Assembly: GCF_023566055.1 (NCBI RefSeq)
Contig: NZ_JALIQP010000001.1
Location: forward strand, 1,138,059-1,202,058
Length of the DNA stretch: 64,000 bases
Source of the DNA: Halosolutus amylolyticus
GTDB taxonomy: Archaea > Halobacteriota > Halobacteria > Halobacteriales > Natrialbaceae
Direction of reading: 5' to 3'
Below, one piece after another: positions 1 through 64,000 of this stretch. The notes beneath the pieces are model-generated. The model was not told where the DNA came from, did not search any database, and saw only the letters and a program-made list of their open reading frames with translations. The first letter of the stretch is position 1; the number at the start of each line of letters is the position of its first letter. Made by a program: the position numbers and the translations under genes.

Positions 1-106
1 GAGCAACCCGACCGGGGCGTTGCTCCAGTTGATGGAGTACGACGAGGGCTACGCGGCGCATCGCGTGGCCGGGGAACGGCTGTTCGTCGACGGCGATCCG
101 CTCTGA
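1..106 (+). CDS. 3' end of an unidentified protein (truncated by window edge)
   Basis: Only the last 34 codons are present, in the frame that ends with TGA at 104-106. The visible tail includes MEYDEGYAAHRVAGERLF and ends in DGDPL. The composition is acidic, as expected for a haloarchaeal protein. Too little is visible to assign a family and no function is proposed. It is in the same direction as the EthD-type gene that follows 64 bases later, so they may belong to one catabolic cluster. Confidence 0.5.
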   Translation, partial: SNPTGALLQLMEYDEGYAAHRVAGERLFVDGDPL

Positions 107-170
107 TCGCTCGACGAGCGTGGGTCCGGACCTCATGATTTATTGTCGAGTGCGCAAAACGTTCCACGTG

Positions 171-893
171 ATGTACAAGCACGTAGCCCTACTGGTTCGT
201 CAGGAGGGGATGTCTCACGAGGAGTTCGTCGACTACTGGCAGACGAATCACACGCCGATCGCGCGGGATATCGAGGGCGTCGTCCGGTACCAGCAGGTGC
301 TCCCGACGGAGCCGGACCACGCCGAGTTCGACGGGCTGGCGGAACTGTACTTCGAGGACCTCGAGGACCTGCACGACGCGCTCGGGTGTCCGGGATCCCG
401 AGATTACGACCCGACGAAGGAGGTCGCGGCGAAAGCCCGGGAGGACGTCGACAACTTCCTCGCGGTCGAGGAACGGCCGCGGTTCATCGGCGAGGAAATC
501 GTCCAGAAGGACGAGGTCGACGGCGATACCGAGGGGCTGTACAAACACTCGGCGTTTCTCGTCCGTCAGGAGGGGATGAGCCACGCGGAGTTCGTCGACT
601 ACTGGCAGACCAACCACACCCCGATCGCCCGGGAGATCGAGGGGGTCGTGAAGTACAACACGGTCGTCCCGACCGATCCCGAGAACGCGGAGTTCGACGG
701 CGTCGCCGAACTCTACTTCGAGGATCTCGAGAAACTCTACGACGCGCTCGGGAGCGAGGGATCCCGAGACTACGATCCCGACCGCGGCAAGGCAAAGGAG
801 GCCCGCGAGGACGTGGACAACTTCCTCGCGATCGACGACCGGCCCCGGTTCATCGGCCGGGAACGACTCGTCAAGAACGACCGCGAGCGCTGA
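171..893 (+). CDS. EthD-type dimeric alpha/beta-barrel protein with two tandem domains
   Basis: This 240-residue protein is two consecutive copies of an EthD-like ferredoxin-fold domain, about 1-110 and 125-235. Each copy starts with YKH..LVRQEGMSH, followed by EFVDYWQTNHTPIA, and each ends in a DNFLA...RPRFIG motif. EthD proteins are usually about 100 residues and dimerise, so a fused dimer is unusual, and the two halves are nearly identical. EthD domains are linked to ring or ether degradation and often lack a proven catalytic role. The start is ATG 171, because homology begins at MYKH and a TATA-like stretch lies near 138-145 (leaderless spacing). It ends 5 bases before the HD-domain gene, so the two are probably co-transcribed. 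Function within the pathway is inferred only. Confidence 0.8.
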   Translation: MYKHVALLVRQEGMSHEEFVDYWQTNHTPIARDIEGVVRYQQVLPTEPDHAEFDGLAELYFEDLEDLHDALGCPGSRDYDPTKEVAAKAREDVDNFLAVEERPRFIGEEIVQKDEVDGDTEGLYKHSAFLVRQEGMSHAEFVDYWQTNHTPIAREIEGVVKYNTVVPTDPENAEFDGVAELYFEDLEKLYDALGSEGSRDYDPDRGKAKEAREDVDNFLAIDDRPRFIGRERLVKNDRER

Positions 894-898
894 TCGCC

Positions 899-1498
899 AT
901 GTCGGATTCCGATCCCGACTTCGATCGCCAGGTTCGCGACGCCTTCCCCGAACTCGAGCGCATCGAGAGCGAGGACCTGCGCAAGCGCGTCGTCGAGGCG
1001 TGGGTGCTCGGCCTGGAGCGTGGTGGGTGGCGAGACGTTGCGGACGTGCCCTACGCCTGGAACATCCAGGAGGTCACGAACGTCGACCACGTTCGCGGCG
1101 TCACCCGCATCGCGCTCGAGGCGGCCGAGGAACAGCGATCGTTCCACGGCGCGGATCCGGACGTCGACACGATCGTCGCCGCGTGTCTCCTGCACGACGT
1201 CGGCAAGTGCTACGAGTATCCCGATCACGTCGACGACGACCTGCTCGACGACCCCGACCCGCGGTACGTCAGCGAGGAGATCCCCCACTCCATCTCCGGC
1301 TACGCGCTCGCCCACGAGGTCGGCTGTCCGCTCGCCGTCCAGCGGGCGATTCCGCACTTCCTCGGCGAAGTGCCGACGCGGACGCTCGAGGCCGAACTCG
1401 TCAAGAGCGCCAACTCGGCGTCCTCGAACGCGATCACGCAGGCGACGATGGGAATCACGTTACAGGAGTGGGTCGAGGAGTACTCCCAGACCTCGTGA
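899..1498 (+). CDS. HD-domain phosphohydrolase-like protein
   Basis: This 199-residue soluble protein carries the HD-superfamily metal signature: H64 in NVDHVRG, then H99-D100 in CLLHDVGK, with further histidines in a PHSISGYALAHE segment. HD proteins hydrolyse phosphate esters using divalent metals; the substrate here is unknown. The C-terminal half has the compact helical look of the small bacterial/archaeal HD family rather than a ppGpp hydrolase. ATG 899 is only 5 bases downstream of the EthD gene stop, indicating one transcript. A longer open frame runs upstream through the EthD gene but is a shadow of it. The association with EthD and catabolic genes suggests a role in handling a small organic metabolite (inference). 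Confidence 0.8.
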   Translation: MSDSDPDFDRQVRDAFPELERIESEDLRKRVVEAWVLGLERGGWRDVADVPYAWNIQEVTNVDHVRGVTRIALEAAEEQRSFHGADPDVDTIVAACLLHDVGKCYEYPDHVDDDLLDDPDPRYVSEEIPHSISGYALAHEVGCPLAVQRAIPHFLGEVPTRTLEAELVKSANSASSNAITQATMGITLQEWVEEYSQTS

Positions 1499-1652
1499 CG
1501 GAGGTGTGAGCCGTGACGCCCACGACTGTGCGAGGCGAGAACGGGTCGCGGCGATCGACTGCGTGCGACGCGAGTCGCCATACGCCGACAACCGATCTGA
1601 ATCGTCTCTTCCTCTCGAAAAACGGTCCGACGCCGAGCGATGCCGGGGCGGC

Positions 1653-3278
1653 TCACTCCTCGGCTTCGGTGCCACCGTCCGCGATCGCTTCGGTCGGTCG
1701 GTCAGCACTCCCGGTGATCCGGCCGAGGTCCAGTACCATCTTGATGTCGTCGTCGAGCTCGGCGTACTCGCTCGTACTCGTTACGAGGGAGACGCCGACG
1801 AAGACCGCCACGGCGACGATCGTGGCGAGTTGGCCACCGAGGAAGCCGTAGGGGAGGGACAGCCCCATGTACTCGACGCCGTAGGCCAGCAGGACGGTGA
1901 GGATCAGTCCGGAGCCCCCGCCGGCGAGCGCCCCTTCGGCCGTGGCTCCGCGCCAGTTGTACGCGAGTGCGATACAGGGGAAGATGACGGCGGCGAAGAT
2001 GGCCCAGCCCGCGGCACCGAGGACGAAGATCAGTCCCGGGAACGTACCCGCGATGACGCCGGCGGCGACGAGCAAGACGCCGGTCGTGATCCGTCCCCAT
2101 CGAACTTCCTCTGCCTGCGTGAGGTCCGTCTCCCGGTACTCGATGAAGTAGTCGTGGACGACGGCCGACGCGCCCATGTTGAGAAATGCGTTACTCGTGG
2201 ACATGATCGCGGCCACGACTGCAGTGAGTACGAAGGCGACGACGACGTCGGGTGCCCACTCGACCAGTGCGAGCGGTAACGTCGCGTCCGGGTTGCCAGG
2301 GTCGGCTACCGTGCCCTCGATGACGGCTGCCTGCAGGAACGGTGCGGCGATCCAGTAGAGGGTCGTCGCCAGGTACGCGGCTCCCGTGATGAGTGCGCCC
2401 CACTTCAGGACCGAGACGTCACGGACCATGTAGAACTTCGTGATCGCGTGGGGCTGGCCGGCGACGGTCGCCTGGATCACGATCACCGAGATGACGAGTC
2501 CGATCGCCATCAGACCGTCGCCACCCAGCAGCGTGAATTCGAAGTACTGCGGGTTACCGTTCTGGATCGCGCTGGTCATTCCACTCCAACCGAGCGTCGA
2601 GTTCGTGATCACGTAGTAGGCGGTCAGGACTCCGCCGACGACCATGATCGCCCCCTGGATCGCGTCGGACCAGATCGCCGCGAGCATGCCGCCGATGACC
2701 GTGTAAAACCCGACGACGAGCAGCCCGACCACCAGCGCTTCGAAGAAACTGATCGGGAGGATGAGCGACCCGACGATGCCGAGTGCGGCGTACTGTGCCG
2801 CCAGGTAGCCCATACAGCCGAGCAGGACCGACGTCGCGCCCAGCAACCGGACTCGCTCGTCCTGGAATCGATAGTACATCGCGTCCGGCGCCGTGATCGC
2901 GTTGCGAACGTCGCCGAGAACGCGCATCTTGCGTCCGAGCAACCAGTAGGACGCCGTAAACCCGAAAATGATCAGGCCACCGATGAGGACGAAGTACTCG
3001 ACCCCGACGAGATAGCCGGTGCCGGTGACGCCGATCATTCCCCACCCGCTCTGGATGGACGCGAACACCGCCAGGGCGACGACGAGGATGCCGGACCGCC
3101 GACCGGCGACGAAGTACTCCTCCTCGCTCGTCTGGTAGCGTCCGGCCAGAATTCCGATCCCGATCATCAACGCTGCGAACAGCGCGAAGAACACGACGGC
3201 CGTACTCGAGTAGTATTCGACGCCGAGGTCACCACCCCACGTCTGCAGCGGCAGGGTGACTGTCCCGATCGACGCCAT
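1653..3278 (-). CDS. Sodium:solute symporter (SSS family)
   Basis: This 541-residue integral membrane protein has about 13 hydrophobic helices and the SSS-family layout. It has an N-terminal YEEYFVAGR-like segment (SEEEYFVAGRRSG near 50-62) and a long GATSVLLGCMGYLAAQYAA core. The family uses a sodium gradient to import sugars, amino acids, carboxylates or quaternary amines; the substrate cannot be told from sequence. The start is ATG 3278, which overlaps by one base the stop of the small upstream membrane gene (3278..3445). The longer open frame upstream has no homology. The next gene beyond the promoter region, in the opposite direction, is an Old Yellow Enzyme/FAD oxidoreductase, so the imported compound may be its substrate (inference). 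Confidence 0.9.
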   Translation of the reverse strand: MASIGTVTLPLQTWGGDLGVEYYSSTAVVFFALFAALMIGIGILAGRYQTSEEEYFVAGRRSGILVVALAVFASIQSGWGMIGVTGTGYLVGVEYFVLIGGLIIFGFTASYWLLGRKMRVLGDVRNAITAPDAMYYRFQDERVRLLGATSVLLGCMGYLAAQYAALGIVGSLILPISFFEALVVGLLVVGFYTVIGGMLAAIWSDAIQGAIMVVGGVLTAYYVITNSTLGWSGMTSAIQNGNPQYFEFTLLGGDGLMAIGLVISVIVIQATVAGQPHAITKFYMVRDVSVLKWGALITGAAYLATTLYWIAAPFLQAAVIEGTVADPGNPDATLPLALVEWAPDVVVAFVLTAVVAAIMSTSNAFLNMGASAVVHDYFIEYRETDLTQAEEVRWGRITTGVLLVAAGVIAGTFPGLIFVLGAAGWAIFAAVIFPCIALAYNWRGATAEGALAGGGSGLILTVLLAYGVEYMGLSLPYGFLGGQLATIVAVAVFVGVSLVTSTSEYAELDDDIKMVLDLGRITGSADRPTEAIADGGTEAEE

Positions 3279-3445
3279 CAGTCGGTCACCTCCCGAACGT
3301 CCCGTTCGTCGACCGGTTCCGTCTCCCGCACGTCCATGGTTCCTTCCATCCGGGTTCCCAGATAGATCGAGGCGACGAGGAAGAGCACGACGAGCGTCAG
3401 GAAGACTTCGACGACCGGCGTCGGAAATCCGAGCAGGTAGCTCAT
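3278..3445 (-). CDS. Small single-helix accessory protein of the sodium symporter
   Basis: This 55-residue protein has one strongly hydrophobic helix (about residues 10-32, VEVFLTLVVLFLVASIYLG) followed by a charged cytosolic tail ending in DVREVTD. A textbook Shine-Dalgarno, GGAGGTG, lies 6 bases before ATG 3445, which fixes the start. Its TGA shares a base with the ATG of the symporter, so the two are translationally coupled. Tiny partner subunits are known for several SSS transporters, where they aid assembly or activity. That role is inferred from position and size. Confidence 0.75.
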   Translation of the reverse strand: MSYLLGFPTPVVEVFLTLVVLFLVASIYLGTRMEGTMDVRETEPVDERDVREVTD

Positions 3446-3768
3446 TCGTGCACCTCCGTGCCGGACCCGGTCCACGCGCGATCGACTGTTCGCGCTGGCT
3501 CGTTCGACTGCCGATCGACTGTGCACTGGTGCCGCTCTCCGTGTGGCATATACACACAATAGCAATTGTATTGATAATAAATATATCCCATAATTCACCG
3601 GGTCTGACCGATGAATCTGCCTCGAACGGAGACGTCCGCCAGTTCACCTCGACGAAACCGGGGCGGAACGGTTGACGCGTCGTCGACGGCCGTCGAAGGG
3701 ACGGTTGCCGGTCGCGGCGGCTCGCGTAATTCCCCTGTCATAAGCTAACTGTTAAGTAACGATGTGCG
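3446..3768. other. Divergent promoter region between symporter operon and oxidoreductase
   Basis: No convincing gene is visible in these 323 bases. The middle (about 3545-3600) is strikingly AT-rich for this genome, with runs such as ATTGATAATAAATATATCCC, and probably holds the symporter promoter reading leftwards. The right end (3735-3765) has TATA-like TCATAAGC and GTTAAG for the rightward oxidoreductase gene. Confidence 0.5.
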
Positions 3769-5772
3769 ATGGTGTATCGTATGACTGGCTCCTATAGCCG
3801 GCTCTTCGAGCCGATCGATCTCGGTCCGGTGACCGTCCCGAACCGACTCTTCCAGCCGCCACACGGCAACGCGTACGGACTGGGTGAGCGACAGACCGAC
3901 TTTCGCGCGGAGAAAGCGAAGGGCGGATTCGGACTGATCGTCCAGGAGTACAGCCAGATCCACGACTCGACCGACGTTACCCCGGTCGATTCCGGATACC
4001 TGCACGACGACGAGACGATCGAGCCTCAGCGACGGATGGTCGACGCGGTCCACGACCATGGGAGTAAACTCTTCGTCGAGCTATGGCACGGTGGGGCGAC
4101 GGCCGGCAATTACGGGACCCGTCAGCCGCCGCTGTCCTCGTCCCAGAACCCGACCGGTCGGAACTACACGCCGAAGGAGATGGAGTACGAAGACATCCAG
4201 ACCGTCCTCGACGCGTTCGGAGACGCCGCGGATCGTGCGTGCCGAGCGGGGTACGACGGGATCGAACTCCACGCGGCACACGGCTACCTGATTTCGCAGT
4301 TCCTCTCACCGTTTTCCAACGATCGGGACGACGAGTACGGCGGGTCGCTCGAGAACCGGATGCGGTTCTTCGAGGAGGCGATCGACCGGGTCCGGGCTGC
4401 CGTGAGCGACGCGATGACCGTCGGGGCGCGGTATACGATCGACGAACGCGTCGAGGGTGGACTCACCGCCGACGGTGACGGGATCGAAATCATGCGGCGC
4501 ATCGGCGACGACCTCGACTTCTGGGACGTCGACGTCGGCATCAAACAGTCGATCGACGAGATGATCGCCCCGAGTCGCCGCCGCTCGAAGAATTACCAGC
4601 TGGAGTACGTGAAGGACGCGACGCGAGAACTCGACGTTCCCGTCGGCGGAACCGGCCGGATCACCGATCCCGACGACGCGGTCACGCTCCTCGAGGAGGG
4701 CTACGTGGACCTGATCGGAATGGCCCGACAGTCGATTTCCGACCCGCACTGGCCGCGAAAGGTACGGGAGGGGAATCCCGAGCGGATCAGGGAGTGTATC
4801 GGCTGTAACGTCTGTGTGTCCCAGTCACGGCAGGGGATTCCGTTGACGTGTACGCAGAACCCCACCGTCGGATACGAAGGGGCGTGGCCACCGGAGTCGT
4901 ACGAAACCGCCGCCGATCCGAAAGGGGTCCTCGTCGTCGGTGGCGGACCGGCAGGCATGGAGTTCGCACGTGTGATGGGCGAACGGGGGCACCTGGTCCA
5001 TCTCAAGGAGAAAGCCGACCGACTTGGCGGCCGGATACGGTTCGAAGCGGGATTGCCGGACCTGGGCGAGTGGAACCGCGTTCGAGACTGGCGCGTCAGC
5101 GAACTGGAGCGACTCGACACCGTCGAGATCCACACCGGGCCCAGGGCAGAGATGACCTACGAGGACGTGAAAACCTACGGAGCCGAAATCGTCGCGATCG
5201 CGACCGGGGCAACGTGGGCCGAAACCGGGGTGACGTCCGGCACCCACCAGCCGGTCCCGGGCTGGGACCAGGACCACGTTCTCACACCCGAAGCGGCCGT
5301 CGGTGCGGATCTGTCGGGACAGGATATCGTGATCTTCGACGAGGAGGGATACAACGTCAGCGCGGGTGTGGCCCAGTCGCTCGCCGCCGACAACCGCGTG
5401 ACGTTCGTGACGCCGAAATCGAACGCCTTCCAGGAGACGCTTCACACGTTCGAGCAGCGAACGATCTTTTCGACGCTGTACGACCTGGGTGTCGAATTCG
5501 TCGACCACCACTCGCTCGACGCGGTACGGGAGACGGAGGTCGTCGCGTCGAACGTTCATTCCGGCGAACGGAGCCGCTACGACGCGGACTACGTCGTCTT
5601 CACGACGATGCGCGAATCGAACGACGACCTGTATCGATCGCTCACGGCCGATGCCGACTCGCTCCGCGAATCGACGGAAATCGACGCAATTCACGGGATC
5701 GGGGACTGCATCTCTCCGCGACGCATCGCCGACGCCGTCTACTCCGGCCACGAACTCGCTCGTCGACTCTGA
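3769..5772 (+). CDS. Old Yellow Enzyme-type FMN/FeS/FAD oxidoreductase (2,4-dienoyl-CoA reductase / amine dehydrogenase family)
   Basis: This 667-residue enzyme has three modules. The FMN-binding TIM barrel (about 10-330) starts with SRLFEPIDLG and includes HAAHGYLISQFLSP and YGGSLENR. A 4Fe-4S motif follows with C343, C346, C349 and C361. An FAD/NAD(P) module begins at VLVVGGGPAGMEFARV (near 386). The family includes 2,4-dienoyl-CoA reductase, trimethylamine and dimethylamine dehydrogenases and demethylases of methylated amines; sequence alone does not choose among them. ATG 3769 fits leaderless spacing from a TATA-like box near 3743; ATG 3781 is the alternative. The divergent sodium symporter and downstream IclR regulator suggest uptake and oxidation of one small compound (inference). 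Confidence 0.85.
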   Translation: MVYRMTGSYSRLFEPIDLGPVTVPNRLFQPPHGNAYGLGERQTDFRAEKAKGGFGLIVQEYSQIHDSTDVTPVDSGYLHDDETIEPQRRMVDAVHDHGSKLFVELWHGGATAGNYGTRQPPLSSSQNPTGRNYTPKEMEYEDIQTVLDAFGDAADRACRAGYDGIELHAAHGYLISQFLSPFSNDRDDEYGGSLENRMRFFEEAIDRVRAAVSDAMTVGARYTIDERVEGGLTADGDGIEIMRRIGDDLDFWDVDVGIKQSIDEMIAPSRRRSKNYQLEYVKDATRELDVPVGGTGRITDPDDAVTLLEEGYVDLIGMARQSISDPHWPRKVREGNPERIRECIGCNVCVSQSRQGIPLTCTQNPTVGYEGAWPPESYETAADPKGVLVVGGGPAGMEFARVMGERGHLVHLKEKADRLGGRIRFEAGLPDLGEWNRVRDWRVSELERLDTVEIHTGPRAEMTYEDVKTYGAEIVAIATGATWAETGVTSGTHQPVPGWDQDHVLTPEAAVGADLSGQDIVIFDEEGYNVSAGVAQSLAADNRVTFVTPKSNAFQETLHTFEQRTIFSTLYDLGVEFVDHHSLDAVRETEVVASNVHSGERSRYDADYVVFTTMRESNDDLYRSLTADADSLRESTEIDAIHGIGDCISPRRIADAVYSGHELARRL

Positions 5773-5937
5773 CGGACGCCGTTCCTGTTCCCGATCGGTC
5801 CGTTTCGGCGCTACCGGCGCGGCTCGCGGGTCGAACTCCCAGTAGTACGATCGCGGTCGATCGTCGTGGAGGTCGCAGTTCCGACCCGTCGACCGGCGTT
5901 CGCGCGGACGGGTGGCGGACGGGGGTCCGTTCCAGTG

Positions 5938-5976
5938 TTTCGAACGAAATCACCATCTGTTCGAATAGCGGGAACA
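5938..5976 (+). promoter_or_regulatory. Candidate IclR operators upstream of the first IclR gene
   Basis: Two inverted repeats lie just before the IclR promoter. TTTCG-AA-CGAAA is at 5938-5949. At 5958-5976 is TGTTCGAA-TAG-CGGGAACA, a partly matched 19-bp repeat that abuts a TATA-like ACATTTTTGAC (about 5978-5988). The second has the same length and centre as the repeat at 6817-6835 beyond the gene. The arrangement suggests autoregulation. Confidence 0.5.
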
Positions 5977-6009
5977 ACATTTTTGACAGTGCGGTGTGAC
6001 CATCGATCC

Positions 6010-6777
6010 ATGGCACGGGACTCGGCACACAGGCCGGTCGAAACCGTCGACACGGCCTTCGACGTCATCGAGTTGCTCAAACGAACCGACGGCGCCGGGA
6101 TTACTGCGATCGCCGACGAACTGGGGCTGGCGAAGAGCACCGTCCACCGACACGTGAAGACGCTCGAATCCCGCGGGTTGCTCGTCCAGGAGGGCGACAC
6201 CTACCGGATCAGCACCTGGTTCCTCGACTACGGCGTTCACGTCCGCAACGAGCACACGCTGTTCCCGGTCGTCAAGCCGAAAGTGGACGAGTTGGCCGCA
6301 GAAACGGACGAAAAGGTCTGGGCCGTGATCGAGGAACACGGCATGGGTGTCCACATCTACGGGGCGGAGGGTCGTCACTCCGTCAAGACCCACGCCCGGA
6401 TCGGCCAGCGGACGCCCCTCCACCAGTTCGCCGCGGGCAAGGCCATCCTGGCACACCTCCCCGCGGACCGGATCGACGACGTCCTCGACCAGTACGGCCT
6501 CGCCGCACAGACCGATCGGACGATCACCGATCGGGATGAACTGCGCGAGGAGCTCGCGACGGTGCGCGATCGGGGCTACGCCTTCAACCGGGAGGAGTCG
6601 GTCGTCGGCGTGCACGCGGTCGGCGCGCCGATCAGGGACCAGTCGGGGGTCGCCGTCGGCGCGATCAGCGTCGCCGGGCCGGCCAACCGACTCCGCGGCG
6701 ACCTGTTGACCGACGAACTGCCCGACCTCCTGCTCGGCGCGACCAACGAGGTCGAGATCAACCTCGCCCACTCCTGA
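6010..6777 (+). CDS. IclR-family transcriptional regulator
   Basis: This 255-residue regulator has an N-terminal winged helix (about 10-75), with recognition segment LGLAKSTVHRHVKTLESRGLL. A C-terminal IclR effector-binding domain (about 85-250) includes HQFAAGKAILAHLP and the GxxAVGAP(I/V) stretch. IclR proteins bind small organic effectors and usually regulate adjacent catabolic operons. ATG 6010 is about 27 bases downstream of a TATA-like ATTTTTGA. It lies between the oxidoreductase (same strand) and the convergent amidohydrolase, and TTCGAA-type inverted repeats flank it on both sides. Likely targets are the oxidoreductase/symporter genes and the amidohydrolase (inference). Confidence 0.9.
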   Translation: MARDSAHRPVETVDTAFDVIELLKRTDGAGITAIADELGLAKSTVHRHVKTLESRGLLVQEGDTYRISTWFLDYGVHVRNEHTLFPVVKPKVDELAAETDEKVWAVIEEHGMGVHIYGAEGRHSVKTHARIGQRTPLHQFAAGKAILAHLPADRIDDVLDQYGLAAQTDRTITDRDELREELATVRDRGYAFNREESVVGVHAVGAPIRDQSGVAVGAISVAGPANRLRGDLLTDELPDLLLGATNEVEINLAHS

Positions 6778-6816
6778 TCCGCTCGCCGTCTCCTCTCGAC
6801 CCGTCGAAGCGCCCGG

Positions 6817-6835
6817 CGTTCGAGTAGCTCGAACG
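6817..6835. promoter_or_regulatory. Inverted repeat CGTTCGAG-TAG-CTCGAACG
   Basis: This is a perfect 8-bp inverted repeat around a 3-base centre. It shares length and the TAG centre with the repeat before the IclR gene at 5958-5976 and resembles 7046-7070. It is a candidate IclR binding site, although its place after the IclR stop codon would also allow a terminator role. Confidence 0.45.
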
Positions 6836-7000
6836 AACGTGTGGGCCGTCGGGATCGACGCGTCACGTGTTCGTTCCGATCGCTCCCGGATCCCCTTCCA
6901 TTCAACCGTTCTCGTCCGCGCTGTCGGTACGTCTCGACTCTCAGTTCCGGGTGACAGGAGCGTTCACAGGTGCGCGGAAGGTCGGGGTTCGAGCCAATTG

Positions 7001-7024
7001 TGTTACAGCCGTATGTCTGTAATA
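7001..7024 (-). promoter_or_regulatory. Semi-palindromic motif shared with the rdfA upstream region
   Basis: Read on the minus strand this region contains TTACAGACATACGGCTGTAA followed by CA. At 16884-16905, upstream of the RdfA-like gene, the plus strand has TTACAGACATATGATTGTAA followed by CA, with only three differences. The ends are inverted (TTACAG/CTGTAA). A shared regulator-binding site is plausible; no protein is assigned. Confidence 0.4.
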
Positions 7025-7045
7025 CAGGAGCGTTCGAGCGACCGG

Positions 7046-7070
7046 CGTCGTTCGAATAATTCGAACGACG
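7046..7070. promoter_or_regulatory. Perfect 11-bp inverted repeat CGTCGTTCGAA-TAA-TTCGAACGACG
   Basis: This is the longest perfect inverted repeat in the intergenic region, with 11-bp arms around TAA. It belongs to the same TTCGAA family as 5958-5976 and 6817-6835. It lies 45 bases beyond the amidohydrolase stop and could be an IclR operator or a 3'-end hairpin. Confidence 0.5.
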
Positions 7071-7115
7071 TCCGCGGACCGTCGGCCGGTCGACGACCGG
7101 CCGATCGACGGCCCG

Positions 7116-7985
7116 TTACAGGTCGAGGAATTCCGTGGCGTTCTCCCAGAGGATCTTGCGCTGGGTCTCCTCGTCGAAGTCGAGTTCGGCGAACTGCTCG
7201 AGCCACGGCTCCGGTTCGAGCATCGGGTAGTCGGTGCCGAACATGACCTTGTCCGAGAGGAGCGATTTCGCGTAGTGGAGCACCTGATCGTCGATGTACC
7301 GGGGCATCCAGCCCGAGAGGTCCATGTAGACGTTACCCTTCTGCTGGCAAATCGCGAGTTGCTCTTTCTCCCAGGGGTAGGCCGGATGTGCGATCAGGAT
7401 CTGCAGGTCGGGGTGGTCGGCGGCCACGTCGTCGATCAGCATCGGATTCCCGTACTTGATCTTTAGCCCGCGGCCACCCGGCGAGCAGGCCCCGAGCGTC
7501 GAGTTGCCGCCGTGGAACACGACCGGGACGCCGAGGTCCTCGATCGTCGCCCACAGTTCCTCGTGCTCGGGGTCGGACGGATCGAACCCCTGGGCGATCT
7601 GCTGGAACTTGAACCCGGAGAGGTCGAGGTCCTCGACGCACCGGATCGCTTCCTCGACGCAGTCGTCCTTGAGCGGATCGACCGAGCCGAAGCCCACGAA
7701 GAAGTCGTCGTACTCGTCGCGCACCTCGGCGACGTAGTCGTTCGGCACCGGGGGATTCCCCGTGTTCGTCTCCGCGTCCCACCCGAGCAGGACGGCCCGA
7801 TCGACGCCGGCCTCGCGGTACTCCGCGATCATGTTGTCGTACGTGTCCGTCTCGAGGTCGGCGCCGAACCGATCGGCCGCGTCCTGCATCATCTCGCCCC
7901 CCGCGTCGTGGAGGAACTCGCTGGTCGGCTGGTGTGCGTGCGTATCGATCGCCCGCGGCTCGTCGAGAACGTCAGGCAAACCCAT
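7116..7985 (-). CDS. Amidohydrolase-2 family metal-dependent hydrolase/decarboxylase
   Basis: This 289-residue TIM-barrel protein has the N-terminal metal motif DTHAH (H16, H18), a mid-protein VVFHGG histidine, ILIAHPAYPW and a C-terminal GTDYPM aspartate. This pattern is that of the PF04909 group, which contains ACMSD-type decarboxylases and lactone or ring-fission hydrolases. The exact substrate is unknown. The start ATG 7985 is supported by a strong TATA-like run (about 8008-8020, read on the minus strand) at leaderless distance. It faces the IclR gene and the TTCGAA repeats, so regulation by that IclR protein is likely. Confidence 0.85.
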   Translation of the reverse strand: MGLPDVLDEPRAIDTHAHQPTSEFLHDAGGEMMQDAADRFGADLETDTYDNMIAEYREAGVDRAVLLGWDAETNTGNPPVPNDYVAEVRDEYDDFFVGFGSVDPLKDDCVEEAIRCVEDLDLSGFKFQQIAQGFDPSDPEHEELWATIEDLGVPVVFHGGNSTLGACSPGGRGLKIKYGNPMLIDDVAADHPDLQILIAHPAYPWEKEQLAICQQKGNVYMDLSGWMPRYIDDQVLHYAKSLLSDKVMFGTDYPMLEPEPWLEQFAELDFDEETQRKILWENATEFLDL

Positions 7986-8053
7986 ACCGTACGCGAGGTC
8001 GCGGTGCTATATGTATTTTTTCTCACCAGCGGGATCGGATGCCGCCCGCGGGA

Positions 8054-8248
8054 TCAGTCGGTCGAGTCCGATCGGCGGTCGAGCAGTCGTTCGATCTCCG
8101 CCTCGTCGAGTACGTCGACCAGTGCGGCGTCGTCGCGCCGGTAAGCCTCCCACTGCTCGTCGGTCAACGCGTCTTCGAGGTCCTCGTCGTCGACCGCCGC
8201 CTCCAGCGCATCGTCGAGGTCGTCCGGATCGTAGCCGGGAATCGGCAT
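8054..8248 (-). CDS. Small acidic hypothetical protein (64 aa)
   Basis: The predicted protein is 64 residues long, very rich in Asp and Glu, with no membrane helix. It starts MPIPGYDPDDLDDA and contains LTDEQWEAYRRDD. ATG 8248 has a TATA-like TTATAC (plus-strand reading) about 27 bases away, which fits a leaderless promoter. The acidic codon pattern supports a real haloarchaeal gene. I do not recognise a family; it is a lone gene next to the amidohydrolase. Confidence 0.6.
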   Translation of the reverse strand: MPIPGYDPDDLDDALEAAVDDEDLEDALTDEQWEAYRRDDAALVDVLDEAEIERLLDRRSDSTD

Positions 8249-8792
8249 AGTCGGTGCTACGTCGTTCACCTCCTTATACGTCACAGGGGGCGCGGGAGAG
8301 GTCCCGTGCAGTCGTCTCCGACCGCGTTCCCATCCCGACGGTCGCACGTGCTCCCGATCTCGATCGTCCGATCGTCTGCTCGAATCGGACTAATATCAAA
8401 CAACCATCATAGAAATGTGAGATATGTGTAAAAATAGAAGATTCCAGGACAGTACTCTTCAGAAGGCCATATGGGACTCCTCTGAGGGGACGCAAGTCTG
8501 GCTATCTTCCTCTTGCCTGTCCAGCGCATCATCGTTGAATATGTGCCGAGGGACGACACTATCTTTGCCGATCGATAGTCGACAGTGGCCACTCACTGGT
8601 CGGTTCGGGCCGATTCGGGCCGATATGGGGGCTGACGGTGTAGTTGGCAGATTGGAGTCGAACGAGTTAGTCACTGATCACATTCGAGAACCTGTCAGTT
8701 TAGATATTCCCGTGGCGACCTGTCGCATGCCATCGGGACGAGGGCGTCCGGCGATCGGCCGACCGAGACGCAAATCGGAGCGTTGCGCACCG
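8249..8792. other. 544-bp stretch without a recognised gene
   Basis: Short open frames exist on both strands, but none has acidic composition or a recognisable motif. The part from about 8390 to 8720 is visibly less GC-rich than its surroundings and could be decayed foreign DNA. I found no tRNA-like cloverleaf in it. Confidence 0.4.
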
Positions 8793-9599
8793 TCACTCGC
8801 CGGCGAATTCCGGGTCGCGACCCTCCAGGAACGCCTCGATCCCCTCGTCTTTGTCCGCGGTCGCGAACAACTGGACGAACAGTTCGGCCTCGTACTCGAG
8901 GCCCTCCTCGAGCCCCATCCGGGACCCGGCTTTGACGGCTTTCTTGGCGAACTCGAGCGCGATCGGGCTCTTTTCGGCCATCGAACGCGCGAGGTCGTAG
9001 ACGCCGTCGTCGAGTTCGTCCTCCTCGTAGACCGCGTCGACGAGGCCGATCTCCCTCGCCTCCGCGGCGTCGATCAGTTCGCCGGAGAGGATCAGCCGCA
9101 TCGCCTGTCCCTCGCCGACGAGTCGGGTGAGTCGCTGGGTGCCGCCGCCGCCGGGGATCAGCCCCAGGTTGATCTCCGGCTGGCCGAGTTTCGCACCAGC
9201 TTCGGCGATCCGGACGTCGCAGGCCTGTGCGAGTTCACAGCCGCCGCCTAGCGCGTGGCCGTTGATCCGGGCGACGACCGGAATCGTCGCGTCGTCGACG
9301 GTCTCGTAGACCCGCGGCCGCTCGCTGGCCCGACGCTGTTCGACGGGGCCGCGGTCCTGGAACTCGGTCACGTCGGCCCCGGCGACGAACGCACCCGAAC
9401 CCTCGCCGCCGGTGAGCACGAGCACGCGCACGTCGTCGTCCGCGTCGGCGGCGTTCACGGCGTCTTTCAGTTCGGTCCGGACCTGTCCGTTGAGCGCGTT
9501 CCGGGCGTCCGGGCGCTCGATCGCGATCGTCGCGACCCGCTCGGCACGTTCGCCGACCGCGACGCCGAGCGTGTCGTACTCGTCTTCGAGCTTACTCAT
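8793..9599 (-). CDS. Enoyl-CoA hydratase/isomerase family protein
   Basis: This 268-residue crotonase-fold enzyme hydrates trans-2-enoyl-CoA in beta-oxidation. The oxyanion-hole segment GHALGGGCE (114-122) and the two catalytic glutamates, E122 and E142 (GQPEINLG), are present, so hydratase activity is expected. The ATG at 9599 overlaps the TAA of the upstream 3-hydroxyacyl-CoA dehydrogenase by 8 bases, so the two are co-translated. The pair would catalyse successive steps; together with the acyl-CoA dehydrogenases nearby this is a fatty-acid or aromatic-derived acyl-CoA pathway. Confidence 0.92.
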   Translation of the reverse strand: MSKLEDEYDTLGVAVGERAERVATIAIERPDARNALNGQVRTELKDAVNAADADDDVRVLVLTGGEGSGAFVAGADVTEFQDRGPVEQRRASERPRVYETVDDATIPVVARINGHALGGGCELAQACDVRIAEAGAKLGQPEINLGLIPGGGGTQRLTRLVGEGQAMRLILSGELIDAAEAREIGLVDAVYEEDELDDGVYDLARSMAEKSPIALEFAKKAVKAGSRMGLEEGLEYEAELFVQLFATADKDEGIEAFLEGRDPEFAGE

Positions 9600-10482
9600 C
9601 GGCACCACCCCAGTCGCCGCTCGTGCCGACGCGTTCGCCGTCCTCCCAGACGTAGAACCCCTCGCCGGTCTTCTTCCCGAGTTTGCCCGCCCGGACTTTG
9701 CGTCGGAGCATCTGTGGTGGCCTGAACCGCTCGCCCAGTTCCTCGCGGAGGTGTTCGGCGATGTGTAGCCGCACGTCCAGTCCCACGTGATCCGTGAGTT
9801 CGATCGGTCCCATCGGGTGGCCGTAGCCGAGCGACATCGCCTCGTCGATGTCCGCGGGGCTGGCGACGCCTTCTTCGACCATCCGGATCGCCTCGAGTCC
9901 CGTCGCGAGGCCGAGTCGCGAGGTGGCGAAGCCGGCGCTGTCGCGGACGACGACGTCCTCCTTCTCGATCCCCCGGACGTACTCGATCGCGAACGCTTCG
10001 GTGCGATCGTCGGTCTGCTCGGCGATCACGACCTCGACGAGGTCCATCACGTGCGGCGGGTTGAAGAAGTGGAGGCCGACCGCGCGCTCGGGGCGATCGA
10101 GCGCGCTCGCCATCTCCGTCACGGAGAGCGAGGAGGTGTTCGAGGCGATCACCGTCTCCTCGTCCGTGGCGTCCTCGACGTCCGCGAAGACCTCCTTTTT
10201 GAGGTCCATGTCTTCGGGAACCGCCTCGACCACGAGGTCGGCGTCGGCGACCGCGTCCGCGAGGTCGGTCGTTCCCTCGATCCGATCGATGGTCGCCTGC
10301 ATCTCGCTCTCGGTCACTTTGTCCCGGTCGACGCCGCCCTGCAGGTTCTCCCGGATGCCGTCGAGGCCGTCCTCGACGAGCGTCTCCTCGATGTCCCGCA
10401 GGACGACCTCGTGGCCCGCCATCGCGGACACCTGTGCGATTCCGTGTCCCATGCTCCCGGCGCCGAGAACTGCGATCTGCAT
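9592..10482 (-). CDS. 3-hydroxyacyl-CoA dehydrogenase, NAD-binding
   Basis: This 296-residue protein has the full short 3HCDH architecture. The Rossmann motif VLGAGSMGHGIAQ is at residues 5-17, SNTSSLS near 114-120, and the catalytic His-Glu pair is H138 (LHFFNPP) and E150. The C-terminal helical domain includes GYGHPMGPIELTDHVGLD. It oxidises 3-hydroxyacyl-CoA to 3-ketoacyl-CoA with NAD. The start MQIAVLGAG (10482) begins directly with the Rossmann strand. It is first in a two-gene unit with the hydratase, and the neighbouring acyl-CoA dehydrogenase gene ends 63 bases upstream on the same strand. Confidence 0.93.
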   Translation of the reverse strand: MQIAVLGAGSMGHGIAQVSAMAGHEVVLRDIEETLVEDGLDGIRENLQGGVDRDKVTESEMQATIDRIEGTTDLADAVADADLVVEAVPEDMDLKKEVFADVEDATDEETVIASNTSSLSVTEMASALDRPERAVGLHFFNPPHVMDLVEVVIAEQTDDRTEAFAIEYVRGIEKEDVVVRDSAGFATSRLGLATGLEAIRMVEEGVASPADIDEAMSLGYGHPMGPIELTDHVGLDVRLHIAEHLREELGERFRPPQMLRRKVRAGKLGKKTGEGFYVWEDGERVGTSGDWGGADE

Positions 10483-10545
10483 GTGTGAATTCTCTCCAGT
10501 ACGTCTCAAAAACGTTCCCATTCCGATACTCCTGGGCCCGGCTGG

Positions 10546-11685
10546 CTACAGGAGTTGATCGGCGATGATGTTCTTCTGGATCTCGCTGGTGCCCTCGTAG
10601 ATCTTCGTGATGCGGGCGTCGCGGTAGTAGCGTTCGGCCGGGTAGTCCGTCACGTATCCGGCACCGCCGTGGACCTGGATCGCCTCGTCGGCGACGTCGA
10701 CCGCGTGCTCGCTCGCGAACAGCTTCGCCATGCTCGAGAACCGGGCGGCGATTTCCTGGTTGCCCTCCTCGACCTGGGTCGCGGCCCGGTAGGTCAGCGA
10801 TCGAGCGGCCTCGACGTTCGTCGCCATCTCGGCGAGTTTGTGCTGGATCGCCTGGAACTCGGCGATCGGCTGGTCGAACTGTTCGCGCTCCTGTGCGTAC
10901 ACGAGCGCGGCGTCGAGCGCGCCCTGTGCGGCACCGACCGCCTGGGCGGCGACGCTCGTTCGGCCGGAAGCGAAGAACTCCATCAGCTGGTAGAAGCCCT
11001 GGTCGACCTCACCGATGACGTTCTCCGCGGGGACGTGGACGCCGTCGAGAATGACCTCCGCGAGGTCGGAGGCGCGGATGCCGAGTTTGTTGTCGATCTT
11101 TTCGGTGCTGACGCCGTCGGCGTCCATCGGAACGAGGAACGCGGTGATGCCGCGGTGGCCCTCGCCGGGGCTGGTCTTGGCCATCGCGACGCCGACGTCG
11201 GCGACGGTGCCGTTCGTGATCCACATCTTGTTCCCGTTGAGAACGTACTCGTCGCCGTCTTTTTCCGCAACCGTCTCGATTCCCGCCACGTTCGAGCCGT
11301 GTGCCGGCTCTGAGATCATCGAACAGGAGGCCGACTCCCCGTTGGCGATCCTGGGGAGCCACCGCTCTTTCATCCACCCGTCGCCGAACTCGACGATCAT
11401 GTCCGTCCCGAAGCCGGCCGACCCCACCGCGGAGCCGATTCCCGGGTCCGCACGCCAGAGTTCCTCGGTGACGATCGTCGAGGCGAGTTTGTCCATCCCG
11501 GCCCCGTCGTACTCGATCGGGATGTTCGGCGCGACGAAGTCGTACTCGGCCGCCTTCTTCCGGAGGGCTTCGGGATACGTTCCCTCCCGGTCGTGTTCTT
11601 CCGCGACCGGGACGATCTCGTTCTCGCCGAACTCGCGCACGGCGTCGCGGATCGCCCGGTGCTCGTCTGACAGGCGAAAGGCCAT
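10546..11685 (-). CDS. Acyl-CoA dehydrogenase
   Basis: This 379-residue flavoenzyme has canonical acyl-CoA dehydrogenase signatures: MISEPAHGSN, KMWITNG and the C-terminal IYEGTSEIQ, in which E364 is the expected catalytic base. It makes 2-enoyl-CoA and passes electrons to ETF. Chain-length preference is not visible. ATG 11685 is chosen because the sequence before it has no family similarity and a TATA-like CTATTTTGTG lies about 27 bases upstream. It is followed on the same strand by the dehydrogenase and hydratase genes, so all three may form one transcript. Confidence 0.92.
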   Translation of the reverse strand: MAFRLSDEHRAIRDAVREFGENEIVPVAEEHDREGTYPEALRKKAAEYDFVAPNIPIEYDGAGMDKLASTIVTEELWRADPGIGSAVGSAGFGTDMIVEFGDGWMKERWLPRIANGESASCSMISEPAHGSNVAGIETVAEKDGDEYVLNGNKMWITNGTVADVGVAMAKTSPGEGHRGITAFLVPMDADGVSTEKIDNKLGIRASDLAEVILDGVHVPAENVIGEVDQGFYQLMEFFASGRTSVAAQAVGAAQGALDAALVYAQEREQFDQPIAEFQAIQHKLAEMATNVEAARSLTYRAATQVEEGNQEIAARFSSMAKLFASEHAVDVADEAIQVHGGAGYVTDYPAERYYRDARITKIYEGTSEIQKNIIADQLL

Positions 11686-11910
11686 ACGCGACGATCGATC
11701 GGCAGTCACAAAATAGCTTCGGTATTTCCAAACGTTGTAAGCTTCTGGTGGGCATGAGAATCCACTGTTGACACCTGGATACAATATCTGAACGATGTAA
11801 TACGATGTGCGGTGTGATGCGTCGGAACGCAATCGGTGGACGGCCCGCTCGAGTACCCTCGCCGGCGACGGACCGCAATCTCTATACCGCCAATTCCGTA
11901 CTACTAGCGT

Positions 11911-13074
11911 ATGCTGGATTTCGTTCAACTCGAAGCCGATCTCGACCAGGAGGAGCGGTTGATCCGGGATACGGCCCGGGAGTTCGTCGCGGAACACGTC
12001 AAACCCGACATCGGCGACCACTTCGAGGCTGGTACGTTCCCGAAAGAGCTCATCCCGAAGATGGGCGAACTCGGGTTCTACGCCCCCAATCTCGAGGGCT
12101 ACGGCTCGCCGAACGTCTCGGAGACGGCCTACGGGCTCCTGATGCAGGAACTCGAGGCGGGCGACTCGGGGCTGCGATCGATGGCCTCCGTGCAGGGCGC
12201 GCTCGTGATGTACCCGATCCACGCCTACGGGAGCGAGGCCCAGAAGGAGGAGTGGCTGCCGGCCATGGGCGAGGGTGAGGCGATCGGTTGCTTCGGCCTC
12301 ACCGAACCCGAACACGGTTCGAACCCCTCCGCGATGGAGACCCGCGCCGAACGCGACGGCGACGGCTACGTCCTCAACGGCTCGAAGACCTGGATCACGA
12401 ACGCGCCGATCGCCGACGTCGCGATCGTCTGGGCGCGCGATCGCTCGGCCGAGGGCGAACCGGTCCGGGGCTTCCTGGTCGAGACCGATCGGGACGGCGT
12501 CACGACGAACAAGATCACCGAGAAGCTCTCCCTCCGGGCGTCGATCACGGGCGAAATCGGGCTGAACAATGTGTACGTCCCCGAGGAGAACGTCCTGCCG
12601 GGCGTCACGGGCATGAAGGGGCCGCTCTCCTGTCTCACGCAGGCCCGCTACGGCATCGCGTGGGGTGCCGTCGGCGCCGCGCGAGACGCCTTCGAGGCGG
12701 CCCGCCAGTACGCCCAGGATCGCGAGCAGTTCGGCGGCCCGATCGGCCGGTTCCAGCTGCAACAGGAGAAACTCGCGGAGATGGCGACCCAGATCACGCT
12801 GGCCCAGTTGCTGACCTACCGGCTCGCCGAACTCAAGGAACGCGGCGACATGCGGCCACAGCACGTCTCGATGGCCAAGCGCAACAACGTCCGGATGGCC
12901 CGCGACCAGTCGCGGGTCGCCCGCGAGATGCTCGGCGGGAACGGCATCACGACGGACTACTCGCCGATGCGCCACATGGCGAACATGGAGACGGTCTACA
13001 CCTACGAGGGGACCCACGACATCCACACGCTGATCCTCGGCGAGGACCTGACCGGGCTCCAGGCCTACCAGTAG
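11911..13074 (+). CDS. Glutaryl-CoA-dehydrogenase-like acyl-CoA dehydrogenase
   Basis: This 387-residue acyl-CoA dehydrogenase resembles glutaryl-CoA dehydrogenase: GCFGLTEPEHGSNP, KTWITNAPIAD and the C-terminal YTYEGTHDIHTLILG, with E366 as predicted base. Glutaryl-CoA dehydrogenase decarboxylates to crotonyl-CoA, which would feed the hydratase/dehydrogenase pair opposite; related paralogs act on other acyl-CoAs, so the substrate remains inferred. A TATA-like CTCTATACC lies about 25-30 bases before ATG 11911. It is divergent from the other acyl-CoA dehydrogenase and upstream of the second IclR gene. Confidence 0.88.
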   Translation: MLDFVQLEADLDQEERLIRDTAREFVAEHVKPDIGDHFEAGTFPKELIPKMGELGFYAPNLEGYGSPNVSETAYGLLMQELEAGDSGLRSMASVQGALVMYPIHAYGSEAQKEEWLPAMGEGEAIGCFGLTEPEHGSNPSAMETRAERDGDGYVLNGSKTWITNAPIADVAIVWARDRSAEGEPVRGFLVETDRDGVTTNKITEKLSLRASITGEIGLNNVYVPEENVLPGVTGMKGPLSCLTQARYGIAWGAVGAARDAFEAARQYAQDREQFGGPIGRFQLQQEKLAEMATQITLAQLLTYRLAELKERGDMRPQHVSMAKRNNVRMARDQSRVAREMLGGNGITTDYSPMRHMANMETVYTYEGTHDIHTLILGEDLTGLQAYQ

Positions 13075-13130
13075 CGGCCCGGTTCTGGAGGCCGGCGACA
13101 CCGTGATCGACTCTTCTGCCGACTCCTCTC

Positions 13131-13147
13131 GTTTCACATAGTGAAAC
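13131..13147. promoter_or_regulatory. Inverted repeat GTTTCAC-ATA-GTGAAAC, candidate operator of the second IclR protein
   Basis: This is a perfect 7-bp inverted repeat with a 3-base centre, lying between the glutaryl-CoA-dehydrogenase-like gene and the IclR gene. A half-site GTTTCACT recurs at 13203-13210, just before the IclR promoter, and TGTGAAAC occurs after the gene near 14099-14106. It has the same geometry (arms around TAx or ATA) as the repeats near the first IclR gene, but a different sequence. Confidence 0.55.
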
Positions 13148-13249
13148 AAACTCCTCGTCTCGGTCCCGGGAATCGCCGGCTATCCCGCGTCGCACGACAC
13201 TCGTTTCACTCTCCGGAACATTGATTGCGGTTCCCGACGACGACCCGCT

Positions 13250-14014
13250 ATGACCTCGGACCGGAATCCGGCGGGCGGAACGGGCGTCGCGACGACCCGG
13301 AAGACGTTCGCGATCCTCGAGACGCTCAAAGCGGAGGCGGGGCTCTCGCTCGCCGAGATTACGCGGCGGACGGACCTGTCCAAGAGTACCGTCTACCGGC
13401 ACGTGCGGACGCTCGTCGACATGGGGTACGTGATCGAGCGCGACGACGACTACTACATCGGGCTTCGACTGCTCGAGATCGGCGAGCAGACGCGAAACCG
13501 CGAGGCGGGATACACGGCCGCGAAACGGGCGGTGTTCGAACTCGGGCAGGAAATCGACGAGCGGGCGCTGTTCCTCGTCGAGGAAGCGCTCGAAGGGGTC
13601 TACCTCCACCGGTACGGGCGCCGTTCGGAGTCGTTGATCGGAAAACGCCGCCCGCTCCACTCGCTGGCCTCGGGCAAGGTCGTTCTCGCGGAGTGGGACG
13701 ACGAGAAGATCGATCGCCTCCTCGCGGAGAAGGGCCTCGACCGACACACGTCGCGGACCATCACGGACCCCGACGCGCTCGCCGACGAACTCGATCGGAT
13801 CCGCGACCAGGGGTACGCAGTCAACGACCAGGAGTACATGAACGGCCTCCGTGGGGTCGCCGTCCCGGTCTACACGCCGGACGACGAACTGCTCGGCGCG
13901 CTGGGGACGTTCGGCCCGACGAGCCGGTTCAAAGACGAGTACGTGCGTACCGATCTCGTCGATCGACTTCGGGACAAGGCCGGCGAGATCACGGTGACGC
14001 TCGCGTACGGGTAG
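13250..14014 (+). CDS. IclR-family transcriptional regulator
   Basis: This 254-residue regulator has a winged helix at about 15-75 (TRRTDLSKSTVYRHVRTLVDMGY) and an effector domain at about 85-250 (HSLASGKVVLAEW, NGLRGVAVPVY). It is clearly paralogous to the IclR gene at 6010 but distinct in sequence. The ATG at 13250 follows a weak TATA-like CATTGATT. Its neighbours are acyl-CoA dehydrogenases, so it probably controls the beta-oxidation set in response to an acid or acyl-CoA. The GTTTCAC/GTGAAAC repeat nearby is the likely binding site. Confidence 0.9.
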   Translation: MTSDRNPAGGTGVATTRKTFAILETLKAEAGLSLAEITRRTDLSKSTVYRHVRTLVDMGYVIERDDDYYIGLRLLEIGEQTRNREAGYTAAKRAVFELGQEIDERALFLVEEALEGVYLHRYGRRSESLIGKRRPLHSLASGKVVLAEWDDEKIDRLLAEKGLDRHTSRTITDPDALADELDRIRDQGYAVNDQEYMNGLRGVAVPVYTPDDELLGALGTFGPTSRFKDEYVRTDLVDRLRDKAGEITVTLAYG

Positions 14015-14166
14015 CCAGTCCATCTCGACGCACGGGTCTGCACGGTAATTCGTGCGAGGACGATGGGGGACCGCTGTGGACGCTCTCGCGTCCCGCTATG
14101 TGAAACGGCGGGGGTGTCGGACGACAGCAGAAGAACCGACGGGGATCGAAACGGACTCCCGCGACC

Positions 14167-16098
14167 TCAGATCTCCGAGATCACGCCGTGGTCGCCCTCG
14201 ATCGCTTGGGCGTCCTCCTCGAGCAGTGCCACGACGAGGAAGGGGGCGTACTCCTCGAAGTAGTCGACGACGGTCGCGATCCGCGCGGAGTCGATCGCCT
14301 CGAGCGAGTCGAGCAGCATGAACGGGACCGTCTCGTAGACGTCGTGGACGAGATAGCCCGCGAGTGCGAACACCAGCCCCGTCACCTCCCGCTCGCTCTC
14401 GCTCAGGTGGTCGATCGAGTCCTCGTAGGCCGCCCCGTCGTCGGTACTGCGGACGATCTTCAGGTCGAACGTGGACTTCGAGACTTTGCGACGCCCCTCC
14501 CGCACCTCGCGGGTCGTCCGATCGATCCAGATCCGATCGAGGTTGTCGTACTCGAGCGTATCGAGGAGGTTCTCCATGTGTTCGTTGAACGCCTCGACCG
14601 CGTCGGCCTCGATCTGGTCGATGCGGGTCCGGAGTTCCGTCAGCGCCTCCCTGATGTCCTCCTGTTCGGCTTCGAGGCGGTCGCGCTCGTCGAGCTGGTC
14701 CTCGATCGACGCGATCTCGTCGTCGATCTCGTCGCGCTCGCGCTCTTTGCGCTCGAGTTCGAACTCGAGCTGGTTGACCTCCCGGTGTTGCTCGAGGACG
14801 TCGCCGTAGTCCTCGGTCTCGAGGTCGTCGATCGTCGCCTCGAGGTCGTCGATCTCGTCGGTCAACGCCTCGCGCTCGGCCGTCAGCTCGTCGATCCGGT
14901 CGCGGCGGCGCCCGATCTCGTCGTCGATCGATTCGAGGCGACGCTCGGCCCGACGGTACGCCGACCGGTTCTCGTTGATCTCGTCGAGCGTCGATCGTTT
15001 CTCGTCGAGTTCGGCGCTGACGTCGGATCGCTCCTCAAGGCGGTCCTGTCGCGCGCTCCGGAGCTGTTCGATGGTGGTTTCGATCTGGTCCCGGGCGACC
15101 GACGACCCACAGGTCCAGCAGGTGATCGTCTCGGAGTCGTCGTCGGGAAGCAACTGGTCGGTGACCGGTCCGCTGTCGGTCGCCTCGCCACCACCGAGGA
15201 TCTCGGTGGACTCCTCCAAGAGCTGTTCGTTGAACTGGATGGTGCTCTGGAGCTGCGAGATTTCCTCGCTCAACTCGGCCTTCTCGTCCTGGAGGACGTC
15301 GATCTCGGCCTCGAGTCGATCGAGCTCCGTCTCTTCGCCGGTCGAGAGTTCGTCGAGTCGTTCCTCGACCTCCGCTCGCTCGGTCTCGAGCGCCTCGATA
15401 CTCTCGCGTTCCGTCTCGACCCGGTCTCTGGTCCGCTCGAGTTCCGATCGGGTCTCGCGCAATTCGTCGAGTCGCTCCTCGAGTTCCGACTGGTCGGCGC
15501 GTCGCTCCTCGACGTCGACGTTCGCGTCCTCGAGCGCCGCCTGTGCCGTCTCGAGTTCGTCCTGGAGTCGATCGATCTCGTCGACCACCCGCGTCCGTTT
15601 CGCCTCGAGGTCGGGCAGCCGATTCTCGAGGTCGTCCAGTTCCGCGAGTCGATCGTCGATGTCCCGTTTGCGCTGCTCGTACTGTTCGATCTCGGCCGTG
15701 ATCGCCTCCGTGTCGACCGGCCGCATGATCAGTTCCCGGAGATCGTCCCCCCGCGCGACTGCCCGGCGCGCCTCGTTCGACTCGAGCAGGAACGCGAACA
15801 GGTCGGCGAGTTCCGGATCGTCGAGGTACGGGTCGCCGTCGGTGACGACCGTCCCGCCGCCCCGCTGGAGCGATCGGTGGTACGTCTCGTCGCCGAACGA
15901 GAGCGTGGCCCCGCCCTCGTCGGCGTCGGCTTTGAGGCTTACCCGATCGCTGCCGAGCGCCGCCATGATCCCCTGGAGCAGCGACGTTCGGTTCGTCGCG
16001 TTCCGCCCCGAGAGTACGGTGACGCCCTGCTGGAACGTGACCTCCGTCTCGTCGATGCCGCCGATGTTGTCGACGGAGAGGGTCGCCTGGTTCGGCAT
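14167..16098 (-). CDS. Archaea-specific SMC-like coiled-coil ATPase, partner of RdfA
   Basis: This 643-residue protein has an N-terminal ABC-ATPase half with GRNATNRTSLL in place of a normal Walker A: the expected lysine is arginine or absent. A long Glu/Arg-rich coiled coil (about 140-560) is interrupted near 337 by a CWTC hook-like motif. The C-terminal half has LSESEREVTGLVFALAG followed by FMLLDSLEAID, a Walker B-like strand. This is the layout of the haloarchaeal SMC-related (Sph) family; an Sph gene is adjacent to rdfA in Haloferax, where the locus affects cell shape. ATG 16098 starts at MPNQATLSVDN; ATG 16131 would add 11 residues. It lies 101 bases downstream of the RdfA-like gene, same strand. 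Confidence 0.85.
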   Translation of the reverse strand: MPNQATLSVDNIGGIDETEVTFQQGVTVLSGRNATNRTSLLQGIMAALGSDRVSLKADADEGGATLSFGDETYHRSLQRGGGTVVTDGDPYLDDPELADLFAFLLESNEARRAVARGDDLRELIMRPVDTEAITAEIEQYEQRKRDIDDRLAELDDLENRLPDLEAKRTRVVDEIDRLQDELETAQAALEDANVDVEERRADQSELEERLDELRETRSELERTRDRVETERESIEALETERAEVEERLDELSTGEETELDRLEAEIDVLQDEKAELSEEISQLQSTIQFNEQLLEESTEILGGGEATDSGPVTDQLLPDDDSETITCWTCGSSVARDQIETTIEQLRSARQDRLEERSDVSAELDEKRSTLDEINENRSAYRRAERRLESIDDEIGRRRDRIDELTAEREALTDEIDDLEATIDDLETEDYGDVLEQHREVNQLEFELERKERERDEIDDEIASIEDQLDERDRLEAEQEDIREALTELRTRIDQIEADAVEAFNEHMENLLDTLEYDNLDRIWIDRTTREVREGRRKVSKSTFDLKIVRSTDDGAAYEDSIDHLSESEREVTGLVFALAGYLVHDVYETVPFMLLDSLEAIDSARIATVVDYFEEYAPFLVVALLEEDAQAIEGDHGVISEI

Positions 16099-16199
16099 CC
16101 GCCGCTGTTCCGAGTCAAAACTGGATTCCATGGAGTCTTCTTTCGGTTCCTCCTAAATATGTATTTCCACTTTCAATGCTGGGGTCGGGCGCGGGTCAC

Positions 16200-16832
16200 T
16201 CACGTGCGATCACAGCCACAGCCCCGTTCGTCGAGCAGTTCCCTGACCGTGTACTGTTGCTGGCACTCCTGGCAGGTCACCGTGACGGAGACGAGTACGT
16301 CGAACTCTCCGATGTCGACGACGTCGTTGCGTTCGAGTTGTGCGATCGTATCCTCCGTCACCACCGCAGTTCGGTTCTGGAGCGCGCCGAGTTTCTCCGT
16401 GGCCCGCTCGAGGCGTTCCTCGTCGTCGGGTTCCTCGAGTGACGCCTCGAGACAGTCCGTCAGGTGATTGTAGACGGTCTGGTGGGAGACGAAGTCCGAC
16501 TCGACGTCCTCGATCGGGACCCCCTCGCGCTCGAGTTCGTTCCGGGTCTGGACGCGCGTCCCGCTGGTGACGTCGTCGTCGGTGAGCAGCCGATACGTGT
16601 TCTCGACTTCGCCGTCCTTGAGCGCCACGCCGGCCTCGTCGAGTGCCGCCTCGAGAACGCGCTGGTTTACCCGCGTCGCCAGTTCCCGGGTGCTGTACTG
16701 TTCGTCGCCGGTGCCGGTCCAGGACGCGACGAGGTCGTCGTCGAGCCCCGCGAGATCGTACGCCGCCGCCACTCGGCCGAGTTTGCAGCCGCACGACTCG
16801 TCCGCCGATCGGGATGTGGATGATTCGGTCAC
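16200..16832 (-). CDS. rdfA: Rod-determining factor RdfA-like protein
   Basis: This 210-residue protein begins with a cysteine-bearing SCGCKLGRVAAAYDL segment (C14, C16). A segment with the spacing of a winged helix follows (GVPIEDVESDFVSHQTVYNHL, about 110-132), and the C-terminal part has C187, C190, C205 and C207, which could bind zinc. The overall layout and the following SMC-like gene match RdfA, a factor required for rod shape in Haloferax volcanii. The predicted start is GTG 16832; no ATG fits better. A semi-palindromic motif at 16882-16906 lies about 50 bases upstream. Assignment rests on recalled family features and synteny. Confidence 0.75.
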   Translation of the reverse strand: MTESSTSRSADESCGCKLGRVAAAYDLAGLDDDLVASWTGTGDEQYSTRELATRVNQRVLEAALDEAGVALKDGEVENTYRLLTDDDVTSGTRVQTRNELEREGVPIEDVESDFVSHQTVYNHLTDCLEASLEEPDDEERLERATEKLGALQNRTAVVTEDTIAQLERNDVVDIGEFDVLVSVTVTCQECQQQYTVRELLDERGCGCDRT

Positions 16833-16881
16833 TGTCCTCCCGTTGGGTATCCGATCGCAAAAACGTACCGGAATGACAACT

Positions 16882-16906
16882 GTTTACAGACATATGATTG
16901 TAACAG
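16882..16906 (+). promoter_or_regulatory. Semi-palindromic motif upstream of rdfA
   Basis: The motif is TTTACAGA-CATATG-ATTGTAACAG, an imperfect palindrome around CATATG. It is 50 bases upstream of the RdfA start. A near copy occurs at 7001-7024 on the other strand, and no other copy was seen in the window. It is a candidate operator or activator site. Confidence 0.45.
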
Positions 16907-17131
16907 ATTTTCGTCGACAATAGCGCCGCAGACTCCCGTCGGTCGTCGCGCCGTCGGTGCAATTTTCCGCTCCGATCGTCTCCCTCCGACCGGTTCGATC
17001 GTCTTCCGCTCCGATTGTGCGATAGCCCTGTTCTCTTCCGCGACCACCGACCTCGCCGGGAGCGCGTCGATCGAACACCGCGAGTCATCTTACCAATACC
17101 CATATAAATAACGAAACAAATCAGAACAAGA

Positions 17132-17317
17132 ATGGTTTGGGAGGAGAGTGGGCCGATAGCCTTCGCCGTTTGCGAACCCCGATCCGGGGATTCGGAGATT
17201 CCAGCTGTTATGGCACTGAATGCGATCGAATTCGACGTACGACGTTTCCCTGCTACGCACGTTCGACTTCGGTACGAACGTGGATCTCGACCTGGGCATT
17301 CGAGGATCGATTCCTGA
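17132..17317 (+). CDS. Possible small protein (61 aa) behind a strong TATA box
   Basis: ATG 17132 is about 27 bases downstream of CATATAAATAACG, one of the best TATA matches in the window, which fits leaderless transcription. The predicted product (MVWEESGPIAFAVCEP...) is only weakly acidic and has no recognisable motif. The transcript could instead be non-coding. Weak call. Confidence 0.25.
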   Translation: MVWEESGPIAFAVCEPRSGDSEIPAVMALNAIEFDVRRFPATHVRLRYERGSRPGHSRIDS

Positions 17318-17608
17318 GGGCCCGAATCCGGCCGTCCGTTCCGCAGTACTGGCGATCAGGCCCTCTGGATCACACCGGATGCGTCTCCGGACCGGCCCGT
17401 TCGATCACGGATCGACCCCGATCCCTTGCTCTCGATGTTTCTATAACCTCTCGCTTTCAAAGGTATATATGAAGTCATACAATTATGGTTCCGGTCGAGT
17501 GCTTCTCCCGTCTCTCGGCCCGTTCGATCGACCACGCTCCGGTTCGATCGATCACTCATCGTCCTTCTCAGCCGCGAGTTTATAAGTAATGACGCGGCCA
17601 GACGGAGT

Positions 17609-18007
17609 ATGCCAGCACTCACCCCGATGACTCGACGATCGATCGTTCGAACGCTCGGCGCTTCGGCCTGCGCGACGATGATCGCCACGACGAGCGTCGG
17701 CGCGCGCACGGATTCCGATCGGACGACCGACGACGACGAATCGACCGCCGCGGAGCGGTACGTCGCCGTCGTCGATCGGATCGTCGACGGCAGACACGTG
17801 GTCCTCCTGCTCGAGGAGGAGGGAAAGCTCGTCGACCAACACGTCGAACCGGCGTCGGAGATGCCCGACGTCGAGGAGGGCGATGTCCTGCACGTCGTCG
17901 TCAAAGACGGCGATCTCTGCACGTATCAGCACCTCCCGGAACGGCCCGGTGAGCCCGCAGACTCCGACGGTATCCCCGTGGCTCCCGACCCGGGCGGGGG
18001 CTCCTGA
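17609..18007 (+). CDS. DUF3006-like secreted protein with Tat-type signal
   Basis: The product is 132 residues. The N-terminus (TRRSIVRTLGASACATMIATTSVGA, residues 8-32) is a twin-arginine-like signal. The mature part has VAVVDRIVDGRHVVLLLEEE, typical of DUF3006-type small beta-rich domains, and ends in a Pro/Gly/Asp-rich tail. TTTATAAGT lies about 27 bases before ATG 17609, supporting a leaderless start there; ATG 17627 would also retain the signal. DUF3006 function is unknown. It is monocistronic, with the TraB gene converging on it. Confidence 0.7.
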   Translation: MPALTPMTRRSIVRTLGASACATMIATTSVGARTDSDRTTDDDESTAAERYVAVVDRIVDGRHVVLLLEEEGKLVDQHVEPASEMPDVEEGDVLHVVVKDGDLCTYQHLPERPGEPADSDGIPVAPDPGGGS

Positions 18008-18038
18008 GGACGTGACACCACGGCCCCGATACTGCCGA

Positions 18039-18791
18039 TCAGTCGATCGGGATCCGCGTCACCGATCGCGAGGGCGTCTCGATCGGCACGACCACGTCGG
18101 GATCGGCGGATTCGCGTTCGAGGTCCTCGAGTACCCGCCGGATCCCGTTGTGGTGGCCCGCACCGACGACGGCGACGACGTCGTGGCCCTCGCTGCGAAG
18201 CCGGTGGAGGCGGGCCGCCATCGATCGGTCCCGGCGGTCGATCAGCACCTCGGCGACTTCCGGCAGGAGCCGTCGAACGTGGTCGATCATCGGCTGGACG
18301 TCGTCGCCGTGCTCGACGTCCGCGAACGACGTCGTCATCGCCTCGACCCCTCTGGCGTAGTCCTCGGGACTCATCAGCTGTGCGCGGACCAGCATCTTCG
18401 GCAGCGTCTCGATCCCCACGCGCCGTCCGAGCGCGTCGAGCGTGTCCACTAGCGGATCGTCGATCAGCGCGACGTCGGCGTCCAGTTCCGCGGCGGTTTC
18501 GATCGCGGTCTCCATATCGGTCTTCGTGGGGTCGAGCCCGTACAGTCGGACGACGGTTCGCTGGAGGGCCCGCAGCGTCGCGTACGCGGCCGCGGTCGGT
18601 GGCGGCAGTTCCTGGGCCAGGTCGAACGGTGTCGACCGCCCGTTCCGATCGAGTCGTTCGAAGCGTCGCGCGTCGAGTTCGACGGCGACGACGTCGGGGT
18701 CGACCTCGCGAATCGTCTCGCGGACCCGTCTCCGGTGGGTCGGCGAGAAGTGGACGCTCGGGACGAACGTGAGGGTGCCAGTTTGGGTCAT
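18039..18791 (-). CDS. TraB/GumN-family domain protein
   Basis: This 250-residue soluble protein shows the TraB pattern: VPSVHFSPTHRRRVRE near the N-terminus, DPDVVAVELDARR, and C-terminal VVAVVGAGHHNGI. In archaea and bacteria, TraB-type proteins are related to pheromone-shutdown TraB and to Tiki-like metalloproteases, but longer homologs have C-terminal membrane helices that are absent here. The biochemical role is not established. The start is ATG 18791. The 86-bp palindromic element at 18826-18911 lies just upstream, between this gene and the antiporter gene on the same strand. Confidence 0.75.
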   Translation of the reverse strand: MTQTGTLTFVPSVHFSPTHRRRVRETIREVDPDVVAVELDARRFERLDRNGRSTPFDLAQELPPPTAAAYATLRALQRTVVRLYGLDPTKTDMETAIETAAELDADVALIDDPLVDTLDALGRRVGIETLPKMLVRAQLMSPEDYARGVEAMTTSFADVEHGDDVQPMIDHVRRLLPEVAEVLIDRRDRSMAARLHRLRSEGHDVVAVVGAGHHNGIRRVLEDLERESADPDVVVPIETPSRSVTRIPID

Positions 18792-18825
18792 TCGATCGGT
18801 TCGTTCACCGCCGACGGGTATGAAG

Positions 18826-18911
18826 CTATAGTCGCCACTGAAACGATTTCCACACCGATCGCAGGATATCGGTGCGATCGGGTGTGCAGTGACTTTCAGC
18901 GGCTACTATGG
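18826..18911. repeat. 86-bp palindromic element, family 1, copy A
   Basis: This is an imperfect inverted repeat with ends CTATAGTCGCC and GGCTACTATGG and inner arms CACCGATCGCA / TGCGATCGG. A second copy of identical length is at 43561-43646; by eye the two are roughly 80 percent identical. At one stem position copy A has C:G where copy B has T:A, so pairing is conserved. It encodes nothing. It sits 3' of the antiporter gene and could be a MITE-like element or a structured 3' end. Confidence 0.8.
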
Positions 18912-18979
18912 CAGCCACTGGATGCCAGTTTGCCCCCGATCGATCGACCGCGAACTCCCCGGCGGGCGGCCCGCTCGTC

Positions 18980-20707
18980 TCACGTCTCTTCGGGACCGGT
19001 CGCCGCCCCGTCCTCGTCGTCCCGCCAGGGCCGATCGACGTCGAGGTCGTACGCGTCGATCGCGTCCGTCCAGAACTCCCGGAACGCGGTCTCTTCGAGT
19101 CGGCGCACGTCGCTCTCACCGGCGTCGACGCGCTCGAGCCGTTCGTCTACCGTTTCGAGGAGACGATCGGCGTCACGTCCTTCGACGACGCCCGCCTTGA
19201 TCGCCGCCATGACCGCGTCCTTCTCGCTCTCCAGGACGCGTCGTTCACCCGCGAGTTCCGCCCGTCGACGGACGGACGGGTAGCGATCGAGGAGTTGCGA
19301 GATCGCCGTTTCGAGGCGGTTCTTCTCCCGCCCGTACGTTTCGCAGAACTCGACGTAGAGGTCCTGTGGGAGCTCTTCGCTCCGGTGCAGTTCGCTCGCG
19401 GTCGCGATGGCGGCGTCGACGCCTCGAAGCCGGGCCGTCAGGAGGCGATAGACCTCCTCGGGCGGCGATCGCTGGACGAGTCCGAGGCGATCGAGCAGCG
19501 GGCCGATCGTCAGCCCCTGGACGAGGAGACTGAGCGCGGCCACGCCAAAGACCAGTGCGCGGAGTTCCTCGCGCAGGGCGACCGGCAGGTCGGTCGGCAA
19601 GCCGAGGACCAGCGCGATGGGGATCGAGGCGTGGAGGCCGCTCCAGGCGATCAGGTGCTGGGATGGGCGAGCGATCGACTCATCGAGCCAGCCGTTGGCG
19701 GCCGAGACGAGCGGATAGACGACGGCGGCCCGGGCGAGCACGACGAGGACGAACGCGATCGCCACGAGGGCGGCGCTGTCGACGAAGGCCTCGATCGGCG
19801 TCTCGAGGCCGATGAGCACGAACAGGAGGGTGTTGAACAGGAAGGCGACGGCGCTCCACGTCGTGGCGACGGTGATCCGCGTCTGGGGGTCGAGCGCCTC
19901 CGTCTCGCCGCGATCGCCGATGAACAGGCCGGCGACGACGACTGCGATGGCCCCGCTCGCGCCCAGTGCGTCCGCGAGGAGGTACGACCCGTAGGCCAGG
20001 ACGACGGTGAGGCTGACGCCGAGCATCGCGTCGTCTGCCACGACCATCGCTCGGTAGACGAGGTGGCCGGCCGCGACGCCGACCAGGAACCCCCCGACGC
20101 TCGCGATCAGCAGTTCGAACCCGACGGTTCGAGCGAGGTCCGTGGCGGACGTCAACGCTGCGGGCGAGCCCCCTCGCCGGGTGGCCTCGACGACGACCGC
20201 GAGGATCGTCGTAAAGAGGGCGACGCCTACCCCGTCGTTGAGCAGGCTCTCGCTCTCGACGACGGTCGAGAGCCGCTTCGGCGCGCCGAGGTCTTCGAAC
20301 ACCGCGACCACCGAGACCGCGTCCGTCGGCAGGATCATCGTCGCGAACAGCAGGGAGACGAGCACGGGGTAGCCGAACGCGTATCGGCCGATCGCGCCGA
20401 GCAGAAGGATCGAGAGGACGAGTCCAGGGCCGGCCAGCAGCACGACCGGGAGGAGGTTCCTCCGCAGGCGCTGCAGGTCGACGTTCGCGCCACCCTGGAA
20501 CAGCAACGCGGGAAGGACGACGAGGAGAATGAGGTCCCGGGTGAGGCCGATCGTGTGGGAGAGTCCGATCGCCGACGCGCCGACGCCGACGAGGAGCAAC
20601 GCGATCGTGTAGGGAATGTTCGCGCGCCTCGCGAGGGCGACGCCGACAGTGGCCGCGATCAGCAGGATGACGACGAGTTCGACGAGGACGGTCTCGAGGG
20701 CGCTCAT
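18980..20707 (-). CDS. CPA1-type Na+/H+ antiporter (NhaP-like)
   Basis: This 575-residue protein has about 12 membrane helices (residues 1-410) and a long hydrophilic tail. Hallmark segments are PALLFQGGANVDL, TDAVSVVAVFED and SESLLNDGVGVALF, which contain the conserved acidic residues that exchange Na+ for H+ in CPA1 antiporters. A GDRGETEALDP loop and a cytosolic acidic helical domain (about 420-575) follow, possibly for regulation. It supports sodium and pH homeostasis, important in a salt-in halophile. Start ATG 20707. It appears to be its own transcription unit. Confidence 0.92.
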   Translation of the reverse strand: MSALETVLVELVVILLIAATVGVALARRANIPYTIALLLVGVGASAIGLSHTIGLTRDLILLVVLPALLFQGGANVDLQRLRRNLLPVVLLAGPGLVLSILLLGAIGRYAFGYPVLVSLLFATMILPTDAVSVVAVFEDLGAPKRLSTVVESESLLNDGVGVALFTTILAVVVEATRRGGSPAALTSATDLARTVGFELLIASVGGFLVGVAAGHLVYRAMVVADDAMLGVSLTVVLAYGSYLLADALGASGAIAVVVAGLFIGDRGETEALDPQTRITVATTWSAVAFLFNTLLFVLIGLETPIEAFVDSAALVAIAFVLVVLARAAVVYPLVSAANGWLDESIARPSQHLIAWSGLHASIPIALVLGLPTDLPVALREELRALVFGVAALSLLVQGLTIGPLLDRLGLVQRSPPEEVYRLLTARLRGVDAAIATASELHRSEELPQDLYVEFCETYGREKNRLETAISQLLDRYPSVRRRAELAGERRVLESEKDAVMAAIKAGVVEGRDADRLLETVDERLERVDAGESDVRRLEETAFREFWTDAIDAYDLDVDRPWRDDEDGAATGPEET

Positions 20708-20846
20708 CGCGGGCGGCTACACCGCCCGGCCAGTTAACGCCACCACGGGTTTCAGAGAGAGCGAGACGCCGGTGAGTCGACGGCCCGGTGAGAAACGAGG
20801 TCGGGAAGGATCGGGGGCGAGAACGGATCGATCCCGACCGAGCGGT

Positions 20847-22196
20847 TCAGTCCTCGAGTTTGCCGGCGAGTACCTTCGCCGCGGTGAGGATCGGGTCCCA
20901 GACGGGGCTAAACGGCGGCGCGTAGGCGAGGTCGAGATCCTGGAGTTCCGGTACGGTCAGGTCCGCGGTCACGGCGGTCGCGACCGTGTCGATCCGCTTC
21001 GCGCCGTCCCGCCCGACGATACTCGCGCCGAGGACGCGCTCGCTCTCGCGATCGGCGACCAGCGTCACGGTGAGTTCGGTCGCGCCGGGGTAGTAGTGCG
21101 GCCGCGTGGGTGCCTCGATCGTCACGGAGACGGGATCGAAGCCGGCCTCGCGGGCGCTCTCGGGGTCGATCACGCCGGTCCGGGCCGCACCGAGGTCGAA
21201 CGCCTTGACGATCGCCGTGCCGGCCGTGCCGCCGGTCTCCGTCGGATCGCCCGTGACGGTGGAGCCGATCGCCCGGCCGGCCCGGTTGGCGGTCAGCGCC
21301 AGCGGGACGTGGTCCGGTTCGCCGGTCACGACGTTCGTCGCCTCGGCGCAGTCGCCCGCGGCGTAGACGTCCTCGTAGTTGGTGCGGCCGTACTCGTCGG
21401 TCGCGATGGCGCCGGTCGGTCCGAGTTCGATCCCCGCTTCTTCGGCGAGTTCGACGTTCGGCGCGACGCCGACGCCGACGATGACGACGTCGGCCGGTAC
21501 CGACTCGTCTTCGAGCGTAACTGCCTCGACCTCGTCGCCGCCGGCGAACCCCTGGACTGCCGTCTCGAGGTGCAACTCGACGCCCCGGTCGCGGAGGTGG
21601 TCCTCGACGACCCGCGCGGTCTCCTCGCCGAACGGCTGGAGCGTCTGCGGAAGCATCTCGAAAATGGAGACGTCGAGGCCGCGCTCGGTGAGCGCCTCGG
21701 CCATCTCGACGCCGACGTAGCCGCCGCCGACGATCGCCGCCGTCTCGGGGTCACGGGCGTCGACGTAGTCCTCGATCGCGTCGGCCTCGTCCATGCTCCG
21801 GAGGGTGAACACGCCCTCCAGGTCGAACCCGTCGAACGGCGGCGTCACGGCGCGAGCGCCGGTGCCGATCAGGAGCGAACCGTAGGGCTGTTCGAACCGA
21901 TCGCCGTCGGCCTCGACGGTCACGGTCTTCGCCTCGGGATCGATCGCGACGACCTCGTGGCCGGTCCGGAGGTCGACGTCGCGTTCCTCGCGGAACTCCT
22001 CGGGGGTCACGGCCACGAGGTCGTCGAGGTCCTCGACGGTCCCCTTCACGTAGTAGGGCATGCCACAGGCCGCGTAGGAGACCCACTCGCCCTTCTCGAA
22101 GACGATCACGTCGAGGTCTGGATCCTCGCGCTTTGCCTTGCTCGCGGCACTCATCCCGGCAGCGTCACCGCCGACGACGACGAACGGATCTGTCAT
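20847..22196 (-). CDS. CoA-disulfide reductase-like FAD/NAD(P) oxidoreductase
   Basis: This 449-residue class of disulfide reductase has a single active cysteine, C44 in VSYAACGMPYYV. It has the FAD motif VVGGDAAGMSAA at the N-terminus, an NAD motif AIVGGGYVGVEMAEAL, and AAGDCAEATNVV for FAD. The C-terminal dimerisation domain includes APPFSPVWDPI. Relatives reduce CoA disulfide, CoA-persulfide or polysulfide, or act as NADH oxidases. Archaeal members often act on sulfane sulfur. A GTATTG-N11-CAATAC-type operator (22226-22248) lies immediately upstream of its TATA box, linking it to the sulfur genes. Confidence 0.88.
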   Translation of the reverse strand: MTDPFVVVGGDAAGMSAASKAKREDPDLDVIVFEKGEWVSYAACGMPYYVKGTVEDLDDLVAVTPEEFREERDVDLRTGHEVVAIDPEAKTVTVEADGDRFEQPYGSLLIGTGARAVTPPFDGFDLEGVFTLRSMDEADAIEDYVDARDPETAAIVGGGYVGVEMAEALTERGLDVSIFEMLPQTLQPFGEETARVVEDHLRDRGVELHLETAVQGFAGGDEVEAVTLEDESVPADVVIVGVGVAPNVELAEEAGIELGPTGAIATDEYGRTNYEDVYAAGDCAEATNVVTGEPDHVPLALTANRAGRAIGSTVTGDPTETGGTAGTAIVKAFDLGAARTGVIDPESAREAGFDPVSVTIEAPTRPHYYPGATELTVTLVADRESERVLGASIVGRDGAKRIDTVATAVTADLTVPELQDLDLAYAPPFSPVWDPILTAAKVLAGKLED

Positions 22197-22225
22197 ACAC
22201 CCCGCTAGGGGCGCGAGTCAATAAA

Positions 22226-22248
22226 GTATTTCTCAGGTTCCCCAATAC
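22226..22248. promoter_or_regulatory. Sulfur-regulon operator candidate (11 of 12 arm bases) before the CoA-disulfide reductase
   Basis: The sequence is GTATTT-N11-CAATAC, differing from the perfect inverted repeat at 60825-60847 in one arm base. It overlaps the upstream edge of the TATA-like box (22221-22227, minus strand) of the gene starting at 22196. Confidence 0.6.
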
Positions 22249-22353
22249 TGGGAATTCTCGTCACGTGACCGGCGGTCGCGGGACGGAACCGGGATGGGTC
22301 GATCGCGGACCGGCGGCTCTCGCCCGGCGGTCGACGGGAAAAGTGCGCGGTAC

Positions 22354-22611
22354 TTACTCGAGTTCGACGCGACCGTCCGCGTGGACCGTCACGTCGTAGC
22401 CGCGGTAGCTGAACGAGACGCGGCCGGTTCGCGGGGTGGCTCGCGCGGTCGACTCGAACAGCCGATCGAGTGCGGCCGCGTCGACGGCGTCGTGGAGCGG
22501 CGGTTCTACGTCGGTCGGATCGACGCCGTCCGCGTCGGCGACCGCCTCGACGACCCGCAGACTCGGACTGTCGGCGGATCGCGGCGGATCGGTACGTCCC
22601 TTGTCGAGCAT
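22354..22611 (-). CDS. HalOD1 output-domain protein
   Basis: This 85-residue protein has the HalOD1 layout: PSLRVVEAVADADGVDPTDV, a central PLHDAVD helix, LDRLFE, and the C-terminal beta segment GRVSFSYRGYDVTVHADG. HalOD1 is a small haloarchaeal domain thought to be a signal output module; its biochemical role is unknown. ATG 22611 lies 3 bases after the DsrE-like gene stop, so it is the third gene of the TusA-DsrE operon. This places a signalling-type domain in a sulfur-transfer operon. Confidence 0.8.
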   Translation of the reverse strand: MLDKGRTDPPRSADSPSLRVVEAVADADGVDPTDVEPPLHDAVDAAALDRLFESTARATPRTGRVSFSYRGYDVTVHADGRVELE

Positions 22612-22614
22612 GGA

Positions 22615-23202
22615 TTACACCAGGAGCTGAATGTCGGATTCGGCCATGTGCTGAAGCGCAGTGGCCGCGCCGACGCCGGTCGTCACGCCGTCGTAGAAGT
22701 CGTCCTCGTCGTAGTCCATCAGCTCGATCGTCATCTGGCAGGCCTGCAGGTCGACGCCGCTCTCCAGCGAGAGGTCGATCAGTTCCTCGATGGTCGCAGT
22801 GCCGTTCTCGTCGATCTTCTTCTGCATCATCTTCGTGGCCATCGAGTCCATGCCGGGGAGCGCGGCGAGCGCGTTCGGCATCGGCATGTTCGGGTTGCCG
22901 ACGGCGGAGAGCTTGAGGTTCTGGGACTTCTCCTCGTGGAGGATGTCCAGGCCCCAGAAGGTGTGGAAGACGACGACGTCCCAGCCGAAGGCGGCCGCCG
23001 TGCTCGCGAGGATCAGCGGCGGGTACGCCATGTCGAAACTGCCCTGGGTCGCGACGATCGTCATCTTTTTTTGGTCGTCGCCCTCGTCGAGGTCGGCGAG
23101 CGACTCCTCGAGTTCGTCGACGCGCTCGTACAGCGCCTGGAGCTCGTCGGGGTCGATCTCGCCGTCGGCGTCGATCGGTGTCGTGGGGTTGTCCGTACTC
23201 AT
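22615..23202 (-). CDS. DsrE/DsrF/DrsH-like sulfur carrier protein (DsrE2 type)
   Basis: This 195-residue protein has an N-terminal coiled segment (about 17-40) and a DsrE-like domain starting MTIVATQGSFDMAYPPLILA. C155 in SGVDLQACQMT occupies the position of the persulfide-carrying cysteine. The segment PNMPMPNALAALPGM is characteristic of the membrane-less DsrE2 group. DsrE proteins shuttle sulfane sulfur between rhodaneses and TusA. Start ATG 23202 is one base beyond the TusA stop; the HalOD1 gene follows. The gene order TusA-DsrE is conserved in sulfur-oxidising prokaryotes, which supports the call. Confidence 0.9.
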   Translation of the reverse strand: MSTDNPTTPIDADGEIDPDELQALYERVDELEESLADLDEGDDQKKMTIVATQGSFDMAYPPLILASTAAAFGWDVVVFHTFWGLDILHEEKSQNLKLSAVGNPNMPMPNALAALPGMDSMATKMMQKKIDENGTATIEELIDLSLESGVDLQACQMTIELMDYDEDDFYDGVTTGVGAATALQHMAESDIQLLV

Positions 23203-23203
23203 C

Positions 23204-23449
23204 TTATGCCGTTTTCTTCACGTAGTGGGTGTAGAGGTCGCCGTCCTCGACCTGGTCGAGGAGTTCGACGCCGTCGGTACCCTCGGCCCAGCCCTGAATG
23301 TCGCTCATGCTGCCCGAGTCGGTCGCGACGACTTCGAGGACGTCGCCCTCGCCGAGATCGTCGATCGCCTGCTTGGTCTTCACGATGGGCATCGGGCACG
23401 ACTGTCCTTTCACGTCGAGCGTCTCCGTGGTGTCGTATTTCGAACTCAT
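23204..23449 (-). CDS. TusA-family sulfur carrier
   Basis: This 81-residue protein has the TusA signature GQSCPMPIVKTKQAID, with C18 the persulfide-forming residue, and the alpha/beta sandwich length of the family. TusA accepts sulfur from rhodaneses or DsrE and passes it to sulfur metabolism or tRNA thiolation. ATG 23449 is selected because MSSKYDTTETLDVKGQ is the usual N-terminal length. The TATA-like CCTTTTAT (23500-23507, minus strand) is about 50 bases away, leaving a short leader, and the sulfur-regulon operator (23466-23488) lies between TATA and start. First gene of TusA-DsrE-HalOD1. Confidence 0.9.
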   Translation of the reverse strand: MSSKYDTTETLDVKGQSCPMPIVKTKQAIDDLGEGDVLEVVATDSGSMSDIQGWAEGTDGVELLDQVEDGDLYTHYVKKTA

Positions 23450-23465
23450 GTTTTCGATGTGCTCT

Positions 23466-23488
23466 GTATTGGAGCTATCGTACAATAT
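23466..23488. promoter_or_regulatory. Sulfur-regulon operator candidate (11 of 12) before TusA-DsrE
   Basis: The sequence is GTATTG-N11-CAATAT. It sits between the TATA-like box and the TusA start codon, a position expected for a repressor. It is followed by a second AATATTGG-type overlap (23483-23490). Confidence 0.6.
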
Positions 23489-23624
23489 TGGCTACGGGCA
23501 TAAAAGGATATCGATTATTGTGGCCGATGTGAATAGCCGCTGTTCGTCGGGATAGCGTATATTACTGTACTGTCTCCCTATACGCGTGCGCACTGGATAT
23601 ATCCTCGGCTGGCCGATCGCGGTT

Positions 23625-23647
23625 ATATTGTGCAGTAAGTGAATAAC
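23625..23647. promoter_or_regulatory. Weak sulfur-regulon operator match before the first rhodanese/MBL gene
   Basis: The sequence is ATATTG-N11-AATAAC, 8 of 12 arm bases against the consensus. It also contains the inverted arms GTTAT/ATAAC (23622-23647). It lies about 50-70 bases before the predicted start. Confidence 0.3.
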
Positions 23648-23694
23648 TATGCAAACCCTTAAGTGCGAGCGGCCGGTACGGATGAGTGTACAAC

Positions 23695-24888
23695 ATGGAC
23701 GACATGGACTTTCCGACGCCGGACGTCGAAGTCGAATCGGTGACGCCGGACGAACTGAAAGGACGCATCGACGCGGGCGAGGAGGTCACGATCCTCGACG
23801 CGCGAATGGAATCGGACTACGACGAGTGGCGAATCGACGGGGAGAACGTCGAGTCGATCAACGTTCCGTACTTCGAGTTCCTCGAGGACGACATCGACGC
23901 ACAGGTCCTCCAGAAGATTCCCGAGGACCGCGAGATCACCGTCCTCTGTGCGAAAGGCGGTGCCAGCGAGTACGTCGCCGGCACCCTCGCCGAGCGTGAC
24001 TACGACGTGCACCACCTCGAAGACGGGATGAACGGCTGGGCGCGTATCTACGAGGCCGTCGAGGTCGAGCGCTACGACGGCGCTGGCACGCTGCTCCAGT
24101 ACCAGCGCCCCTCGAGCGGCTGTCTCGGCTACCTCGTCTACGACGACGACGAGGCCGCCGTGATCGACCCCCTGCGCGCGTTCACCGATCGCTACCTCAA
24201 CGACGCCGACGACCTCGGCGTCGACCTGAAGTACGCGATCGACACGCACATTCACGCCGACCACATCTCGGGTGTTCGCGCGCTCGACGCCGTCGGCGTC
24301 GAGGGCGTCATCCCCGAGGCGTCGGTCGATCGCGGGGTCACCTACGCCGACGACGTGACGCTGGCCGACGACGGCGACGAGTTCCAGGTCGGCGACGCCA
24401 CCATCGAGACGGTGTACACGCCCGGCCACACCTCCGGGATGACCTCGTACCTGATCGACGACTCGCTGCTCGCGACCGGCGACGGCCTGTTCGTCGAGAG
24501 CGTCGCCCGCCCCGACCTCGAAGAGGGCGACGACGGCGCGCCGGAGGCCGCCGCCCAGCTCTACGAGTCGCTCCAGGAGCGCGTGCTGACCCTGCCCGAC
24601 GACACCCTCATCGGGGGCGCGCACTTCAGCGACGCCGCCGAGCCCGCCGAGGACGGCACCTACACGGCACCGATCGGCCAGCTCGTCGAGGAGATGGACG
24701 CGCTGACGATGGACGAGGACGCGTTCGTCGAGCTGATCCTCTCGGACATGCCGCCCCGGCCGGCCAACTACGAGGACATCATCCCGACGAACCTCGGACA
24801 GCAGGAGGCCGACGACGACGAGGCGTTCGAACTCGAACTCGGCCCGAACAACTGCGCCGCCAGCCAGGAATCGCTCGCGGGTGACTAA
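23695..24888 (+). CDS. Rhodanese / metallo-beta-lactamase fusion (persulfide dioxygenase-like)
   Basis: This 397-residue protein has an N-terminal rhodanese domain (about 12-120) with loop VLCAKGGASEY and active C85. A metallo-beta-lactamase domain (about 130-340) follows with H185-x-H187-x-D189-H190, H245 (TPGHTSGM) and D263 (ATGDGLF), the ligand set of ETHE1-type persulfide dioxygenases. The domain order is the reverse of the common MBL-rhodanese fusion. The tail ends in ELGPNNCAAS with a cysteine that is also conserved in the second copy (60837). It likely moves sulfane sulfur and oxidises persulfides to sulfite. GTG 23686 and ATG 23704 are alternative starts. It heads an operon with YeeE/YedE and PiT genes. 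Confidence 0.88.
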   Translation: MDDMDFPTPDVEVESVTPDELKGRIDAGEEVTILDARMESDYDEWRIDGENVESINVPYFEFLEDDIDAQVLQKIPEDREITVLCAKGGASEYVAGTLAERDYDVHHLEDGMNGWARIYEAVEVERYDGAGTLLQYQRPSSGCLGYLVYDDDEAAVIDPLRAFTDRYLNDADDLGVDLKYAIDTHIHADHISGVRALDAVGVEGVIPEASVDRGVTYADDVTLADDGDEFQVGDATIETVYTPGHTSGMTSYLIDDSLLATGDGLFVESVARPDLEEGDDGAPEAAAQLYESLQERVLTLPDDTLIGGAHFSDAAEPAEDGTYTAPIGQLVEEMDALTMDEDAFVELILSDMPPRPANYEDIIPTNLGQQEADDDEAFELELGPNNCAASQESLAGD

Positions 24889-24896
24889 TCCGACCG

Positions 24897-25454
24897 ATGG
24901 TAGCTGATCCGGTACCGCTTCAGCTGGCCGCCGAGCTGTTCCCCAACGGGATCAGTCGCTACGCTGTCGGCGGAATGCTCGTCGGCCTCGGTACGGTCGT
25001 CATCTACGTCGGGACCGGCATCCCGGCGGGAGCGAGCACGTTCCTCGAGTCCACGCTGTCGTACGTCTCGGACCAGTCGCGGTTCCAGCGGTACGTCTCG
25101 TCCCGTGACTGGCGCGTCGTGTTCACACTCGGGATCATCCTCGGCGCACTGGCGTTCGCGGCGACGGTGCAGTCCGGAGTGATCACGACGTCGCTCTACC
25201 AGCCCGGGACGACCGGCGAACTGTACGAGGTCGGCGGCGTGACGCTCTGGCTGACCGAGGTCCAGCCCTGGCGGCTGTTCCTGGGCGGCGTCCTGGTCGG
25301 GATCGGTACCCGGATCGGGAAAGGGTGTACGTCCGGCCACGGGGTCTGCGGCGTCGGCTCGGCGTCGAAGACCTCGATCGCCGGCGTGGTGACGTTCCTG
25401 CTCGTCGCCATCGCGACCGCCCAGATCGTCGCGGCCCTGGGGGTGAGTCCGTAA
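24897..25454 (+). CDS. YeeE/YedE-family transporter, first half-size protein
   Basis: This 185-residue membrane protein has about five helices. It carries the YeeE signature GIGTRIGKGCTSGHGVCGVG near 138-157, whose cysteines conduct thiosulfate or other sulfur compounds in YeeE transporters. It is about half the usual length; the second half is encoded by the next gene. ATG 24897 is 8 bases after the rhodanese/MBL stop. Import of thiosulfate or sulfane sulfur for the upstream rhodanese is the likely role (inference). Confidence 0.88.
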   Translation: MVADPVPLQLAAELFPNGISRYAVGGMLVGLGTVVIYVGTGIPAGASTFLESTLSYVSDQSRFQRYVSSRDWRVVFTLGIILGALAFAATVQSGVITTSLYQPGTTGELYEVGGVTLWLTEVQPWRLFLGGVLVGIGTRIGKGCTSGHGVCGVGSASKTSIAGVVTFLLVAIATAQIVAALGVSP

Positions 25455-25458
25455 TGAG

Positions 25459-25482
25459 CGAGATTCTCGCACGAGAATCTCG
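25459..25482. repeat. Perfect intra-operon hairpin CGAGATTCTCG-CA-CGAGAATCTCG
   Basis: An 11-bp perfect inverted repeat with a 2-base loop begins 4 bases after the first YeeE stop. A second inverted pair, CGGTTCG...CGAACCG (25481-25511), follows directly. These may tune the ratio of the two YeeE halves by RNA processing or partial termination. Confidence 0.6.
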
Positions 25483-25539
25483 GTTCGGTGAGCGGAGAGC
25501 GAAGCGAACCGCGAACGGCGAACGGGGAGGTGACGACCC

Positions 25540-26001
25540 GTGAGCCAGGACCGACATCCCCTGTTCATGCCGCTGATCCTCGTCGGCGGCCTGATCTTCG
25601 GGTTCGGTCTCGGGTTCAGCCACATGGCGCGGCCGGAGGTCGTGCTGAACTTCCTCCAGTTCGACGACTTCGGGCTGCTGTTCGTCATGTTCGGCGCGGC
25701 GATCGTCTCCGGGATCGCCTTCGCGGTGATGCCCCGAATCCGCGACAGCGCGCCGCTGACCGGCGACCGGTACGAGCGCCGGCTGAAGCCCTTCGACCGG
25801 AACGTCCTGGTCGGCGGGGCGATATTCGGCGTCGGCTGGGGCCTCTCGGGGATCTGTCCCGGAGCCGCCTACGCCAGCCTCGGTGTCGGCAACGTCACCA
25901 TCCTGTGGGCGCTCGGCGGCATGTTCGTCGGCGCATACATCCAGGGTCGCTGGCGCAGCCACCGTGCCGCGTCAGAAACGCCCGCAGCGGGTGCTGATTA
26001 G
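25540..26001 (+). CDS. YeeE/YedE-family transporter, second half-size protein
   Basis: This 153-residue membrane protein has about four helices. The signature VGWGLSGICPGAAYASLGVG near 104-123 has the C-P-G of YeeE/YedE second halves (DUF6691-like). A Shine-Dalgarno GGAGGTGA at 25526-25533 precedes GTG 25540 at the right spacing, fixing the start. With the preceding gene it forms a split YeeE. It was missed if one requires ATG. The pair plus the PiT-type gene 30 bases on suggests a sulfur-anion import module. Confidence 0.88.
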   Translation: MSQDRHPLFMPLILVGGLIFGFGLGFSHMARPEVVLNFLQFDDFGLLFVMFGAAIVSGIAFAVMPRIRDSAPLTGDRYERRLKPFDRNVLVGGAIFGVGWGLSGICPGAAYASLGVGNVTILWALGGMFVGAYIQGRWRSHRAASETPAAGAD

Positions 26002-26031
26002 CGCAGTTTCCAGTCTCTTCGTACACTACTG

Positions 26032-27207
26032 ATGGACATCACGACGATACTCCTGTTCAGCTTCGCCGCCCTCGCCAGCCTCTTTATGGCCTGGGTGATC
26101 GGTGCCGGATCGAGCGGTGCGACCCCCTTCGCCCCGGCCGTCGGCGCGAACGCGATCTCGACGATGCGCGCGGCGTTTATCGTCGGGATTCTCGGCTTCG
26201 TCGGCGCGGTGACCCAGGGTGCGAGCGTCTCCGAAGCCGTCGGCCGCGACCTCGTCCTCGGCGTCAGCCTCCCGCCCACCGCGGTCATCGTGGTCCTCCT
26301 GATCGGCGCGGGACTGATGGCGATCGGCATCTACACGGGGTATCCGATCGCGACCGCGTTCACCGTGACCGGGTCGGTGATCGGCGTCGGGTTCGCGATC
26401 GGCGGCCAGCCGGCCTGGTCGAAGTACGCCGAGATCGGTGCCCTGTGGGTCCTCACGCCCTTCGTCGGCGGCGCGATCGCGTACGGGATCGCGAGCGTGC
26501 TTCCGCGCCCGGACGTCCCCGAACGGGTCAGCGTTCCGCTGCTCGCGGCGCTCGTCGGCGCCGTCGTCGCGAACCTCGAGTTCGCGTTCCTCTCGTCGGT
26601 CGGCGGGACCCTCGCGACCGCCGGAAGCACCGTCGTGCCGATCGACGGCGTCGTGGCGACCGCCGCGGTCTCGCTCGGCCTCGGGGCGCTCGCCGCGCTG
26701 GTCGTCCGCTGGGACATCGCCCGCGATCAGGCGGGGGGACTGCGACGCTTCCTCCTCGCGCTCGGGGGCCTCGTGGCCTTCTCCGCGGGGGCGAGCCAGG
26801 TCGGCCTCGCCGTCGGCCCGCTGCTCCCGCTGTTCGAGAACCTGTCGATGGTGTCGCCGATCGCGATCCTGCTCGGGGGTGGCCTCGGGATTCTGGTCGG
26901 CTCCTGGACCGGCGCACCGCGGATGATCAAGTCGATCTCCCAGGAGTACGCCTCGCTCGGCCCGCGCCGATCGATCGCGACGCTCGTTCCCTCGTTTCTC
27001 ATCGCCCAGACGGCGGTCCTGCTGGGGGTCCCGGTCTCGTTCAACGAGATCATCGTGAGCGCGATCATCGGGAGCGGCCTCGCCGTCGGCGGCGGCGCAG
27101 GGGTCAGCCCCCGGAAACTGGGGATCACCGTCGTCGCCTGGATCGGGTCGTTCGTCCTCGCGTTCGGCCTCGGCTACGGCTCGATGTGGCTCGTCGACGG
27201 GTTCTGA
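26032..27207 (+). CDS. PiT-family anion permease (phosphate or sulfate)
   Basis: This 391-residue membrane protein with about 10-11 helices has the duplicated PiT signature: GAGSSGATPFAPAVGANAIST near the N-terminus and VSFNEIIVSAIIGSGLAVGG near the C-terminus. PiT proteins import phosphate with H+ or Na+, but the Bacillus CysP branch imports sulfate. Its place 30 bases after the YeeE pair and in the rhodanese operon favours a sulfur oxyanion substrate, which is inference. ATG 26032 is the first start after the YeeE stop. The family-2 palindromic element starts four bases after its stop. Confidence 0.85.
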   Translation: MDITTILLFSFAALASLFMAWVIGAGSSGATPFAPAVGANAISTMRAAFIVGILGFVGAVTQGASVSEAVGRDLVLGVSLPPTAVIVVLLIGAGLMAIGIYTGYPIATAFTVTGSVIGVGFAIGGQPAWSKYAEIGALWVLTPFVGGAIAYGIASVLPRPDVPERVSVPLLAALVGAVVANLEFAFLSSVGGTLATAGSTVVPIDGVVATAAVSLGLGALAALVVRWDIARDQAGGLRRFLLALGGLVAFSAGASQVGLAVGPLLPLFENLSMVSPIAILLGGGLGILVGSWTGAPRMIKSISQEYASLGPRRSIATLVPSFLIAQTAVLLGVPVSFNEIIVSAIIGSGLAVGGGAGVSPRKLGITVVAWIGSFVLAFGLGYGSMWLVDGF

Positions 27208-27210
27208 TCC

Positions 27211-27295
27211 TCATACGTTTACTGTACGTCATTTCCGGCGCAACCGCGATCCGGGCGGCGGTCGCGCCGGTACATCGTTACAGCAATCCGTATCA
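27211..27295. repeat. 85-bp palindromic element, family 2, copy C
   Basis: An imperfect terminal inverted repeat (TCATACGTTTACTGTA at the left; TACAGCAATCCGTATCA at the right) encloses a GC-rich hairpin, CCGGCGCAACCG / CGGTCGCGCCGG. A second copy at 59939-60024 differs at only about five positions. The rightmost TCA, read on the minus strand, is the TGA stop of the ZIP transporter gene. It lies between converging genes. Confidence 0.85.
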
Positions 27296-28090
27296 GACGA
27301 AATTGAGCGGCACCATCACCAGCACGCCGAGGAGTATCCCCGCCGCGAGTTCCGGCTTGCCGCCGTTCGGGAGCCGATCGCCGACGTCCAGCGCCTCGGG
27401 AATGAACTCGCTGAGCACGAGGTAGATCATCGCTCCGGCGGCGAAGCCGAAGCCGTAGGGGAGCAACTCCCGGGCGATCCGGACGAACGCGAACGCGATG
27501 ACGGCTCCGATCGGCTGCGGCAAACTCGAGAACACCGCCCACCAGACCATCTTCCACCGGGCGACGCCCATCGCCTTCAGGGGGATCGAGATCGCGGTCC
27601 CCTCCGGCACGTTGTGGATCGAGATCGCGATCGTCATGAAGATCGCCAGCACGGGGACGGTCGCACCCAGGATCGCCACCCCGCCCTCGAGGCCGAGGTC
27701 GGCGAACGAGACGCCGACGGCGATCCCCTCGGGAAAGCTGTGGACGGTCAGGATCCCCAGGATGAGCACGAGTTTCTTGAAGTCGGCTTCCTCGTACTCC
27801 TGCGGATCGATGTCGGCGTCCATCAGGACGTCGTGGGCGACGACGACGAGCAGGACGCCGACGGCCATCCCGACGGCGATCTCGATCGGGGTCCCCTCGG
27901 CCAGTCCCTCGTCGATGAGTCCGAACACCGACGCCGAGACCATGATCCCCGACGCGAGCCCCCAGAGGACGACGTTGCCGCGATCGCTGATCTCGTCGAA
28001 GAAGAAAAACGGGAGCGCCCCGATCCCGGTCGCCAGCGCCGTGACGAACCCCGCGACGAACACGATCGCGAGATTCTCGAGAAAGGCCAT
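27293..28090 (-). CDS. ZIP-family divalent metal transporter
   Basis: This 265-residue protein has eight predicted helices. The two ZIP metal-binding motifs, HSFPEG (helix IV) and HNVPEG (helix V), are present. A hydrophilic loop (DADIDPQEYEEADF) follows helix III. ZIP proteins move Zn2+, Fe2+ or Mn2+ into the cytoplasm. The start ATG 28090 has a TATA-like ATTTATAC about 27 bases upstream. The stop codon is provided by the end of palindromic element copy C, so the gene end may have been fashioned or shortened by that element. Confidence 0.9.
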   Translation of the reverse strand: MAFLENLAIVFVAGFVTALATGIGALPFFFFDEISDRGNVVLWGLASGIMVSASVFGLIDEGLAEGTPIEIAVGMAVGVLLVVVAHDVLMDADIDPQEYEEADFKKLVLILGILTVHSFPEGIAVGVSFADLGLEGGVAILGATVPVLAIFMTIAISIHNVPEGTAISIPLKAMGVARWKMVWWAVFSSLPQPIGAVIAFAFVRIARELLPYGFGFAAGAMIYLVLSEFIPEALDVGDRLPNGGKPELAAGILLGVLVMVPLNFV

Positions 28091-28165
28091 CCGTACCTCA
28101 CCTGTCGAACCGGCGGTATAAATCGTCAGCGAAAGCGGCGCCACCCGGGGGTTCGAATTCCGCGA

Positions 28166-29041
28166 TCAGTCCCCGCCGGCGTCCGCCGAGTTCGTCGTCA
28201 GGACGGGAACCGGGGCCGTCCGGAGGACCCGCTCCGTGACTGATCCGAGCAGGTGCTGGTCGAGTCCGGTGCGTCCGTGGGTTCCCATGACGACGAGGTC
28301 GACGTCGGCCGCGTCCGCAACCGACGTGATCTCCCGCGACACCGATCCGAACTCGATCGCCGTCTCGACGTCGTCGACCCCCGCGTTCGTCGCGACCGAC
28401 GTCGCCTCCTCGAGGACCTCGCGTGCCTGTTCCTCGAGCCGATCGGCCGTCGGCGTCGAGCCGACGGCCAGCCCCAGCGTCGGTTCGTCGACGACGGACA
28501 GCAGGTGCAACGTCGCGTCGTGGCGGGCCGCGATCTCGGCGCCGTATCGCAGTGCCGTCCGCGCGTGGTCGCTCCCGTCGGTGGGCACGAGCACGTTCTC
28601 GTAGGGATATCGCGTCGCGTCCTCGGTGCGGACCGCCAGGACCGGCGGCTCGCTTTCGTTGACGACGCCTTCCGCGACGCTCCCGAGGACGTACTCCTTG
28701 AGGCCGCGGTGGCCGTGCGTGCCCATGACCACGAGGTCGACGGGCCCCTCGGCGGCGGCGTCGACGATCGCCGATCGCGGCTGGCCCTGGACGACGTCGT
28801 CGACGACGGGAACGCCCCGTTCTTTGGCCCGGTCCCGGGCGTCCGAAAGGATCTCCTCGCCCTCCTCCTCTAACACGTCGACGACGTTCCCCTCGTACCG
28901 GACGAGACTGGGTTTGTTCGTGTCGGCGACGTAGAGCAACTGGACGGTCGCCCCGTGATCGGCGGCGACGTCGAGGGCGTGATCGAGCGCGGCGATCGAC
29001 GATTCGCTGCCGTCGACGGGGACGAGGAGAAACTCGTACAT
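28166..29041 (-). CDS. Universal stress protein with two UspA domains
   Basis: This 291-residue protein has two UspA folds in tandem (about 1-140 and 148-285). Each has an N-terminal LVPxDGS motif and a C-terminal GTHGHRGL/GTHGRTGL ATP-binding loop followed by GSVAE or GSVTE. The ATP-binding type suggests a nucleotide-dependent stress role; the exact function is unknown. ATG 29041 starts the first fold (MYEFLLVPVDGS). It lies just downstream of the CNNM gene on the same strand, and the ZIP gene follows. All three may respond to ion stress (inference). Confidence 0.9.
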   Translation of the reverse strand: MYEFLLVPVDGSESSIAALDHALDVAADHGATVQLLYVADTNKPSLVRYEGNVVDVLEEEGEEILSDARDRAKERGVPVVDDVVQGQPRSAIVDAAAEGPVDLVVMGTHGHRGLKEYVLGSVAEGVVNESEPPVLAVRTEDATRYPYENVLVPTDGSDHARTALRYGAEIAARHDATLHLLSVVDEPTLGLAVGSTPTADRLEEQAREVLEEATSVATNAGVDDVETAIEFGSVSREITSVADAADVDLVVMGTHGRTGLDQHLLGSVTERVLRTAPVPVLTTNSADAGGD

Positions 29042-29121
29042 GGGTGCCCGTTCGTCCGGAACCGGCATACGTCTATTCGTCCGTCGGACGGCGTTCCCTC
29101 TCGCCGAGGACGGCGACCAGG

Positions 29122-30213
29122 TCACGTCACTTCGCTGGCGTTCCGCCGGTCCACGGACAGGAGTTCGTCCCCGTCCAGCGGGTCCTCGAACTCGCCGACC
29201 AGCGCTTCGAGGGCGTCGGTGGCCGTCAGCAGCCCGACGATATCGCCGTCGTCGTCGACGAGCGCGAGTTCCTGGCGTTCGGCCTGCAGCTGGTCGATCG
29301 CGTCGCTGACCGGCGTCTCGGCGGGCATCGTCACCGGCGGCGTCGCGAGGTCCGCGAACGACACCGTGCCGCTCCGCAGGTCGTCGATCCGGTCGACGAC
29401 CGTTGGGACGTAGACGATGCCGACGAACTCCTCGGGCACGTCGTCGATCAGCGGGAAGCGCGTGTGCGGGCTCGAGCCGATCCGATCGAGGTTCTCCTCG
29501 ACCGACGCCCGCGTCGAGAGGAACTGTACGTCCTCGACGTCGGTCATGGCGTCCGTGACCGGTTCCTCACCGACGACGAACGCGTTGAGGATCTCCTCTC
29601 GGCGCTCTCTGGGGAGGTCGCCCTGTTCGAGGACCGACCCGAGTTTCTTCCGGAGATCGGCACGTGACTCGATGATCTCCGTCTCGGTCTCGAGCCACGC
29701 CCCGGTCATCTCGACGCCGAACCGCCGGAGCGTCCACTTCGCGACGGCGTCGCCGAACCAGATCACGGGCCTGAGAAGCGCCGCGAACCAGTACAGCGGC
29801 GTGGCCCCGTACCGGGCGACGAACTTCGTCCGCTCGACGCCGAGGTAGGTGGGCGTCTGCTCGCCGTGGGTGAGGTGGAGGAGGTTGATGACGACGAACG
29901 CGAAGACGGCCCCTGCACCCGCGGACGCGAGCGCCGTGTTCTGGAAGACGGGTTCGACGATCGAGGCGAGGGCCGGTTCGGCGATGATGCCGACGGCGAT
30001 GCTCGTCGCGCTGATCCCGACCTGACAGCTGGTGAGGTAGATCTCGAGGTCGTCGGTCATCTCCCACGCCCGGCGGAGTCCCGGCTCGTCGAACGCCGAC
30101 TCCGGGTACTGCCGCACGCGAGTGAGCGCGAACTCGATCGCGACGAAGAACCCGTTCGCGAGGATGAGCGCGATCCCGGCGAGGAGGCGGAGTGAGATCT
30201 CGAACCCGTTCAT
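29122..30213 (-). CDS. CNNM/CorC-type membrane protein with CBS domains
   Basis: This 363-residue protein has a DUF21 (CNNM) membrane domain of about four helices (1-180), including ALTRVRQYPESA and TSCQVGISATSIAVGI. A CBS pair (about 215-345) follows with FPLIDDVPEEFVGIVYV and ELALVDDDGDIVGLLTATDALE. These proteins are implicated in Mg2+ or other cation efflux and the CBS pair senses nucleotides. The CorC_HlyC C-terminal domain common in bacteria is absent or truncated. Start ATG 30213. It is next to a divergent P-type ATPase, suggesting an ion-transport cluster. Confidence 0.88.
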   Translation of the reverse strand: MNGFEISLRLLAGIALILANGFFVAIEFALTRVRQYPESAFDEPGLRRAWEMTDDLEIYLTSCQVGISATSIAVGIIAEPALASIVEPVFQNTALASAGAGAVFAFVVINLLHLTHGEQTPTYLGVERTKFVARYGATPLYWFAALLRPVIWFGDAVAKWTLRRFGVEMTGAWLETETEIIESRADLRKKLGSVLEQGDLPRERREEILNAFVVGEEPVTDAMTDVEDVQFLSTRASVEENLDRIGSSPHTRFPLIDDVPEEFVGIVYVPTVVDRIDDLRSGTVSFADLATPPVTMPAETPVSDAIDQLQAERQELALVDDDGDIVGLLTATDALEALVGEFEDPLDGDELLSVDRRNASEVT

Positions 30214-30333
30214 TGGTGAAATAGTTCGACGGAGAGTGTAACTTTGTATCGGTCCGGCGACGAGTCTCGACTCGATCGCTCTCGACTCCAGGCCTGGGGA
30301 AGTCTATAGGGATTCGACTGGAAAGTCACGCCA

Positions 30334-32919
30334 ATGCCCGATCCGCCACACGAGGTGCCCTCCGATCGCGTCCTCGATCGCCTCGAGTCGCGTCCCGACG
30401 GCCTGTCGAGCGAGGAGGCACGTCGACGGCGCGAGGAGTACGGGGAGAACGACATCGTCCGTGGCGGCGGCCGATCGCCGCTTTCCATCTTCCTCGCGCA
30501 GTTCGACAGCGTGCTGATCTGGGTCCTGCTCGCCGCCGCCGGGCTCTCGGTCTGGGCGGGGCAGGCGGTGGACGCGATCCTGATCACGGTCATCGTCGTG
30601 GCCAACGGAATCTTCGGGTTCGTCCAGGACTACCGGGCCGAGCGGAGCCTCGAGTCGCTTCGCGAACTGGCCGCGCCGACGGCTACGGTCCGCCGGGACG
30701 GGGAAGCGATCGACGTCGACGCGACGGCGCTCGTCCCCGGCGACGTGGTCGTCCTGCGCGGCGGCGACGTCGTCCCTGCCGACGGCCGGTTGCTCGACGC
30801 GACCGATCTCGAGGTCGACGAGGCGGCCCTGACCGGCGAGAGCGTCCCGGTCTCGAAGTCGTCGACCGCGGTCGAGGCGGGGACGCCCCTCGCCGATCGG
30901 ACGAGCATGGTCTACAAGGGGACGAACGTCACCCGCGGCAAGGGCGTCGCCGTCGTCACCGACACCGGCATGGAGACGGAGGTCGGCGACATCGCCCGCG
31001 AACTCGCCGCGACCGAGGAGACGCGGACGCCGCTCCAGGACGAACTCGACGACCTGGGTCGGACGCTCGGAGTCGGCATCCTCGTCCTCTCGGCGCTGGT
31101 CGCGCCGCTGTTGCTCCTCCGGGGGACCGACGCGATCCAGGCCGCGCTCACCGCGGTGTCGCTGGCCGTCGCCGCCATTCCCGAGGGGCTGCCGGCGGTG
31201 GTCACCCTCACGCTCGCGCTCGGCGTTCGCGCGATGTCCGCGGAGAACGCGCTCGTCCGCCGGCTCCCGGCGGTGGAGGCCCTCGGGGCCGTCGATGTCG
31301 TCTGTACGGACAAGACCGGGACCCTCACGCGGGGACAGATGACCGTCAGCAGGCTCTGGACGAACGACAGCGTCGTCGATGTCGACGCCGAGCACGACGA
31401 GGACGGGACCGGCGACGCGGCGCAGGTCTCCGATCGCGAGGAACTGCTCTTGCGGATCGGCGCGCTCTGTAACGATTCGACGCTCGAGGACGGCGATCCG
31501 ACCGAGCAGGCGTTGCTCGAGGCGGCCGATCGGCACGGCCTCGATATCGACGGCCTCCGCGCCGAGACCCCGCGCACCGGTGAGGTCCCCTTCTCGTCCG
31601 AACGGAAGTGGATGGGCACCGTCCACGACGACGTCGGCTACGTCAAGGGCGCACCGGAGGTCGTCCTCGAGCACTCCGATCGGATCCTGACCGACGACGG
31701 GCCGAAACCCCTGACCGACGATCGGCGCGATCGGATCAAGGCGATCGTCCGCGAGTTCGGCGACGACGCACTGCGCGTGCTGGCGATGGCCTCCCGCGAG
31801 GACCCGGGCGACGCCGACGACCTCGCGGACGGGCTGACCTTCGTGGGCCTGACCGGGATGATCGATCCGCCGCGCGAGGAAGTCGCGGACGCGATCGCGG
31901 CGACGACGCGGGCCGGCATCGACGTGAAGATGGTGACCGGCGACAACGTCCGGACGGCACGAGCGATCGCCGACTCGCTCGGCCTCGGGACCGCAGTACT
32001 CGAGGGACGGGAGGTCGGGGAGATGGACGACGAGACGTTGCGCGATCGGGTCGAGTCGATCGACGTCTTCGCGCGGACGTCGCCGGAGCACAAGGTTCGT
32101 ATCCTCCGTGCGCTCCAGGCCCGGGACCACGACGTCGCGATGACCGGCGACGGGGTCAACGACGCGCCCGCGCTGAAAAACGCGGACGTCGGCGTCGCGA
32201 TGGGAATACGCGGCACCGACGTCGCGAGACAGGCCTCGGACATCGTCCTGCTGGACGACGATTACGCGACGATCGAGCGCGCCGTCGAACGGGGACGGGC
32301 GATCTTCGACAACATCTGGAAGTTCGTCGCCTACCTCCTCAGCGCGAACGTCGCAGAGGTGGCGATCGTCTTCCTCGCCTCGCTGTACGGCTACCTCATC
32401 CTGCCGGCCGTCCAGTTGCTGTGGATTAACCTGCTGACCGACGGCCTTCCCGCGCTGGCGCTCGGTGCCGATCCCAAGAGCGGCGAGGTGATGGATCGAC
32501 CGCCGCGCGATCCCGATCGAGGGATCATCGGCCGTCAGATGCTCGGCCTGATCGGCGGCATGGGCGCCGTGACCACCGTCGCCCTGCTCGCGCTCATGTG
32601 GTACACTCTCGAGGGTGCTCCCGCGGTCACGACGTACACGATGACGATGGTGTTCACGGGCTTCGTCTTCCTCGAACTCGTCGGGCTCTACGTCATCCGC
32701 TGGCTGCGGGACACGCCGACGCTGTCGAACCCGTGGCTCGCGGTCGCCGTCGCCGCGTCGATCGTCCTCCAGCTTGCGGTCCTGTACACGCCGATCAACC
32801 GGTACTTCGGGACGATCCCGCTCGACCTGGCGGACTGGGGACTCATTGGCGTCGTCCTCGCTATCTGTCTGCCCGCCTACGTCGCGATTGGCGTCCTCGT
32901 CCGACGGCTCGATCGGTGA
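30334..32919 (+). CDS. P2-type cation-transporting ATPase (Ca2+/Mn2+-like)
   Basis: This 861-residue P-type ATPase has an N-terminal cation_ATPase_N domain, the TGES actuator motif (ALTGESVPVS), the phosphorylation site D326 in CTDKTGTLTRG, KGAPE, and TGDGVNDAPALKNAD. Ion-site segments AAIPEGLPAVV in helix M4 and WINLLTDGLPALALG in M6 are those of P2A pumps (calcium or manganese), rather than P1B heavy-metal pumps, which have CPC. It extrudes a divalent cation using ATP. A TATA-like run near 30305 fits a start at ATG 30334. It is monocistronic, divergent from the CNNM gene. Confidence 0.92.
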   Translation: MPDPPHEVPSDRVLDRLESRPDGLSSEEARRRREEYGENDIVRGGGRSPLSIFLAQFDSVLIWVLLAAAGLSVWAGQAVDAILITVIVVANGIFGFVQDYRAERSLESLRELAAPTATVRRDGEAIDVDATALVPGDVVVLRGGDVVPADGRLLDATDLEVDEAALTGESVPVSKSSTAVEAGTPLADRTSMVYKGTNVTRGKGVAVVTDTGMETEVGDIARELAATEETRTPLQDELDDLGRTLGVGILVLSALVAPLLLLRGTDAIQAALTAVSLAVAAIPEGLPAVVTLTLALGVRAMSAENALVRRLPAVEALGAVDVVCTDKTGTLTRGQMTVSRLWTNDSVVDVDAEHDEDGTGDAAQVSDREELLLRIGALCNDSTLEDGDPTEQALLEAADRHGLDIDGLRAETPRTGEVPFSSERKWMGTVHDDVGYVKGAPEVVLEHSDRILTDDGPKPLTDDRRDRIKAIVREFGDDALRVLAMASREDPGDADDLADGLTFVGLTGMIDPPREEVADAIAATTRAGIDVKMVTGDNVRTARAIADSLGLGTAVLEGREVGEMDDETLRDRVESIDVFARTSPEHKVRILRALQARDHDVAMTGDGVNDAPALKNADVGVAMGIRGTDVARQASDIVLLDDDYATIERAVERGRAIFDNIWKFVAYLLSANVAEVAIVFLASLYGYLILPAVQLLWINLLTDGLPALALGADPKSGEVMDRPPRDPDRGIIGRQMLGLIGGMGAVTTVALLALMWYTLEGAPAVTTYTMTMVFTGFVFLELVGLYVIRWLRDTPTLSNPWLAVAVAASIVLQLAVLYTPINRYFGTIPLDLADWGLIGVVLAICLPAYVAIGVLVRRLDR

Positions 32920-33054
32920 GTGGCGGGTGCCGGACCGGTCATCGCGCTGTTATCGGGTGCGACCGTCTACACGCAGGTGGCCGACTGACTATCGCTGGTG
33001 TAGCCGTGGTGGCGACCCCCGTCACTAAGGGTGTCGACGGAGACCGTACGCACC

Positions 33055-33348
33055 ATGAGTCCGCCGATCCGCCGTCTCGTCCTCGACGTCCTGAAGCCAC
33101 ACGAACCGGATATCCTCGCGTTCGCCGATGCCGCCGCCGACTGTGCGGGCGTCGACGCCGTCAACGTCGACCTGGTCGAGACCGATCGGGAGGTCCAGAA
33201 CCTCAAACTCACGATCGAAGGCGACGACGTCGACGCGACGGCCGTCGAGGCGGCCATCGGCGACCTCGGGGGAACGGTGCACTCGATCGACCAGGTCGTC
33301 TGCGGCGACCGCCTCGTCGAGCAGAGCGGGACGCCACAGGACCGTTGA
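33055..33348 (+). CDS. DUF211-family small protein
   Basis: This 97-residue ferredoxin-like-fold protein starts PPIRRLVLDVLKPHEPDIL and includes VDAVNVDLVETDREVQNLK and LGGTVHSIDQVVCGD. This pattern is the archaeal DUF211 family, structurally known but functionally uncharacterised. ATG 33055 is a clean start; the open frame continues upstream without homology. The next gene (VIT1-like) begins at a GTG only 5 bases later, so the pair is co-transcribed and may act together on metal homeostasis (inference). Confidence 0.88.
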   Translation: MSPPIRRLVLDVLKPHEPDILAFADAAADCAGVDAVNVDLVETDREVQNLKLTIEGDDVDATAVEAAIGDLGGTVHSIDQVVCGDRLVEQSGTPQDR

Positions 33349-33352
33349 GCGG

Positions 33353-33931
33353 GTGAGACGAGTGGCTTCCCTTCGAAGCCTCCTCGCGGACGAGGAGGTC
33401 AGGTCGATTTCCCGGCGGTACTTCATCTCCAACGGGTTCGACGGCACGCTGACGAGCATCGGGATCGTCGTCGGCGCGTATCTCTCGGGCGTCTCCGAGG
33501 GGATCACCGTGGTCACGATCGGCCTGGGCGCGGCCATCGGCCTGGGAACCTCGGGCGTCTGGAGCGTCTGGGAGATCGAACGCGCCGAGAAACAGGCGAA
33601 ACTGCTGCGGATCGAGCGGGCCATGCTGACCGACCTCGACGGGACGACGCCCCAGGAGCGCCAGGCCGAGGCCAGGAAGATCAACGCGATCGCGAGCGGG
33701 ATCGGGCCGCTCATCGGGATCGTCCTGCCGCTCCTGCCCTTCCTCGCTCACGACGTCCTTTTCACCCTGCTCGAGGCGACGCTCGTCGGCGTCGCGGTCG
33801 GCGTGGCCGTGCTCTTTACGTTCGGCGCGTATCTCGGCTCGATCTCGAAGCAAAACTGGATCGTCGCCGGGATCAGGATGGGGCTCGCGGGGATCGTGGT
33901 CGCGTTTCTCAACCTCTTCCTGCCCGGCTGA
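33353..33931 (+). CDS. VIT1/CCC1-family membrane transporter
   Basis: This 192-residue protein has five predicted helices and the N-terminal RRYFISNGFDGTLTSIGIVVG element characteristic of VIT1/CCC1 iron and manganese transporters. A hydrophilic RAEKQAKLLRIERAM segment links the first two and last three helices. It would remove or sequester divalent metal. GTG 33353 is chosen since it follows the DUF211 stop; GTG 33362 is the alternative and no ATG fits. A longer open frame upstream is a shadow of DUF211. Confidence 0.8.
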   Translation: MRRVASLRSLLADEEVRSISRRYFISNGFDGTLTSIGIVVGAYLSGVSEGITVVTIGLGAAIGLGTSGVWSVWEIERAEKQAKLLRIERAMLTDLDGTTPQERQAEARKINAIASGIGPLIGIVLPLLPFLAHDVLFTLLEATLVGVAVGVAVLFTFGAYLGSISKQNWIVAGIRMGLAGIVVAFLNLFLPG

Positions 33932-33956
33932 CGCCGCTTCCGATCAGCGGTCGCGC

Positions 33957-34496
33957 TCAGTGGTAGGCCTTCTCGCCGGCCTCGATCGGCACCCCGAGCC
34001 AGTTCTCCGTCGACGGGAGCGGACACTCGTACCGGTCGGAGTACGCGCACGTCGGGTTGTACGCCTCGTTGAAGTCGAGGATCCAGGCCCCTTCGTCCGT
34101 CCGGTGGGTCTCCGGTTCGAGATCGAGGTACCGCCCCGCGCCGTAGGTCTCCTCGCCGCTCGTCGCGTCGCGGAACGGGACCCAGAGCCGATCGTCGTCG
34201 GGATCGGACTTGTAAGCCTGCAGCGTGACGTTTTCGCCGCCGACGGTGAACCGGAACTCGCCCCAGCGCAGGTACTCCCGCTCGCCGTCCGTGCTCGTGC
34301 CGACGACTACCCGTTCGGGATCGTCGTACCGTTCGAGCGGGAGTTCGAACCGGTAGTCCGCGTCGATCGGGTAGTACGCGAGGCCGTCGAACTCCTCGCG
34401 CTCGTCCGGCGGCAGCGGCGAGTGTCGGCTCTCGCCGAAGTACTGGTCTTTCTCCGCCCGCTGCGTCTCGATCGCCTGTCTCCAGTCGGTTGTCAT
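33957..34496 (-). CDS. DUF1684-family protein
   Basis: This 179-residue protein has the DUF1684 hallmarks: W5-led N-terminal helix, EDREEFDGLAYYPID-like segment, FRDATSGEETYGAGRYLDLE and C-terminal LDFNEAYNPTCAYSDRYECPLPSTENWL. It is cytosolic, with two cysteines near the C-terminus in the conserved block. The function is unknown. ATG 34496 gives the normal family length. The gene ends near and converges with the VIT1 gene. Confidence 0.88.
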   Translation of the reverse strand: MTTDWRQAIETQRAEKDQYFGESRHSPLPPDEREEFDGLAYYPIDADYRFELPLERYDDPERVVVGTSTDGEREYLRWGEFRFTVGGENVTLQAYKSDPDDDRLWVPFRDATSGEETYGAGRYLDLEPETHRTDEGAWILDFNEAYNPTCAYSDRYECPLPSTENWLGVPIEAGEKAYH

Positions 34497-34578
34497 GGCT
34501 GAATGCGGTGGTCGCACAGTCGGTAGTCGATTCGAGAACCGGCCGGTCGCGTTGCCGTCGATCGACGCGCCGATCGGG

Positions 34579-35019
34579 CTAGCTGTGCTGTTCGATGAGT
34601 CCCTTCAGCGACGCCTTCTCCTGGACGCCGACCATGCGCTCGACCGGTTCGCCGTCGGCGTAGAGGACCAGCGTCGGGACGCCGCGAGCGCCCAGTTGCT
34701 GGGCCAGCCGCTGGTTGGCGTCGACGTCGACCTTCGCGACGGCGGCGTCGGTCTCCGCGGCGAGGGCCTCGATCGTCGGTTCGAGCATCTGGCACGGCCC
34801 ACACCAGTCGGCGTAGCAGTCGACGAGGACGACGTCGTGCTCACTGACGACCTCGTCGAGGTGGTCGCTGCCCCGGATGCTGATCGGCTCGTCCGGGCTC
34901 TCCGCTCCTTCGACGGCGCCGCTGTCGCCCGTTCCGGCCCCGTTCTCGATGCGGTCGCGCAACTCTCGTTTCTTCTGCTCACGGATCCGTTGCCGTTCGT
35001 CGTCCATGGAGTCGCTCAT
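34579..35019 (-). CDS. Thioredoxin-fold protein
   Basis: This 146-residue protein has a charged N-terminal extension (1-45, Arg/Glu rich) and a thioredoxin domain with the canonical WCGPC active site (VDCYADWCGPCQ) and cis-proline RGVPTLVLY. It reduces disulfides or persulfides. ATG 35019 is used, with TATA-like AATTATTATGG at about 27 bases. A partial GTATTG-type element (35069-35078, AATATTGG) occurs just upstream. It is divergent from the SHOCT-TusA-SQR operon, consistent with thiol and sulfur redox work. Confidence 0.9.
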   Translation of the reverse strand: MSDSMDDERQRIREQKKRELRDRIENGAGTGDSGAVEGAESPDEPISIRGSDHLDEVVSEHDVVLVDCYADWCGPCQMLEPTIEALAAETDAAVAKVDVDANQRLAQQLGARGVPTLVLYADGEPVERMVGVQEKASLKGLIEQHS

Positions 35020-35357
35020 CGATCGATCGTACGGACTCGGCCACCATAATAATTGTGTGTGGGTAGAGCAATATTGGCGCGAGGGAGAGACCCGTTCGCC
35101 GACACGCGCCCGGCGTGGATCGCCGATCGCGATGCGCACGACGGACCGGTGGAACGGGTTACGAGCCCGAGAACCGCGATATTCGCCGTCTCGAACACGC
35201 CATATTGATCGCATCGGCTTTCATTCCGGTCGTCGAGACGGTCCCGACGGGGTCTGTGACACGTCGCCCCGTATATACTCTTCGCCTATTCCTGCCCAGG
35301 CGTATTTCGCGATAGTGGTTTATCCACACAATACTACGTTACAACTGTGATCGGACC
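35020..35357. other. Divergent promoter region, thioredoxin and SHOCT-TusA-SQR operons
   Basis: These 338 bases have no gene. They contain AATATTGG at 35071-35078 near the thioredoxin promoter and a GTATTG-N11-CAATAC-like element at 35312-35334 before the rightward operon. The middle is ordinary GC-rich sequence. Confidence 0.45.
35312..35334. promoter_or_regulatory. Sulfur-regulon operator candidate (10 of 12) before SHOCT-TusA-SQR
   Basis: The sequence is ATAGTG-N11-CAATAC. It lies 24-46 bases before ATG 35358, where a TATA box for a leaderless transcript would be, so binding there would probably block transcription. Confidence 0.4.
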
Positions 35358-35702
35358 ATGAGCCAACTATCTGACGCACTCGGACGGTACGCGGGACGGG
35401 TCACGGCGATCGGTGCCGTTCTCCTCGTCGTCGCGACGACGGCAGGTGCCGCCCAGGGCCCCGGCCACGGCGGCGGAACGATGGGCGGCTGGGGAGCGTT
35501 CGGCGGCTGGATGTTCCTCTGGCCGGTCCTGCTCCTCGGCGTGCTCGCACTCCTGGTCTTCTGGGCCGGCGATCGAGGGCGCGACGTCGACGGCGGCCGG
35601 TCCGATCGGGCGCTCGCGGAACTGCGCGAACGATACGCACGGGGCGACCTCTCCGACGAAGAGTTCGAACGACGACGGCGGAACCTGCGAACGCAGGGGT
35701 GA
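35358..35702 (+). CDS. Small SHOCT-domain membrane protein
   Basis: The product has 114 residues: a signal-like helix (13-31), a Gly/His-rich GPGHGGGTMGGWG segment that may bind metal, one membrane helix (about 50-68) and a SHOCT domain (about 84-112, LRERYARGDLSDEEFERRR). SHOCT domains are short helical modules often at membrane-protein termini. The function is unknown. ATG 35358 begins the operon; GTG/ATG starts of the next gene overlap its stop. Confidence 0.8.
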   Translation: MSQLSDALGRYAGRVTAIGAVLLVVATTAGAAQGPGHGGGTMGGWGAFGGWMFLWPVLLLGVLALLVFWAGDRGRDVDGGRSDRALAELRERYARGDLSDEEFERRRRNLRTQG

Positions 35703-35707
35703 ATACG

Positions 35708-35947
35708 ATGACAGAGATTACCGAACCAGACGTGACGATCGACTCGAAAGACGCAACGTGTCCCGGCCCGCTGATGGACCTCATCGGGAAGGTGAAAACG
35801 CTCGATCAAGGCACCGTGGTCGAACTCCAGACCACCGAACGAAACTCCACGACCGACGTGCCGGAGTGGCTGGAGAAAGCGGGCCACGACCTGCTCGAGA
35901 TCGAGGAGCACGACGACCACTGGAACATCTACATCGAGGTCAACTAA
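35708..35947 (+). CDS. TusA-family sulfur carrier (second paralog)
   Basis: This 79-residue TusA-like protein has the signature KDATCPGPLMDLI, with C18 as the sulfur carrier. It is divergent from the other TusA at 23204 (CPGP versus CPMP). GTG 35699 overlaps the SHOCT stop and would add three residues; ATG 35708 gives the usual length. Its partner is probably the SQR-like enzyme starting two bases after its stop, to which it could deliver or from which it could accept sulfane sulfur. Confidence 0.88.
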   Translation: MTEITEPDVTIDSKDATCPGPLMDLIGKVKTLDQGTVVELQTTERNSTTDVPEWLEKAGHDLLEIEEHDDHWNIYIEVN

Positions 35948-35948
35948 C

Positions 35949-37088
35949 ATGCACCGAATCGCGATCGTCGGCGGCGGAACGGGCGGTACAGTACTCGCGA
36001 ACCGACTCGCGAACGAACTCCAGCCGGAACTCGAGTCCGGCGAGGTCGAGGTCCGGCTGATCACGGCCGATCGGGACCACGTCTACAAACCGACCTTCCT
36101 GTACGTGCCGTTCGGGAAGAAGACGGTCGACGACGCCAGACGGCCGATCGAGGACCTGGTGGACCGCCGGGTCTCGCTCACGATCGGCGAGGTCACCGGC
36201 GTCGACACGGACACGAAGAAGCTGACGTTCGCCGACAGCTCGATCCTCGCCTACGACCAGCTCGTGCTGGCGACCGGCGCGTCCCTCGACCCGGAGGCCG
36301 TCCCCGGACTCGCCGAGGGCGGTCACCACTTCTACGGGCCCGAGGGTGCCGAGGCACTGCGGGACGACCTCGCCGAGTTCACCGAGGGCCACCTCGTGTT
36401 GAGCGTCGTCGGTGTGCCGCACATGTGCCCGGCCGCGCCCGTCGAGTTCACCCTGATGGTCGACGACTGGCTCCGCGAGCGGGGCCGGCGCGAAGACGTC
36501 GACATCACCTACACGTACCCGATCAACCGCGCCCACGGGCTCCAGTCGATCGCGGACTGGGCGACCGACCTGTTCGAGGAGCGCGACATCGACTTCGAGA
36601 CGTTCTTCAACGTCGACGAGATCGACCCCGACGCGGAGGTCATCCAGACGGTCGAGGGCTCCGAGATGGACTACGACCTGCTCGTGGCCATCCCGCCCCA
36701 CGCGGGGAGCGACCTCGTGACCGACGCGGGGCTGGGCGAGGACGGCTGGGTCGACGTCGACAAGCACACCCTCGAGGCGACCAACGCCGAGGACGTCTAC
36801 GCGATCGGTGACATCGCGGACGTCCCGACGAGCAAGGCGGGCAGCGTCGCCCACTACGAGGCGGGCGTCGTCGCCGATCGACTCGCCAGCCGCGCCCGCG
36901 GGACGGTCCCCACGGCGACCTACGACGGCAAGACCGTCTGCTTCCTCGAGGCGGGGATGGACGAGGCCACGTTCATCGAGTTCAGCTACGGCGAGGAGCC
37001 GTTCGTCCGCGAGCCGTCGAAACCGCTCCACTGGGCGAAACTCGGCTACAACGAGTCCTACTGGCTGACCGCACGGGGGTTACTGTAG
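35949..37088 (+). CDS. Sulfide:quinone oxidoreductase-like flavoprotein
   Basis: This 379-residue FAD enzyme has the GGGTGGTVLANRL Rossmann motif at the N-terminus and AIGDIADVPTSKAGS for the second FAD contact. Two cysteines, C160 (VGVPHMCPAAP) and C331 (GKTVCFLE), lie at the positions of the redox pair in sulfide:quinone oxidoreductases. It would oxidise sulfide or a persulfide and pass electrons to menaquinone. It sits between TusA and DUF1641; SQR-DUF1641 pairing is typical of archaeal operons. The following cytochrome bd oxidase could receive the electrons. Confidence 0.88.
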   Translation: MHRIAIVGGGTGGTVLANRLANELQPELESGEVEVRLITADRDHVYKPTFLYVPFGKKTVDDARRPIEDLVDRRVSLTIGEVTGVDTDTKKLTFADSSILAYDQLVLATGASLDPEAVPGLAEGGHHFYGPEGAEALRDDLAEFTEGHLVLSVVGVPHMCPAAPVEFTLMVDDWLRERGRREDVDITYTYPINRAHGLQSIADWATDLFEERDIDFETFFNVDEIDPDAEVIQTVEGSEMDYDLLVAIPPHAGSDLVTDAGLGEDGWVDVDKHTLEATNAEDVYAIGDIADVPTSKAGSVAHYEAGVVADRLASRARGTVPTATYDGKTVCFLEAGMDEATFIEFSYGEEPFVREPSKPLHWAKLGYNESYWLTARGLL

Positions 37089-37715
37089 ATGTCCGAGACC
37101 GAATCCACGACCGCCGCCGAGGCAGAGGAACCGACCCTCGAGGAACTCGTCGCCGAGAACCCCGACGAGGTCGCGCGGTTCCTCGAGCGCATCGACGTCG
37201 TCAACGACCTGCTCGACACCGCGGACCTGGCGACCGCCGCGATGGACGATCGCATGGTCCAGGAACTGTCCGGCACCGCGACGAACCTCGCTGGCGCGGC
37301 CGACGGGCTGGCGACCGACGAGGTCGCACGACTCGGCGAGGCGACCGGGGAGAACGCCGACGACCTCGCCGAGGCGATCGAGACGCTCGCCCAGTTGCAG
37401 CGATCGGGGACGCTCGACGACCTCGTGGCTCTCGCGGACGTCGCCGCGCTCGGTTCGTCCGCGATGGACGACGAGATGGTGACCAAACTCGCGGCGACCG
37501 GCACCAGTCTCGGCGAGGTGGCCGACACGGCGGCCGACGACGACGTCGCCCGCACGCTCGAGACGGTGCTCGAGGCCGTCGGTGACGCGAGCGCCGAACC
37601 GACGGAACCGCTCGGCGTCCGCGGACTGATGCGTGCCCTCCGCGACCTGGACGTTCGCCGCGGTCTCGGGTTCGCGATCGCCGTCGCCCGGAACCTGGGC
37701 AAGCGGCTTCGGTAG
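37089..37715 (+). CDS. DUF1641-family protein
   Basis: This 208-residue, alanine- and acid-rich helical protein has the DUF1641 core in its C-terminal part, ending LGVRGLMRALRDLDVRRGLGFAIAVARNLGKR, with an amphipathic terminal helix that could associate with the membrane. Internal repeats with DEMVTKLAATGTSLGEVAD recur twice. Its ATG directly follows the SQR stop (no gap). In other archaea DUF1641 accompanies SQR or formate dehydrogenase, perhaps as a membrane adaptor; that role is inferred. Confidence 0.85.
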   Translation: MSETESTTAAEAEEPTLEELVAENPDEVARFLERIDVVNDLLDTADLATAAMDDRMVQELSGTATNLAGAADGLATDEVARLGEATGENADDLAEAIETLAQLQRSGTLDDLVALADVAALGSSAMDDEMVTKLAATGTSLGEVADTAADDDVARTLETVLEAVGDASAEPTEPLGVRGLMRALRDLDVRRGLGFAIAVARNLGKRLR

Positions 37716-37924
37716 CGACCCGGCCAGTATCGCCCGTCGTTCGCTCCGTCTCGCCCCGGCCGAAACCGGCGCGTCGTCGATCTGCGCCCGTTTGAGCGCT
37801 GCGTTGCGTCTTTTCGACGTTCGTACCGCAAACACTACTTTTCGACGGTCCGTACCCTCGATCGAAGTCGTCCCGCAGCTTCGCGGTCGTATCGGGTGTC
37901 CGGACAGACGTCAGATTTCACGCT

Positions 37925-39349
37925 ATGATCGATCCAGTCCTCGGCAGTCGATTGCAGTTCGCGCTCACGACGATCGTCCACATCATCTTCCCGGTGATGA
38001 GCATGGGGCTCGCGCCCTTCCTCGTCTACTTCACGTGGAAGGACATCCGCACCGGGAAACCGATCTACGAGCAGTTACGCAGGTTCTGGACGCGGATCTT
38101 CGCCGTCAGCTTCGTCGTCGGCACCGTGACGGGCATCGTCCTCGAGTTCGAGTTCGGCACCAACTTCGCGGCGTTCTCGACGACCGCCGGCGAACTCTTC
38201 GGCGGCCCGCTCGCGCTCGAGGGGATGATGGCGTTCATGCTCGAGGCGACCTTCCTCGGCATCTTCGTCTTCGGGCGCGATCGGGTGGGTGACGTGCTGT
38301 ACATGATTTCTGCGGTCGCCGTCGGACTCGGGACGTGGCTCTCGGCGGTCTGGATCCTGATCGCCAACTCGTGGATGCAGACGCCGCGGGGCTACGAACT
38401 GGCCACCGAGAACGGCCAGACGATCGTCCACCTGGTCGATCCGATCGCGGCCTACGCCAACCCGCGCTTCCCGTGGATGTTCGTCCACATGCAAAACGCC
38501 GCCGTCGAGTCCGTCGCGCTGTTCATGGCCGGCCTCGGCGCCTACTTCGTCTTCAGACACCACGTCTGGGGCTACTCGGTCGAGAACGTCGGGTTCTGGG
38601 AGACGACGCTCAAGATCGGGCTCGTCGCCCTGCTCATCAGCGCGCCGTTGCAGGTGCTCCACGGCGACCTGTACGCCCGCCACGTCTTCGAGACCCAGCC
38701 CCAGAAGTTCGCCGCGATGGAGGCCGTCTGGGAGACCGAGTCCTACGTCCCCGAGTACATCGTCGCCTTCCCGACGAGCCTCCAGGACCTGCTCGATCCG
38801 CGCGCCAAGGACATCTTCGGCATCGGCATCCCCGGCGGCGCGTCGTGGCTCGCCAGCGGCGGCGATCCCCAGGCGACGATCCAGGGCTTGAACGAGTTCG
38901 ACGGGCCGCAACCGCCCGTCGCGATCGTCTTCTGGGCGTTCCGGATCATGGTCGCGCTCGGGTTCTGGTTCGTCCTGCTCGCCGTCTGGGGCGGCTACCG
39001 CTGGTGGCGCGGCGAACTCCTCGAGGACGACCTCCTGCACAAGGCGCTGATGGCATCGACGCCGCTCGGAATCCTCGCGGTCGAACTGGGCTGGATCGTC
39101 ACGGAGGTCGGTCGCCAGCCGTGGGTCATCCAGGACGTCCTGCGAACGAGCGACGGCGTGTCGCCGGGCCTCACCGGCGCCGAGACGACGGTGACCCTCG
39201 CCGGCTTCGCCGTCGTCTACCTCGGACTGCTCGCGCTCTACACGTACGTCGTCGTTCGGATCATCCGTGCCGGGCCGCCGGAGGTGGACGGTCCCGGAGT
39301 GGCCGACCCAGTGGAGACGCCCGCCTCGGAGGTGCAGGTCGATGACTGA
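37925..39349 (+). CDS. cydA: Cytochrome bd ubiquinol oxidase subunit I
   Basis: This 474-residue protein has the CydA pattern: LQFALTTIVHIIFPVMSMGLAP with the N-terminal heme ligand His, FVVGTVTGIVLEFEFGTNF, and HMQNAAVESVALFMAG with the second histidine region. It has about nine helices and a short Q loop. With CydB it oxidises quinol and reduces oxygen to water, is insensitive to sulfide and does not pump protons. The start ATG 37925 begins the homology. The preceding 209 bases have no GTATTG operator, so it seems to be separately regulated. Confidence 0.93.
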   Translation: MIDPVLGSRLQFALTTIVHIIFPVMSMGLAPFLVYFTWKDIRTGKPIYEQLRRFWTRIFAVSFVVGTVTGIVLEFEFGTNFAAFSTTAGELFGGPLALEGMMAFMLEATFLGIFVFGRDRVGDVLYMISAVAVGLGTWLSAVWILIANSWMQTPRGYELATENGQTIVHLVDPIAAYANPRFPWMFVHMQNAAVESVALFMAGLGAYFVFRHHVWGYSVENVGFWETTLKIGLVALLISAPLQVLHGDLYARHVFETQPQKFAAMEAVWETESYVPEYIVAFPTSLQDLLDPRAKDIFGIGIPGGASWLASGGDPQATIQGLNEFDGPQPPVAIVFWAFRIMVALGFWFVLLAVWGGYRWWRGELLEDDLLHKALMASTPLGILAVELGWIVTEVGRQPWVIQDVLRTSDGVSPGLTGAETTVTLAGFAVVYLGLLALYTYVVVRIIRAGPPEVDGPGVADPVETPASEVQVDD

Positions 39350-40343
39350 CCCGGCCTCGCTCGCGTCCGAACCGCTGTTCGGCCTGCCGCTCGCCGAGCT
39401 CTGGTTCGGCCTGCTGTTCTTCATCTTCGCAACCTTCCTCTTTCTCGACGGCTTCGATTTCGGGGTCGGCGCACTGTTCGCGACCCGCGAGGACGACGAC
39501 GAGCGCGAGCAGTTGCTGGCCGCGATCGGGCCGTTCTGGGACGGCAACGAGGTGTGGCTCGTCGTCTTCGGCGGTGCCATGTTCGCGGCCTTCCCGGCCG
39601 TCTACGCCAACCTGTTCAGCCGCCACTACCTGCTGATGTTCGCCATCCTGGGCGCGCTCATCTTTCGCGGCCTCGCCCCCGAGATGTACGAACAGCGCCA
39701 CGACGCGGCGTGGCAGCGGTGGTGGGGCCGGGCGTTCATCGTCGGCAGCCTCACGGCCCCGTTCTTCCTGGGGATGTTCACGGCGAACTGGTTGCTCGGT
39801 GCGACGACGATCGTCACGCTTCCGGGACTCGTCGTCGGCCTGGCCGTCGTCGCGCTGACCGTCGTCGACGGGGTTGCCTTCCTCCGGCTGAAAACGCGAG
39901 GCGACCTGCGCGAGGACCTCCGGACGGACGGCTACCGCGCGCTCGCGGCCTATCTCGTCCTGATCGTGGTGACGCTGGGATACGTCTACGCGGCGGCACC
40001 CGCGCTCCGATCGTCCCTGTTCTCCGCGCCGGTCGCCGCGCTCGTCCTCGCGACGCTCGTCCTCGCCGGAGTGTACGCGGCGGCGACGCTGGCGGACCGC
40101 TACTACGTGGCGTTCGGCGCCGCCGCGGGCCTCGTCTTCGCCCTGGTCGGGATCGTCGCCGGCCTGATGTATCCCGCTATCGATCGCGCCGGCGGGCTGA
40201 CGGTCGAGACGGCCATCGTCTCGACGCTCCCGCTCAACCTCATGTCGATCGGGGCGGCCGTCCTGCTCCCGCTGATATTCGTCTACTTCGCGGTCCTCTA
40301 CTCCGCGTTCAGCGGGCCGATCGAGGCGGGTGAGTCCTACTGA
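39342..40343 (+). CDS. cydB: Cytochrome bd ubiquinol oxidase subunit II
   Basis: This 333-residue protein with eight or nine helices has the CydB N-terminal LWFGLLFFIFATFLFLDGFDFGVG and GPFWDGNEVWLVVFGG. It is the partner of CydA in the bd oxidase. ATG 39342 overlaps the cydA stop by 8 bases and is preceded by GGAGGTG, so both are co-translated. The small membrane gene that follows overlaps its stop by one base, so all three form a single operon. Confidence 0.93.
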   Translation: MTDPASLASEPLFGLPLAELWFGLLFFIFATFLFLDGFDFGVGALFATREDDDEREQLLAAIGPFWDGNEVWLVVFGGAMFAAFPAVYANLFSRHYLLMFAILGALIFRGLAPEMYEQRHDAAWQRWWGRAFIVGSLTAPFFLGMFTANWLLGATTIVTLPGLVVGLAVVALTVVDGVAFLRLKTRGDLREDLRTDGYRALAAYLVLIVVTLGYVYAAAPALRSSLFSAPVAALVLATLVLAGVYAAATLADRYYVAFGAAAGLVFALVGIVAGLMYPAIDRAGGLTVETAIVSTLPLNLMSIGAAVLLPLIFVYFAVLYSAFSGPIEAGESY

Positions 40344-40708
40344 TGGGGGCCGACGGCGACGATCGCGGCGAAAACCTGCCTGCCCCCGGTGACAACTCGG
40401 CCGCCGAGGATCTCTCGACGGTCCGCGACGCGGCGTCGTCCGATCGCCACGACGACCGATCGGCGAGCGGATCGGGCGAACTCGACGCGTCACCGCCGCG
40501 ATTAGGTTCCCGAATCCTGGTGACGTGGATCGAACTCACGGTCGTCGGCATCACCGGCGGCCTCCTCGGTGCGGCAGTGGGCGGCCCGCCGGGATTCGTG
40601 GTCTACCTCGCGACGACCCTGCTCACCGTCGGGATCATCTTCCACAACGTGAACGAACTCGTCAAGGCGTGGCTCCGGGCGTCCCGGGCCGGGAGCGCGA
40701 TCGAGTGA
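40343..40708 (+). CDS. Small membrane protein linked to cytochrome bd
   Basis: The product has 121 residues: a disordered acidic N-terminal half (1-52), then two helices (about 58-76 and 82-100, WIELTVVGITGGLLGAAVGG and YLATTLLTVGIIFHNVNEL). Its ATG overlaps the cydB stop by one base. Small CydX-type subunits stabilise bacterial bd oxidases, but this is larger and lacks their signature. A role with bd oxidase is inferred from position only. Confidence 0.65.
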   Translation: MGADGDDRGENLPAPGDNSAAEDLSTVRDAASSDRHDDRSASGSGELDASPPRLGSRILVTWIELTVVGITGGLLGAAVGGPPGFVVYLATTLLTVGIIFHNVNELVKAWLRASRAGSAIE

Positions 40709-40742
40709 TCGGCGGCGGCACCGGCGTCGCCACTGGGCCCGA

Positions 40743-41297
40743 TCACCCGAGGACGTACCGCGTCCAGGGGTAACGCTCGACGAGCGGTCGTCCGTCGACC
40801 TCGTACTGCTCGATGTAGGCATCGAGGCCGAGGATTCGCCCGGCGCCGAACGCGGCGACCGAGAGGAACACGAGCATGTACGCGAAGTCGCCGTTGATGT
40901 AGCCGTGCGCGACGTCCCAGTTGCCGAGGTAGAACAGCAACATCATGAACGCGCCCCAGAACGCGGCGAGGCGCGTCAGGACGCCGAAGATGAGCCCGAG
41001 GCCGATGAAGACCTCACCCCACGGAACGGCGACGTTCACGAAGTCGACGAACCACGGCGTGTTCCCCATGGCGACGAACAGGTCCGCGGCCGGACTTCCG
41101 TTTCCTGGGACGGCCCCCGTCAGGTAGCCGCCGGCGCTGAACTCTCCCGACAGCACCTTGTCGATCCCGCTCTGGAAGAACGCGATCCCCATCATCAGCC
41201 TGAGCGCGAGGATGAACCAGACGCTCAGCGTGTGGACCTTGCCGCTCGCCGTTAGTCCTGCGACCGTACTTCGGAGTTGAACCTCTTCGACAGCCAT
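40743..41297 (-). CDS. DoxX-family membrane protein
   Basis: This 184-residue protein with four helices resembles DoxX: FILALRLMMGIAFFQSGIDKVLSG at the first helix and VAVPWGEVFIGLGLIFGVLTRLAAFWG in the middle. Archaeal DoxX-like proteins associate with thiosulfate:quinone oxidoreductase, but many are uncharacterised. The start at ATG 41297 gives a cytosolic 20-residue N-terminus. Its location between the bd oxidase and NorB-like genes fits a membrane redox role. Confidence 0.85.
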   Translation of the reverse strand: MAVEEVQLRSTVAGLTASGKVHTLSVWFILALRLMMGIAFFQSGIDKVLSGEFSAGGYLTGAVPGNGSPAADLFVAMGNTPWFVDFVNVAVPWGEVFIGLGLIFGVLTRLAAFWGAFMMLLFYLGNWDVAHGYINGDFAYMLVFLSVAAFGAGRILGLDAYIEQYEVDGRPLVERYPWTRYVLG

Positions 41298-41399
41298 AAC
41301 GTATCGTACTGACGGTCGAACGGGATAACAGTACGCCGGAAATTTCACACTCTGGGAACGAGCCCGGGGTGCACAGATACACGGAGGAAGTCCGCGATT

Positions 41400-42773
41400 T
41401 CAGCCGTGGGACGGCGACGCGTCCGCGCGCGTCGTCCACCACCGATCGACGATTCTGCACACGGAGTACCCCCAGATCGCGAGCAGGACGGCGTACCCCG
41501 GCCCGTGAAGGAGCGCCGACCAGGCCTGATCCTGGTAGAAGAAGCCGATCCCGACGGCGAGCACCGCGACGTTCCAGGCGAGGACGGTCCAGGGGCCGAC
41601 GATCGACGGGACGCCGGTCGCAGGAACGAGGCCGCCGGACCGATCGCCGGTGCCGCCGTCGGCGCTCGCGTCGTCGGTTCTCGATCGCTCACGGTGTGAG
41701 ACGACGAGCAACGCTCCTGCGAGCGCGATCGGGAGCGCCCACCCCAGGAAGAAGAAGTGCAGCGCGCCGGTTTCGATCCAGGGCTCGGGGATCCCGAGCG
41801 GAACCCCGAACAGGATGAACGGGGCGAACGCGGCCGGCCCGAGGATCCAGCCCTGCGCGACCAGCACCGACAGCGCCGTCCCGTTCGACGTGCCGGCCCG
41901 GTAGGTCCGGACGAGCGTGTAGACGTAGAGCACGTAGCCGGACGCGTACAGCGCCAGTCCAGTACCGGTCACTGTCTTCCCCATGCCGAGCACCGGCCCG
42001 ATCACGAGCGGGAAGATTCCGAGCGCGAACAGCGGGAACGAATAGCGTCGCAGGCGATCGCTGTACAGGTCCGCGTCGACGAGTCGCGGGAACTGGTCGT
42101 ACAGGGTACCGATCGCCGCGAGGCCGAGAAAGCCCCACGCGTTGGCGTGGACGTGTGCCTCCCGGAGGCCGTACCAGCCGCCGGGGACGTCCCAGCCGTG
42201 GCTGTACAGGCCGAACGCGAGGCCGAGTCCGATCAGGTAGACCAGCGGGGAGAGCAGGTAGAACCCCACGGTCGGATCGCGCGCTCGCCCGCCGTCGCTC
42301 CGGAGCGCCATCCCGAGCACCACGGCGAACAGCCAGAGCGCGAGCAGCCAGATCGTCGCGAGGCCGATGTCGAACCAGAGCGGTTCGCCGAACGCGCGTC
42401 CGTACCAGGCGAGCAGGAGTCCGCCGTTCAGTCCGACGAAGGCCGCTCCGGAGGCCCGCGACGAGGGTGCCGGGCGATCGAGTTTCCGGGCGGTCAGCTG
42501 CGGGAGCGTGCCGAAGAGCAACTGCGTGAACGCGCCGATCGTGACGAAGTGGATGTGGGTCCACGTGACCCATCCAACCTGGGGGACGAGGTCGAACGCC
42601 TGGAGCCCCTGGTAGAGCGCGAGGACGAACCCGGCGGCGAGAAAGCCGATCCCGGTGACGTGGAAGGGCGTCACCGAGAGGGACGAGTCGTCGTCCGATC
42701 GGCGGGTGAGGCGGCCGGCGAATCGGCCGTCGCTGGCGGACCGTCGCGGTTCCCGGGTGGACGTATCGGTCAT
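41400..42773 (-). CDS. Heme-copper-oxidase/NnrS-like multi-helix membrane protein
   Basis: This 457-residue protein has about 12 helices. Conserved-looking histidines sit in WVTWTHIHFVTIG and in REAHVHANAWGFLGLAAIGTLYDQFP, reminiscent of the heme and copper ligand regions of CcoN/NorB-type subunit I proteins or NnrS. I cannot tell whether a full active site is present; accessory subunits are not in the neighbourhood. ATG 42773 starts the reading frame. It is divergent from a Bat-type HTH regulator, and a perfect 16-bp palindrome lies between them. A role in oxygen, NO or redox stress is inferred. Confidence 0.65.
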   Translation of the reverse strand: MTDTSTREPRRSASDGRFAGRLTRRSDDDSSLSVTPFHVTGIGFLAAGFVLALYQGLQAFDLVPQVGWVTWTHIHFVTIGAFTQLLFGTLPQLTARKLDRPAPSSRASGAAFVGLNGGLLLAWYGRAFGEPLWFDIGLATIWLLALWLFAVVLGMALRSDGGRARDPTVGFYLLSPLVYLIGLGLAFGLYSHGWDVPGGWYGLREAHVHANAWGFLGLAAIGTLYDQFPRLVDADLYSDRLRRYSFPLFALGIFPLVIGPVLGMGKTVTGTGLALYASGYVLYVYTLVRTYRAGTSNGTALSVLVAQGWILGPAAFAPFILFGVPLGIPEPWIETGALHFFFLGWALPIALAGALLVVSHRERSRTDDASADGGTGDRSGGLVPATGVPSIVGPWTVLAWNVAVLAVGIGFFYQDQAWSALLHGPGYAVLLAIWGYSVCRIVDRWWTTRADASPSHG

Positions 42774-42828
42774 ACGTGTTCGAACGAACGCCGATCGGGT
42801 AGCGCTTCCCGCGAACCAGTCGGACCGA

Positions 42829-42844
42829 TTCGAACATGTTCGAA
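42829..42844. promoter_or_regulatory. Perfect 16-bp palindrome TTCGAACATGTTCGAA in a divergent promoter
   Basis: This 16-base perfect palindrome lies between the divergent heme-copper-like gene (start 42773) and the Bat-type regulator (start 42885). A partial copy, GTTCGAACGAAC, is at 42778-42789. It is composed of CGAAC/GTTCG half-sites, as reported for some haloarchaeal anaerobic-response regulators, but with a 2-base spacing. It is a likely operator for the adjacent regulator. Confidence 0.55.
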
Positions 42845-42884
42845 GCCGTCTTCTCGACGGCGGCCCACCGAGTACTCGTATCGA

Positions 42885-43541
42885 ATGCCTCGCGCGAAGC
42901 TCACCGTCCACATTCCCGAATCGCTCTGGATTCACGAAGTCTCGACGACACATCCGGACGTCACGTTCCGGGTCACCTCGGTGCTTCCCGGGACGGACGT
43001 CGCGACCGGCGTCGTCGAACTGACGGCGTCGAACCCGGTCCCGATACTCGCCGCCATGGAAGCGCGAGACGACGTCCGCGACCTCGAGTTGCTGTGGACC
43101 CACGACGAGACGGCGCTCCTCCAGGTGGAGACGGCCGAGCCCTCGCTGCTCGTCCCGATGCAACGCGCGGGCGTCCCGATCGAGACACCGTTCGAGGTCG
43201 CGGACGGCGTCGTGACCTGGGAACTGACGACGAGCGCGGATCGGCTGTCGGCCCTCGGCGAGTCGCTCGACGAGAACGGGATCGCCTACCGCATCGAGCG
43301 CGTCCACGCGGTCGATGCGAGTCGCGCGACGCAGCTGTTGACCGATCGCCAGCTCGAGGTCTTTCTCGCCGCCCTCGAGGCGGGCTACTACGAGGTTCCG
43401 CGCGAGGCGACGCTGACGGACGTCGCGTCGTCGCTCGAGGTCACCAAGTCGACCTGTAGCGACGTCCTCCACCGGGCGGAGAGCGCGATCGCCCACTGGT
43501 TCGCCGAGGAACACGTCGCCGCCGCCTCGCGCGATCGGTGA
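42885..43541 (+). CDS. Bat-type transcriptional regulator (HTH_10)
   Basis: This 218-residue protein has an N-terminal ligand-like alpha/beta region (1-150) and a C-terminal HTH_10 domain (about 158-210): LTDRQLEVFLAALEAGYYEVPREATLTDVASSLEVTKSTCSDVLHRAES. This domain is typical of haloarchaeal bacterio-opsin activator relatives. ATG 42885 gives PRAKLTVHIPESL as N-terminus, the usual start. It should regulate the divergent heme-copper-like gene and itself through the palindrome at 42829-42844 (inference). Confidence 0.88.
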   Translation: MPRAKLTVHIPESLWIHEVSTTHPDVTFRVTSVLPGTDVATGVVELTASNPVPILAAMEARDDVRDLELLWTHDETALLQVETAEPSLLVPMQRAGVPIETPFEVADGVVTWELTTSADRLSALGESLDENGIAYRIERVHAVDASRATQLLTDRQLEVFLAALEAGYYEVPREATLTDVASSLEVTKSTCSDVLHRAESAIAHWFAEEHVAAASRDR

Positions 43542-43560
43542 GCAGTTCCGGAGTCGCCCG

Positions 43561-43646
43561 CTATAGTAGCGACTGAAACGATTTACACACTGATCGCAAC
43601 GCTGTCGTGCGATCAGGTGTGCAATGACTTTCAGGAGCTACTATAG
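43561..43646. repeat. 86-bp palindromic element, family 1, copy B
   Basis: Ends are perfect inverted repeats CTATAGTAGC / GCTACTATAG, with inner arms CACTGATCGCA / TGCGATCAG. It is the same length as copy A (18826-18911). It separates the Bat-type regulator (ending 43541) from the converging sensor gene. The last 16 bases (43631-43646), read on the minus strand, encode the sensor's terminal residues and its TGA stop. Confidence 0.8.
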
Positions 43647-45574
43647 TCCGCGCCGGCCGTGTCGGCCGCGATTCCCGGCGGCTGGCCGGCGTCCGTCGCC
43701 CGATCGGGGTCGAAGAACGTCTCGAAGACCTTCCGCTGGCCGGCCCGGAGGTGCTGGAGGTACGTCGACTGACAGACGCCCATCCTGTCGGCCAGTTCGT
43801 CGCCGCTCGACTCGCGCGGCCACGCGAAGAAGCCGCCGAAGTGAGCCAGCTGGAGCGCCTCGAGCTGTCGATCGGTGACGCGATCCTCGATCGTCGACCG
43901 GAACTGGCCGCGGGTCTCGGGCGACCGATCGCGTTCGCGCTGGCCCACCAGGTCCGCTCCCGGATGCGTCTGGGAGACCGCCTCGACGACGCTTCGCACG
44001 TCGGCCGTCTCGGCGAGTTCCGCCACCAGCGTCCCCGCGGCTCCGTCGGCGGTGAGCGATCGGACGACCGCGCCGTAGTTCGCGAGCGTGGCGACGACCG
44101 ATCCCGCCGGCACGGTGACGCGAACCAGCACCGCGTCGGCGTCGCGGATCGGCTGGACGGCCGCGAGGTCGTCGGCCGCCGCGACGGACGCCAGCACGTC
44201 GTCGGCGTCGAGGTTCTCGCCCTGGAGGGTGACGAACGCGGCGAGGTCGCCGTCGGCACCGGTCGTCACCCGCTCGAGGTCGAGGTCGCACTCGAGGGCC
44301 GCCGCGAGCGCTACCAGCGGATCGTCGTCGGGCGTCAGCGTAAACGTGAGCGCGGTGACGCGATCGGTGACCAGCGAGCGCTGGCTCTCCGTGGCGGTGA
44401 TGGCGTAGGCGATCGTCTCGCCGAGTTCGTCGAGGATCTCGCCGTCCAGCGCGGCGGCGGTGCCGGCGTCGCTCGCGTGGAGCACGAGCGCGCCGTAGTG
44501 CGCGTCGCGATAGGTAAGCGGAATGGCGACCGTCGCGGCCGCGCCGCCGTAAGAGTGACACTCGCAGGTCTTCCGTTCGCAGGCCGGCCGTCCCGCGTCG
44601 CAGGTCCGGACCACGTGGGTCGTCTCCGTCTCGAGGGCTCGATCGACGACCGTCTGCCGATCGGCGTCGTTGACCGCGGTGACGATTCCGGTCAGCGTTC
44701 CCTCGTCGATGCCGGCGCTCGTGTGCGAGCGGACGGTGTCGGTGACCGCGTTCCGGGCGGCGACCCACGCCGACTCGTAGGGGCCGGCGCTCGCGAATCG
44801 TTCGCAGGCGATCGCTTCCACCTCGGCTTTCGAGTCCGCCCGGAGCAGTTCGCGGTTGACGTCCCGGACGATCTCGTTGGTGGTGTTCAGCACCTCGAGT
44901 TCGGCGTGTTGCTCCTGGATCCGGAGTTCGCGCTCCTTGCGCTCGGTCACGTCCGTGTCGACCGCGACGAACTGCTCGACCGTCCCCGACTCGTCGGTGA
45001 TCGGTGCGATCGTCATGTCGACCCAGCACAGGTCGCCGTTCTTCCGCCGGTTGACGATCTCGCCGTCCCAGACCTCGCCGTCGGTGATGGTCCCCCAGAG
45101 ATCCTCGTAGAAGGCCTCGTCGTGCTCGCCGGACTTCCACAGGGCGGGCGTCTCCCCGACGACGTCCGCCGGCGCGTACCCCGAAACGTCCTCCGTCGCG
45201 GGGTTCGCGTACTCGATCGTCCCGTCGGGATCGGTCAGGAAGATCGCGTGGCCGGCGTGTTCGACGGCTTTTCGGAAGCTCCGCAACCGGTCGTTCGCGG
45301 CGGCCAGTTCGGCCTTGATCCGGGCCTCCTCCTCGACGTACTGCGAGAGGTAGTGGACCGTCGCGACCGCGAGGACGCTCACGACGAGTCCGGGAAGCTC
45401 CGCCAGCCCGCCGCCGCCCGCGGCCAGGAGCGTCCAGAGCTGTCGCGACGCCATCAGCCCGAGCATCACGCTCAGGAAGGCGAATCGCCGGTCTCCGCTC
45501 CGGGACAGCAACAGGACCGAGTAGCCGGTCCCAACGAGCCTGAGCAGGATCGATGCTACGAGGACGAGACTCAT
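43631..45574 (-). CDS. Membrane PAS-GAF sensor with Bat-type HTH_10 output
   Basis: This 647-residue protein has an N-terminal region of two or three helices (1-75), a PAS domain (about 95-215, GHAIFLTDPDGTIEYANPATEDVSGY and WVDMTIAPITDESG), a GAF-like domain (about 230-400) with a cysteine group CDAGRPACERKTCEC near 340, and a Bat-like region ending in an HTH_10 domain (about 585-635, LTDRQLEAL-like). A membrane-bound direct transcription regulator is implied. The PAS may bind flavin or heme; the cysteines may sense redox. Its C-terminus reads into palindromic element copy B. The psr-like operon is divergent from it. Confidence 0.82.
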   Translation of the reverse strand: MSLVLVASILLRLVGTGYSVLLLSRSGDRRFAFLSVMLGLMASRQLWTLLAAGGGGLAELPGLVVSVLAVATVHYLSQYVEEEARIKAELAAANDRLRSFRKAVEHAGHAIFLTDPDGTIEYANPATEDVSGYAPADVVGETPALWKSGEHDEAFYEDLWGTITDGEVWDGEIVNRRKNGDLCWVDMTIAPITDESGTVEQFVAVDTDVTERKERELRIQEQHAELEVLNTTNEIVRDVNRELLRADSKAEVEAIACERFASAGPYESAWVAARNAVTDTVRSHTSAGIDEGTLTGIVTAVNDADRQTVVDRALETETTHVVRTCDAGRPACERKTCECHSYGGAAATVAIPLTYRDAHYGALVLHASDAGTAAALDGEILDELGETIAYAITATESQRSLVTDRVTALTFTLTPDDDPLVALAAALECDLDLERVTTGADGDLAAFVTLQGENLDADDVLASVAAADDLAAVQPIRDADAVLVRVTVPAGSVVATLANYGAVVRSLTADGAAGTLVAELAETADVRSVVEAVSQTHPGADLVGQRERDRSPETRGQFRSTIEDRVTDRQLEALQLAHFGGFFAWPRESSGDELADRMGVCQSTYLQHLRAGQRKVFETFFDPDRATDAGQPPGIAADTAGADYSSS

Positions 45575-45922
45575 CGGCCCCACCTCGATCGATCGATCGT
45601 CCGTACCGCCGGTCCCGGGGTCATGTTTCTCCCTACGCGGTGGCGGTGGATAGGGGCTAACCGGATTCCTACGAGATTGGAAAATCTGTTTCTGGGGCCT
45701 GTAACGTGGCAAATCGGCCGATAGGGCCCGTTCGATCGGCACCGCCCCGATCGCGCGCCTGCCGTCACCCAACAGTATCGGTACCCGCTCCAAGAGGGGA
45801 TTCGCCGCCCGCGACGGTGCCCAAGAGTATTGGTAGTACGCTGAGCCCCCTGGCTCCCCTCTGTCTACCTGTATGACATCGAGACGACCGACCCCACGGC
45901 GGCCGTCGGCCGGTGATCGGCC
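45575..45922. other. Divergent region between sensor gene and molybdoenzyme operon
   Basis: There is no gene in these 348 bases. Two direct copies of CCCAA-N-AGTAT-Y-GGTA lie at 45768-45783 and 45820-45835. They share AGTATTGG with the sulfur operators, but lack its second arm, and are probably sites for a different regulator (perhaps the sensor at 43631). Confidence 0.45.
45768..45835 (+). promoter_or_regulatory. Direct repeats CCCAANAGTATYGGTA upstream of the molybdoenzyme operon
   Basis: Two 16-base copies, at 45768-45783 (CCCAACAGTATCGGTA) and 45820-45835 (CCCAAGAGTATTGGTA), are 52 bases apart (start to start), about five helical turns. They could be sites of an activator for the operon starting at 45923. 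Confidence 0.45.
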
Positions 45923-46951
45923 ATGAGCAGTGCGGACGAGCCGATGCCGAGCGTCCCCGAGTCGGCCGGGGAGGAGTACGACGCCATGGTCGACGTCGAG
46001 TCGACGGATCCGCGGGACGAACTCGCGAAGACGACGTATCGAACCGACCTCGGCATCGAGATGGCCGAGGACGCGCGTCGCGTGAGCCGCGGCGAGCTGT
46101 CGAGCGACGCGTACTGGGAGAAGTACGACGGCGAGGCGGCCGCGGAGTTCGGCGAGGCCTACCACGAGACGCCGAACCCGGCGGTCGACTGTGCCGACGG
46201 GACGATCGACGACGAGACGGCCGAGTCGCTCGGCTGTTCGGTCGGGTCGATGGCGAGCGTCGCCGAGGCGCTCCAGGACGGCGAGGAAGGCGACGAGAGC
46301 GAGGGTGACGACGCAGACGACCCGCGCTGGGGGATGGTCATCGACCTCCAGAAGTGCATCGGCTGCGAGTCCTGTACGGTCGCGTGCAAGGCCGAGAACC
46401 GGACGCCGCCGGGCGTCTCGTACAACGTCGTCCTGGAGCGTGAGCAGGGCGAGTACCCGAACGTCACCCGGACGAACGTGCCCCGCCCGTGCATGCAGTG
46501 TGAGAAGCCGCCCTGCGTGCAGGTGTGTCCGGTTAGCGCGACGTACAAGATGGACAACGGCGTCGTGAACATCGACTACGATCGGTGTATCGGCTGTCGG
46601 TACTGCATGGTCGCGTGTCCGTACGACGCGCGGTACTTCGACTTCGGAGAGAACTACGACGGTGAATTCGAGGAAGACGGCGAGGTCACCAGTCCCGAGT
46701 ACGGGATGGACCGCGGGCCGCGCGAGGACGGCGAGTCCCCGATCGGCAACGTGCGGAAGTGTAACTTCTGTCACCACCGCCTCGAGCGCGGCGAAGAGCC
46801 GGCCTGCGTCGAGACCTGCGTCGGCGACGCCCGCTACATGGGCGACCTCGAGGATACCGACAGCGAGGTGAACGAACTGGCCTCCTCCTCCCGCGCGTTC
46901 CAGCTGAAGGAGAAGGAGGGGACCGACCCGAACGTCTACTACCTCAAGTGA
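45923..46951 (+). CDS. Iron-sulfur electron-transfer subunit (PsrB/TtrB/DmsB-like)
   Basis: This 342-residue protein has a haloarchaeal N-terminal extension of about 135 acidic residues. Four ferredoxin-type cysteine groups follow: C145-C148-C151-C155 ([13 protein letters not shown]), [31 protein letters not shown] and CNFCHHRL...CVETC. This is the four-cluster subunit that links the molybdenum subunit to the membrane. ATG 45923 is used. The NrfD gene starts 2-3 bases past its stop. It shares the operon with PsrC-like and catalytic genes. Confidence 0.92.
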
Positions 46952-46953
46952 CC

Positions 46954-48213
46954 ATGGCAACGAAAACGCACACCGTAACCGGCCGCTTGCGGGGGAATCG
47001 CCTCCGGATCGTCTGGTACGCGCTGCTCGTCGCCCTGCTCGCGATCGGCGCGTACGGCGGCTACCTGCGCGTCACCGAGGGGCTCCGATCGACGAACCTC
47101 ACGAGTGCGGTCCCGTGGGGCGCGTGGGTCGCCTTCTACATCTACTTCGTCGGCCTCTCGGCGGGCGCGTTCCTCGTGAGCACGCTCTCGAACGTCTTCG
47201 AGGTCGAGGGGATGCACGAGATCGAACGCGAGGCGCTGTTCGTCGCGATCGTCTCGATGATCGTCGCGCTCACGTTCGTCCTCGTCGACCTCGGGCGGAT
47301 GGATCGGCTCTGGCACCCCTTTGCGTGGCGACAGCCGCTGTCGGTCCTCTCCTGGGAGGTCCACGCGTACGCGCTCTACGTCGTCGTCCTCTCGGGCGAA
47401 CTGTACTTCTCGATGCGACGGGACCTCGTCGCGAGGAGCGAGGCCGAGGACGGTCTCAGAGGGCGGCTTGCCGGCCTGCTCACGCTCGGCCGGACGGACA
47501 CGAGCGATGAGGCCCTCGAGACCGATCGGACGTGGCTGAAACGCCTCGGGATCGTCGGCATTCCGCTCGCGATCGTCTTCGTCCACGGCGGCACCGGGAA
47601 CCTGTTCGCGGTCGCCGCCGCGCGGAGCTACTGGTTCAGTGCGCTGTTCCCGGTGATCTTCATCACCTCGGCGGTCGTCAGCGGGATGGCGCTGATCGCC
47701 CTGCTGTACGTCCTCCGATCGTGGCTGGGCAGCCGGACGCTCGATAGGGCTCTGCTAGAGCGCATGGCGGCGCTGTTCGTCGGCTTCGTCGTCCTCGACG
47801 CGTCGCTGAAGGTGCTCGAGGCGTTCGTCGGACTGTACAGCCTCCACCCGGGCGACGTGGAGACGTGGCTGACGATCGCGACCGGCGAGATGTGGTGGTC
47901 GTTCTGGCTCGTGATGGTTGGCCTCGGGTGGATCGCGCCGCTCGTGCTGTTACACCGGCGCGAGTGGCGCCGGCGGCCGACGTTCGTCGCCGCCGCGGGC
48001 ACGAGCGTCGTTATCGGCGTGATCGGCACCCGTTTCAACATCGTCGTGCCCGCCCAGATCGAGCCCGCGCTCTACGGCCTGCCGACGGGCTACTACGTCC
48101 CGTCGACGCCGGAGTGGCTGCTCTCGCTGGGCATCGTCGCGCTCGGCGTGCTCCTGTTTACGATCGGCACGGAACTGCTTCCGCTCGTTCCACGCGGTGA
48201 GACCCATGACTGA
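46954..48213 (+). CDS. NrfD/PsrC-type membrane anchor subunit
   Basis: This 419-residue protein with nine or ten helices has the NrfD/PsrC layout: AVPWGAWVAFYIYFVGLSAGAF near the N-terminus, PLSVLSWEVHAYAL, and VHGGTGNLFAVAAARSYWFSALFP. These proteins hold the quinone site for psr-like complexes. ATG 46954 follows the upstream TGA; GTG 46948 overlaps it and is the alternative. It precedes and overlaps the catalytic subunit gene. Confidence 0.92.
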   Translation: MATKTHTVTGRLRGNRLRIVWYALLVALLAIGAYGGYLRVTEGLRSTNLTSAVPWGAWVAFYIYFVGLSAGAFLVSTLSNVFEVEGMHEIEREALFVAIVSMIVALTFVLVDLGRMDRLWHPFAWRQPLSVLSWEVHAYALYVVVLSGELYFSMRRDLVARSEAEDGLRGRLAGLLTLGRTDTSDEALETDRTWLKRLGIVGIPLAIVFVHGGTGNLFAVAAARSYWFSALFPVIFITSAVVSGMALIALLYVLRSWLGSRTLDRALLERMAALFVGFVVLDASLKVLEAFVGLYSLHPGDVETWLTIATGEMWWSFWLVMVGLGWIAPLVLLHRREWRRRPTFVAAAGTSVVIGVIGTRFNIVVPAQIEPALYGLPTGYYVPSTPEWLLSLGIVALGVLLFTIGTELLPLVPRGETHD

Positions 48214-51200
48214 TTCGAACGCGACCCACACGGACCCCGAGATAGAACGGACGGACGAACTACCAGCCGACGGAGACGACCGGACAGCCGACGGGATCGA
48301 TCGCCGCGACTTCGTCAAGGCGGTCGGTGGCATGGGAGCGCTCTCGCTCTCCGGCGGCATCGCGAGCACCGTCTTCGACTTCGACGGCTGGTTCGGCGAC
48401 GACGGCCACGGCGTCGGCACCGAGTACGGCGACTACGAGGCGTCGGACGTCATCTACACGACCTGCGGGCAGTGTAACACCTTCTGCCCGATCAAGGTGC
48501 GGCTGGCCGACGAGAGCGGGACCGGCGAGTACAGTTCGCTCGTGCGCAAACTCGCGGGCAACCCGTACTCGTTCCTCAACACCCAGCCGAACGCGCAGGT
48601 CCCCTACGCCAGCGACCCCGAGGAGGTCGCGACCGGCGACCTGGAGGGGACCGGCGAGGTCGACACGAGCAAGTGGTCGCTCTCGGGCGGGCGCATCTGC
48701 CTGAAGGGGCAGGCCGGCATCCAGACGGCCTTCGACACCTACCGGCTGCGCAAGCCGATGAAACGCGTCGGCCCGCGGGGCAGCGACGAGTGGAAGACGA
48801 TCTCCTGGGCGCAGGCGATCGAGGAGATCGTCTCCGGCGACAACGAACTCGGCCACGACGGCCTCCAGGACCTGTGGGGCTACGCGCCCGAAGACGAGGT
48901 GATGGCCGACTGGGAGGCCGTCCAGGAGGGCGGCCTGAGCCGCGAGGAGTTCGACGAGCGATACGAGGACGTCCTGATCGACACGGACCACCCCGATCTG
49001 GGGCCGAAGGCCAACCAGATCGTCGACGTCGGCGGCTTCCGGCGCAACTTCATCCGCAACCGGCTCTGGCACCAGGGGCTGGGGTCGATCAACAGCATCC
49101 ACCACGCCGGGGTCTGCGGTCTCTCCGGCGTCATCGGGTTCAACCGATCGCACGACGGCCAGAAGAAACGCCAGTACCCCGACGTCGAGAACTGCGAATA
49201 CCTGCTGGTCTGGGGGACCAATCCGATGGTCGCGAACAAGGGGCCGACCTGGCTCGCCCCGAAACTCACGAACGCGATCGAGGACGGCATGCGGATGGAC
49301 GTCGTCGATCCGCGCCTCTCGAAGACGGCCGAGAAGGCCGACGAGTGGATCCCGGTCAAACCCGGCGCGGACGCCGCACTCGCGCTCGGGATGGCACGCT
49401 GGATCATCGAACACGAACGGTACGACGAGACGTACCTCAGGAACCCCGGCGAGGACGCCGCGACTGACGACGACGAACCGACCTGGAGCGACGCGACGCA
49501 CCTCGTGCTCGTCGACGAGGACGATCGGCCCAAGGCGCAGGCGAGCGATCTGGGGCTCGACGCGGACGACGCGGACGCGTTCGTCGCGATCGACGCCACG
49601 ACCGGCGAACCAGCGCCCGCGGGCGAGGTCGAGGAGGGCGTCCTGGACGTCGACATCACGATCGACGGCCAGGCGGTCAAAAGCGTCTGGACGCTGTACC
49701 GCGAGCGGGTCTTCGAGCACTCCCTCGCGGAGTACGCCGAGATGGCCGGCGTGAGCGTCGATCGGATCGACGAACTGGCCGACGAGTTCACGAGCCACGG
49801 CAAGCGCGCGGCGATCATGGCCTACCGCGGGCCGGCCAAGCACACGAACGGCTTCTACGCCACGCGCGCCATCTCGACGCTCCAGCACCTGATCGGCAAC
49901 TTCGACTGGAAGGGCGGCCAGATCACGCCCTACGCCGGGTACGAGACGATGAGCGGCCGGTACGAACTGGGACAGGTCCCCGATGGCCACAGTCCGTGGG
50001 GGATCCCGCTGCTCCGCGGCGGGGTCAACTACGAGGAGACGTCGCTGTTCGATCGCGACGACGGCTACCCCGCGAAGCGGCCGTGGTTCCCGGTCGCACC
50101 GCCGATGGCGACCCAGGAACTGTACGCCAGCGCCGACGACGAGTATCCCTACGGCGTCGAGGCGCTGTTCATCCGCCCGTACTCGAACAACCACGTCATG
50201 TCCGCGGCCGGCGGGGACACGATCCCCGACGTGCTAACAGACGAGGACGCGATCGGGCTGATCGTCGCCTCGGACACGGTGCTGGGGGAGACCAGCCGCT
50301 ACGCCGACTACGTCCTTCCCGAACCCACCTACCTCGAGCGCTGGGAGAACTTCGGGACCTACCCGAACAAGCGCCTGGCAGACGAGAAGATCAGCCAGCC
50401 GACGATTCGGGTCGTCCCCGACGCGCGGCCGTTCGAGGAGGTGCTGATCGACCTCTGGAAGGAACTGGACCTGCCGGGCGTCGGCGAGGACGCGATCCCG
50501 GACGCCGACGACGATCTGTGGCCGCTGGACACCGCCGAGGACTTCTACGTCAAACTCGCGACGAACATCGCGTACGATCGCGACCCGGTTTCCGACGCCG
50601 ACGACGCGGAACTCGAGGTGTTCGAGGCGGCCCACGAGAAGGGACTCGGCGAGCACTTCGACCTCGAGGACTGGAAGGGTGCCGTGACCGAGGAGGAGTG
50701 GCCCAAGGCCGTGACCGTGCTCAATCGCGGCGGTCGGTTCGAGGAGCCGATCGACGGCTACGCCGAGGCCTTCGCCGAGCGGGGCCACGACTACGACTAC
50801 GCGGGCCGCCACCCGGACACGAACGCCTACGACGGCGACCACCTGCGCTACAAACTCGCGAGTCGGGTGAACTTCTACGACGAGGTCGCCCCGACCGGGA
50901 AACACGCCTACGACGGCGAGCGGTTCGATCCGCTCCCCCGGGCCGAGGACGTCGTCCACTACGACGGCGCGGTCCAGGTCCCGGTGACGAGCGACGAGGA
51001 GCCCGATCGCCCCCTCCAGTTGACGAACTGGAAGCCCCGCACGCAGGGGATGCACCGGACGACCGGATCGGCGTGGCTCCGCGAGACGACGCCGGAGAAC
51101 GCCGTCTGGATCAACCCAGAGGACGCGGCGGATCGCGGCATCGAGAACGGCGATCGCATCCGGCTGGACGCCGGCCGCCGCACGGTCGAGGCGACCGCCC

Positions 51201-51520
51201 GCGTCACGGGCGGCATCCGGCCCGGCGTCGTCGGCACCGCCTGGGGCTTCGGACGCCAGGGTGGCGGCGCGACCGAGACGACGACCGACGGCGAGCGCCG
51301 CGAGGGTGCGACCGAGGGGTACGGCCACACCGACCACGACTATGACACGCCGGGCGAGGACACGGGCGGCTACGCGAAGGGCCGAGACGCCGGCTTCGCG
51401 GTCAACCACGTCCAGCCGCTCGACGACGAACTCGGCGACGTCGGACTGAGCGATCCGGTCGGTGGAAGCAACGCACAGTTCGCGGCCTACGTGGAGATCG
51501 AACGGGTGAGCGACCGATGA
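48206..51520 (+). CDS. Molybdopterin oxidoreductase catalytic subunit (Psr/Ttr/DMSO reductase family)
   Basis: This 1104-residue catalytic subunit has a perfect Tat motif RRDFVK at 33-38, so the complex faces outward. The 4Fe-4S ligands C87, C90, C94 and C165 (TTCGQCNTFCPIK and GRICLKG) are followed by the molybdenum region, where C304 (HHAGVCGLSG) is a candidate Mo ligand. Such a Cys would fit polysulfide, thiosulfate or tetrathionate reductase rather than DMSO reductase (Ser). The length is greater than most PsrA and near TtrA. Its start overlaps the NrfD gene end by 8 bases; GTG 48197 is an alternative. It probably reduces a sulfur oxyanion or polysulfide with electrons from menaquinol (substrate inferred). 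Confidence 0.88.
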   Translation: MTDSNATHTDPEIERTDELPADGDDRTADGIDRRDFVKAVGGMGALSLSGGIASTVFDFDGWFGDDGHGVGTEYGDYEASDVIYTTCGQCNTFCPIKVRLADESGTGEYSSLVRKLAGNPYSFLNTQPNAQVPYASDPEEVATGDLEGTGEVDTSKWSLSGGRICLKGQAGIQTAFDTYRLRKPMKRVGPRGSDEWKTISWAQAIEEIVSGDNELGHDGLQDLWGYAPEDEVMADWEAVQEGGLSREEFDERYEDVLIDTDHPDLGPKANQIVDVGGFRRNFIRNRLWHQGLGSINSIHHAGVCGLSGVIGFNRSHDGQKKRQYPDVENCEYLLVWGTNPMVANKGPTWLAPKLTNAIEDGMRMDVVDPRLSKTAEKADEWIPVKPGADAALALGMARWIIEHERYDETYLRNPGEDAATDDDEPTWSDATHLVLVDEDDRPKAQASDLGLDADDADAFVAIDATTGEPAPAGEVEEGVLDVDITIDGQAVKSVWTLYRERVFEHSLAEYAEMAGVSVDRIDELADEFTSHGKRAAIMAYRGPAKHTNGFYATRAISTLQHLIGNFDWKGGQITPYAGYETMSGRYELGQVPDGHSPWGIPLLRGGVNYEETSLFDRDDGYPAKRPWFPVAPPMATQELYASADDEYPYGVEALFIRPYSNNHVMSAAGGDTIPDVLTDEDAIGLIVASDTVLGETSRYADYVLPEPTYLERWENFGTYPNKRLADEKISQPTIRVVPDARPFEEVLIDLWKELDLPGVGEDAIPDADDDLWPLDTAEDFYVKLATNIAYDRDPVSDADDAELEVFEAAHEKGLGEHFDLEDWKGAVTEEEWPKAVTVLNRGGRFEEPIDGYAEAFAERGHDYDYAGRHPDTNAYDGDHLRYKLASRVNFYDEVAPTGKHAYDGERFDPLPRAEDVVHYDGAVQVPVTSDEEPDRPLQLTNWKPRTQGMHRTTGSAWLRETTPENAVWINPEDAADRGIENGDRIRLDAGRRTVEATARVTGGIRPGVVGTAWGFGRQGGGATETTTDGERREGATEGYGHTDHDYDTPGEDTGGYAKGRDAGFAVNHVQPLDDELGDVGLSDPVGGSNAQFAAYVEIERVSDR

Positions 51521-52203
51521 CCGCGACGACGAGTCCAGCGGACGCGGCGGTCGCCGACGCGCGCGCCGACCTGTACGACCTGCTGGCGGCCGCGTTCGAC
51601 GGCGAGACGGAGACGCTCGCGGCGGCGATCCGGGAGGGTGCGCTCGTCGACGTCGCGGCGACGCTCCCGATCGACCTCGACGTGAGCGCGCTCGACCGCG
51701 AGACCGTCGACGAGGAGGCGCTGGCGATCGCTCACGACAATCTCTTCGTCGTCCCGGGACCGCGGTACGTCCCGCCGATCGCCTCGGCCCACCGCGATCG
51801 CCCCTCGGAGTCGTTCGAGTCCGATTCGCCGTTCCACGACGAGGGGAGCGCCGGCGAGTTGCTCGGCGATCCCGCGGCGGCGATGGCCTCGCTGTACGAT
51901 CGCACGGGCGTCCGGCCGGAGCGGGGCGACTTCCCGGACCACGTCGCCGCGCAACTCGCGTTCCTCGGGGTGGCCGCGCGATCGGAGGCCCGACGGCTCG
52001 AGGACGGCGATCACGCGACCGCTGATCGGTTCCGGACGATACAGCGGGAGACGCTGTCACGGCTCGGCTGGCTCGACGCGTTCCACGAGGCCGTCGCGGA
52101 CGTCGACGGACCTGAGGGGGTCTTCACGGCGCTCGTCGCGGTGACCCGGACCGCGACGGCCTGGCACGCTCGCGACCTCGATGGGGCGGACCGGGAGCAG
52201 TAG
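51517..52203 (+). CDS. TorD/DmsD-family assembly chaperone
   Basis: This 228-residue helical protein has the TorD-like segments ARADLYDLLAAAFDG, YVPPIASAHRD and HVAAQLAFLGVAA. TorD-type chaperones bind the Tat signal of molybdoenzymes and aid cofactor insertion. Its ATG overlaps the catalytic subunit's stop (ATGA), making it the fourth gene of the operon. This supports the Tat-exported molybdoenzyme call. Confidence 0.9.
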   Translation: MTATTSPADAAVADARADLYDLLAAAFDGETETLAAAIREGALVDVAATLPIDLDVSALDRETVDEEALAIAHDNLFVVPGPRYVPPIASAHRDRPSESFESDSPFHDEGSAGELLGDPAAAMASLYDRTGVRPERGDFPDHVAAQLAFLGVAARSEARRLEDGDHATADRFRTIQRETLSRLGWLDAFHEAVADVDGPEGVFTALVAVTRTATAWHARDLDGADREQ

Positions 52204-52277
52204 CCCGGCGGACTCGCTGTACGCCGGGTTCTCCGACCGTCACACCGTCGAGGCTTGGCGCGATCGATCGCCGGGCC

Positions 52278-52895
52278 CTACCCCAGCAGGTTGGAGAGTG
52301 ACATCACGAGGAACAGGAGGATCACGGCTTCGCTGACGAGCCACGAGTTCGCGTTCATCCAGTCGCGCGCCTTCGGAAGGGCGGTTTCCGCCCGCTCGCG
52401 GAAGGCGACCAGGGCGAGCGACGGGAGCGAAAGGGCCAGAAGCGTGAGCAGGATAAACGGGACGGCGTGCACCAACGGCGCATCGCTCGCCGCCAGGTAG
52501 GAGCCGACGGTGACGGACGTGAGGATGTCGGTTGGGAAAAATCCCATGAGGAGAAAGCCGAGTCGGAACGAAAACCGCGGCGACGCCGACTGGAGCGTCC
52601 CCATCCATCGCGGCGGTTCCGACGTCGCTCGCGTCCGGTAGGTGTGGACCATCGCGAACGAGAGCGCGACGACGACGATCGCGCTGACCGTCGTGTTCGA
52701 CGCCCGCTGGCCGATCGTCCCGGTGCTGAACGCGTACGCGATCGTCACGACGAGCGTGATCGAGATGGCCGCACCGCCGACGAACGCGGCGGAGTTGCGC
52801 CGCCAGCGTTCGCTCGTCGCGAGGAAGACGGCGCTCAGGATCTGGGGGCCGCCGATCATCACGAAGACCAGCGGCAACACCTCGAGGAATCTCAT
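52278..52895 (-). CDS. GAP-family (SfLAP-like) membrane protein
   Basis: This 205-residue protein with six helices has the GAP/Sap-family pattern: N-terminal LPLVFVMIGGPQILSAVFLAT and FRLGFLLMGFFPTDILTSVTVG in the middle. Mycobacterial Gap proteins take part in glycopeptidolipid export; archaeal members are uncharacterised. ATG 52895 starts at MRFLEVLP. It converges on the TorD gene and is transcribed alone. Confidence 0.72.
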   Translation of the reverse strand: MRFLEVLPLVFVMIGGPQILSAVFLATSERWRRNSAAFVGGAAISITLVVTIAYAFSTGTIGQRASNTTVSAIVVVALSFAMVHTYRTRATSEPPRWMGTLQSASPRFSFRLGFLLMGFFPTDILTSVTVGSYLAASDAPLVHAVPFILLTLLALSLPSLALVAFRERAETALPKARDWMNANSWLVSEAVILLFLVMSLSNLLG

Positions 52896-53443
52896 GGTCC
52901 GGTCACCGCCGCGCGGGTTTCCGGGTGTCGTGCCGGGGTAGCCCTGGAGGGGTCCGTCGTCCCTGCCCGAGGGAGAGAGCCGGTGAAGGGGCCGTTTTCG
53001 TTGCCGATCGCGGATCGGTCGTCGCGGATCGAACTGCAGTTGGGGACCGACATCGACTGTCGATCGCTAGTTGGTCCCGGTCCATACTAACACTTGACCT
53101 GACCAACGGCGCTGTGTGCGTTCCGGGCGACAGATCGGATCTCCAGCGTCGAGACGATCGCCTGGCGTGCGATCCGTTGCGGGATCGGATACCGATCGCC
53201 GGCGAGGATGGCCACTGCACAGTGCCAGGTCGGATCGATCGTCTGCTGCGGTGTCTGCTCGTCGATGCGTATCCGTGGTTACCGTCCGCAGGGGGATCGG
53301 GGTTCCTCGATCGCGGTGGATTCGCCCGTGTTGCGCGTAGAAACGTCCCAAATTGCGGTTACCTCGGTTACGAACGAGGGAAAGGTTCCGTTACTGTAAA
53401 ACAGTACTCGTCCTTTTTATATCATTAGATAGATAATGAAATT
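52896..53443. other. 548-bp region without a gene; promoter of the HiPIP-like lipoprotein at the right
   Basis: The visible open frames are low in acidic residues and look like shadows. At the right end there is a TACTGT-AAA-ACAGTA inverted repeat (53392-53406), directly followed by a TATA-like CTTTTTATATC. Confidence 0.45.
53392..53406. promoter_or_regulatory. Inverted repeat TACTGT-AAA-ACAGTA next to a TATA box
   Basis: A perfect 6-bp inverted repeat with a 3-base centre abuts the TATA-like TTTTTATATC (about 53414-53423) of the HiPIP-like lipoprotein gene. It is in the place expected for an activator or repressor site. Confidence 0.5.
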
Positions 53444-54253
53444 ATGGCGCGTGATGGTTCTGGAACGAGCCGGGAATCCACCTCTCACATGTGGAGTCGA
53501 CGGCATTACCTCGTTGCGACCGTCGGTATATCGGCACTGAGTGGGTGTATCGGGGACACCGAACAGGACGAAACGGATACCGAGAACGATGACGAAGTCG
53601 AAGAGGATGACGACGAGGACGAAGCGGAAGCCGAGGAACGTCCCGAGGGCGTTTCGGAAGAGGAGTTCGCACGTGGTCCCGTGCCAGACGTCTATCTGTC
53701 GGCGACCTCGCTGGGCGGCGAAGAACGCGATCCCGACGCGTTGCAATCGAAAGCGGACGTCGACTTCTCGGAGTACGAGGAGGCCGAAGAGAACGAGGCA
53801 CATCGGGCCGGCACGTGCTGTGCGAACTGTGACGAGTTCGTCCCGGACAGGAACGGCGACGAGTTCGGTGCGTGCGTGGCGGTCGAGGGCTACATCGACG
53901 GCGCCGACTGGTGTACGATCTGGGAAGAGTTACCCGAACCCGAGGTTCCGGACGGACTGTCCGAATCGGACCTGGCGACGGCCGAGGTGCCGGAGGAGTA
54001 CCGAGCGGCGAGTTCCCAGACCGGTGAGGAGCGCGATCCCGACGACCTGCTCACCCAGGAGGAAGTGAGCCTGATGGAGTCCGTCGACGCGATCGCGGAG
54101 GAGACAGCGCCCCCAGGACAGTCCTGTGGAAACTGTGCGGAATTCATCCCCGACGAGAACGGCGACGGCTGGGGTGCCTGTGCGAGAGTGGAGGGGTACG
54201 TTGCTGTCGAAGACTGGTGTAGCGTTTGGGAACACGTCAGCGAAGAACTCTGA
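53444..54253 (+). CDS. Tat lipoprotein with two tandem HiPIP-like iron-sulfur domains
   Basis: The product has 269 residues. A Tat lipoprotein signal contains RR at 19-20 and the lipobox SGC with C35. A very acidic linker (40-70) is followed by two repeats of an HiPIP-type cysteine motif: C126-x2-C129-x14-C144-x12-C157 and C228-x2-C231-x14-C246-x12-C259. Both have C..C.EF(V/I)PD.NGD..GAC...EGY......WC, close to high-potential iron-sulfur proteins, which carry electrons in photosynthetic and respiratory chains. A two-cluster HiPIP lipoprotein is unusual. ATG 53444 is about 27 bases after TTTTTATAT. It may relay electrons outside the membrane (inference). Confidence 0.72.
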   Translation: MARDGSGTSRESTSHMWSRRHYLVATVGISALSGCIGDTEQDETDTENDDEVEEDDDEDEAEAEERPEGVSEEEFARGPVPDVYLSATSLGGEERDPDALQSKADVDFSEYEEAEENEAHRAGTCCANCDEFVPDRNGDEFGACVAVEGYIDGADWCTIWEELPEPEVPDGLSESDLATAEVPEEYRAASSQTGEERDPDDLLTQEEVSLMESVDAIAEETAPPGQSCGNCAEFIPDENGDGWGACARVEGYVAVEDWCSVWEHVSEEL

Positions 54254-54301
54254 AGGCGACGACGGTGCAGTACGATCGGCCGGTGAAGACGATCGAACCG
54301 A

Positions 54302-54733
54302 TCAGGCCGACTCGATGGCGACGTCGAGCGACGTCTCGTTCTCGACGTTGTCGGTGACCGGACACCGGTCCTCGATCGCCGCGAGCCACGCGTCGACGTC
54401 GTCCTCGTCGGCGTCGGTCTCCACGGCAATCGTTACGTCGAGGTCCTGGAGGCCGGGGCGCGCGTCGGACTGCTCGCCGCGATAGCTCGCGTAGTCGACG
54501 CCGCCCTCGATCGTCACCGTCATGTCGTCGATCGCGATGTCCATGTCGCGGGCGACCATCGTCCCCGTCGAGTTCAGACAGCCGAGGATCGCGCCGAGGA
54601 AGTACTCGACGGGATTCACGTCTTTGCCGACGACGAACTCGGCGTCGCCGGTGTCGATTCGCATCCGTTTCGGGCTGTGTCGCTCGCCGGTCAGTTCGTA
54701 CGTCGTCAGGTCGTCGGAGTCGGGTCGTGTCAT
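54302..54733 (-). CDS. OsmC/Ohr-family protein
   Basis: This 143-residue OsmC-fold protein has the two conserved cysteines in LGAILGCLNSTG and EDRCPVTDNV, plus FVVGKDVNPVEYFLGA. OsmC proteins reduce organic hydroperoxides by a thiol mechanism. ATG 54733 gives MTRPDSDDL; the open frame continues upstream without similarity. It lies next to the HiPIP-like lipoprotein and UspA, suggesting oxidative-stress protection. Confidence 0.88.
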   Translation of the reverse strand: MTRPDSDDLTTYELTGERHSPKRMRIDTGDAEFVVGKDVNPVEYFLGAILGCLNSTGTMVARDMDIAIDDMTVTIEGGVDYASYRGEQSDARPGLQDLDVTIAVETDADEDDVDAWLAAIEDRCPVTDNVENETSLDVAIESA

Positions 54734-54915
54734 CGTGTGCTGGTCGGTGGCTGGTGGGTGGTCGCGCGGGTCGATCACAGTTCGGTGTCGTCGCCGGCGG
54801 CGCCGTCCACGTCGTCAACACTCGCCGCAGTTCACTTACGTCTTGTTCGGTTTCCACAAGTCTGGGAACGAGGCCGAAGATTCGGGCCGTCGACGCGGGA
54901 GCGGGATCGGGGTCC

Positions 54916-55761
54916 TCAGGCCGTCCGCTCCGGCGGCACCAGCATGACGTTCCCGTTCGCCCGCGCGACGACGTCCTCGGAGACGCTCCCGAGCAACAGG
55001 CGACGGAGCCTGCTGTGGCCCCGCGAGCCGACGAGGATCGTCGTGGGGTCGTACTCAGCCTCCGCGGCGAGGATCTCGTCGGCTGGATCGCCCTGCCGGA
55101 CGTCGGTCCGCGTCTCGATCCCCCACTCCTCGAGCTGGGCGGCGAGTTCAGCCAGTCGCGCTTCCGGATCTTCTTCCTCAGGAAGCCCCGGATCCTTCGG
55201 CGTCTCGACGTGGACCAGCGTCGCCTCCTGCGTGGCGTGGCGCAGGTACGAGAACGCCTCGAAGGCCCGATCGGCGTTCTCGGAGAAGTCCGTCGCGTAC
55301 AGTATGCGCCGGAACAGGTGTTCCCGGACCACGTCCGGGTCGTCGGCCTCGCGTTCGATCCGGTTGACGAGCAGCGGCGTCACGGTCGTCCGTGCGAGGT
55401 TGCGCGCGGTCGAGCCGATGACGCGGTTCTCGAGCGGGCTCTTCCCGCGCGAGCCCACGATCGTCATGCTGGCACCGATCGTCTCCGCGATCCCGGTGAT
55501 GCGCCGGTGTGGCGTGCCGCGGACGACGTGGGTCTCGACCTCGAAGCCGGCGTCCTCGATGACGCGGCTGTATCGATCGAGCGCCTGCTCGCGCCGGCCT
55601 TCGAAGTCCATGCCCGGCATTCCGACGTGGACGTTCGACGGGATCACCGTCACCAGGTGGATCTCGTCGACGCCGACCCGGCCGAGACACTCGAGGCAGG
55701 TCTCGCTCTCGATCGTCGCCTCACTGGCTGCCGATAGGTCAGTCGCACAGACCGCTTTCAT
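54916..55761 (-). CDS. Universal stress protein with two UspA domains (second paralog)
   Basis: This 281-residue protein has two UspA domains (about 1-140 and 150-280). The second has a GSRGHSRLRRLLLGSVSE nucleotide loop, and the first GSRGKSPLENRVIGSTA. It starts MKAVCATDLS, with a cysteine at position 5, and has CLEC at 22-25, unusual for UspA and compatible with thiol sensing. ATG 55761 is about 27 bases from a TATA-like AATATTATA. The sulfur-regulon operator (55788-55810) overlaps that TATA box. Confidence 0.9.
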   Translation of the reverse strand: MKAVCATDLSAASEATIESETCLECLGRVGVDEIHLVTVIPSNVHVGMPGMDFEGRREQALDRYSRVIEDAGFEVETHVVRGTPHRRITGIAETIGASMTIVGSRGKSPLENRVIGSTARNLARTTVTPLLVNRIEREADDPDVVREHLFRRILYATDFSENADRAFEAFSYLRHATQEATLVHVETPKDPGLPEEEDPEARLAELAAQLEEWGIETRTDVRQGDPADEILAAEAEYDPTTILVGSRGHSRLRRLLLGSVSEDVVARANGNVMLVPPERTA

Positions 55762-55787
55762 ACTCTCTGGTAGGGTCCGACGGTATA

Positions 55788-55810
55788 ATATTGTTTGGAT
55801 CACCCAATAT
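55788..55810. promoter_or_regulatory. Sulfur-regulon operator candidate (perfect inverted repeat) at the UspA promoter
   Basis: The sequence is ATATTG-N11-CAATAT: arms are fully self-complementary and match 10 of 12 bases of GTATTG-N11-CAATAC. It overlaps the TATA-like box of the UspA gene starting at 55761, as expected for a repressor. Confidence 0.6.
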
Positions 55811-56041
55811 AGTGTCGCGTCTGTGCGTCGCGTGACGGGATCTCCGATCGGCGATCGGTTCGCGTTCGGCCCTGGCGATTGGCCTCGAGGAGGCGTCGGT
55901 TCGGTACCCAGAACGGACTGTCGCGATCGCGTGACTGATTCCGGCGCGCCCGAGCGTCGAGGCCCCTCGCCGAACGCCGGGCTATATTCACAAAACGTAT
56001 GGGAATATTCTCGTTGGATAGCCGTGTGATAGCTTGCAGTA

Positions 56042-56064
56042 ATATTGTGCGCCAGTCCCAAAAG
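56042..56064. promoter_or_regulatory. Sulfur-regulon operator candidate (9 of 12) before the DUF7512/TauE operon
   Basis: The sequence is ATATTG-N11-CAAAAG. It lies directly upstream of the TATA-like GTTATA (56066-56071). A second GTATTG at 56091-56096 lacks a partner arm. Confidence 0.4.
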
Positions 56065-56107
56065 CGTTATACGCACTCTTCGGGTAGTGAGTATTGAGCA
56101 GAAACCC

Positions 56108-56152
56108 ATGAACTACACACGATCGAATCCGGACGGGGGTCGAGACGCATGA
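56108..56152 (+). CDS. Possible 14-residue leader peptide
   Basis: An ATG at 56108 opens a 14-codon frame (MNYTRSNPDGGRDA) whose TGA overlaps the ATG of the next gene (ATGA at 56149-56152). It is the first ATG after the predicted transcription start (about 56093-56098). It may be a translational coupling leader or chance; there is no other evidence of expression. Confidence 0.3.
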   Translation: MNYTRSNPDGGRDA

Positions 56153-56295
56153 TCGACCTCGCGTCGCTTTCACAACCAGTACAGGCAGGCGTGCTCGTCG
56201 GCGCCGTCCTCGTCGAGGCGATCGTCCTCTACGTGGGCTACGGTGCCCTCGAACAGGTCGCAAAACCGCTCGTCGAGAGAATCACGCACACATAG
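56149..56295 (+). CDS. DUF7512-like small membrane protein (48 aa)
   Basis: This 48-residue protein is too short for ordinary gene calls. It begins MIDLASLSQPVQAGVLVGAVLVEAIVLYVGYGALEQ, with one helix at about 10-34. This matches my recollection of the DUF7512 small haloarchaeal family that sits before TauE-type exporters. Its TAG is followed immediately by the TauE ATG (no gap), so it is probably a transporter partner. Residue composition is normal for a haloarchaeal membrane peptide. Confidence 0.7.
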   Translation: MIDLASLSQPVQAGVLVGAVLVEAIVLYVGYGALEQVAKPLVERITHT

Positions 56296-57336
56296 ATGGA
56301 ACTGTTTGGAATCGCACTGACGCTACTCGTGCTGTTCGTGAGCTTCGGCTTCATGGTCGGCGTGCTGTTCGGCTTTTTCGGCATGGGCGGGTCGTTCCTC
56401 GTCACGCCGGCGCTCCTCGTGATGGGGTACCCCGCCCGGGTCGCCGTCGGGAGTGGGATGGCGTTCGTCTTCGGGACAGCCGTGATCGCGACGCTGAAAC
56501 ACCACGACCTCGGCCAGGTCGACTACAAACTCGGCGGATTGATGATCGTCGGGACGTCCGTCGGCATCGAGGTCGGGCGGATCGGGGTGTTCTACCTCGA
56601 GGAACTCGGCCTCGCCAGCGGGGTCATCGGCGTCACGTACGTCGTCCTGCTGGGCGCGATCGGTCTGTTCGTCACGCGCAATGCGCTCAAAAACGACGGC
56701 GAGGACGATAGCGGCGGCGGCCACCACGACGCCGCGAACGAGGAGATCGATCCGGACGCGATCCCGGACATCGCGAAGAAGATCCAGTCGTACCACGTCC
56801 CGCCGATGATGACGATCGCCGGCGGGATCCAGGTCTCGCTCTGGATGGTGCTGGGCGTCGCGTTCGTGACGGGCCTGCTGTCGGGCTTCCTGGGCGTCGG
56901 CGGCGGCTTCATCCGCATGCCCGCGATGTTCTACCTCATCGGCGTGCCCGTCCCCGTGGCGGTCGGGACTGACCTGTTCGAGATCGTCTTCTCGGGCGGG
57001 ATCGGCTCGTTCCTCTACGGGATGGAGGGTGGCGTCGATCTCACGATCGTCGCGCCCCTGCTCGCGGGGAGCGCACTCGGCGCTCGCATCGGCTCGGCCG
57101 CGACCGGTATCGTCAACGAAGCCGACATCAAGATCTACTTCGGGCTGATGCTCCTGGGTGGATCGATCGCCGTCGCGTTCCGCCAGGCTGGCGACTACCT
57201 CGGGATGGAGGTTCTGAGCACCATCAGCTTCGCGCTGATCCTGCTCTCTGCACTGATGGTCAGCGGCGCCGTGATCTACAGTACGATCACGACGATGCGC
57301 GCAGGGCCCGACGCGACTGGCGTGAGCGCGGACTGA
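56296..57336 (+). CDS. TauE/SafE-family sulfite/sulfonate exporter
   Basis: This 346-residue protein with eight or nine helices has two GFFG(M/V)GG signature repeats: GVLFGFFGMGGSFLVTPAL near the N-terminus and LLSGFLGVGGGFIRMPAMFYL in the middle. A charged Asp/His-rich loop (about 133-150) separates them. TauE/SafE proteins move sulfite, sulfonates or related organosulfur anions out. Export of sulfite made by persulfide oxidation would fit the rhodanese/MBL genes (inference). ATG 56296 follows directly on the small DUF7512-like gene. Confidence 0.9.
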   Translation: MELFGIALTLLVLFVSFGFMVGVLFGFFGMGGSFLVTPALLVMGYPARVAVGSGMAFVFGTAVIATLKHHDLGQVDYKLGGLMIVGTSVGIEVGRIGVFYLEELGLASGVIGVTYVVLLGAIGLFVTRNALKNDGEDDSGGGHHDAANEEIDPDAIPDIAKKIQSYHVPPMMTIAGGIQVSLWMVLGVAFVTGLLSGFLGVGGGFIRMPAMFYLIGVPVPVAVGTDLFEIVFSGGIGSFLYGMEGGVDLTIVAPLLAGSALGARIGSAATGIVNEADIKIYFGLMLLGGSIAVAFRQAGDYLGMEVLSTISFALILLSALMVSGAVIYSTITTMRAGPDATGVSAD

Positions 57337-57370
57337 CCGCTCGCGACGGCTCCCGCTGACCCGATCACCG

Positions 57371-57393
57371 AGATTGTACAATACCCACAAAAC
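57371..57393. promoter_or_regulatory. Sulfur-regulon operator candidate (9 of 12) at regulator 1 promoter
   Basis: The sequence is AGATTG-N11-CAAAAC, directly before the TATA-like CCCTTTTATC. Its right part (AATACCCACAAAACCCTTTTATC) closely matches the promoter of the paralogous regulator at 58020-58050, so both seem to be controlled the same way. Confidence 0.5.
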
Positions 57394-57430
57394 CCTTTTA
57401 TCGGCAGGACTCCTACGTCCACTCAGTACA

Positions 57431-57835
57431 ATGGCTAGTTCGATGGCAGAACAACTCCAGCAGGACATGCAGTGTGAAGGGCTGCTGGAGTGTATTCACG
57501 GTCTCAAACAGCTCGACAAGGACTGCTTTCGCGCGATGGTCGAAAGCGAGGAACCCCTGACGATCGACGAAGTCGCCGAGCGCGTCGATCGCGAGCGCTC
57601 GACCGCCTACCGGTCGATCCAGCGACTGCTCCAGAGCGGCTTCATCCAGAAAGAGCAGGTCAACTACGACCAGGGTGGCTACTACCACGTCTACTACCCG
57701 ACCGACCCGTCCCAGATCGCAGACGACATGCAGCGGATGTTGAACGACTGGTACGCGAAGATGGGCCAGCTCATCCAGGAGTTCGAGGACAAGTACGAAC
57801 ACGTCGACGACGGCGCACAGGCCATCGAGGGATAG
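57431..57835 (+). CDS. HTH transcriptional regulator 1 with a three-cysteine N-terminus
   Basis: This 134-residue regulator has a winged helix (about 40-90): EEPLTIDEVAERVDRERSTAYRSIQRLLQSGF then KEQVNYDQGGYYHVYY. A C-terminal helix (about 100-128) is probably for dimerisation. The N-terminal helix has C15, C21 and C32 (C-x5-C-x10-C), conserved in the paralog at 58080. This pattern suggests a thiol or sulfane-sulfur sensor. A TATA-like CTTTTATC lies about 30 bases before ATG 57431, preceded by the operator. It follows the TauE gene and is next to its paralog. Confidence 0.85.
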   Translation: MASSMAEQLQQDMQCEGLLECIHGLKQLDKDCFRAMVESEEPLTIDEVAERVDRERSTAYRSIQRLLQSGFIQKEQVNYDQGGYYHVYYPTDPSQIADDMQRMLNDWYAKMGQLIQEFEDKYEHVDDGAQAIEG

Positions 57836-57840
57836 GTCCG

Positions 57841-57878
57841 CGATCGGCCGGTCGTTCCGCGATCGGCCGGTCGTTCCG
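57841..57878. repeat. Short tandem repeat CGATCGGCCGGTCGTTCCG x2
   Basis: Two exact copies of a 19-base unit lie end to end in the spacer between the two regulators. They may be recombination relics of the gene duplication; no function is evident. Confidence 0.7.
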
Positions 57879-58019
57879 CGATCGTCGTCCCCGAGCCACG
57901 CCGGTGGAAATCAGTCGTGAGTATTGTACGATTTTTCGAGTTTCTCCCGGTCCCCAGCGGACGGCAAATCGACGCGTCCGGTGTTCGGTGAGCCCGTCGG
58001 CGAGGACCATCGCGATTTA

Positions 58020-58042
58020 GTATTGTGTAATATTCACAAAAC
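58020..58042. promoter_or_regulatory. Sulfur-regulon operator candidate (11 of 12) at regulator 2 promoter
   Basis: The sequence is GTATTG-N11-CAAAAC, ending at the TATA-like CTCTTATC (58042-58049). It also includes the tighter inverted repeat TTGTG-N7-CACAA. Another GTATTG (57921-57926) lies about 100 bases upstream. Confidence 0.6.
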
Positions 58043-58079
58043 TCTTATCACCACTCGGATCCAACGTCGACGTAGAACC

Positions 58080-58490
58080 ATGGCGAACTCGATGGCCGAC
58101 CAACTCCAGCAGGAGATGGTGTGTGAAGGGCTGCTGGAGTGCATTCACGGCCTCAAAGGACTCGACACGGAGTGTTATCGGACGCTGGTCGAGAGCGACG
58201 AGCCCCTGACGATCGACGAACTCGCGGAACGCGTCGATCGCGAGCGCTCGACCGCCTATCGATCGGTCCAGCGGCTCCACCAGAGCGGCTTCATCCGGAA
58301 AGAGCAGGTCAACTACGACCAGGGTGGCTACGTGCACGTCTACTCGCCGGCGGACCCGTCCCGGATCGCGAGCGACATGCAACGAATGGTAAACGACTGG
58401 TACGCGAAGATGGACGGTCTCATCCAGGCGTTCGAGGAGGAGTACGACGGCGCCAGTGTCGACCACGACGCGATCGCGCCGGAGGACTAG
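58080..58490 (+). CDS. HTH transcriptional regulator 2 with a three-cysteine N-terminus (paralog)
   Basis: This 136-residue paralog of the gene at 57431 has the same winged helix (LTIDELAERVDRERSTAYRSVQRL), the same QVNYDQGGY strand, and C15, C21 and C32 at identical positions. The two differ mainly in the C-terminal tail. ATG 58080 gives MANSMADQLQQ. The gene is followed by a peptidase with a 4-base gap. Together they may form homo- or heterodimers reading sulfane sulfur and repressing GTATTG-N11-CAATAC promoters, including their own (inference). Confidence 0.85.
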   Translation: MANSMADQLQQEMVCEGLLECIHGLKGLDTECYRTLVESDEPLTIDELAERVDRERSTAYRSVQRLHQSGFIRKEQVNYDQGGYVHVYSPADPSRIASDMQRMVNDWYAKMDGLIQAFEEEYDGASVDHDAIAPED

Positions 58491-58494
58491 CGCC

Positions 58495-59742
58495 GTGACC
58501 GTTCCGGTCGTCGATCGCGACGTCTCGCGGGTCGACCTCGCCGAGACGACGCTCGATCTCGTCGCGTTCGACACGTCCAACCCGCCCGGCGACACCCGCG
58601 AGATCGTCGCATGGCTCGAATCGACGGTTCGCGATCTCGGGATCGAGACCGATCGGTTCGTGGCCGACCCGACGAAACCGAACCTGCTCGCGACGATCCC
58701 CGGCGAGCGCGAGACGACGCTGCTCTTCAGCGGACACCTCGATACGGTCCCGTTCGACCCCGACGGCTGGTCGTTCGACCCGCTCGGGGAACGCGTCGAC
58801 GACCGCATCTACGGCCGCGGGACGACGGACATGAAGGGTGCGATCGCCGCGATGCTCCACGTCGCCCGCACGTACGCCGACACCCGTCCGCCGGTAACGT
58901 TGGCGTTCGCGTTCGTCAGTGACGAGGAGGTCGGCGGCGACGCCGGCGTCGCGGCCCTGCTCGAGGCCGATCGACTCGACGCCGACGCCTGCGTGATCGG
59001 CGAACCGACCTGCACCGCGGACGCCCGCTCGATCACGGTGGCCGATCGGGGAAGCATCTGGCTCACGCTCGAGGCGACCGGCGAGGCCGCCCACGGCTCG
59101 CGACCGATGCTCGGCGAGAACGCGATCGATCGCCTCTGGGGGGCGATCGAGACGGTCCGGACGCGACTCGAAAGTCGATCGCTCGCGATCCCGGACCCGG
59201 TCGCGCCGATCGTCGAGGAGTCCGTCGACTACTACGCACCGTCGATGGGCGCGGGCACCGCACGACGGCTGTTCGAGCGCCCGACGGTCAACCTCGGCAC
59301 GATCGCGGGCGGCGAGAACGTCAACAGCGTGCCGCGACACGCGAGCGCGCGACTGGACGTCCGCCTCACTGCGGGCGTCGAGACGCCGGCCGTCCTCGAC
59401 GAGGTTCGCGAGTGGATCGACGACCACGAGGGCGTGTCGATCGCGGACGCAAGCTGGAGCATCGGCAGTTACGAGGACCCGGATGCGCCGATCGTGACCG
59501 CGACGCGAGCCGTCGCGGCGGACGTACTCGACGATCGCGTCCACCGCCGGAGCGCGACGGGCGGCGGCGATGCGAAGCGGCTCCGGAACGCGGGGGTTCC
59601 GACGATCGAGTTCGCCGCCGGGACCGGTACGGTCCACGCCTGCGACGAGTACACGACCGTCGACGCCCTCGCGGCGACCGCAGAGACGTACTCCCGATTG
59701 CCGGCCGCGTTCGCCGCCCGACTGGACGAAACCGAACGATAA
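58495..59742 (+). CDS. M20-family metallopeptidase (ArgE/DapE-like)
   Basis: This 415-residue protein has the M20 features: LLFSGHLDTVPFD with the first metal histidine, GRGTTDMKGAIAAML, FVSDEEVGG with the catalytic Glu, CVIGEPTC, and a C-terminal metal His in FAAGTGTVHACDEY. It hydrolyses an amide such as an N-acyl amino acid or succinyl-diaminopimelate; which one is not clear. GTG 58495 is used with an upstream GGAGGA; the gap from regulator 2 is only 4 bases, so the genes may be co-transcribed. Confidence 0.88.
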   Translation: MTVPVVDRDVSRVDLAETTLDLVAFDTSNPPGDTREIVAWLESTVRDLGIETDRFVADPTKPNLLATIPGERETTLLFSGHLDTVPFDPDGWSFDPLGERVDDRIYGRGTTDMKGAIAAMLHVARTYADTRPPVTLAFAFVSDEEVGGDAGVAALLEADRLDADACVIGEPTCTADARSITVADRGSIWLTLEATGEAAHGSRPMLGENAIDRLWGAIETVRTRLESRSLAIPDPVAPIVEESVDYYAPSMGAGTARRLFERPTVNLGTIAGGENVNSVPRHASARLDVRLTAGVETPAVLDEVREWIDDHEGVSIADASWSIGSYEDPDAPIVTATRAVAADVLDDRVHRRSATGGGDAKRLRNAGVPTIEFAAGTGTVHACDEYTTVDALAATAETYSRLPAAFAARLDETER

Positions 59743-59938
59743 CGGCACATCTGTTCTCCGCTTACGTCGGTCGTGGCACCCTCGAGACGGTGTGTGATCC
59801 GTCTTCGTCGCGTCTCCGGCCCGTCCGGCGGTTATCCGTCGTCGGTTCCGATCGCCGGGAGTCCGCGCATCGGTCGACTCCGTCGCGCCGATCGCGCCGA
59901 GACTTTCGAGGCCGGCGAGCAGTTCCCGTCGACGTCTC

Positions 59939-60024
59939 TCATACGGTTTACTGTACGTCATTTCCGGCGCAACCGCGATCCGGGCGACGGTTGCGCCGGT
60001 AACTCGTTACAGCAATCCGTATCA
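59939..60024. repeat. 86-bp palindromic element, family 2, copy D
   Basis: It is nearly identical to copy C (27211-27295): same ends TCATACGG / CCGTATCA, same CCGGCGCAACCG hairpin, here fully paired (CGGTTGCGCCGG). It sits between the converging peptidase and SCO genes. The terminal TCA supplies the TGA stop of the SCO gene on the minus strand, as copy C does for ZIP. Confidence 0.85.
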
Positions 60025-60705
60025 GGCGGTCGCCACGGTTTCGAAGTCGTCGACGACGCGCGCGACGTCGATCGTCGCTCCGTCCGGGTAAACGCGCTCG
60101 ACGAGTCCGCGATCGTTGACCAGGAAGATGTAGGCGTAGTGGGGGAACATGTACTCGAGGTTCTCGTAGTCCTCGGCCGGTCGCTTCTCGAGAGGGAGGC
60201 CGAACTCGTCGCCGACGATGTCTTTCGCCGCCTCGTACGTTTCCGGCCGCAGGAAGTGCCAGTTCCCGGCCTCGAGGTCGACGCCCTGTTGGTCGGCGTA
60301 CGTACGAAGTACGTCCGGGGTATCCCGCTCGGGATCGAACGTCATCGCGAGGAACGCGACGCCGTCGCCGAACCCCTGTTCGGCGGCGACTTCCTGTGCC
60401 CGCCGGAGTCGCAGTAGCAGCGCGGGACACACCCCGTCCGGGCAGTTCGTGTAAAAGAACGTCAGCAGGACGGTCCGATCGCCCTCGAACTGGGCCGTCG
60501 AAATCTCCTCGTCGCGCAACGGGTCCGGGACACTGACCGCGGGGAGGTCGTCGCCGTAGCTGGGATGGGTCGCCTCGCTCAGGTCCCGCTCCGGGGCGTC
60601 GAGTACCGTGTTCCCGTCGTCGAAACCCGGGAGCGACCCGAGACAGCCCGCAACGGCCCCGACGCTCGACACGGCGGCCGAACGAAGGTAGTGACGTCGA
60701 TTCAT
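60022..60705 (-). CDS. SCO1/SenC-family lipoprotein
   Basis: This 227-residue protein has a lipoprotein signal (RRHYLRSAAVSSVGAVAGC, C21) and a thioredoxin-like SCO domain with FFYTNCPDGVCPALL. The copper motif is C88-x4-C93, one residue longer than the usual C-x3-C. The third ligand region MFPHYAYIFLVN has the expected His. SCO proteins deliver copper to cytochrome oxidase or act as thiol reductases. Start ATG 60705; the stop comes from element copy D. It is divergent from the second rhodanese/MBL gene. Confidence 0.85.
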   Translation of the reverse strand: MNRRHYLRSAAVSSVGAVAGCLGSLPGFDDGNTVLDAPERDLSEATHPSYGDDLPAVSVPDPLRDEEISTAQFEGDRTVLLTFFYTNCPDGVCPALLLRLRRAQEVAAEQGFGDGVAFLAMTFDPERDTPDVLRTYADQQGVDLEAGNWHFLRPETYEAAKDIVGDEFGLPLEKRPAEDYENLEYMFPHYAYIFLVNDRGLVERVYPDGATIDVARVVDDFETVATA

Positions 60706-60824
60706 ATCTGGGGCTTGCGGTCCGTCTCGTAAATCGTCTCCGACGGTTTGCCGCTCGAGCAAATCTCCCGATCGGTCTCGCAGTCGCGGTCTCCAACCAA
60801 CGGATTTACTACCTGCCTCCGGTA

Positions 60825-60847
60825 GTATTGGGTTAAATGAGCAATAC
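60825..60847. promoter_or_regulatory. Sulfur-regulon operator candidate, perfect GTATTG-N11-CAATAC, at the second rhodanese/MBL start
   Basis: This is the best match in the window: arms are 6 of 6 on both sides. It spans the start codon (ATG 60837), with a TATA-like GGATTTACTA about 30 bases before the ATG. Binding here would physically block a leaderless transcript, implying repression. Confidence 0.65.
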
Positions 60848-61958
60848 AGATATCGAACCTTCGGCGGTCGCCCGACGCATTCACGACGACGATTCGGCGG
60901 ACCTCTTCGTACTCGACGTCAGGAACGAGGCCGACTACGAGGAGTGGCGGATCGACGGGAGCCTGAACGTCCCCATCTACGACGACCTGCTGTCGTACGA
61001 CTACTCCACGCTGGAGACACACCTCGACGACCTGCCCGCGGAGACGGAGATCGCCGTCGTCTGCGTCGCCGGGATCACTTCGGCCCGCGCCGCGGAATTC
61101 CTCCGCCAGCACGGGTTCGACGCGAGGTCGGTCGCCGACGGGATGAACGGCTGGGGGCGCGTCCACCGCGCGTCCGACGTCGATCGCGTCGACGGCGTCG
61201 TCCAGATCGTCCGCCCCGGGACGGGCTGCGTTTCGTACCTCGCCCACGACGGCGATCGGGCCGTCGTCGTCGATCCGAGCCAGTACGTCGATCGGTACCT
61301 GGACGCGGCCGACGAGCGCGACCTCGAGATCGTCGGCGTCGCTGACACGCACGCCCACGCCGACCACGTCTCGGGCGCGCGCCGCCTCGCGGGCGACCTC
61401 GACGTACCGTACTACCTCCACGGGGACGACGCCGGCGACCTCGACGTGGCCGAACTCGAGGACGGCGAGACGATCGCCGTCGGAGACCGGGCTCTCGAGG
61501 TGCTCCACACGCCGGGACACACGCCCGGGAGCGTCTCGTTCCGGTTCGGCGACGCCCTCCTCGCCGGGGACACGCTGTTCCTCCGCAGTGTCGGCCGTCC
61601 CGACCTCGAGGATAGCTCCGACGACGCCGTCCGAGAGGCCGCGAGCCTGTTGTTCGACAGCCTCGATCGCCTGACGGCGTTCGACGACGGGACCGTCGTG
61701 CTCCCCGGGCACTTCAGCGACGAGTCGATCCGGCCGCTCGCGACCGAACTCGGCGCGCTCCGGGCGGAGACGACGAACGAACTCCTGAGTTACGTCGCGG
61801 ACGGCGACGAGCCGGCGTTCGTCGAGACCATCGTCGAGAGCCTTGCGGACGAGCCGGCAAACTACAACGAGATCAAGCGGATCAACTGGGGAGAAGAACA
61901 ACCCGGCGGCGACGTCGAGGCGCTCGAACTGGGGCCGAACAACTGCGCCGCGAACTAG
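60837..61958 (+). CDS. Rhodanese / metallo-beta-lactamase fusion (second paralog)
   Basis: This 373-residue protein has a rhodanese domain (about 8-115) with AVVCVAGITSARAAE, active C76, and an MBL domain (about 120-330) with H172-x-H174-x-D176-H177 (DTHAHADHVSGA), TPGHTPGSVSF and LAGDTLF. It ends in ELGPNNCAAN, the same cysteine tail as the first copy at 23695. Its active loop CVAGITS differs from CAKGGAS of the first, so the two may take different sulfur donors. It probably oxidises or moves persulfides. The operator at 60825-60847 overlies its start. Confidence 0.88.
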   Translation: MSNTDIEPSAVARRIHDDDSADLFVLDVRNEADYEEWRIDGSLNVPIYDDLLSYDYSTLETHLDDLPAETEIAVVCVAGITSARAAEFLRQHGFDARSVADGMNGWGRVHRASDVDRVDGVVQIVRPGTGCVSYLAHDGDRAVVVDPSQYVDRYLDAADERDLEIVGVADTHAHADHVSGARRLAGDLDVPYYLHGDDAGDLDVAELEDGETIAVGDRALEVLHTPGHTPGSVSFRFGDALLAGDTLFLRSVGRPDLEDSSDDAVREAASLLFDSLDRLTAFDDGTVVLPGHFSDESIRPLATELGALRAETTNELLSYVADGDEPAFVETIVESLADEPANYNEIKRINWGEEQPGGDVEALELGPNNCAAN

Positions 61959-61963
61959 CGTCG

Positions 61964-62473
61964 TCAGTCGTGTGTGCGGTCACAACTACATCGCGACTGT
62001 GCATCAGCGAACGTGACGATATACGAATGGACCTCCTCTGCGAGGTCGTGCATCCCGAGTGCGAGGTCTCGTCCGGGCCGATCGATGTCATAATACATTC
62101 GCGAGCGGTGCTCGGCTCGAAAGCGATCGATGCGGTCTGCAATGTTTTCGTCCGAAAAGACGCCCCGATTCTCGATGTCCCGAAAGACAGCACTGTGTTC
62201 GTGATAGTCCGACGATTCAGCAGTCGTCATCTCGACGAGGTAAAACTGGAACGAGCGCTCGATGGCGTTGAACGAGAGTTCGACGATACTCACGTTGTTG
62301 TTGGTGCCGTCACGGAGTTGACGGCATGTTCCTAACATCGCGCACGCTTTCCCCAGTTGTATGTCTGCGTCGTCCCGCTGCCACGACAGGGAGTCCTGCA
62401 CGGGTCCGGTTTCGCCGTCTGCGAGCAGCCCTTCCACGCGATCGACGGCATTCACGACGTCGTCAAGCGCCAT
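61964..62473 (-). CDS. HEPN-domain protein, probable toxin partner of the MNT gene
   Basis: This 169-residue helical protein has a HEPN-like C-terminal helix pattern with EHRSRMYYD near 125-133. It has no transmembrane segment. HEPN-MNT pairs are toxin-antitoxin systems in which the HEPN protein is a ribonuclease or is adenylylated by the MNT partner. The ATG at 62473 overlaps the upstream nucleotidyltransferase by 11 bases. The canonical RxxxxxH is not clear, so activity is uncertain. Confidence 0.7.
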   Translation of the reverse strand: MALDDVVNAVDRVEGLLADGETGPVQDSLSWQRDDADIQLGKACAMLGTCRQLRDGTNNNVSIVELSFNAIERSFQFYLVEMTTAESSDYHEHSAVFRDIENRGVFSDENIADRIDRFRAEHRSRMYYDIDRPGRDLALGMHDLAEEVHSYIVTFADAQSRCSCDRTHD

Positions 62474-63152
62474 TCTCGAACACCTCCCCTTTCACGGCGT
62501 CCAGCGCAGCGGACGTCCGTAGCGTGATCCCTTCGGTGAGAATATCCGAAATTCGATCGTGCTTCGGAGCGGAGTCTCGCGTTTCGACGACGATGTGGAA
62601 CTCGTATCGATCGCCGTCGAAACGTTCGGATCCGATCTCTTTTTCGATTTCGTGGGCGGTTCGCTGGCCCGCCATCCGGTCGTCCGGGACCACGACGAAT
62701 AGATCGATGTCGCTGGCCCGGTCGGCGCTACCTCGAGCGACACTCCCGAACAAAACCACGCCGATATCGGTACCGATGGCTTCGCCGAGTCGCACCATCG
62801 CCGCTCGGATCGGTCGCTGAAATTCGGTCTGTGGGACCAGCGTAATGCGATCGTCCGGTTTGTACAGTTTCGCCGCGTTAATCTCGATCCGGTTCGATCG
62901 CCCACCGCGATCTACCGTGATCAGCCCGACGTCCTCCAGAGCGGTTACAGCGCCGTTCACGTTCCCCATTCCCTTTCCAGTTAACCGATGGAGCTGGCGG
63001 TTACTGAACGCTCGATCAGGATTATCCGTTACTAGCCGGAGGATCTGAGCGGTCGCGTCGTGACGGAACAGATCGGGGTCGTTAACGGGAATTGGAAGAC
63101 AGACGTGTGCTCCATCGAGCTCCGGTCCCGTCTGAACAGTTTTCCTGTTCAT
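62463..63152 (-). CDS. HTH-nucleotidyltransferase (MNT-type antitoxin)
   Basis: This 229-residue protein has an N-terminal winged helix (about 25-95: FSNRQLHRLTGKGMGNVNGAV) and a nucleotidyltransferase domain (about 110-200) with GSVARGSADRASDIDL, the GSxxxGxxxxxSDIDL motif of MNT antitoxins. Fusing a DNA-binding head to MNT lets it autoregulate. The start codon lies in a perfect palindrome (63145-63158) and a TATA-like GGTATAATAT is about 27 bases upstream (leaderless). It overlaps the HEPN gene. Confidence 0.85.
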   Translation of the reverse strand: MNRKTVQTGPELDGAHVCLPIPVNDPDLFRHDATAQILRLVTDNPDRAFSNRQLHRLTGKGMGNVNGAVTALEDVGLITVDRGGRSNRIEINAAKLYKPDDRITLVPQTEFQRPIRAAMVRLGEAIGTDIGVVLFGSVARGSADRASDIDLFVVVPDDRMAGQRTAHEIEKEIGSERFDGDRYEFHIVVETRDSAPKHDRISDILTEGITLRTSAALDAVKGEVFENGA

Positions 63153-63158
63153 GAACAG
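63145..63158. promoter_or_regulatory. Perfect palindrome CTGTTCATGAACAG covering the MNT start codon
   Basis: This 14-base perfect palindrome includes the ATG of the HTH-MNT gene. A GAACAG copy at 63134-63139 forms a second inverted pair with CTGTTC. It is the expected operator of an autoregulating antitoxin. Confidence 0.6.
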
Positions 63159-63485
63159 CTATACAGTTCGGCACGGTATAATATTTTCTAACTCCGTACG
63201 ACACGCGTAGAAAACTCCGGTGAGGTACTCGAGTACGCCTCGAACGGGTCGCTGTCGCTGACAGTCGAGATACTGTTCGCGTGCGTCGCGCCGGGCAAGG
63301 TCCCCGACGGGGTATCCACTCGGGTCGAATGTCGGGAGAGTACGGAACGGTACTGACGTCCCTCCACGACGGTAGTCGTGGACGTTCGCGTTGTAGCCAT
63401 GGAACGCGACGACGAACACGCCTTCGTCGCCGGCGGTACGATTCTCCGGGGAGGTTTCATCGGGCTGGCCGTCGTCGGGACGCGT
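63153..63485. other. Region between the MNT promoter and the last gene, no confident gene
   Basis: These 333 bases include the MNT promoter. A minus-strand open frame covers 63159-63400 but its composition is not acidic and it has no motif. The plus-strand frame of the last gene is open back to ATG 63399, but homology starts at 63486. Confidence 0.35.
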
Positions 63486-64000
63486 ATGGACGCTGGCACT
63501 GCGGAGTTCGACTTCCTCGTCGTCGGTTCGGGGTCCGGGCTCGACGTCGCGAACGCGGCTGCGAACCGCGGGCAGTCCGTCGCGGTCGTCGAGAAGGGGC
63601 CGCTCGGCGGCACCTGTCTCAACCGGGGCTGTATCCCCTCGAAGAAACTGCTGTACCACGCGGAGGTGATGGAGACCGTCGATCGAGCCGACGAGTTCGG
63701 CATCCACGTCGACGTGACCGACGTCGACTTCGCCGACATCGTTCGCGAGGTGAACGAGGACGTCTCCGGGAGCGCCGAGTCGATCCACCACGGGTTGCGC
63801 ACGTCGAACCGCCACACGCTGTTCGAGGGCCAGGCCGAGTTCGCCGACGATCGGACGATAGAGATCACGTCCGGTCTCGACGCGGGCAAGCGCGCCCGGG
63901 CCGACACCGTCCTCGTGGCCGCGGGGACGCGGCCGGCGATCCCGCCGATCGACGGCATCGAGTCCGTCGACTACCTCACCAGCCGGGAGGCGCTCCAGCT
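63486..64000 (+). CDS. Pyridine nucleotide-disulfide oxidoreductase, 5' part (truncated by window edge)
   Basis: The first 171 codons are visible. They have the FAD motif VVGSGSGLDVANAA and the redox disulfide GGTCLNRGCIPSKKLLYHAE (C-x4-C), followed by VLVAAGTRPAIPPIDGI. This is the dihydrolipoamide dehydrogenase/glutathione-reductase family; in haloarchaea it may be a bis-gamma-glutamylcystine or related disulfide reductase. ATG 63486 is the family-typical start. An in-frame ATG at 63399 would add 29 residues. Confidence 0.85.
   Translation, partial: MDAGTAEFDFLVVGSGSGLDVANAAANRGQSVAVVEKGPLGGTCLNRGCIPSKKLLYHAEVMETVDRADEFGIHVDVTDVDFADIVREVNEDVSGSAESIHHGLRTSNRHTLFEGQAEFADDRTIEITSGLDAGKRARADTVLVAAGTRPAIPPIDGIESVDYLTSREALQ

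Follow-up and report, generated by a model that had tools for sequence, protein, structure and literature searches.

The 64,000-nucleotide stretch of the Halosolutus amylolyticus genome analysed here (hereafter the window) holds, at 53444..54253 on the plus strand, an open reading frame of 269 amino acids encoding a lipoprotein with two high-potential iron-sulfur protein (HiPIP) domains in tandem. The PF01355 (HIPIP) profile matches it over two stretches with E = 3.1e-12, and full-length orthologs exist. Near the start of the chain lies a predicted Tat lipoprotein signal peptide (residues 16-35, 53489..53548, plus strand), in which the sequence MWSRRHYLVATVGISALSGC contains both a twin arginine (SRRHYL) and a lipobox (LSGC) with C35 as the putative lipid anchor. 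It is followed by an acidic linker of 31 residues (residues 36-66, 53549..53641, plus strand), 65% of them Asp or Glu, which varies in length and sequence among orthologs. Domain N spans residues ~78-161 (53675..53926, plus strand) with cysteines 126, 129, 144 and 157 and an extra cysteine at position 125, and domain C spans residues ~180-263 (53981..54232, plus strand) with cysteines 228, 231, 246 and 259. The mature protein carries roughly 67 net negative charges.

A search of the 64-kb window in all six reading frames found just two instances of C-x2-C-x14-C-x12-C, both in this protein, and a chance occurrence is therefore excluded. Both cysteine sets end in DWC and lie 102 residues apart, which agrees with the initial annotation, where two such sets ending in WC had been placed about 100 residues apart in one chain. 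Its proposal of a Tat lipoprotein signal and an acidic linker is likewise borne out, as far as sequence can tell, by the twin arginine, the lipobox cysteine and the composition of the linker. A membrane-tethered surface protein with two HiPIP units fused in one chain is thus a well supported prediction.

Both domains score above the curated PF01355 cut-off of 22 bits (25.0 bits for domain N and 34.2 bits for domain C), and the whole protein reaches 47 bits. When the full tandem protein was compared with the PDB by phmmer, its C domain found the HiPIP 3h31 with E = 5.1e-6. A domain profile built from N and C domains together with those of Haloferax and further single domains retrieved 15 PDB sequences at E <= 0.1, every one of them a HiPIP with 3h31 as the best (3.7e-9), in alignments that span the four cysteine ligands and the terminal WC. 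AlphaFold2 models of the tandem HiPIP reached a pLDDT of 42.0 from one sequence and 36.8 from 24 aligned sequences, and both were too poor for use. The profile scores, the match to solved HiPIPs and the conserved orthologs support the earlier reading of two HiPIP domains in one Tat lipoprotein.

The four-cysteine spacing ends in an aromatic-Cys pair in both domains, and export, which is typically Tat-dependent in HiPIPs, is predicted from the RR and the lipobox GC found in every one of 24 aligned tandem proteins. Solved HiPIPs (PF01355; 3h31, 1hpi and 1b0y) share with the tandem protein the C-x2-C pair, the third cysteine and the WC, as well as conserved aromatic residues and, by prediction, the extracytoplasmic location and Tat export. 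Those found have one domain, whereas the tandem HiPIP has two and is, in addition, lipid-anchored, acidic in its tether and highly negative at its surface. With two full ligand sets it departs from one cluster per chain, a usual feature of the family rather than a strict requirement, and the second domain marks a variant without excluding the protein from the HiPIP family. HiPIPs typically enclose the cluster in a hydrophobic, aromatic cage. The aromatic residues before the third cysteine, in the WC pair and three positions after the fourth cysteine are taken, from alignments and general knowledge of the family, to match near-cluster aromatic positions of purple-bacterial HiPIPs. The canonical tyrosine close to the N-terminus of purple-bacterial HiPIPs has no clear equivalent, its likely position by alignment being Phe108 in domain N and a non-aromatic residue in domain C, and the aligned equivalents of Tyr19 and Phe66 are Phe or non-aromatic.

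Two-domain homologs, the search for which had been suggested together with the first reading, are widespread. Of 391 genomes chosen throughout the class, 84 contain PF01355 and at least 25 have the tandem version, 24 recognised by reading of open reading frames and one (G214) by a full-length profile search. In the family to which the window belongs, 12 of 125 genomes gave a full-length match (E below 1e-129), while within its genus one of three genomes carries the tandem form and the other two only single-domain HiPIPs. Carriers include Halolamina, Salinigranum, Natronomonas, Haloarchaeobius, Natrinema, Haloterrigena, Halobellus, Halorubellus, Halalkalirubrum, Salinibaculum and Haloferax profundi. 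Plasmid-borne relatives in PLSDB were partial matches only, the annotated ones being named high-potential iron-sulfur protein or NosL. The patterns used for scanning the genome collection were derived from haloarchaeal sequences, and these distributions apply to haloarchaea. Such patchy presence implies that loss or transfer must be common and that respiration can proceed without the tandem HiPIP.

A tree of 112 single domains (97 columns) was built with 200 bootstrap trees. In it, 30 N domains group together with support 100/100, as do 30 C domains with 99/98, each clade being recovered in 100% of the bootstrap trees. These separate clades point to a single, old internal duplication that preceded the spread of the family. 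Three double-domain proteins of Haloferax fall outside both clades, within a Haloferax group that is otherwise single-domain; L058, one of the three, has halves that are sisters of each other. Haloferax mostly has one domain and seems to have undergone a second doubling, independent and recent, by the evidence of the tree. Since the columns are few, the finer branching is not trusted.

Altogether 33 distinct tandem proteins were read, and the 24 of these in the alignment have all eight cluster cysteines invariant. F141, W/F243, the DWC tryptophans W156 and W258, and W/Y160 and W/Y262 are conserved among them as well, so that the three aromatic positions (before the third cysteine, in WC and after the fourth cysteine) are kept in both domains. 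Selection on both clusters would be expected to leave such a pattern, and its persistence while the window protein shows no more than 46% identity between domains N and C (89 aligned positions) argues for long-term constraint. It may be imagined that the second domain is a neutral by-product, one cluster working while the other domain serves as a spacer or stabiliser, and the Haloferax orthologs that work with one domain, along with the recent re-doubling in that genus, lend this idea some credit. However, no degenerate second domain was seen among the tandem proteins read, and both ligand sets are complete in 24 of 24 aligned proteins although the domains are old and diverged; we find neutrality quite unlikely. 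That many relatives have kept the double protein suggests instead that the second cluster is useful and no accident.

Preceding the tandem gene, at 45923-52203, the window contains an operon with an FeS subunit (TtrB-like), NrfD, a Tat-type molybdopterin subunit (TtrA-like) and a TorD-like chaperone. The TtrA-like subunit carries a Tat-like motif, RRDFVK, and its best NCBIfam match is TtrA with 379 bits against a cut-off of 1750; as the TtrA and TtrB models both match the operon subunits far below their cut-offs, the substrate of the operon is uncertain. The location of the tandem gene near a Tat-exported molybdoenzyme operon had been pointed out in the initial annotation, and the proximity is real, with the operon ending 1.24 kb away. 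This physical closeness and the TtrA likeness would favour a tandem HiPIP acting as dedicated electron donor or acceptor of a TtrABC-like molybdoenzyme, the two together respiring a sulfur oxyanion or a comparable substrate as a single unit. But the implied partnership did not stand. An opposite-strand SfLAP gene (52278-52895) lies in the interval, the operon was found beside none of the other tandem loci read, and a TtrA ortholog (>= 75% identity) is present in 4 of 21 tandem genomes including that of the window, in the other three on a contig different from that of the tandem gene. Moreover, the NrfD/FeS module of the operon is, from what is known of these families, presumably already a quinone-linked route. 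With neighbours not conserved and the operon missing or unlinked elsewhere, the partnership was rejected and is regarded as very unlikely.

The remaining surroundings are equally variable. Apart from HiPIP itself, no gene cluster is common to more than five tandem loci. The tandem gene precedes OsmC, Usp and TauE genes in the window, it adjoins a SufS-like gene in two Halolamina-type genomes (a scan of one of them showed a NifU-like gene to come next), and in a Natronomonas locus (L036) a plastocyanin-family Tat-lipoprotein gene lies 43 bp downstream of it. Lack of conservation among the neighbours indicates no partner, and settings as scattered as these are more in keeping with a general carrier than with a dedicated subunit. 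Participation in denitrification was also considered and rejected; Cu nitrite reductase exceeds its cut-off in 208 of 391 genomes versus about 14 of 21 tandem genomes (E-values read), which is no clear enrichment.

A role in reduced-sulfur oxidation or detoxification, where electrons released by oxidation of sulfide or persulfide would enter the chain via the tandem HiPIP, could be read from a grouping of Usp, TauE/SafE and a metallo-beta-lactamase/rhodanese gene near the tandem gene, and the bacterial Hip of Acidithiobacillus has been tied to reduced-sulfur oxidation (PMC10879576). The grouping is, however, confined to three of about 27 loci, namely the window plus L033 and L064 from one other genus; L046 has only Usp in common with these, and the remaining loci lack the grouping. 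With so few occurrences it may reflect local shared gene order, and we judge the sulfur role unlikely. The nearby stress genes Usp and OsmC of the window might alternatively hint at a surface redox or oxidative-stress sink or sensor that shuttles no electrons, as might the extra cysteine beside the first ligand of domain N (C125, 53816-53818), which is present in 20 of 24 tandem proteins. Yet the protein has no signalling domain and the HiPIPs of known function are electron carriers, making such a role exceedingly improbable.

Further haloarchaeal HiPIPs were encountered outside the tandem group. Single-domain lipoproteins annotated as high-potential iron-sulfur protein have the same Tat lipoprotein layout and domain as the tandem protein, and those of Haloferax (L099-L110) have the lead-in ELPEGVSEEEF in common with it. 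They differ in having one domain, and some are fused to a NosL or plastocyanin-like domain. In L020 (1270-2151) a single HiPIP and a NosL domain, confirmed by Pfam, share one Tat lipoprotein, and seven further loci (L004, L023, L027, L047, L052, L055 and L070) have HiPIP-NosL fusions by sequence likeness; these fusions hint that HiPIP may take part in maturing nitrous oxide reductase or in delivering copper. The lipoprotein of L072 (9645-10412) has a plastocyanin-like domain (21.3 bits to PF00127, cut-off 21.2) after its HiPIP domain, which would combine iron-sulfur and copper centres in one chain, and a cytochrome-oxidase-like gene pair was read from the sequence ~2 kb upstream. The HiPIP of this locus belongs to a separate single-domain subgroup with those of L040, L041 and L039, the last from the genome of the window itself (contig C2, near 203600). 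At these four loci (4/4) the HiPIP gene lies beside a divergently transcribed FeS subunit with 30-35% identity to the TtrB-like protein of the window.

The fusions to NosL or a plastocyanin-like domain, together with the plastocyanin-family neighbour in L036, point to electron transfer at the cell surface. We consider it probable that the tandem HiPIP is a Tat-exported lipoprotein in which each domain carries one [4Fe-4S] cluster cycling between 2+ and 3+ at high potential. Most likely it works as an electron carrier with two clusters, tethered at the surface, and would be the iron equivalent of lipid-anchored halocyanin. One may envisage that the chain folds and acquires its clusters in the cytoplasm, is exported folded by Tat and is then lipidated at C35. 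The acidic linker would form a tether of ~30 residues and leave the two-cluster head mobile over the outer membrane face. There the head could accept electrons one at a time from a membrane donor, quinol-oxidising or otherwise, and hand them to a terminal oxidase, a reductase or halocyanin. The possession of two clusters might allow two electrons, those of one menaquinol, to be held at once, or allow donor and acceptor to be bridged without dissociation. The sequence establishes the domain identity, the conservation of cysteines and aromatics, the export signal, selection on both ligand sets and an old duplication that was retained; we infer the cluster content, the redox role, the tether and the donor and acceptor.

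Two known systems offer parallels. Diheme cytochromes of the c4 type have two one-electron centres in a duplicated chain, as proposed here, but they are heme proteins and the parallel is one of analogy only. Halocyanin resembles the tandem HiPIP as a membrane-tethered one-electron carrier at the outer face of haloarchaea, with the same proposed job; it differs in being a copper cupredoxin of unrelated fold with one redox centre, and the likeness is functional only. It is the established or assumed one-electron carrier of haloarchaea and has been described as lipid-anchored, and electron flow where an equivalent of complex III is absent has been called unresolved (PMC8305020). In the open-access literature searched, we found no paper that deals with tandem HiPIPs or assigns a carrier role to haloarchaeal HiPIPs. 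The one literature mention for Haloferax mediterranei is that of HFX_6278, an entry in a microarray list. Respiratory one-electron carriers of haloarchaea are poorly mapped, and the tethered double HiPIP is a concrete candidate which the papers searched do not describe. One may speculate further that haloarchaea, where halocyanin rather than cytochrome c is assumed to carry single electrons, also use it as an iron-based alternative which takes both menaquinol electrons or bridges donor and acceptor, a suggestion we hold to be possible if somewhat doubtful. If true, it would help to explain by what route menaquinol passes on its electrons in haloarchaea lacking an equivalent of complex III. The protein is also of interest as a natural two-cluster HiPIP, apparently arisen twice by duplication, that could serve as a model for two high-potential clusters per chain.

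Upstream of the coding region, a TATA-box-like element (TTTATAT, 53416..53422, plus strand) lies ~25 nt before the ATG. Its spacing is compatible with what one would expect of a leaderless haloarchaeal transcript. Upstream of this element, a 15-bp palindrome of doubtful function, TACTGT-AAA-ACAGTA (TACTGTAAAACAGTA), occupies 53392..53406 with no strand assigned. Its position beside the TATA box had been noted before, and the palindrome is real and exact, whereas a regulatory site is not supported. The palindrome was not found upstream of tandem orthologs and 47 perfect palindromes of the same 6-3-6 geometry occur within the 64-kb window, and it was rejected as a regulator site. No other exact copy exists in this genome; two sites, both on contig C7, come within one mismatch of it. 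Matches with three mismatches number 14 in the window against 3.45 expected, an excess that derives in part from a dispersed repeat. This repeat is an imperfect palindrome of 79 bp at 27218-27296 and 59947-60025 that forms a strong hairpin as DNA (z = -5.2), and no Rfam match was obtained within 50000-64000 of the window. It looks like a REP- or MITE-like element, with diverged copies in a few relatives and, in this genome, at least 40 copies of 91-100% identity (40 of 177 candidates scored).
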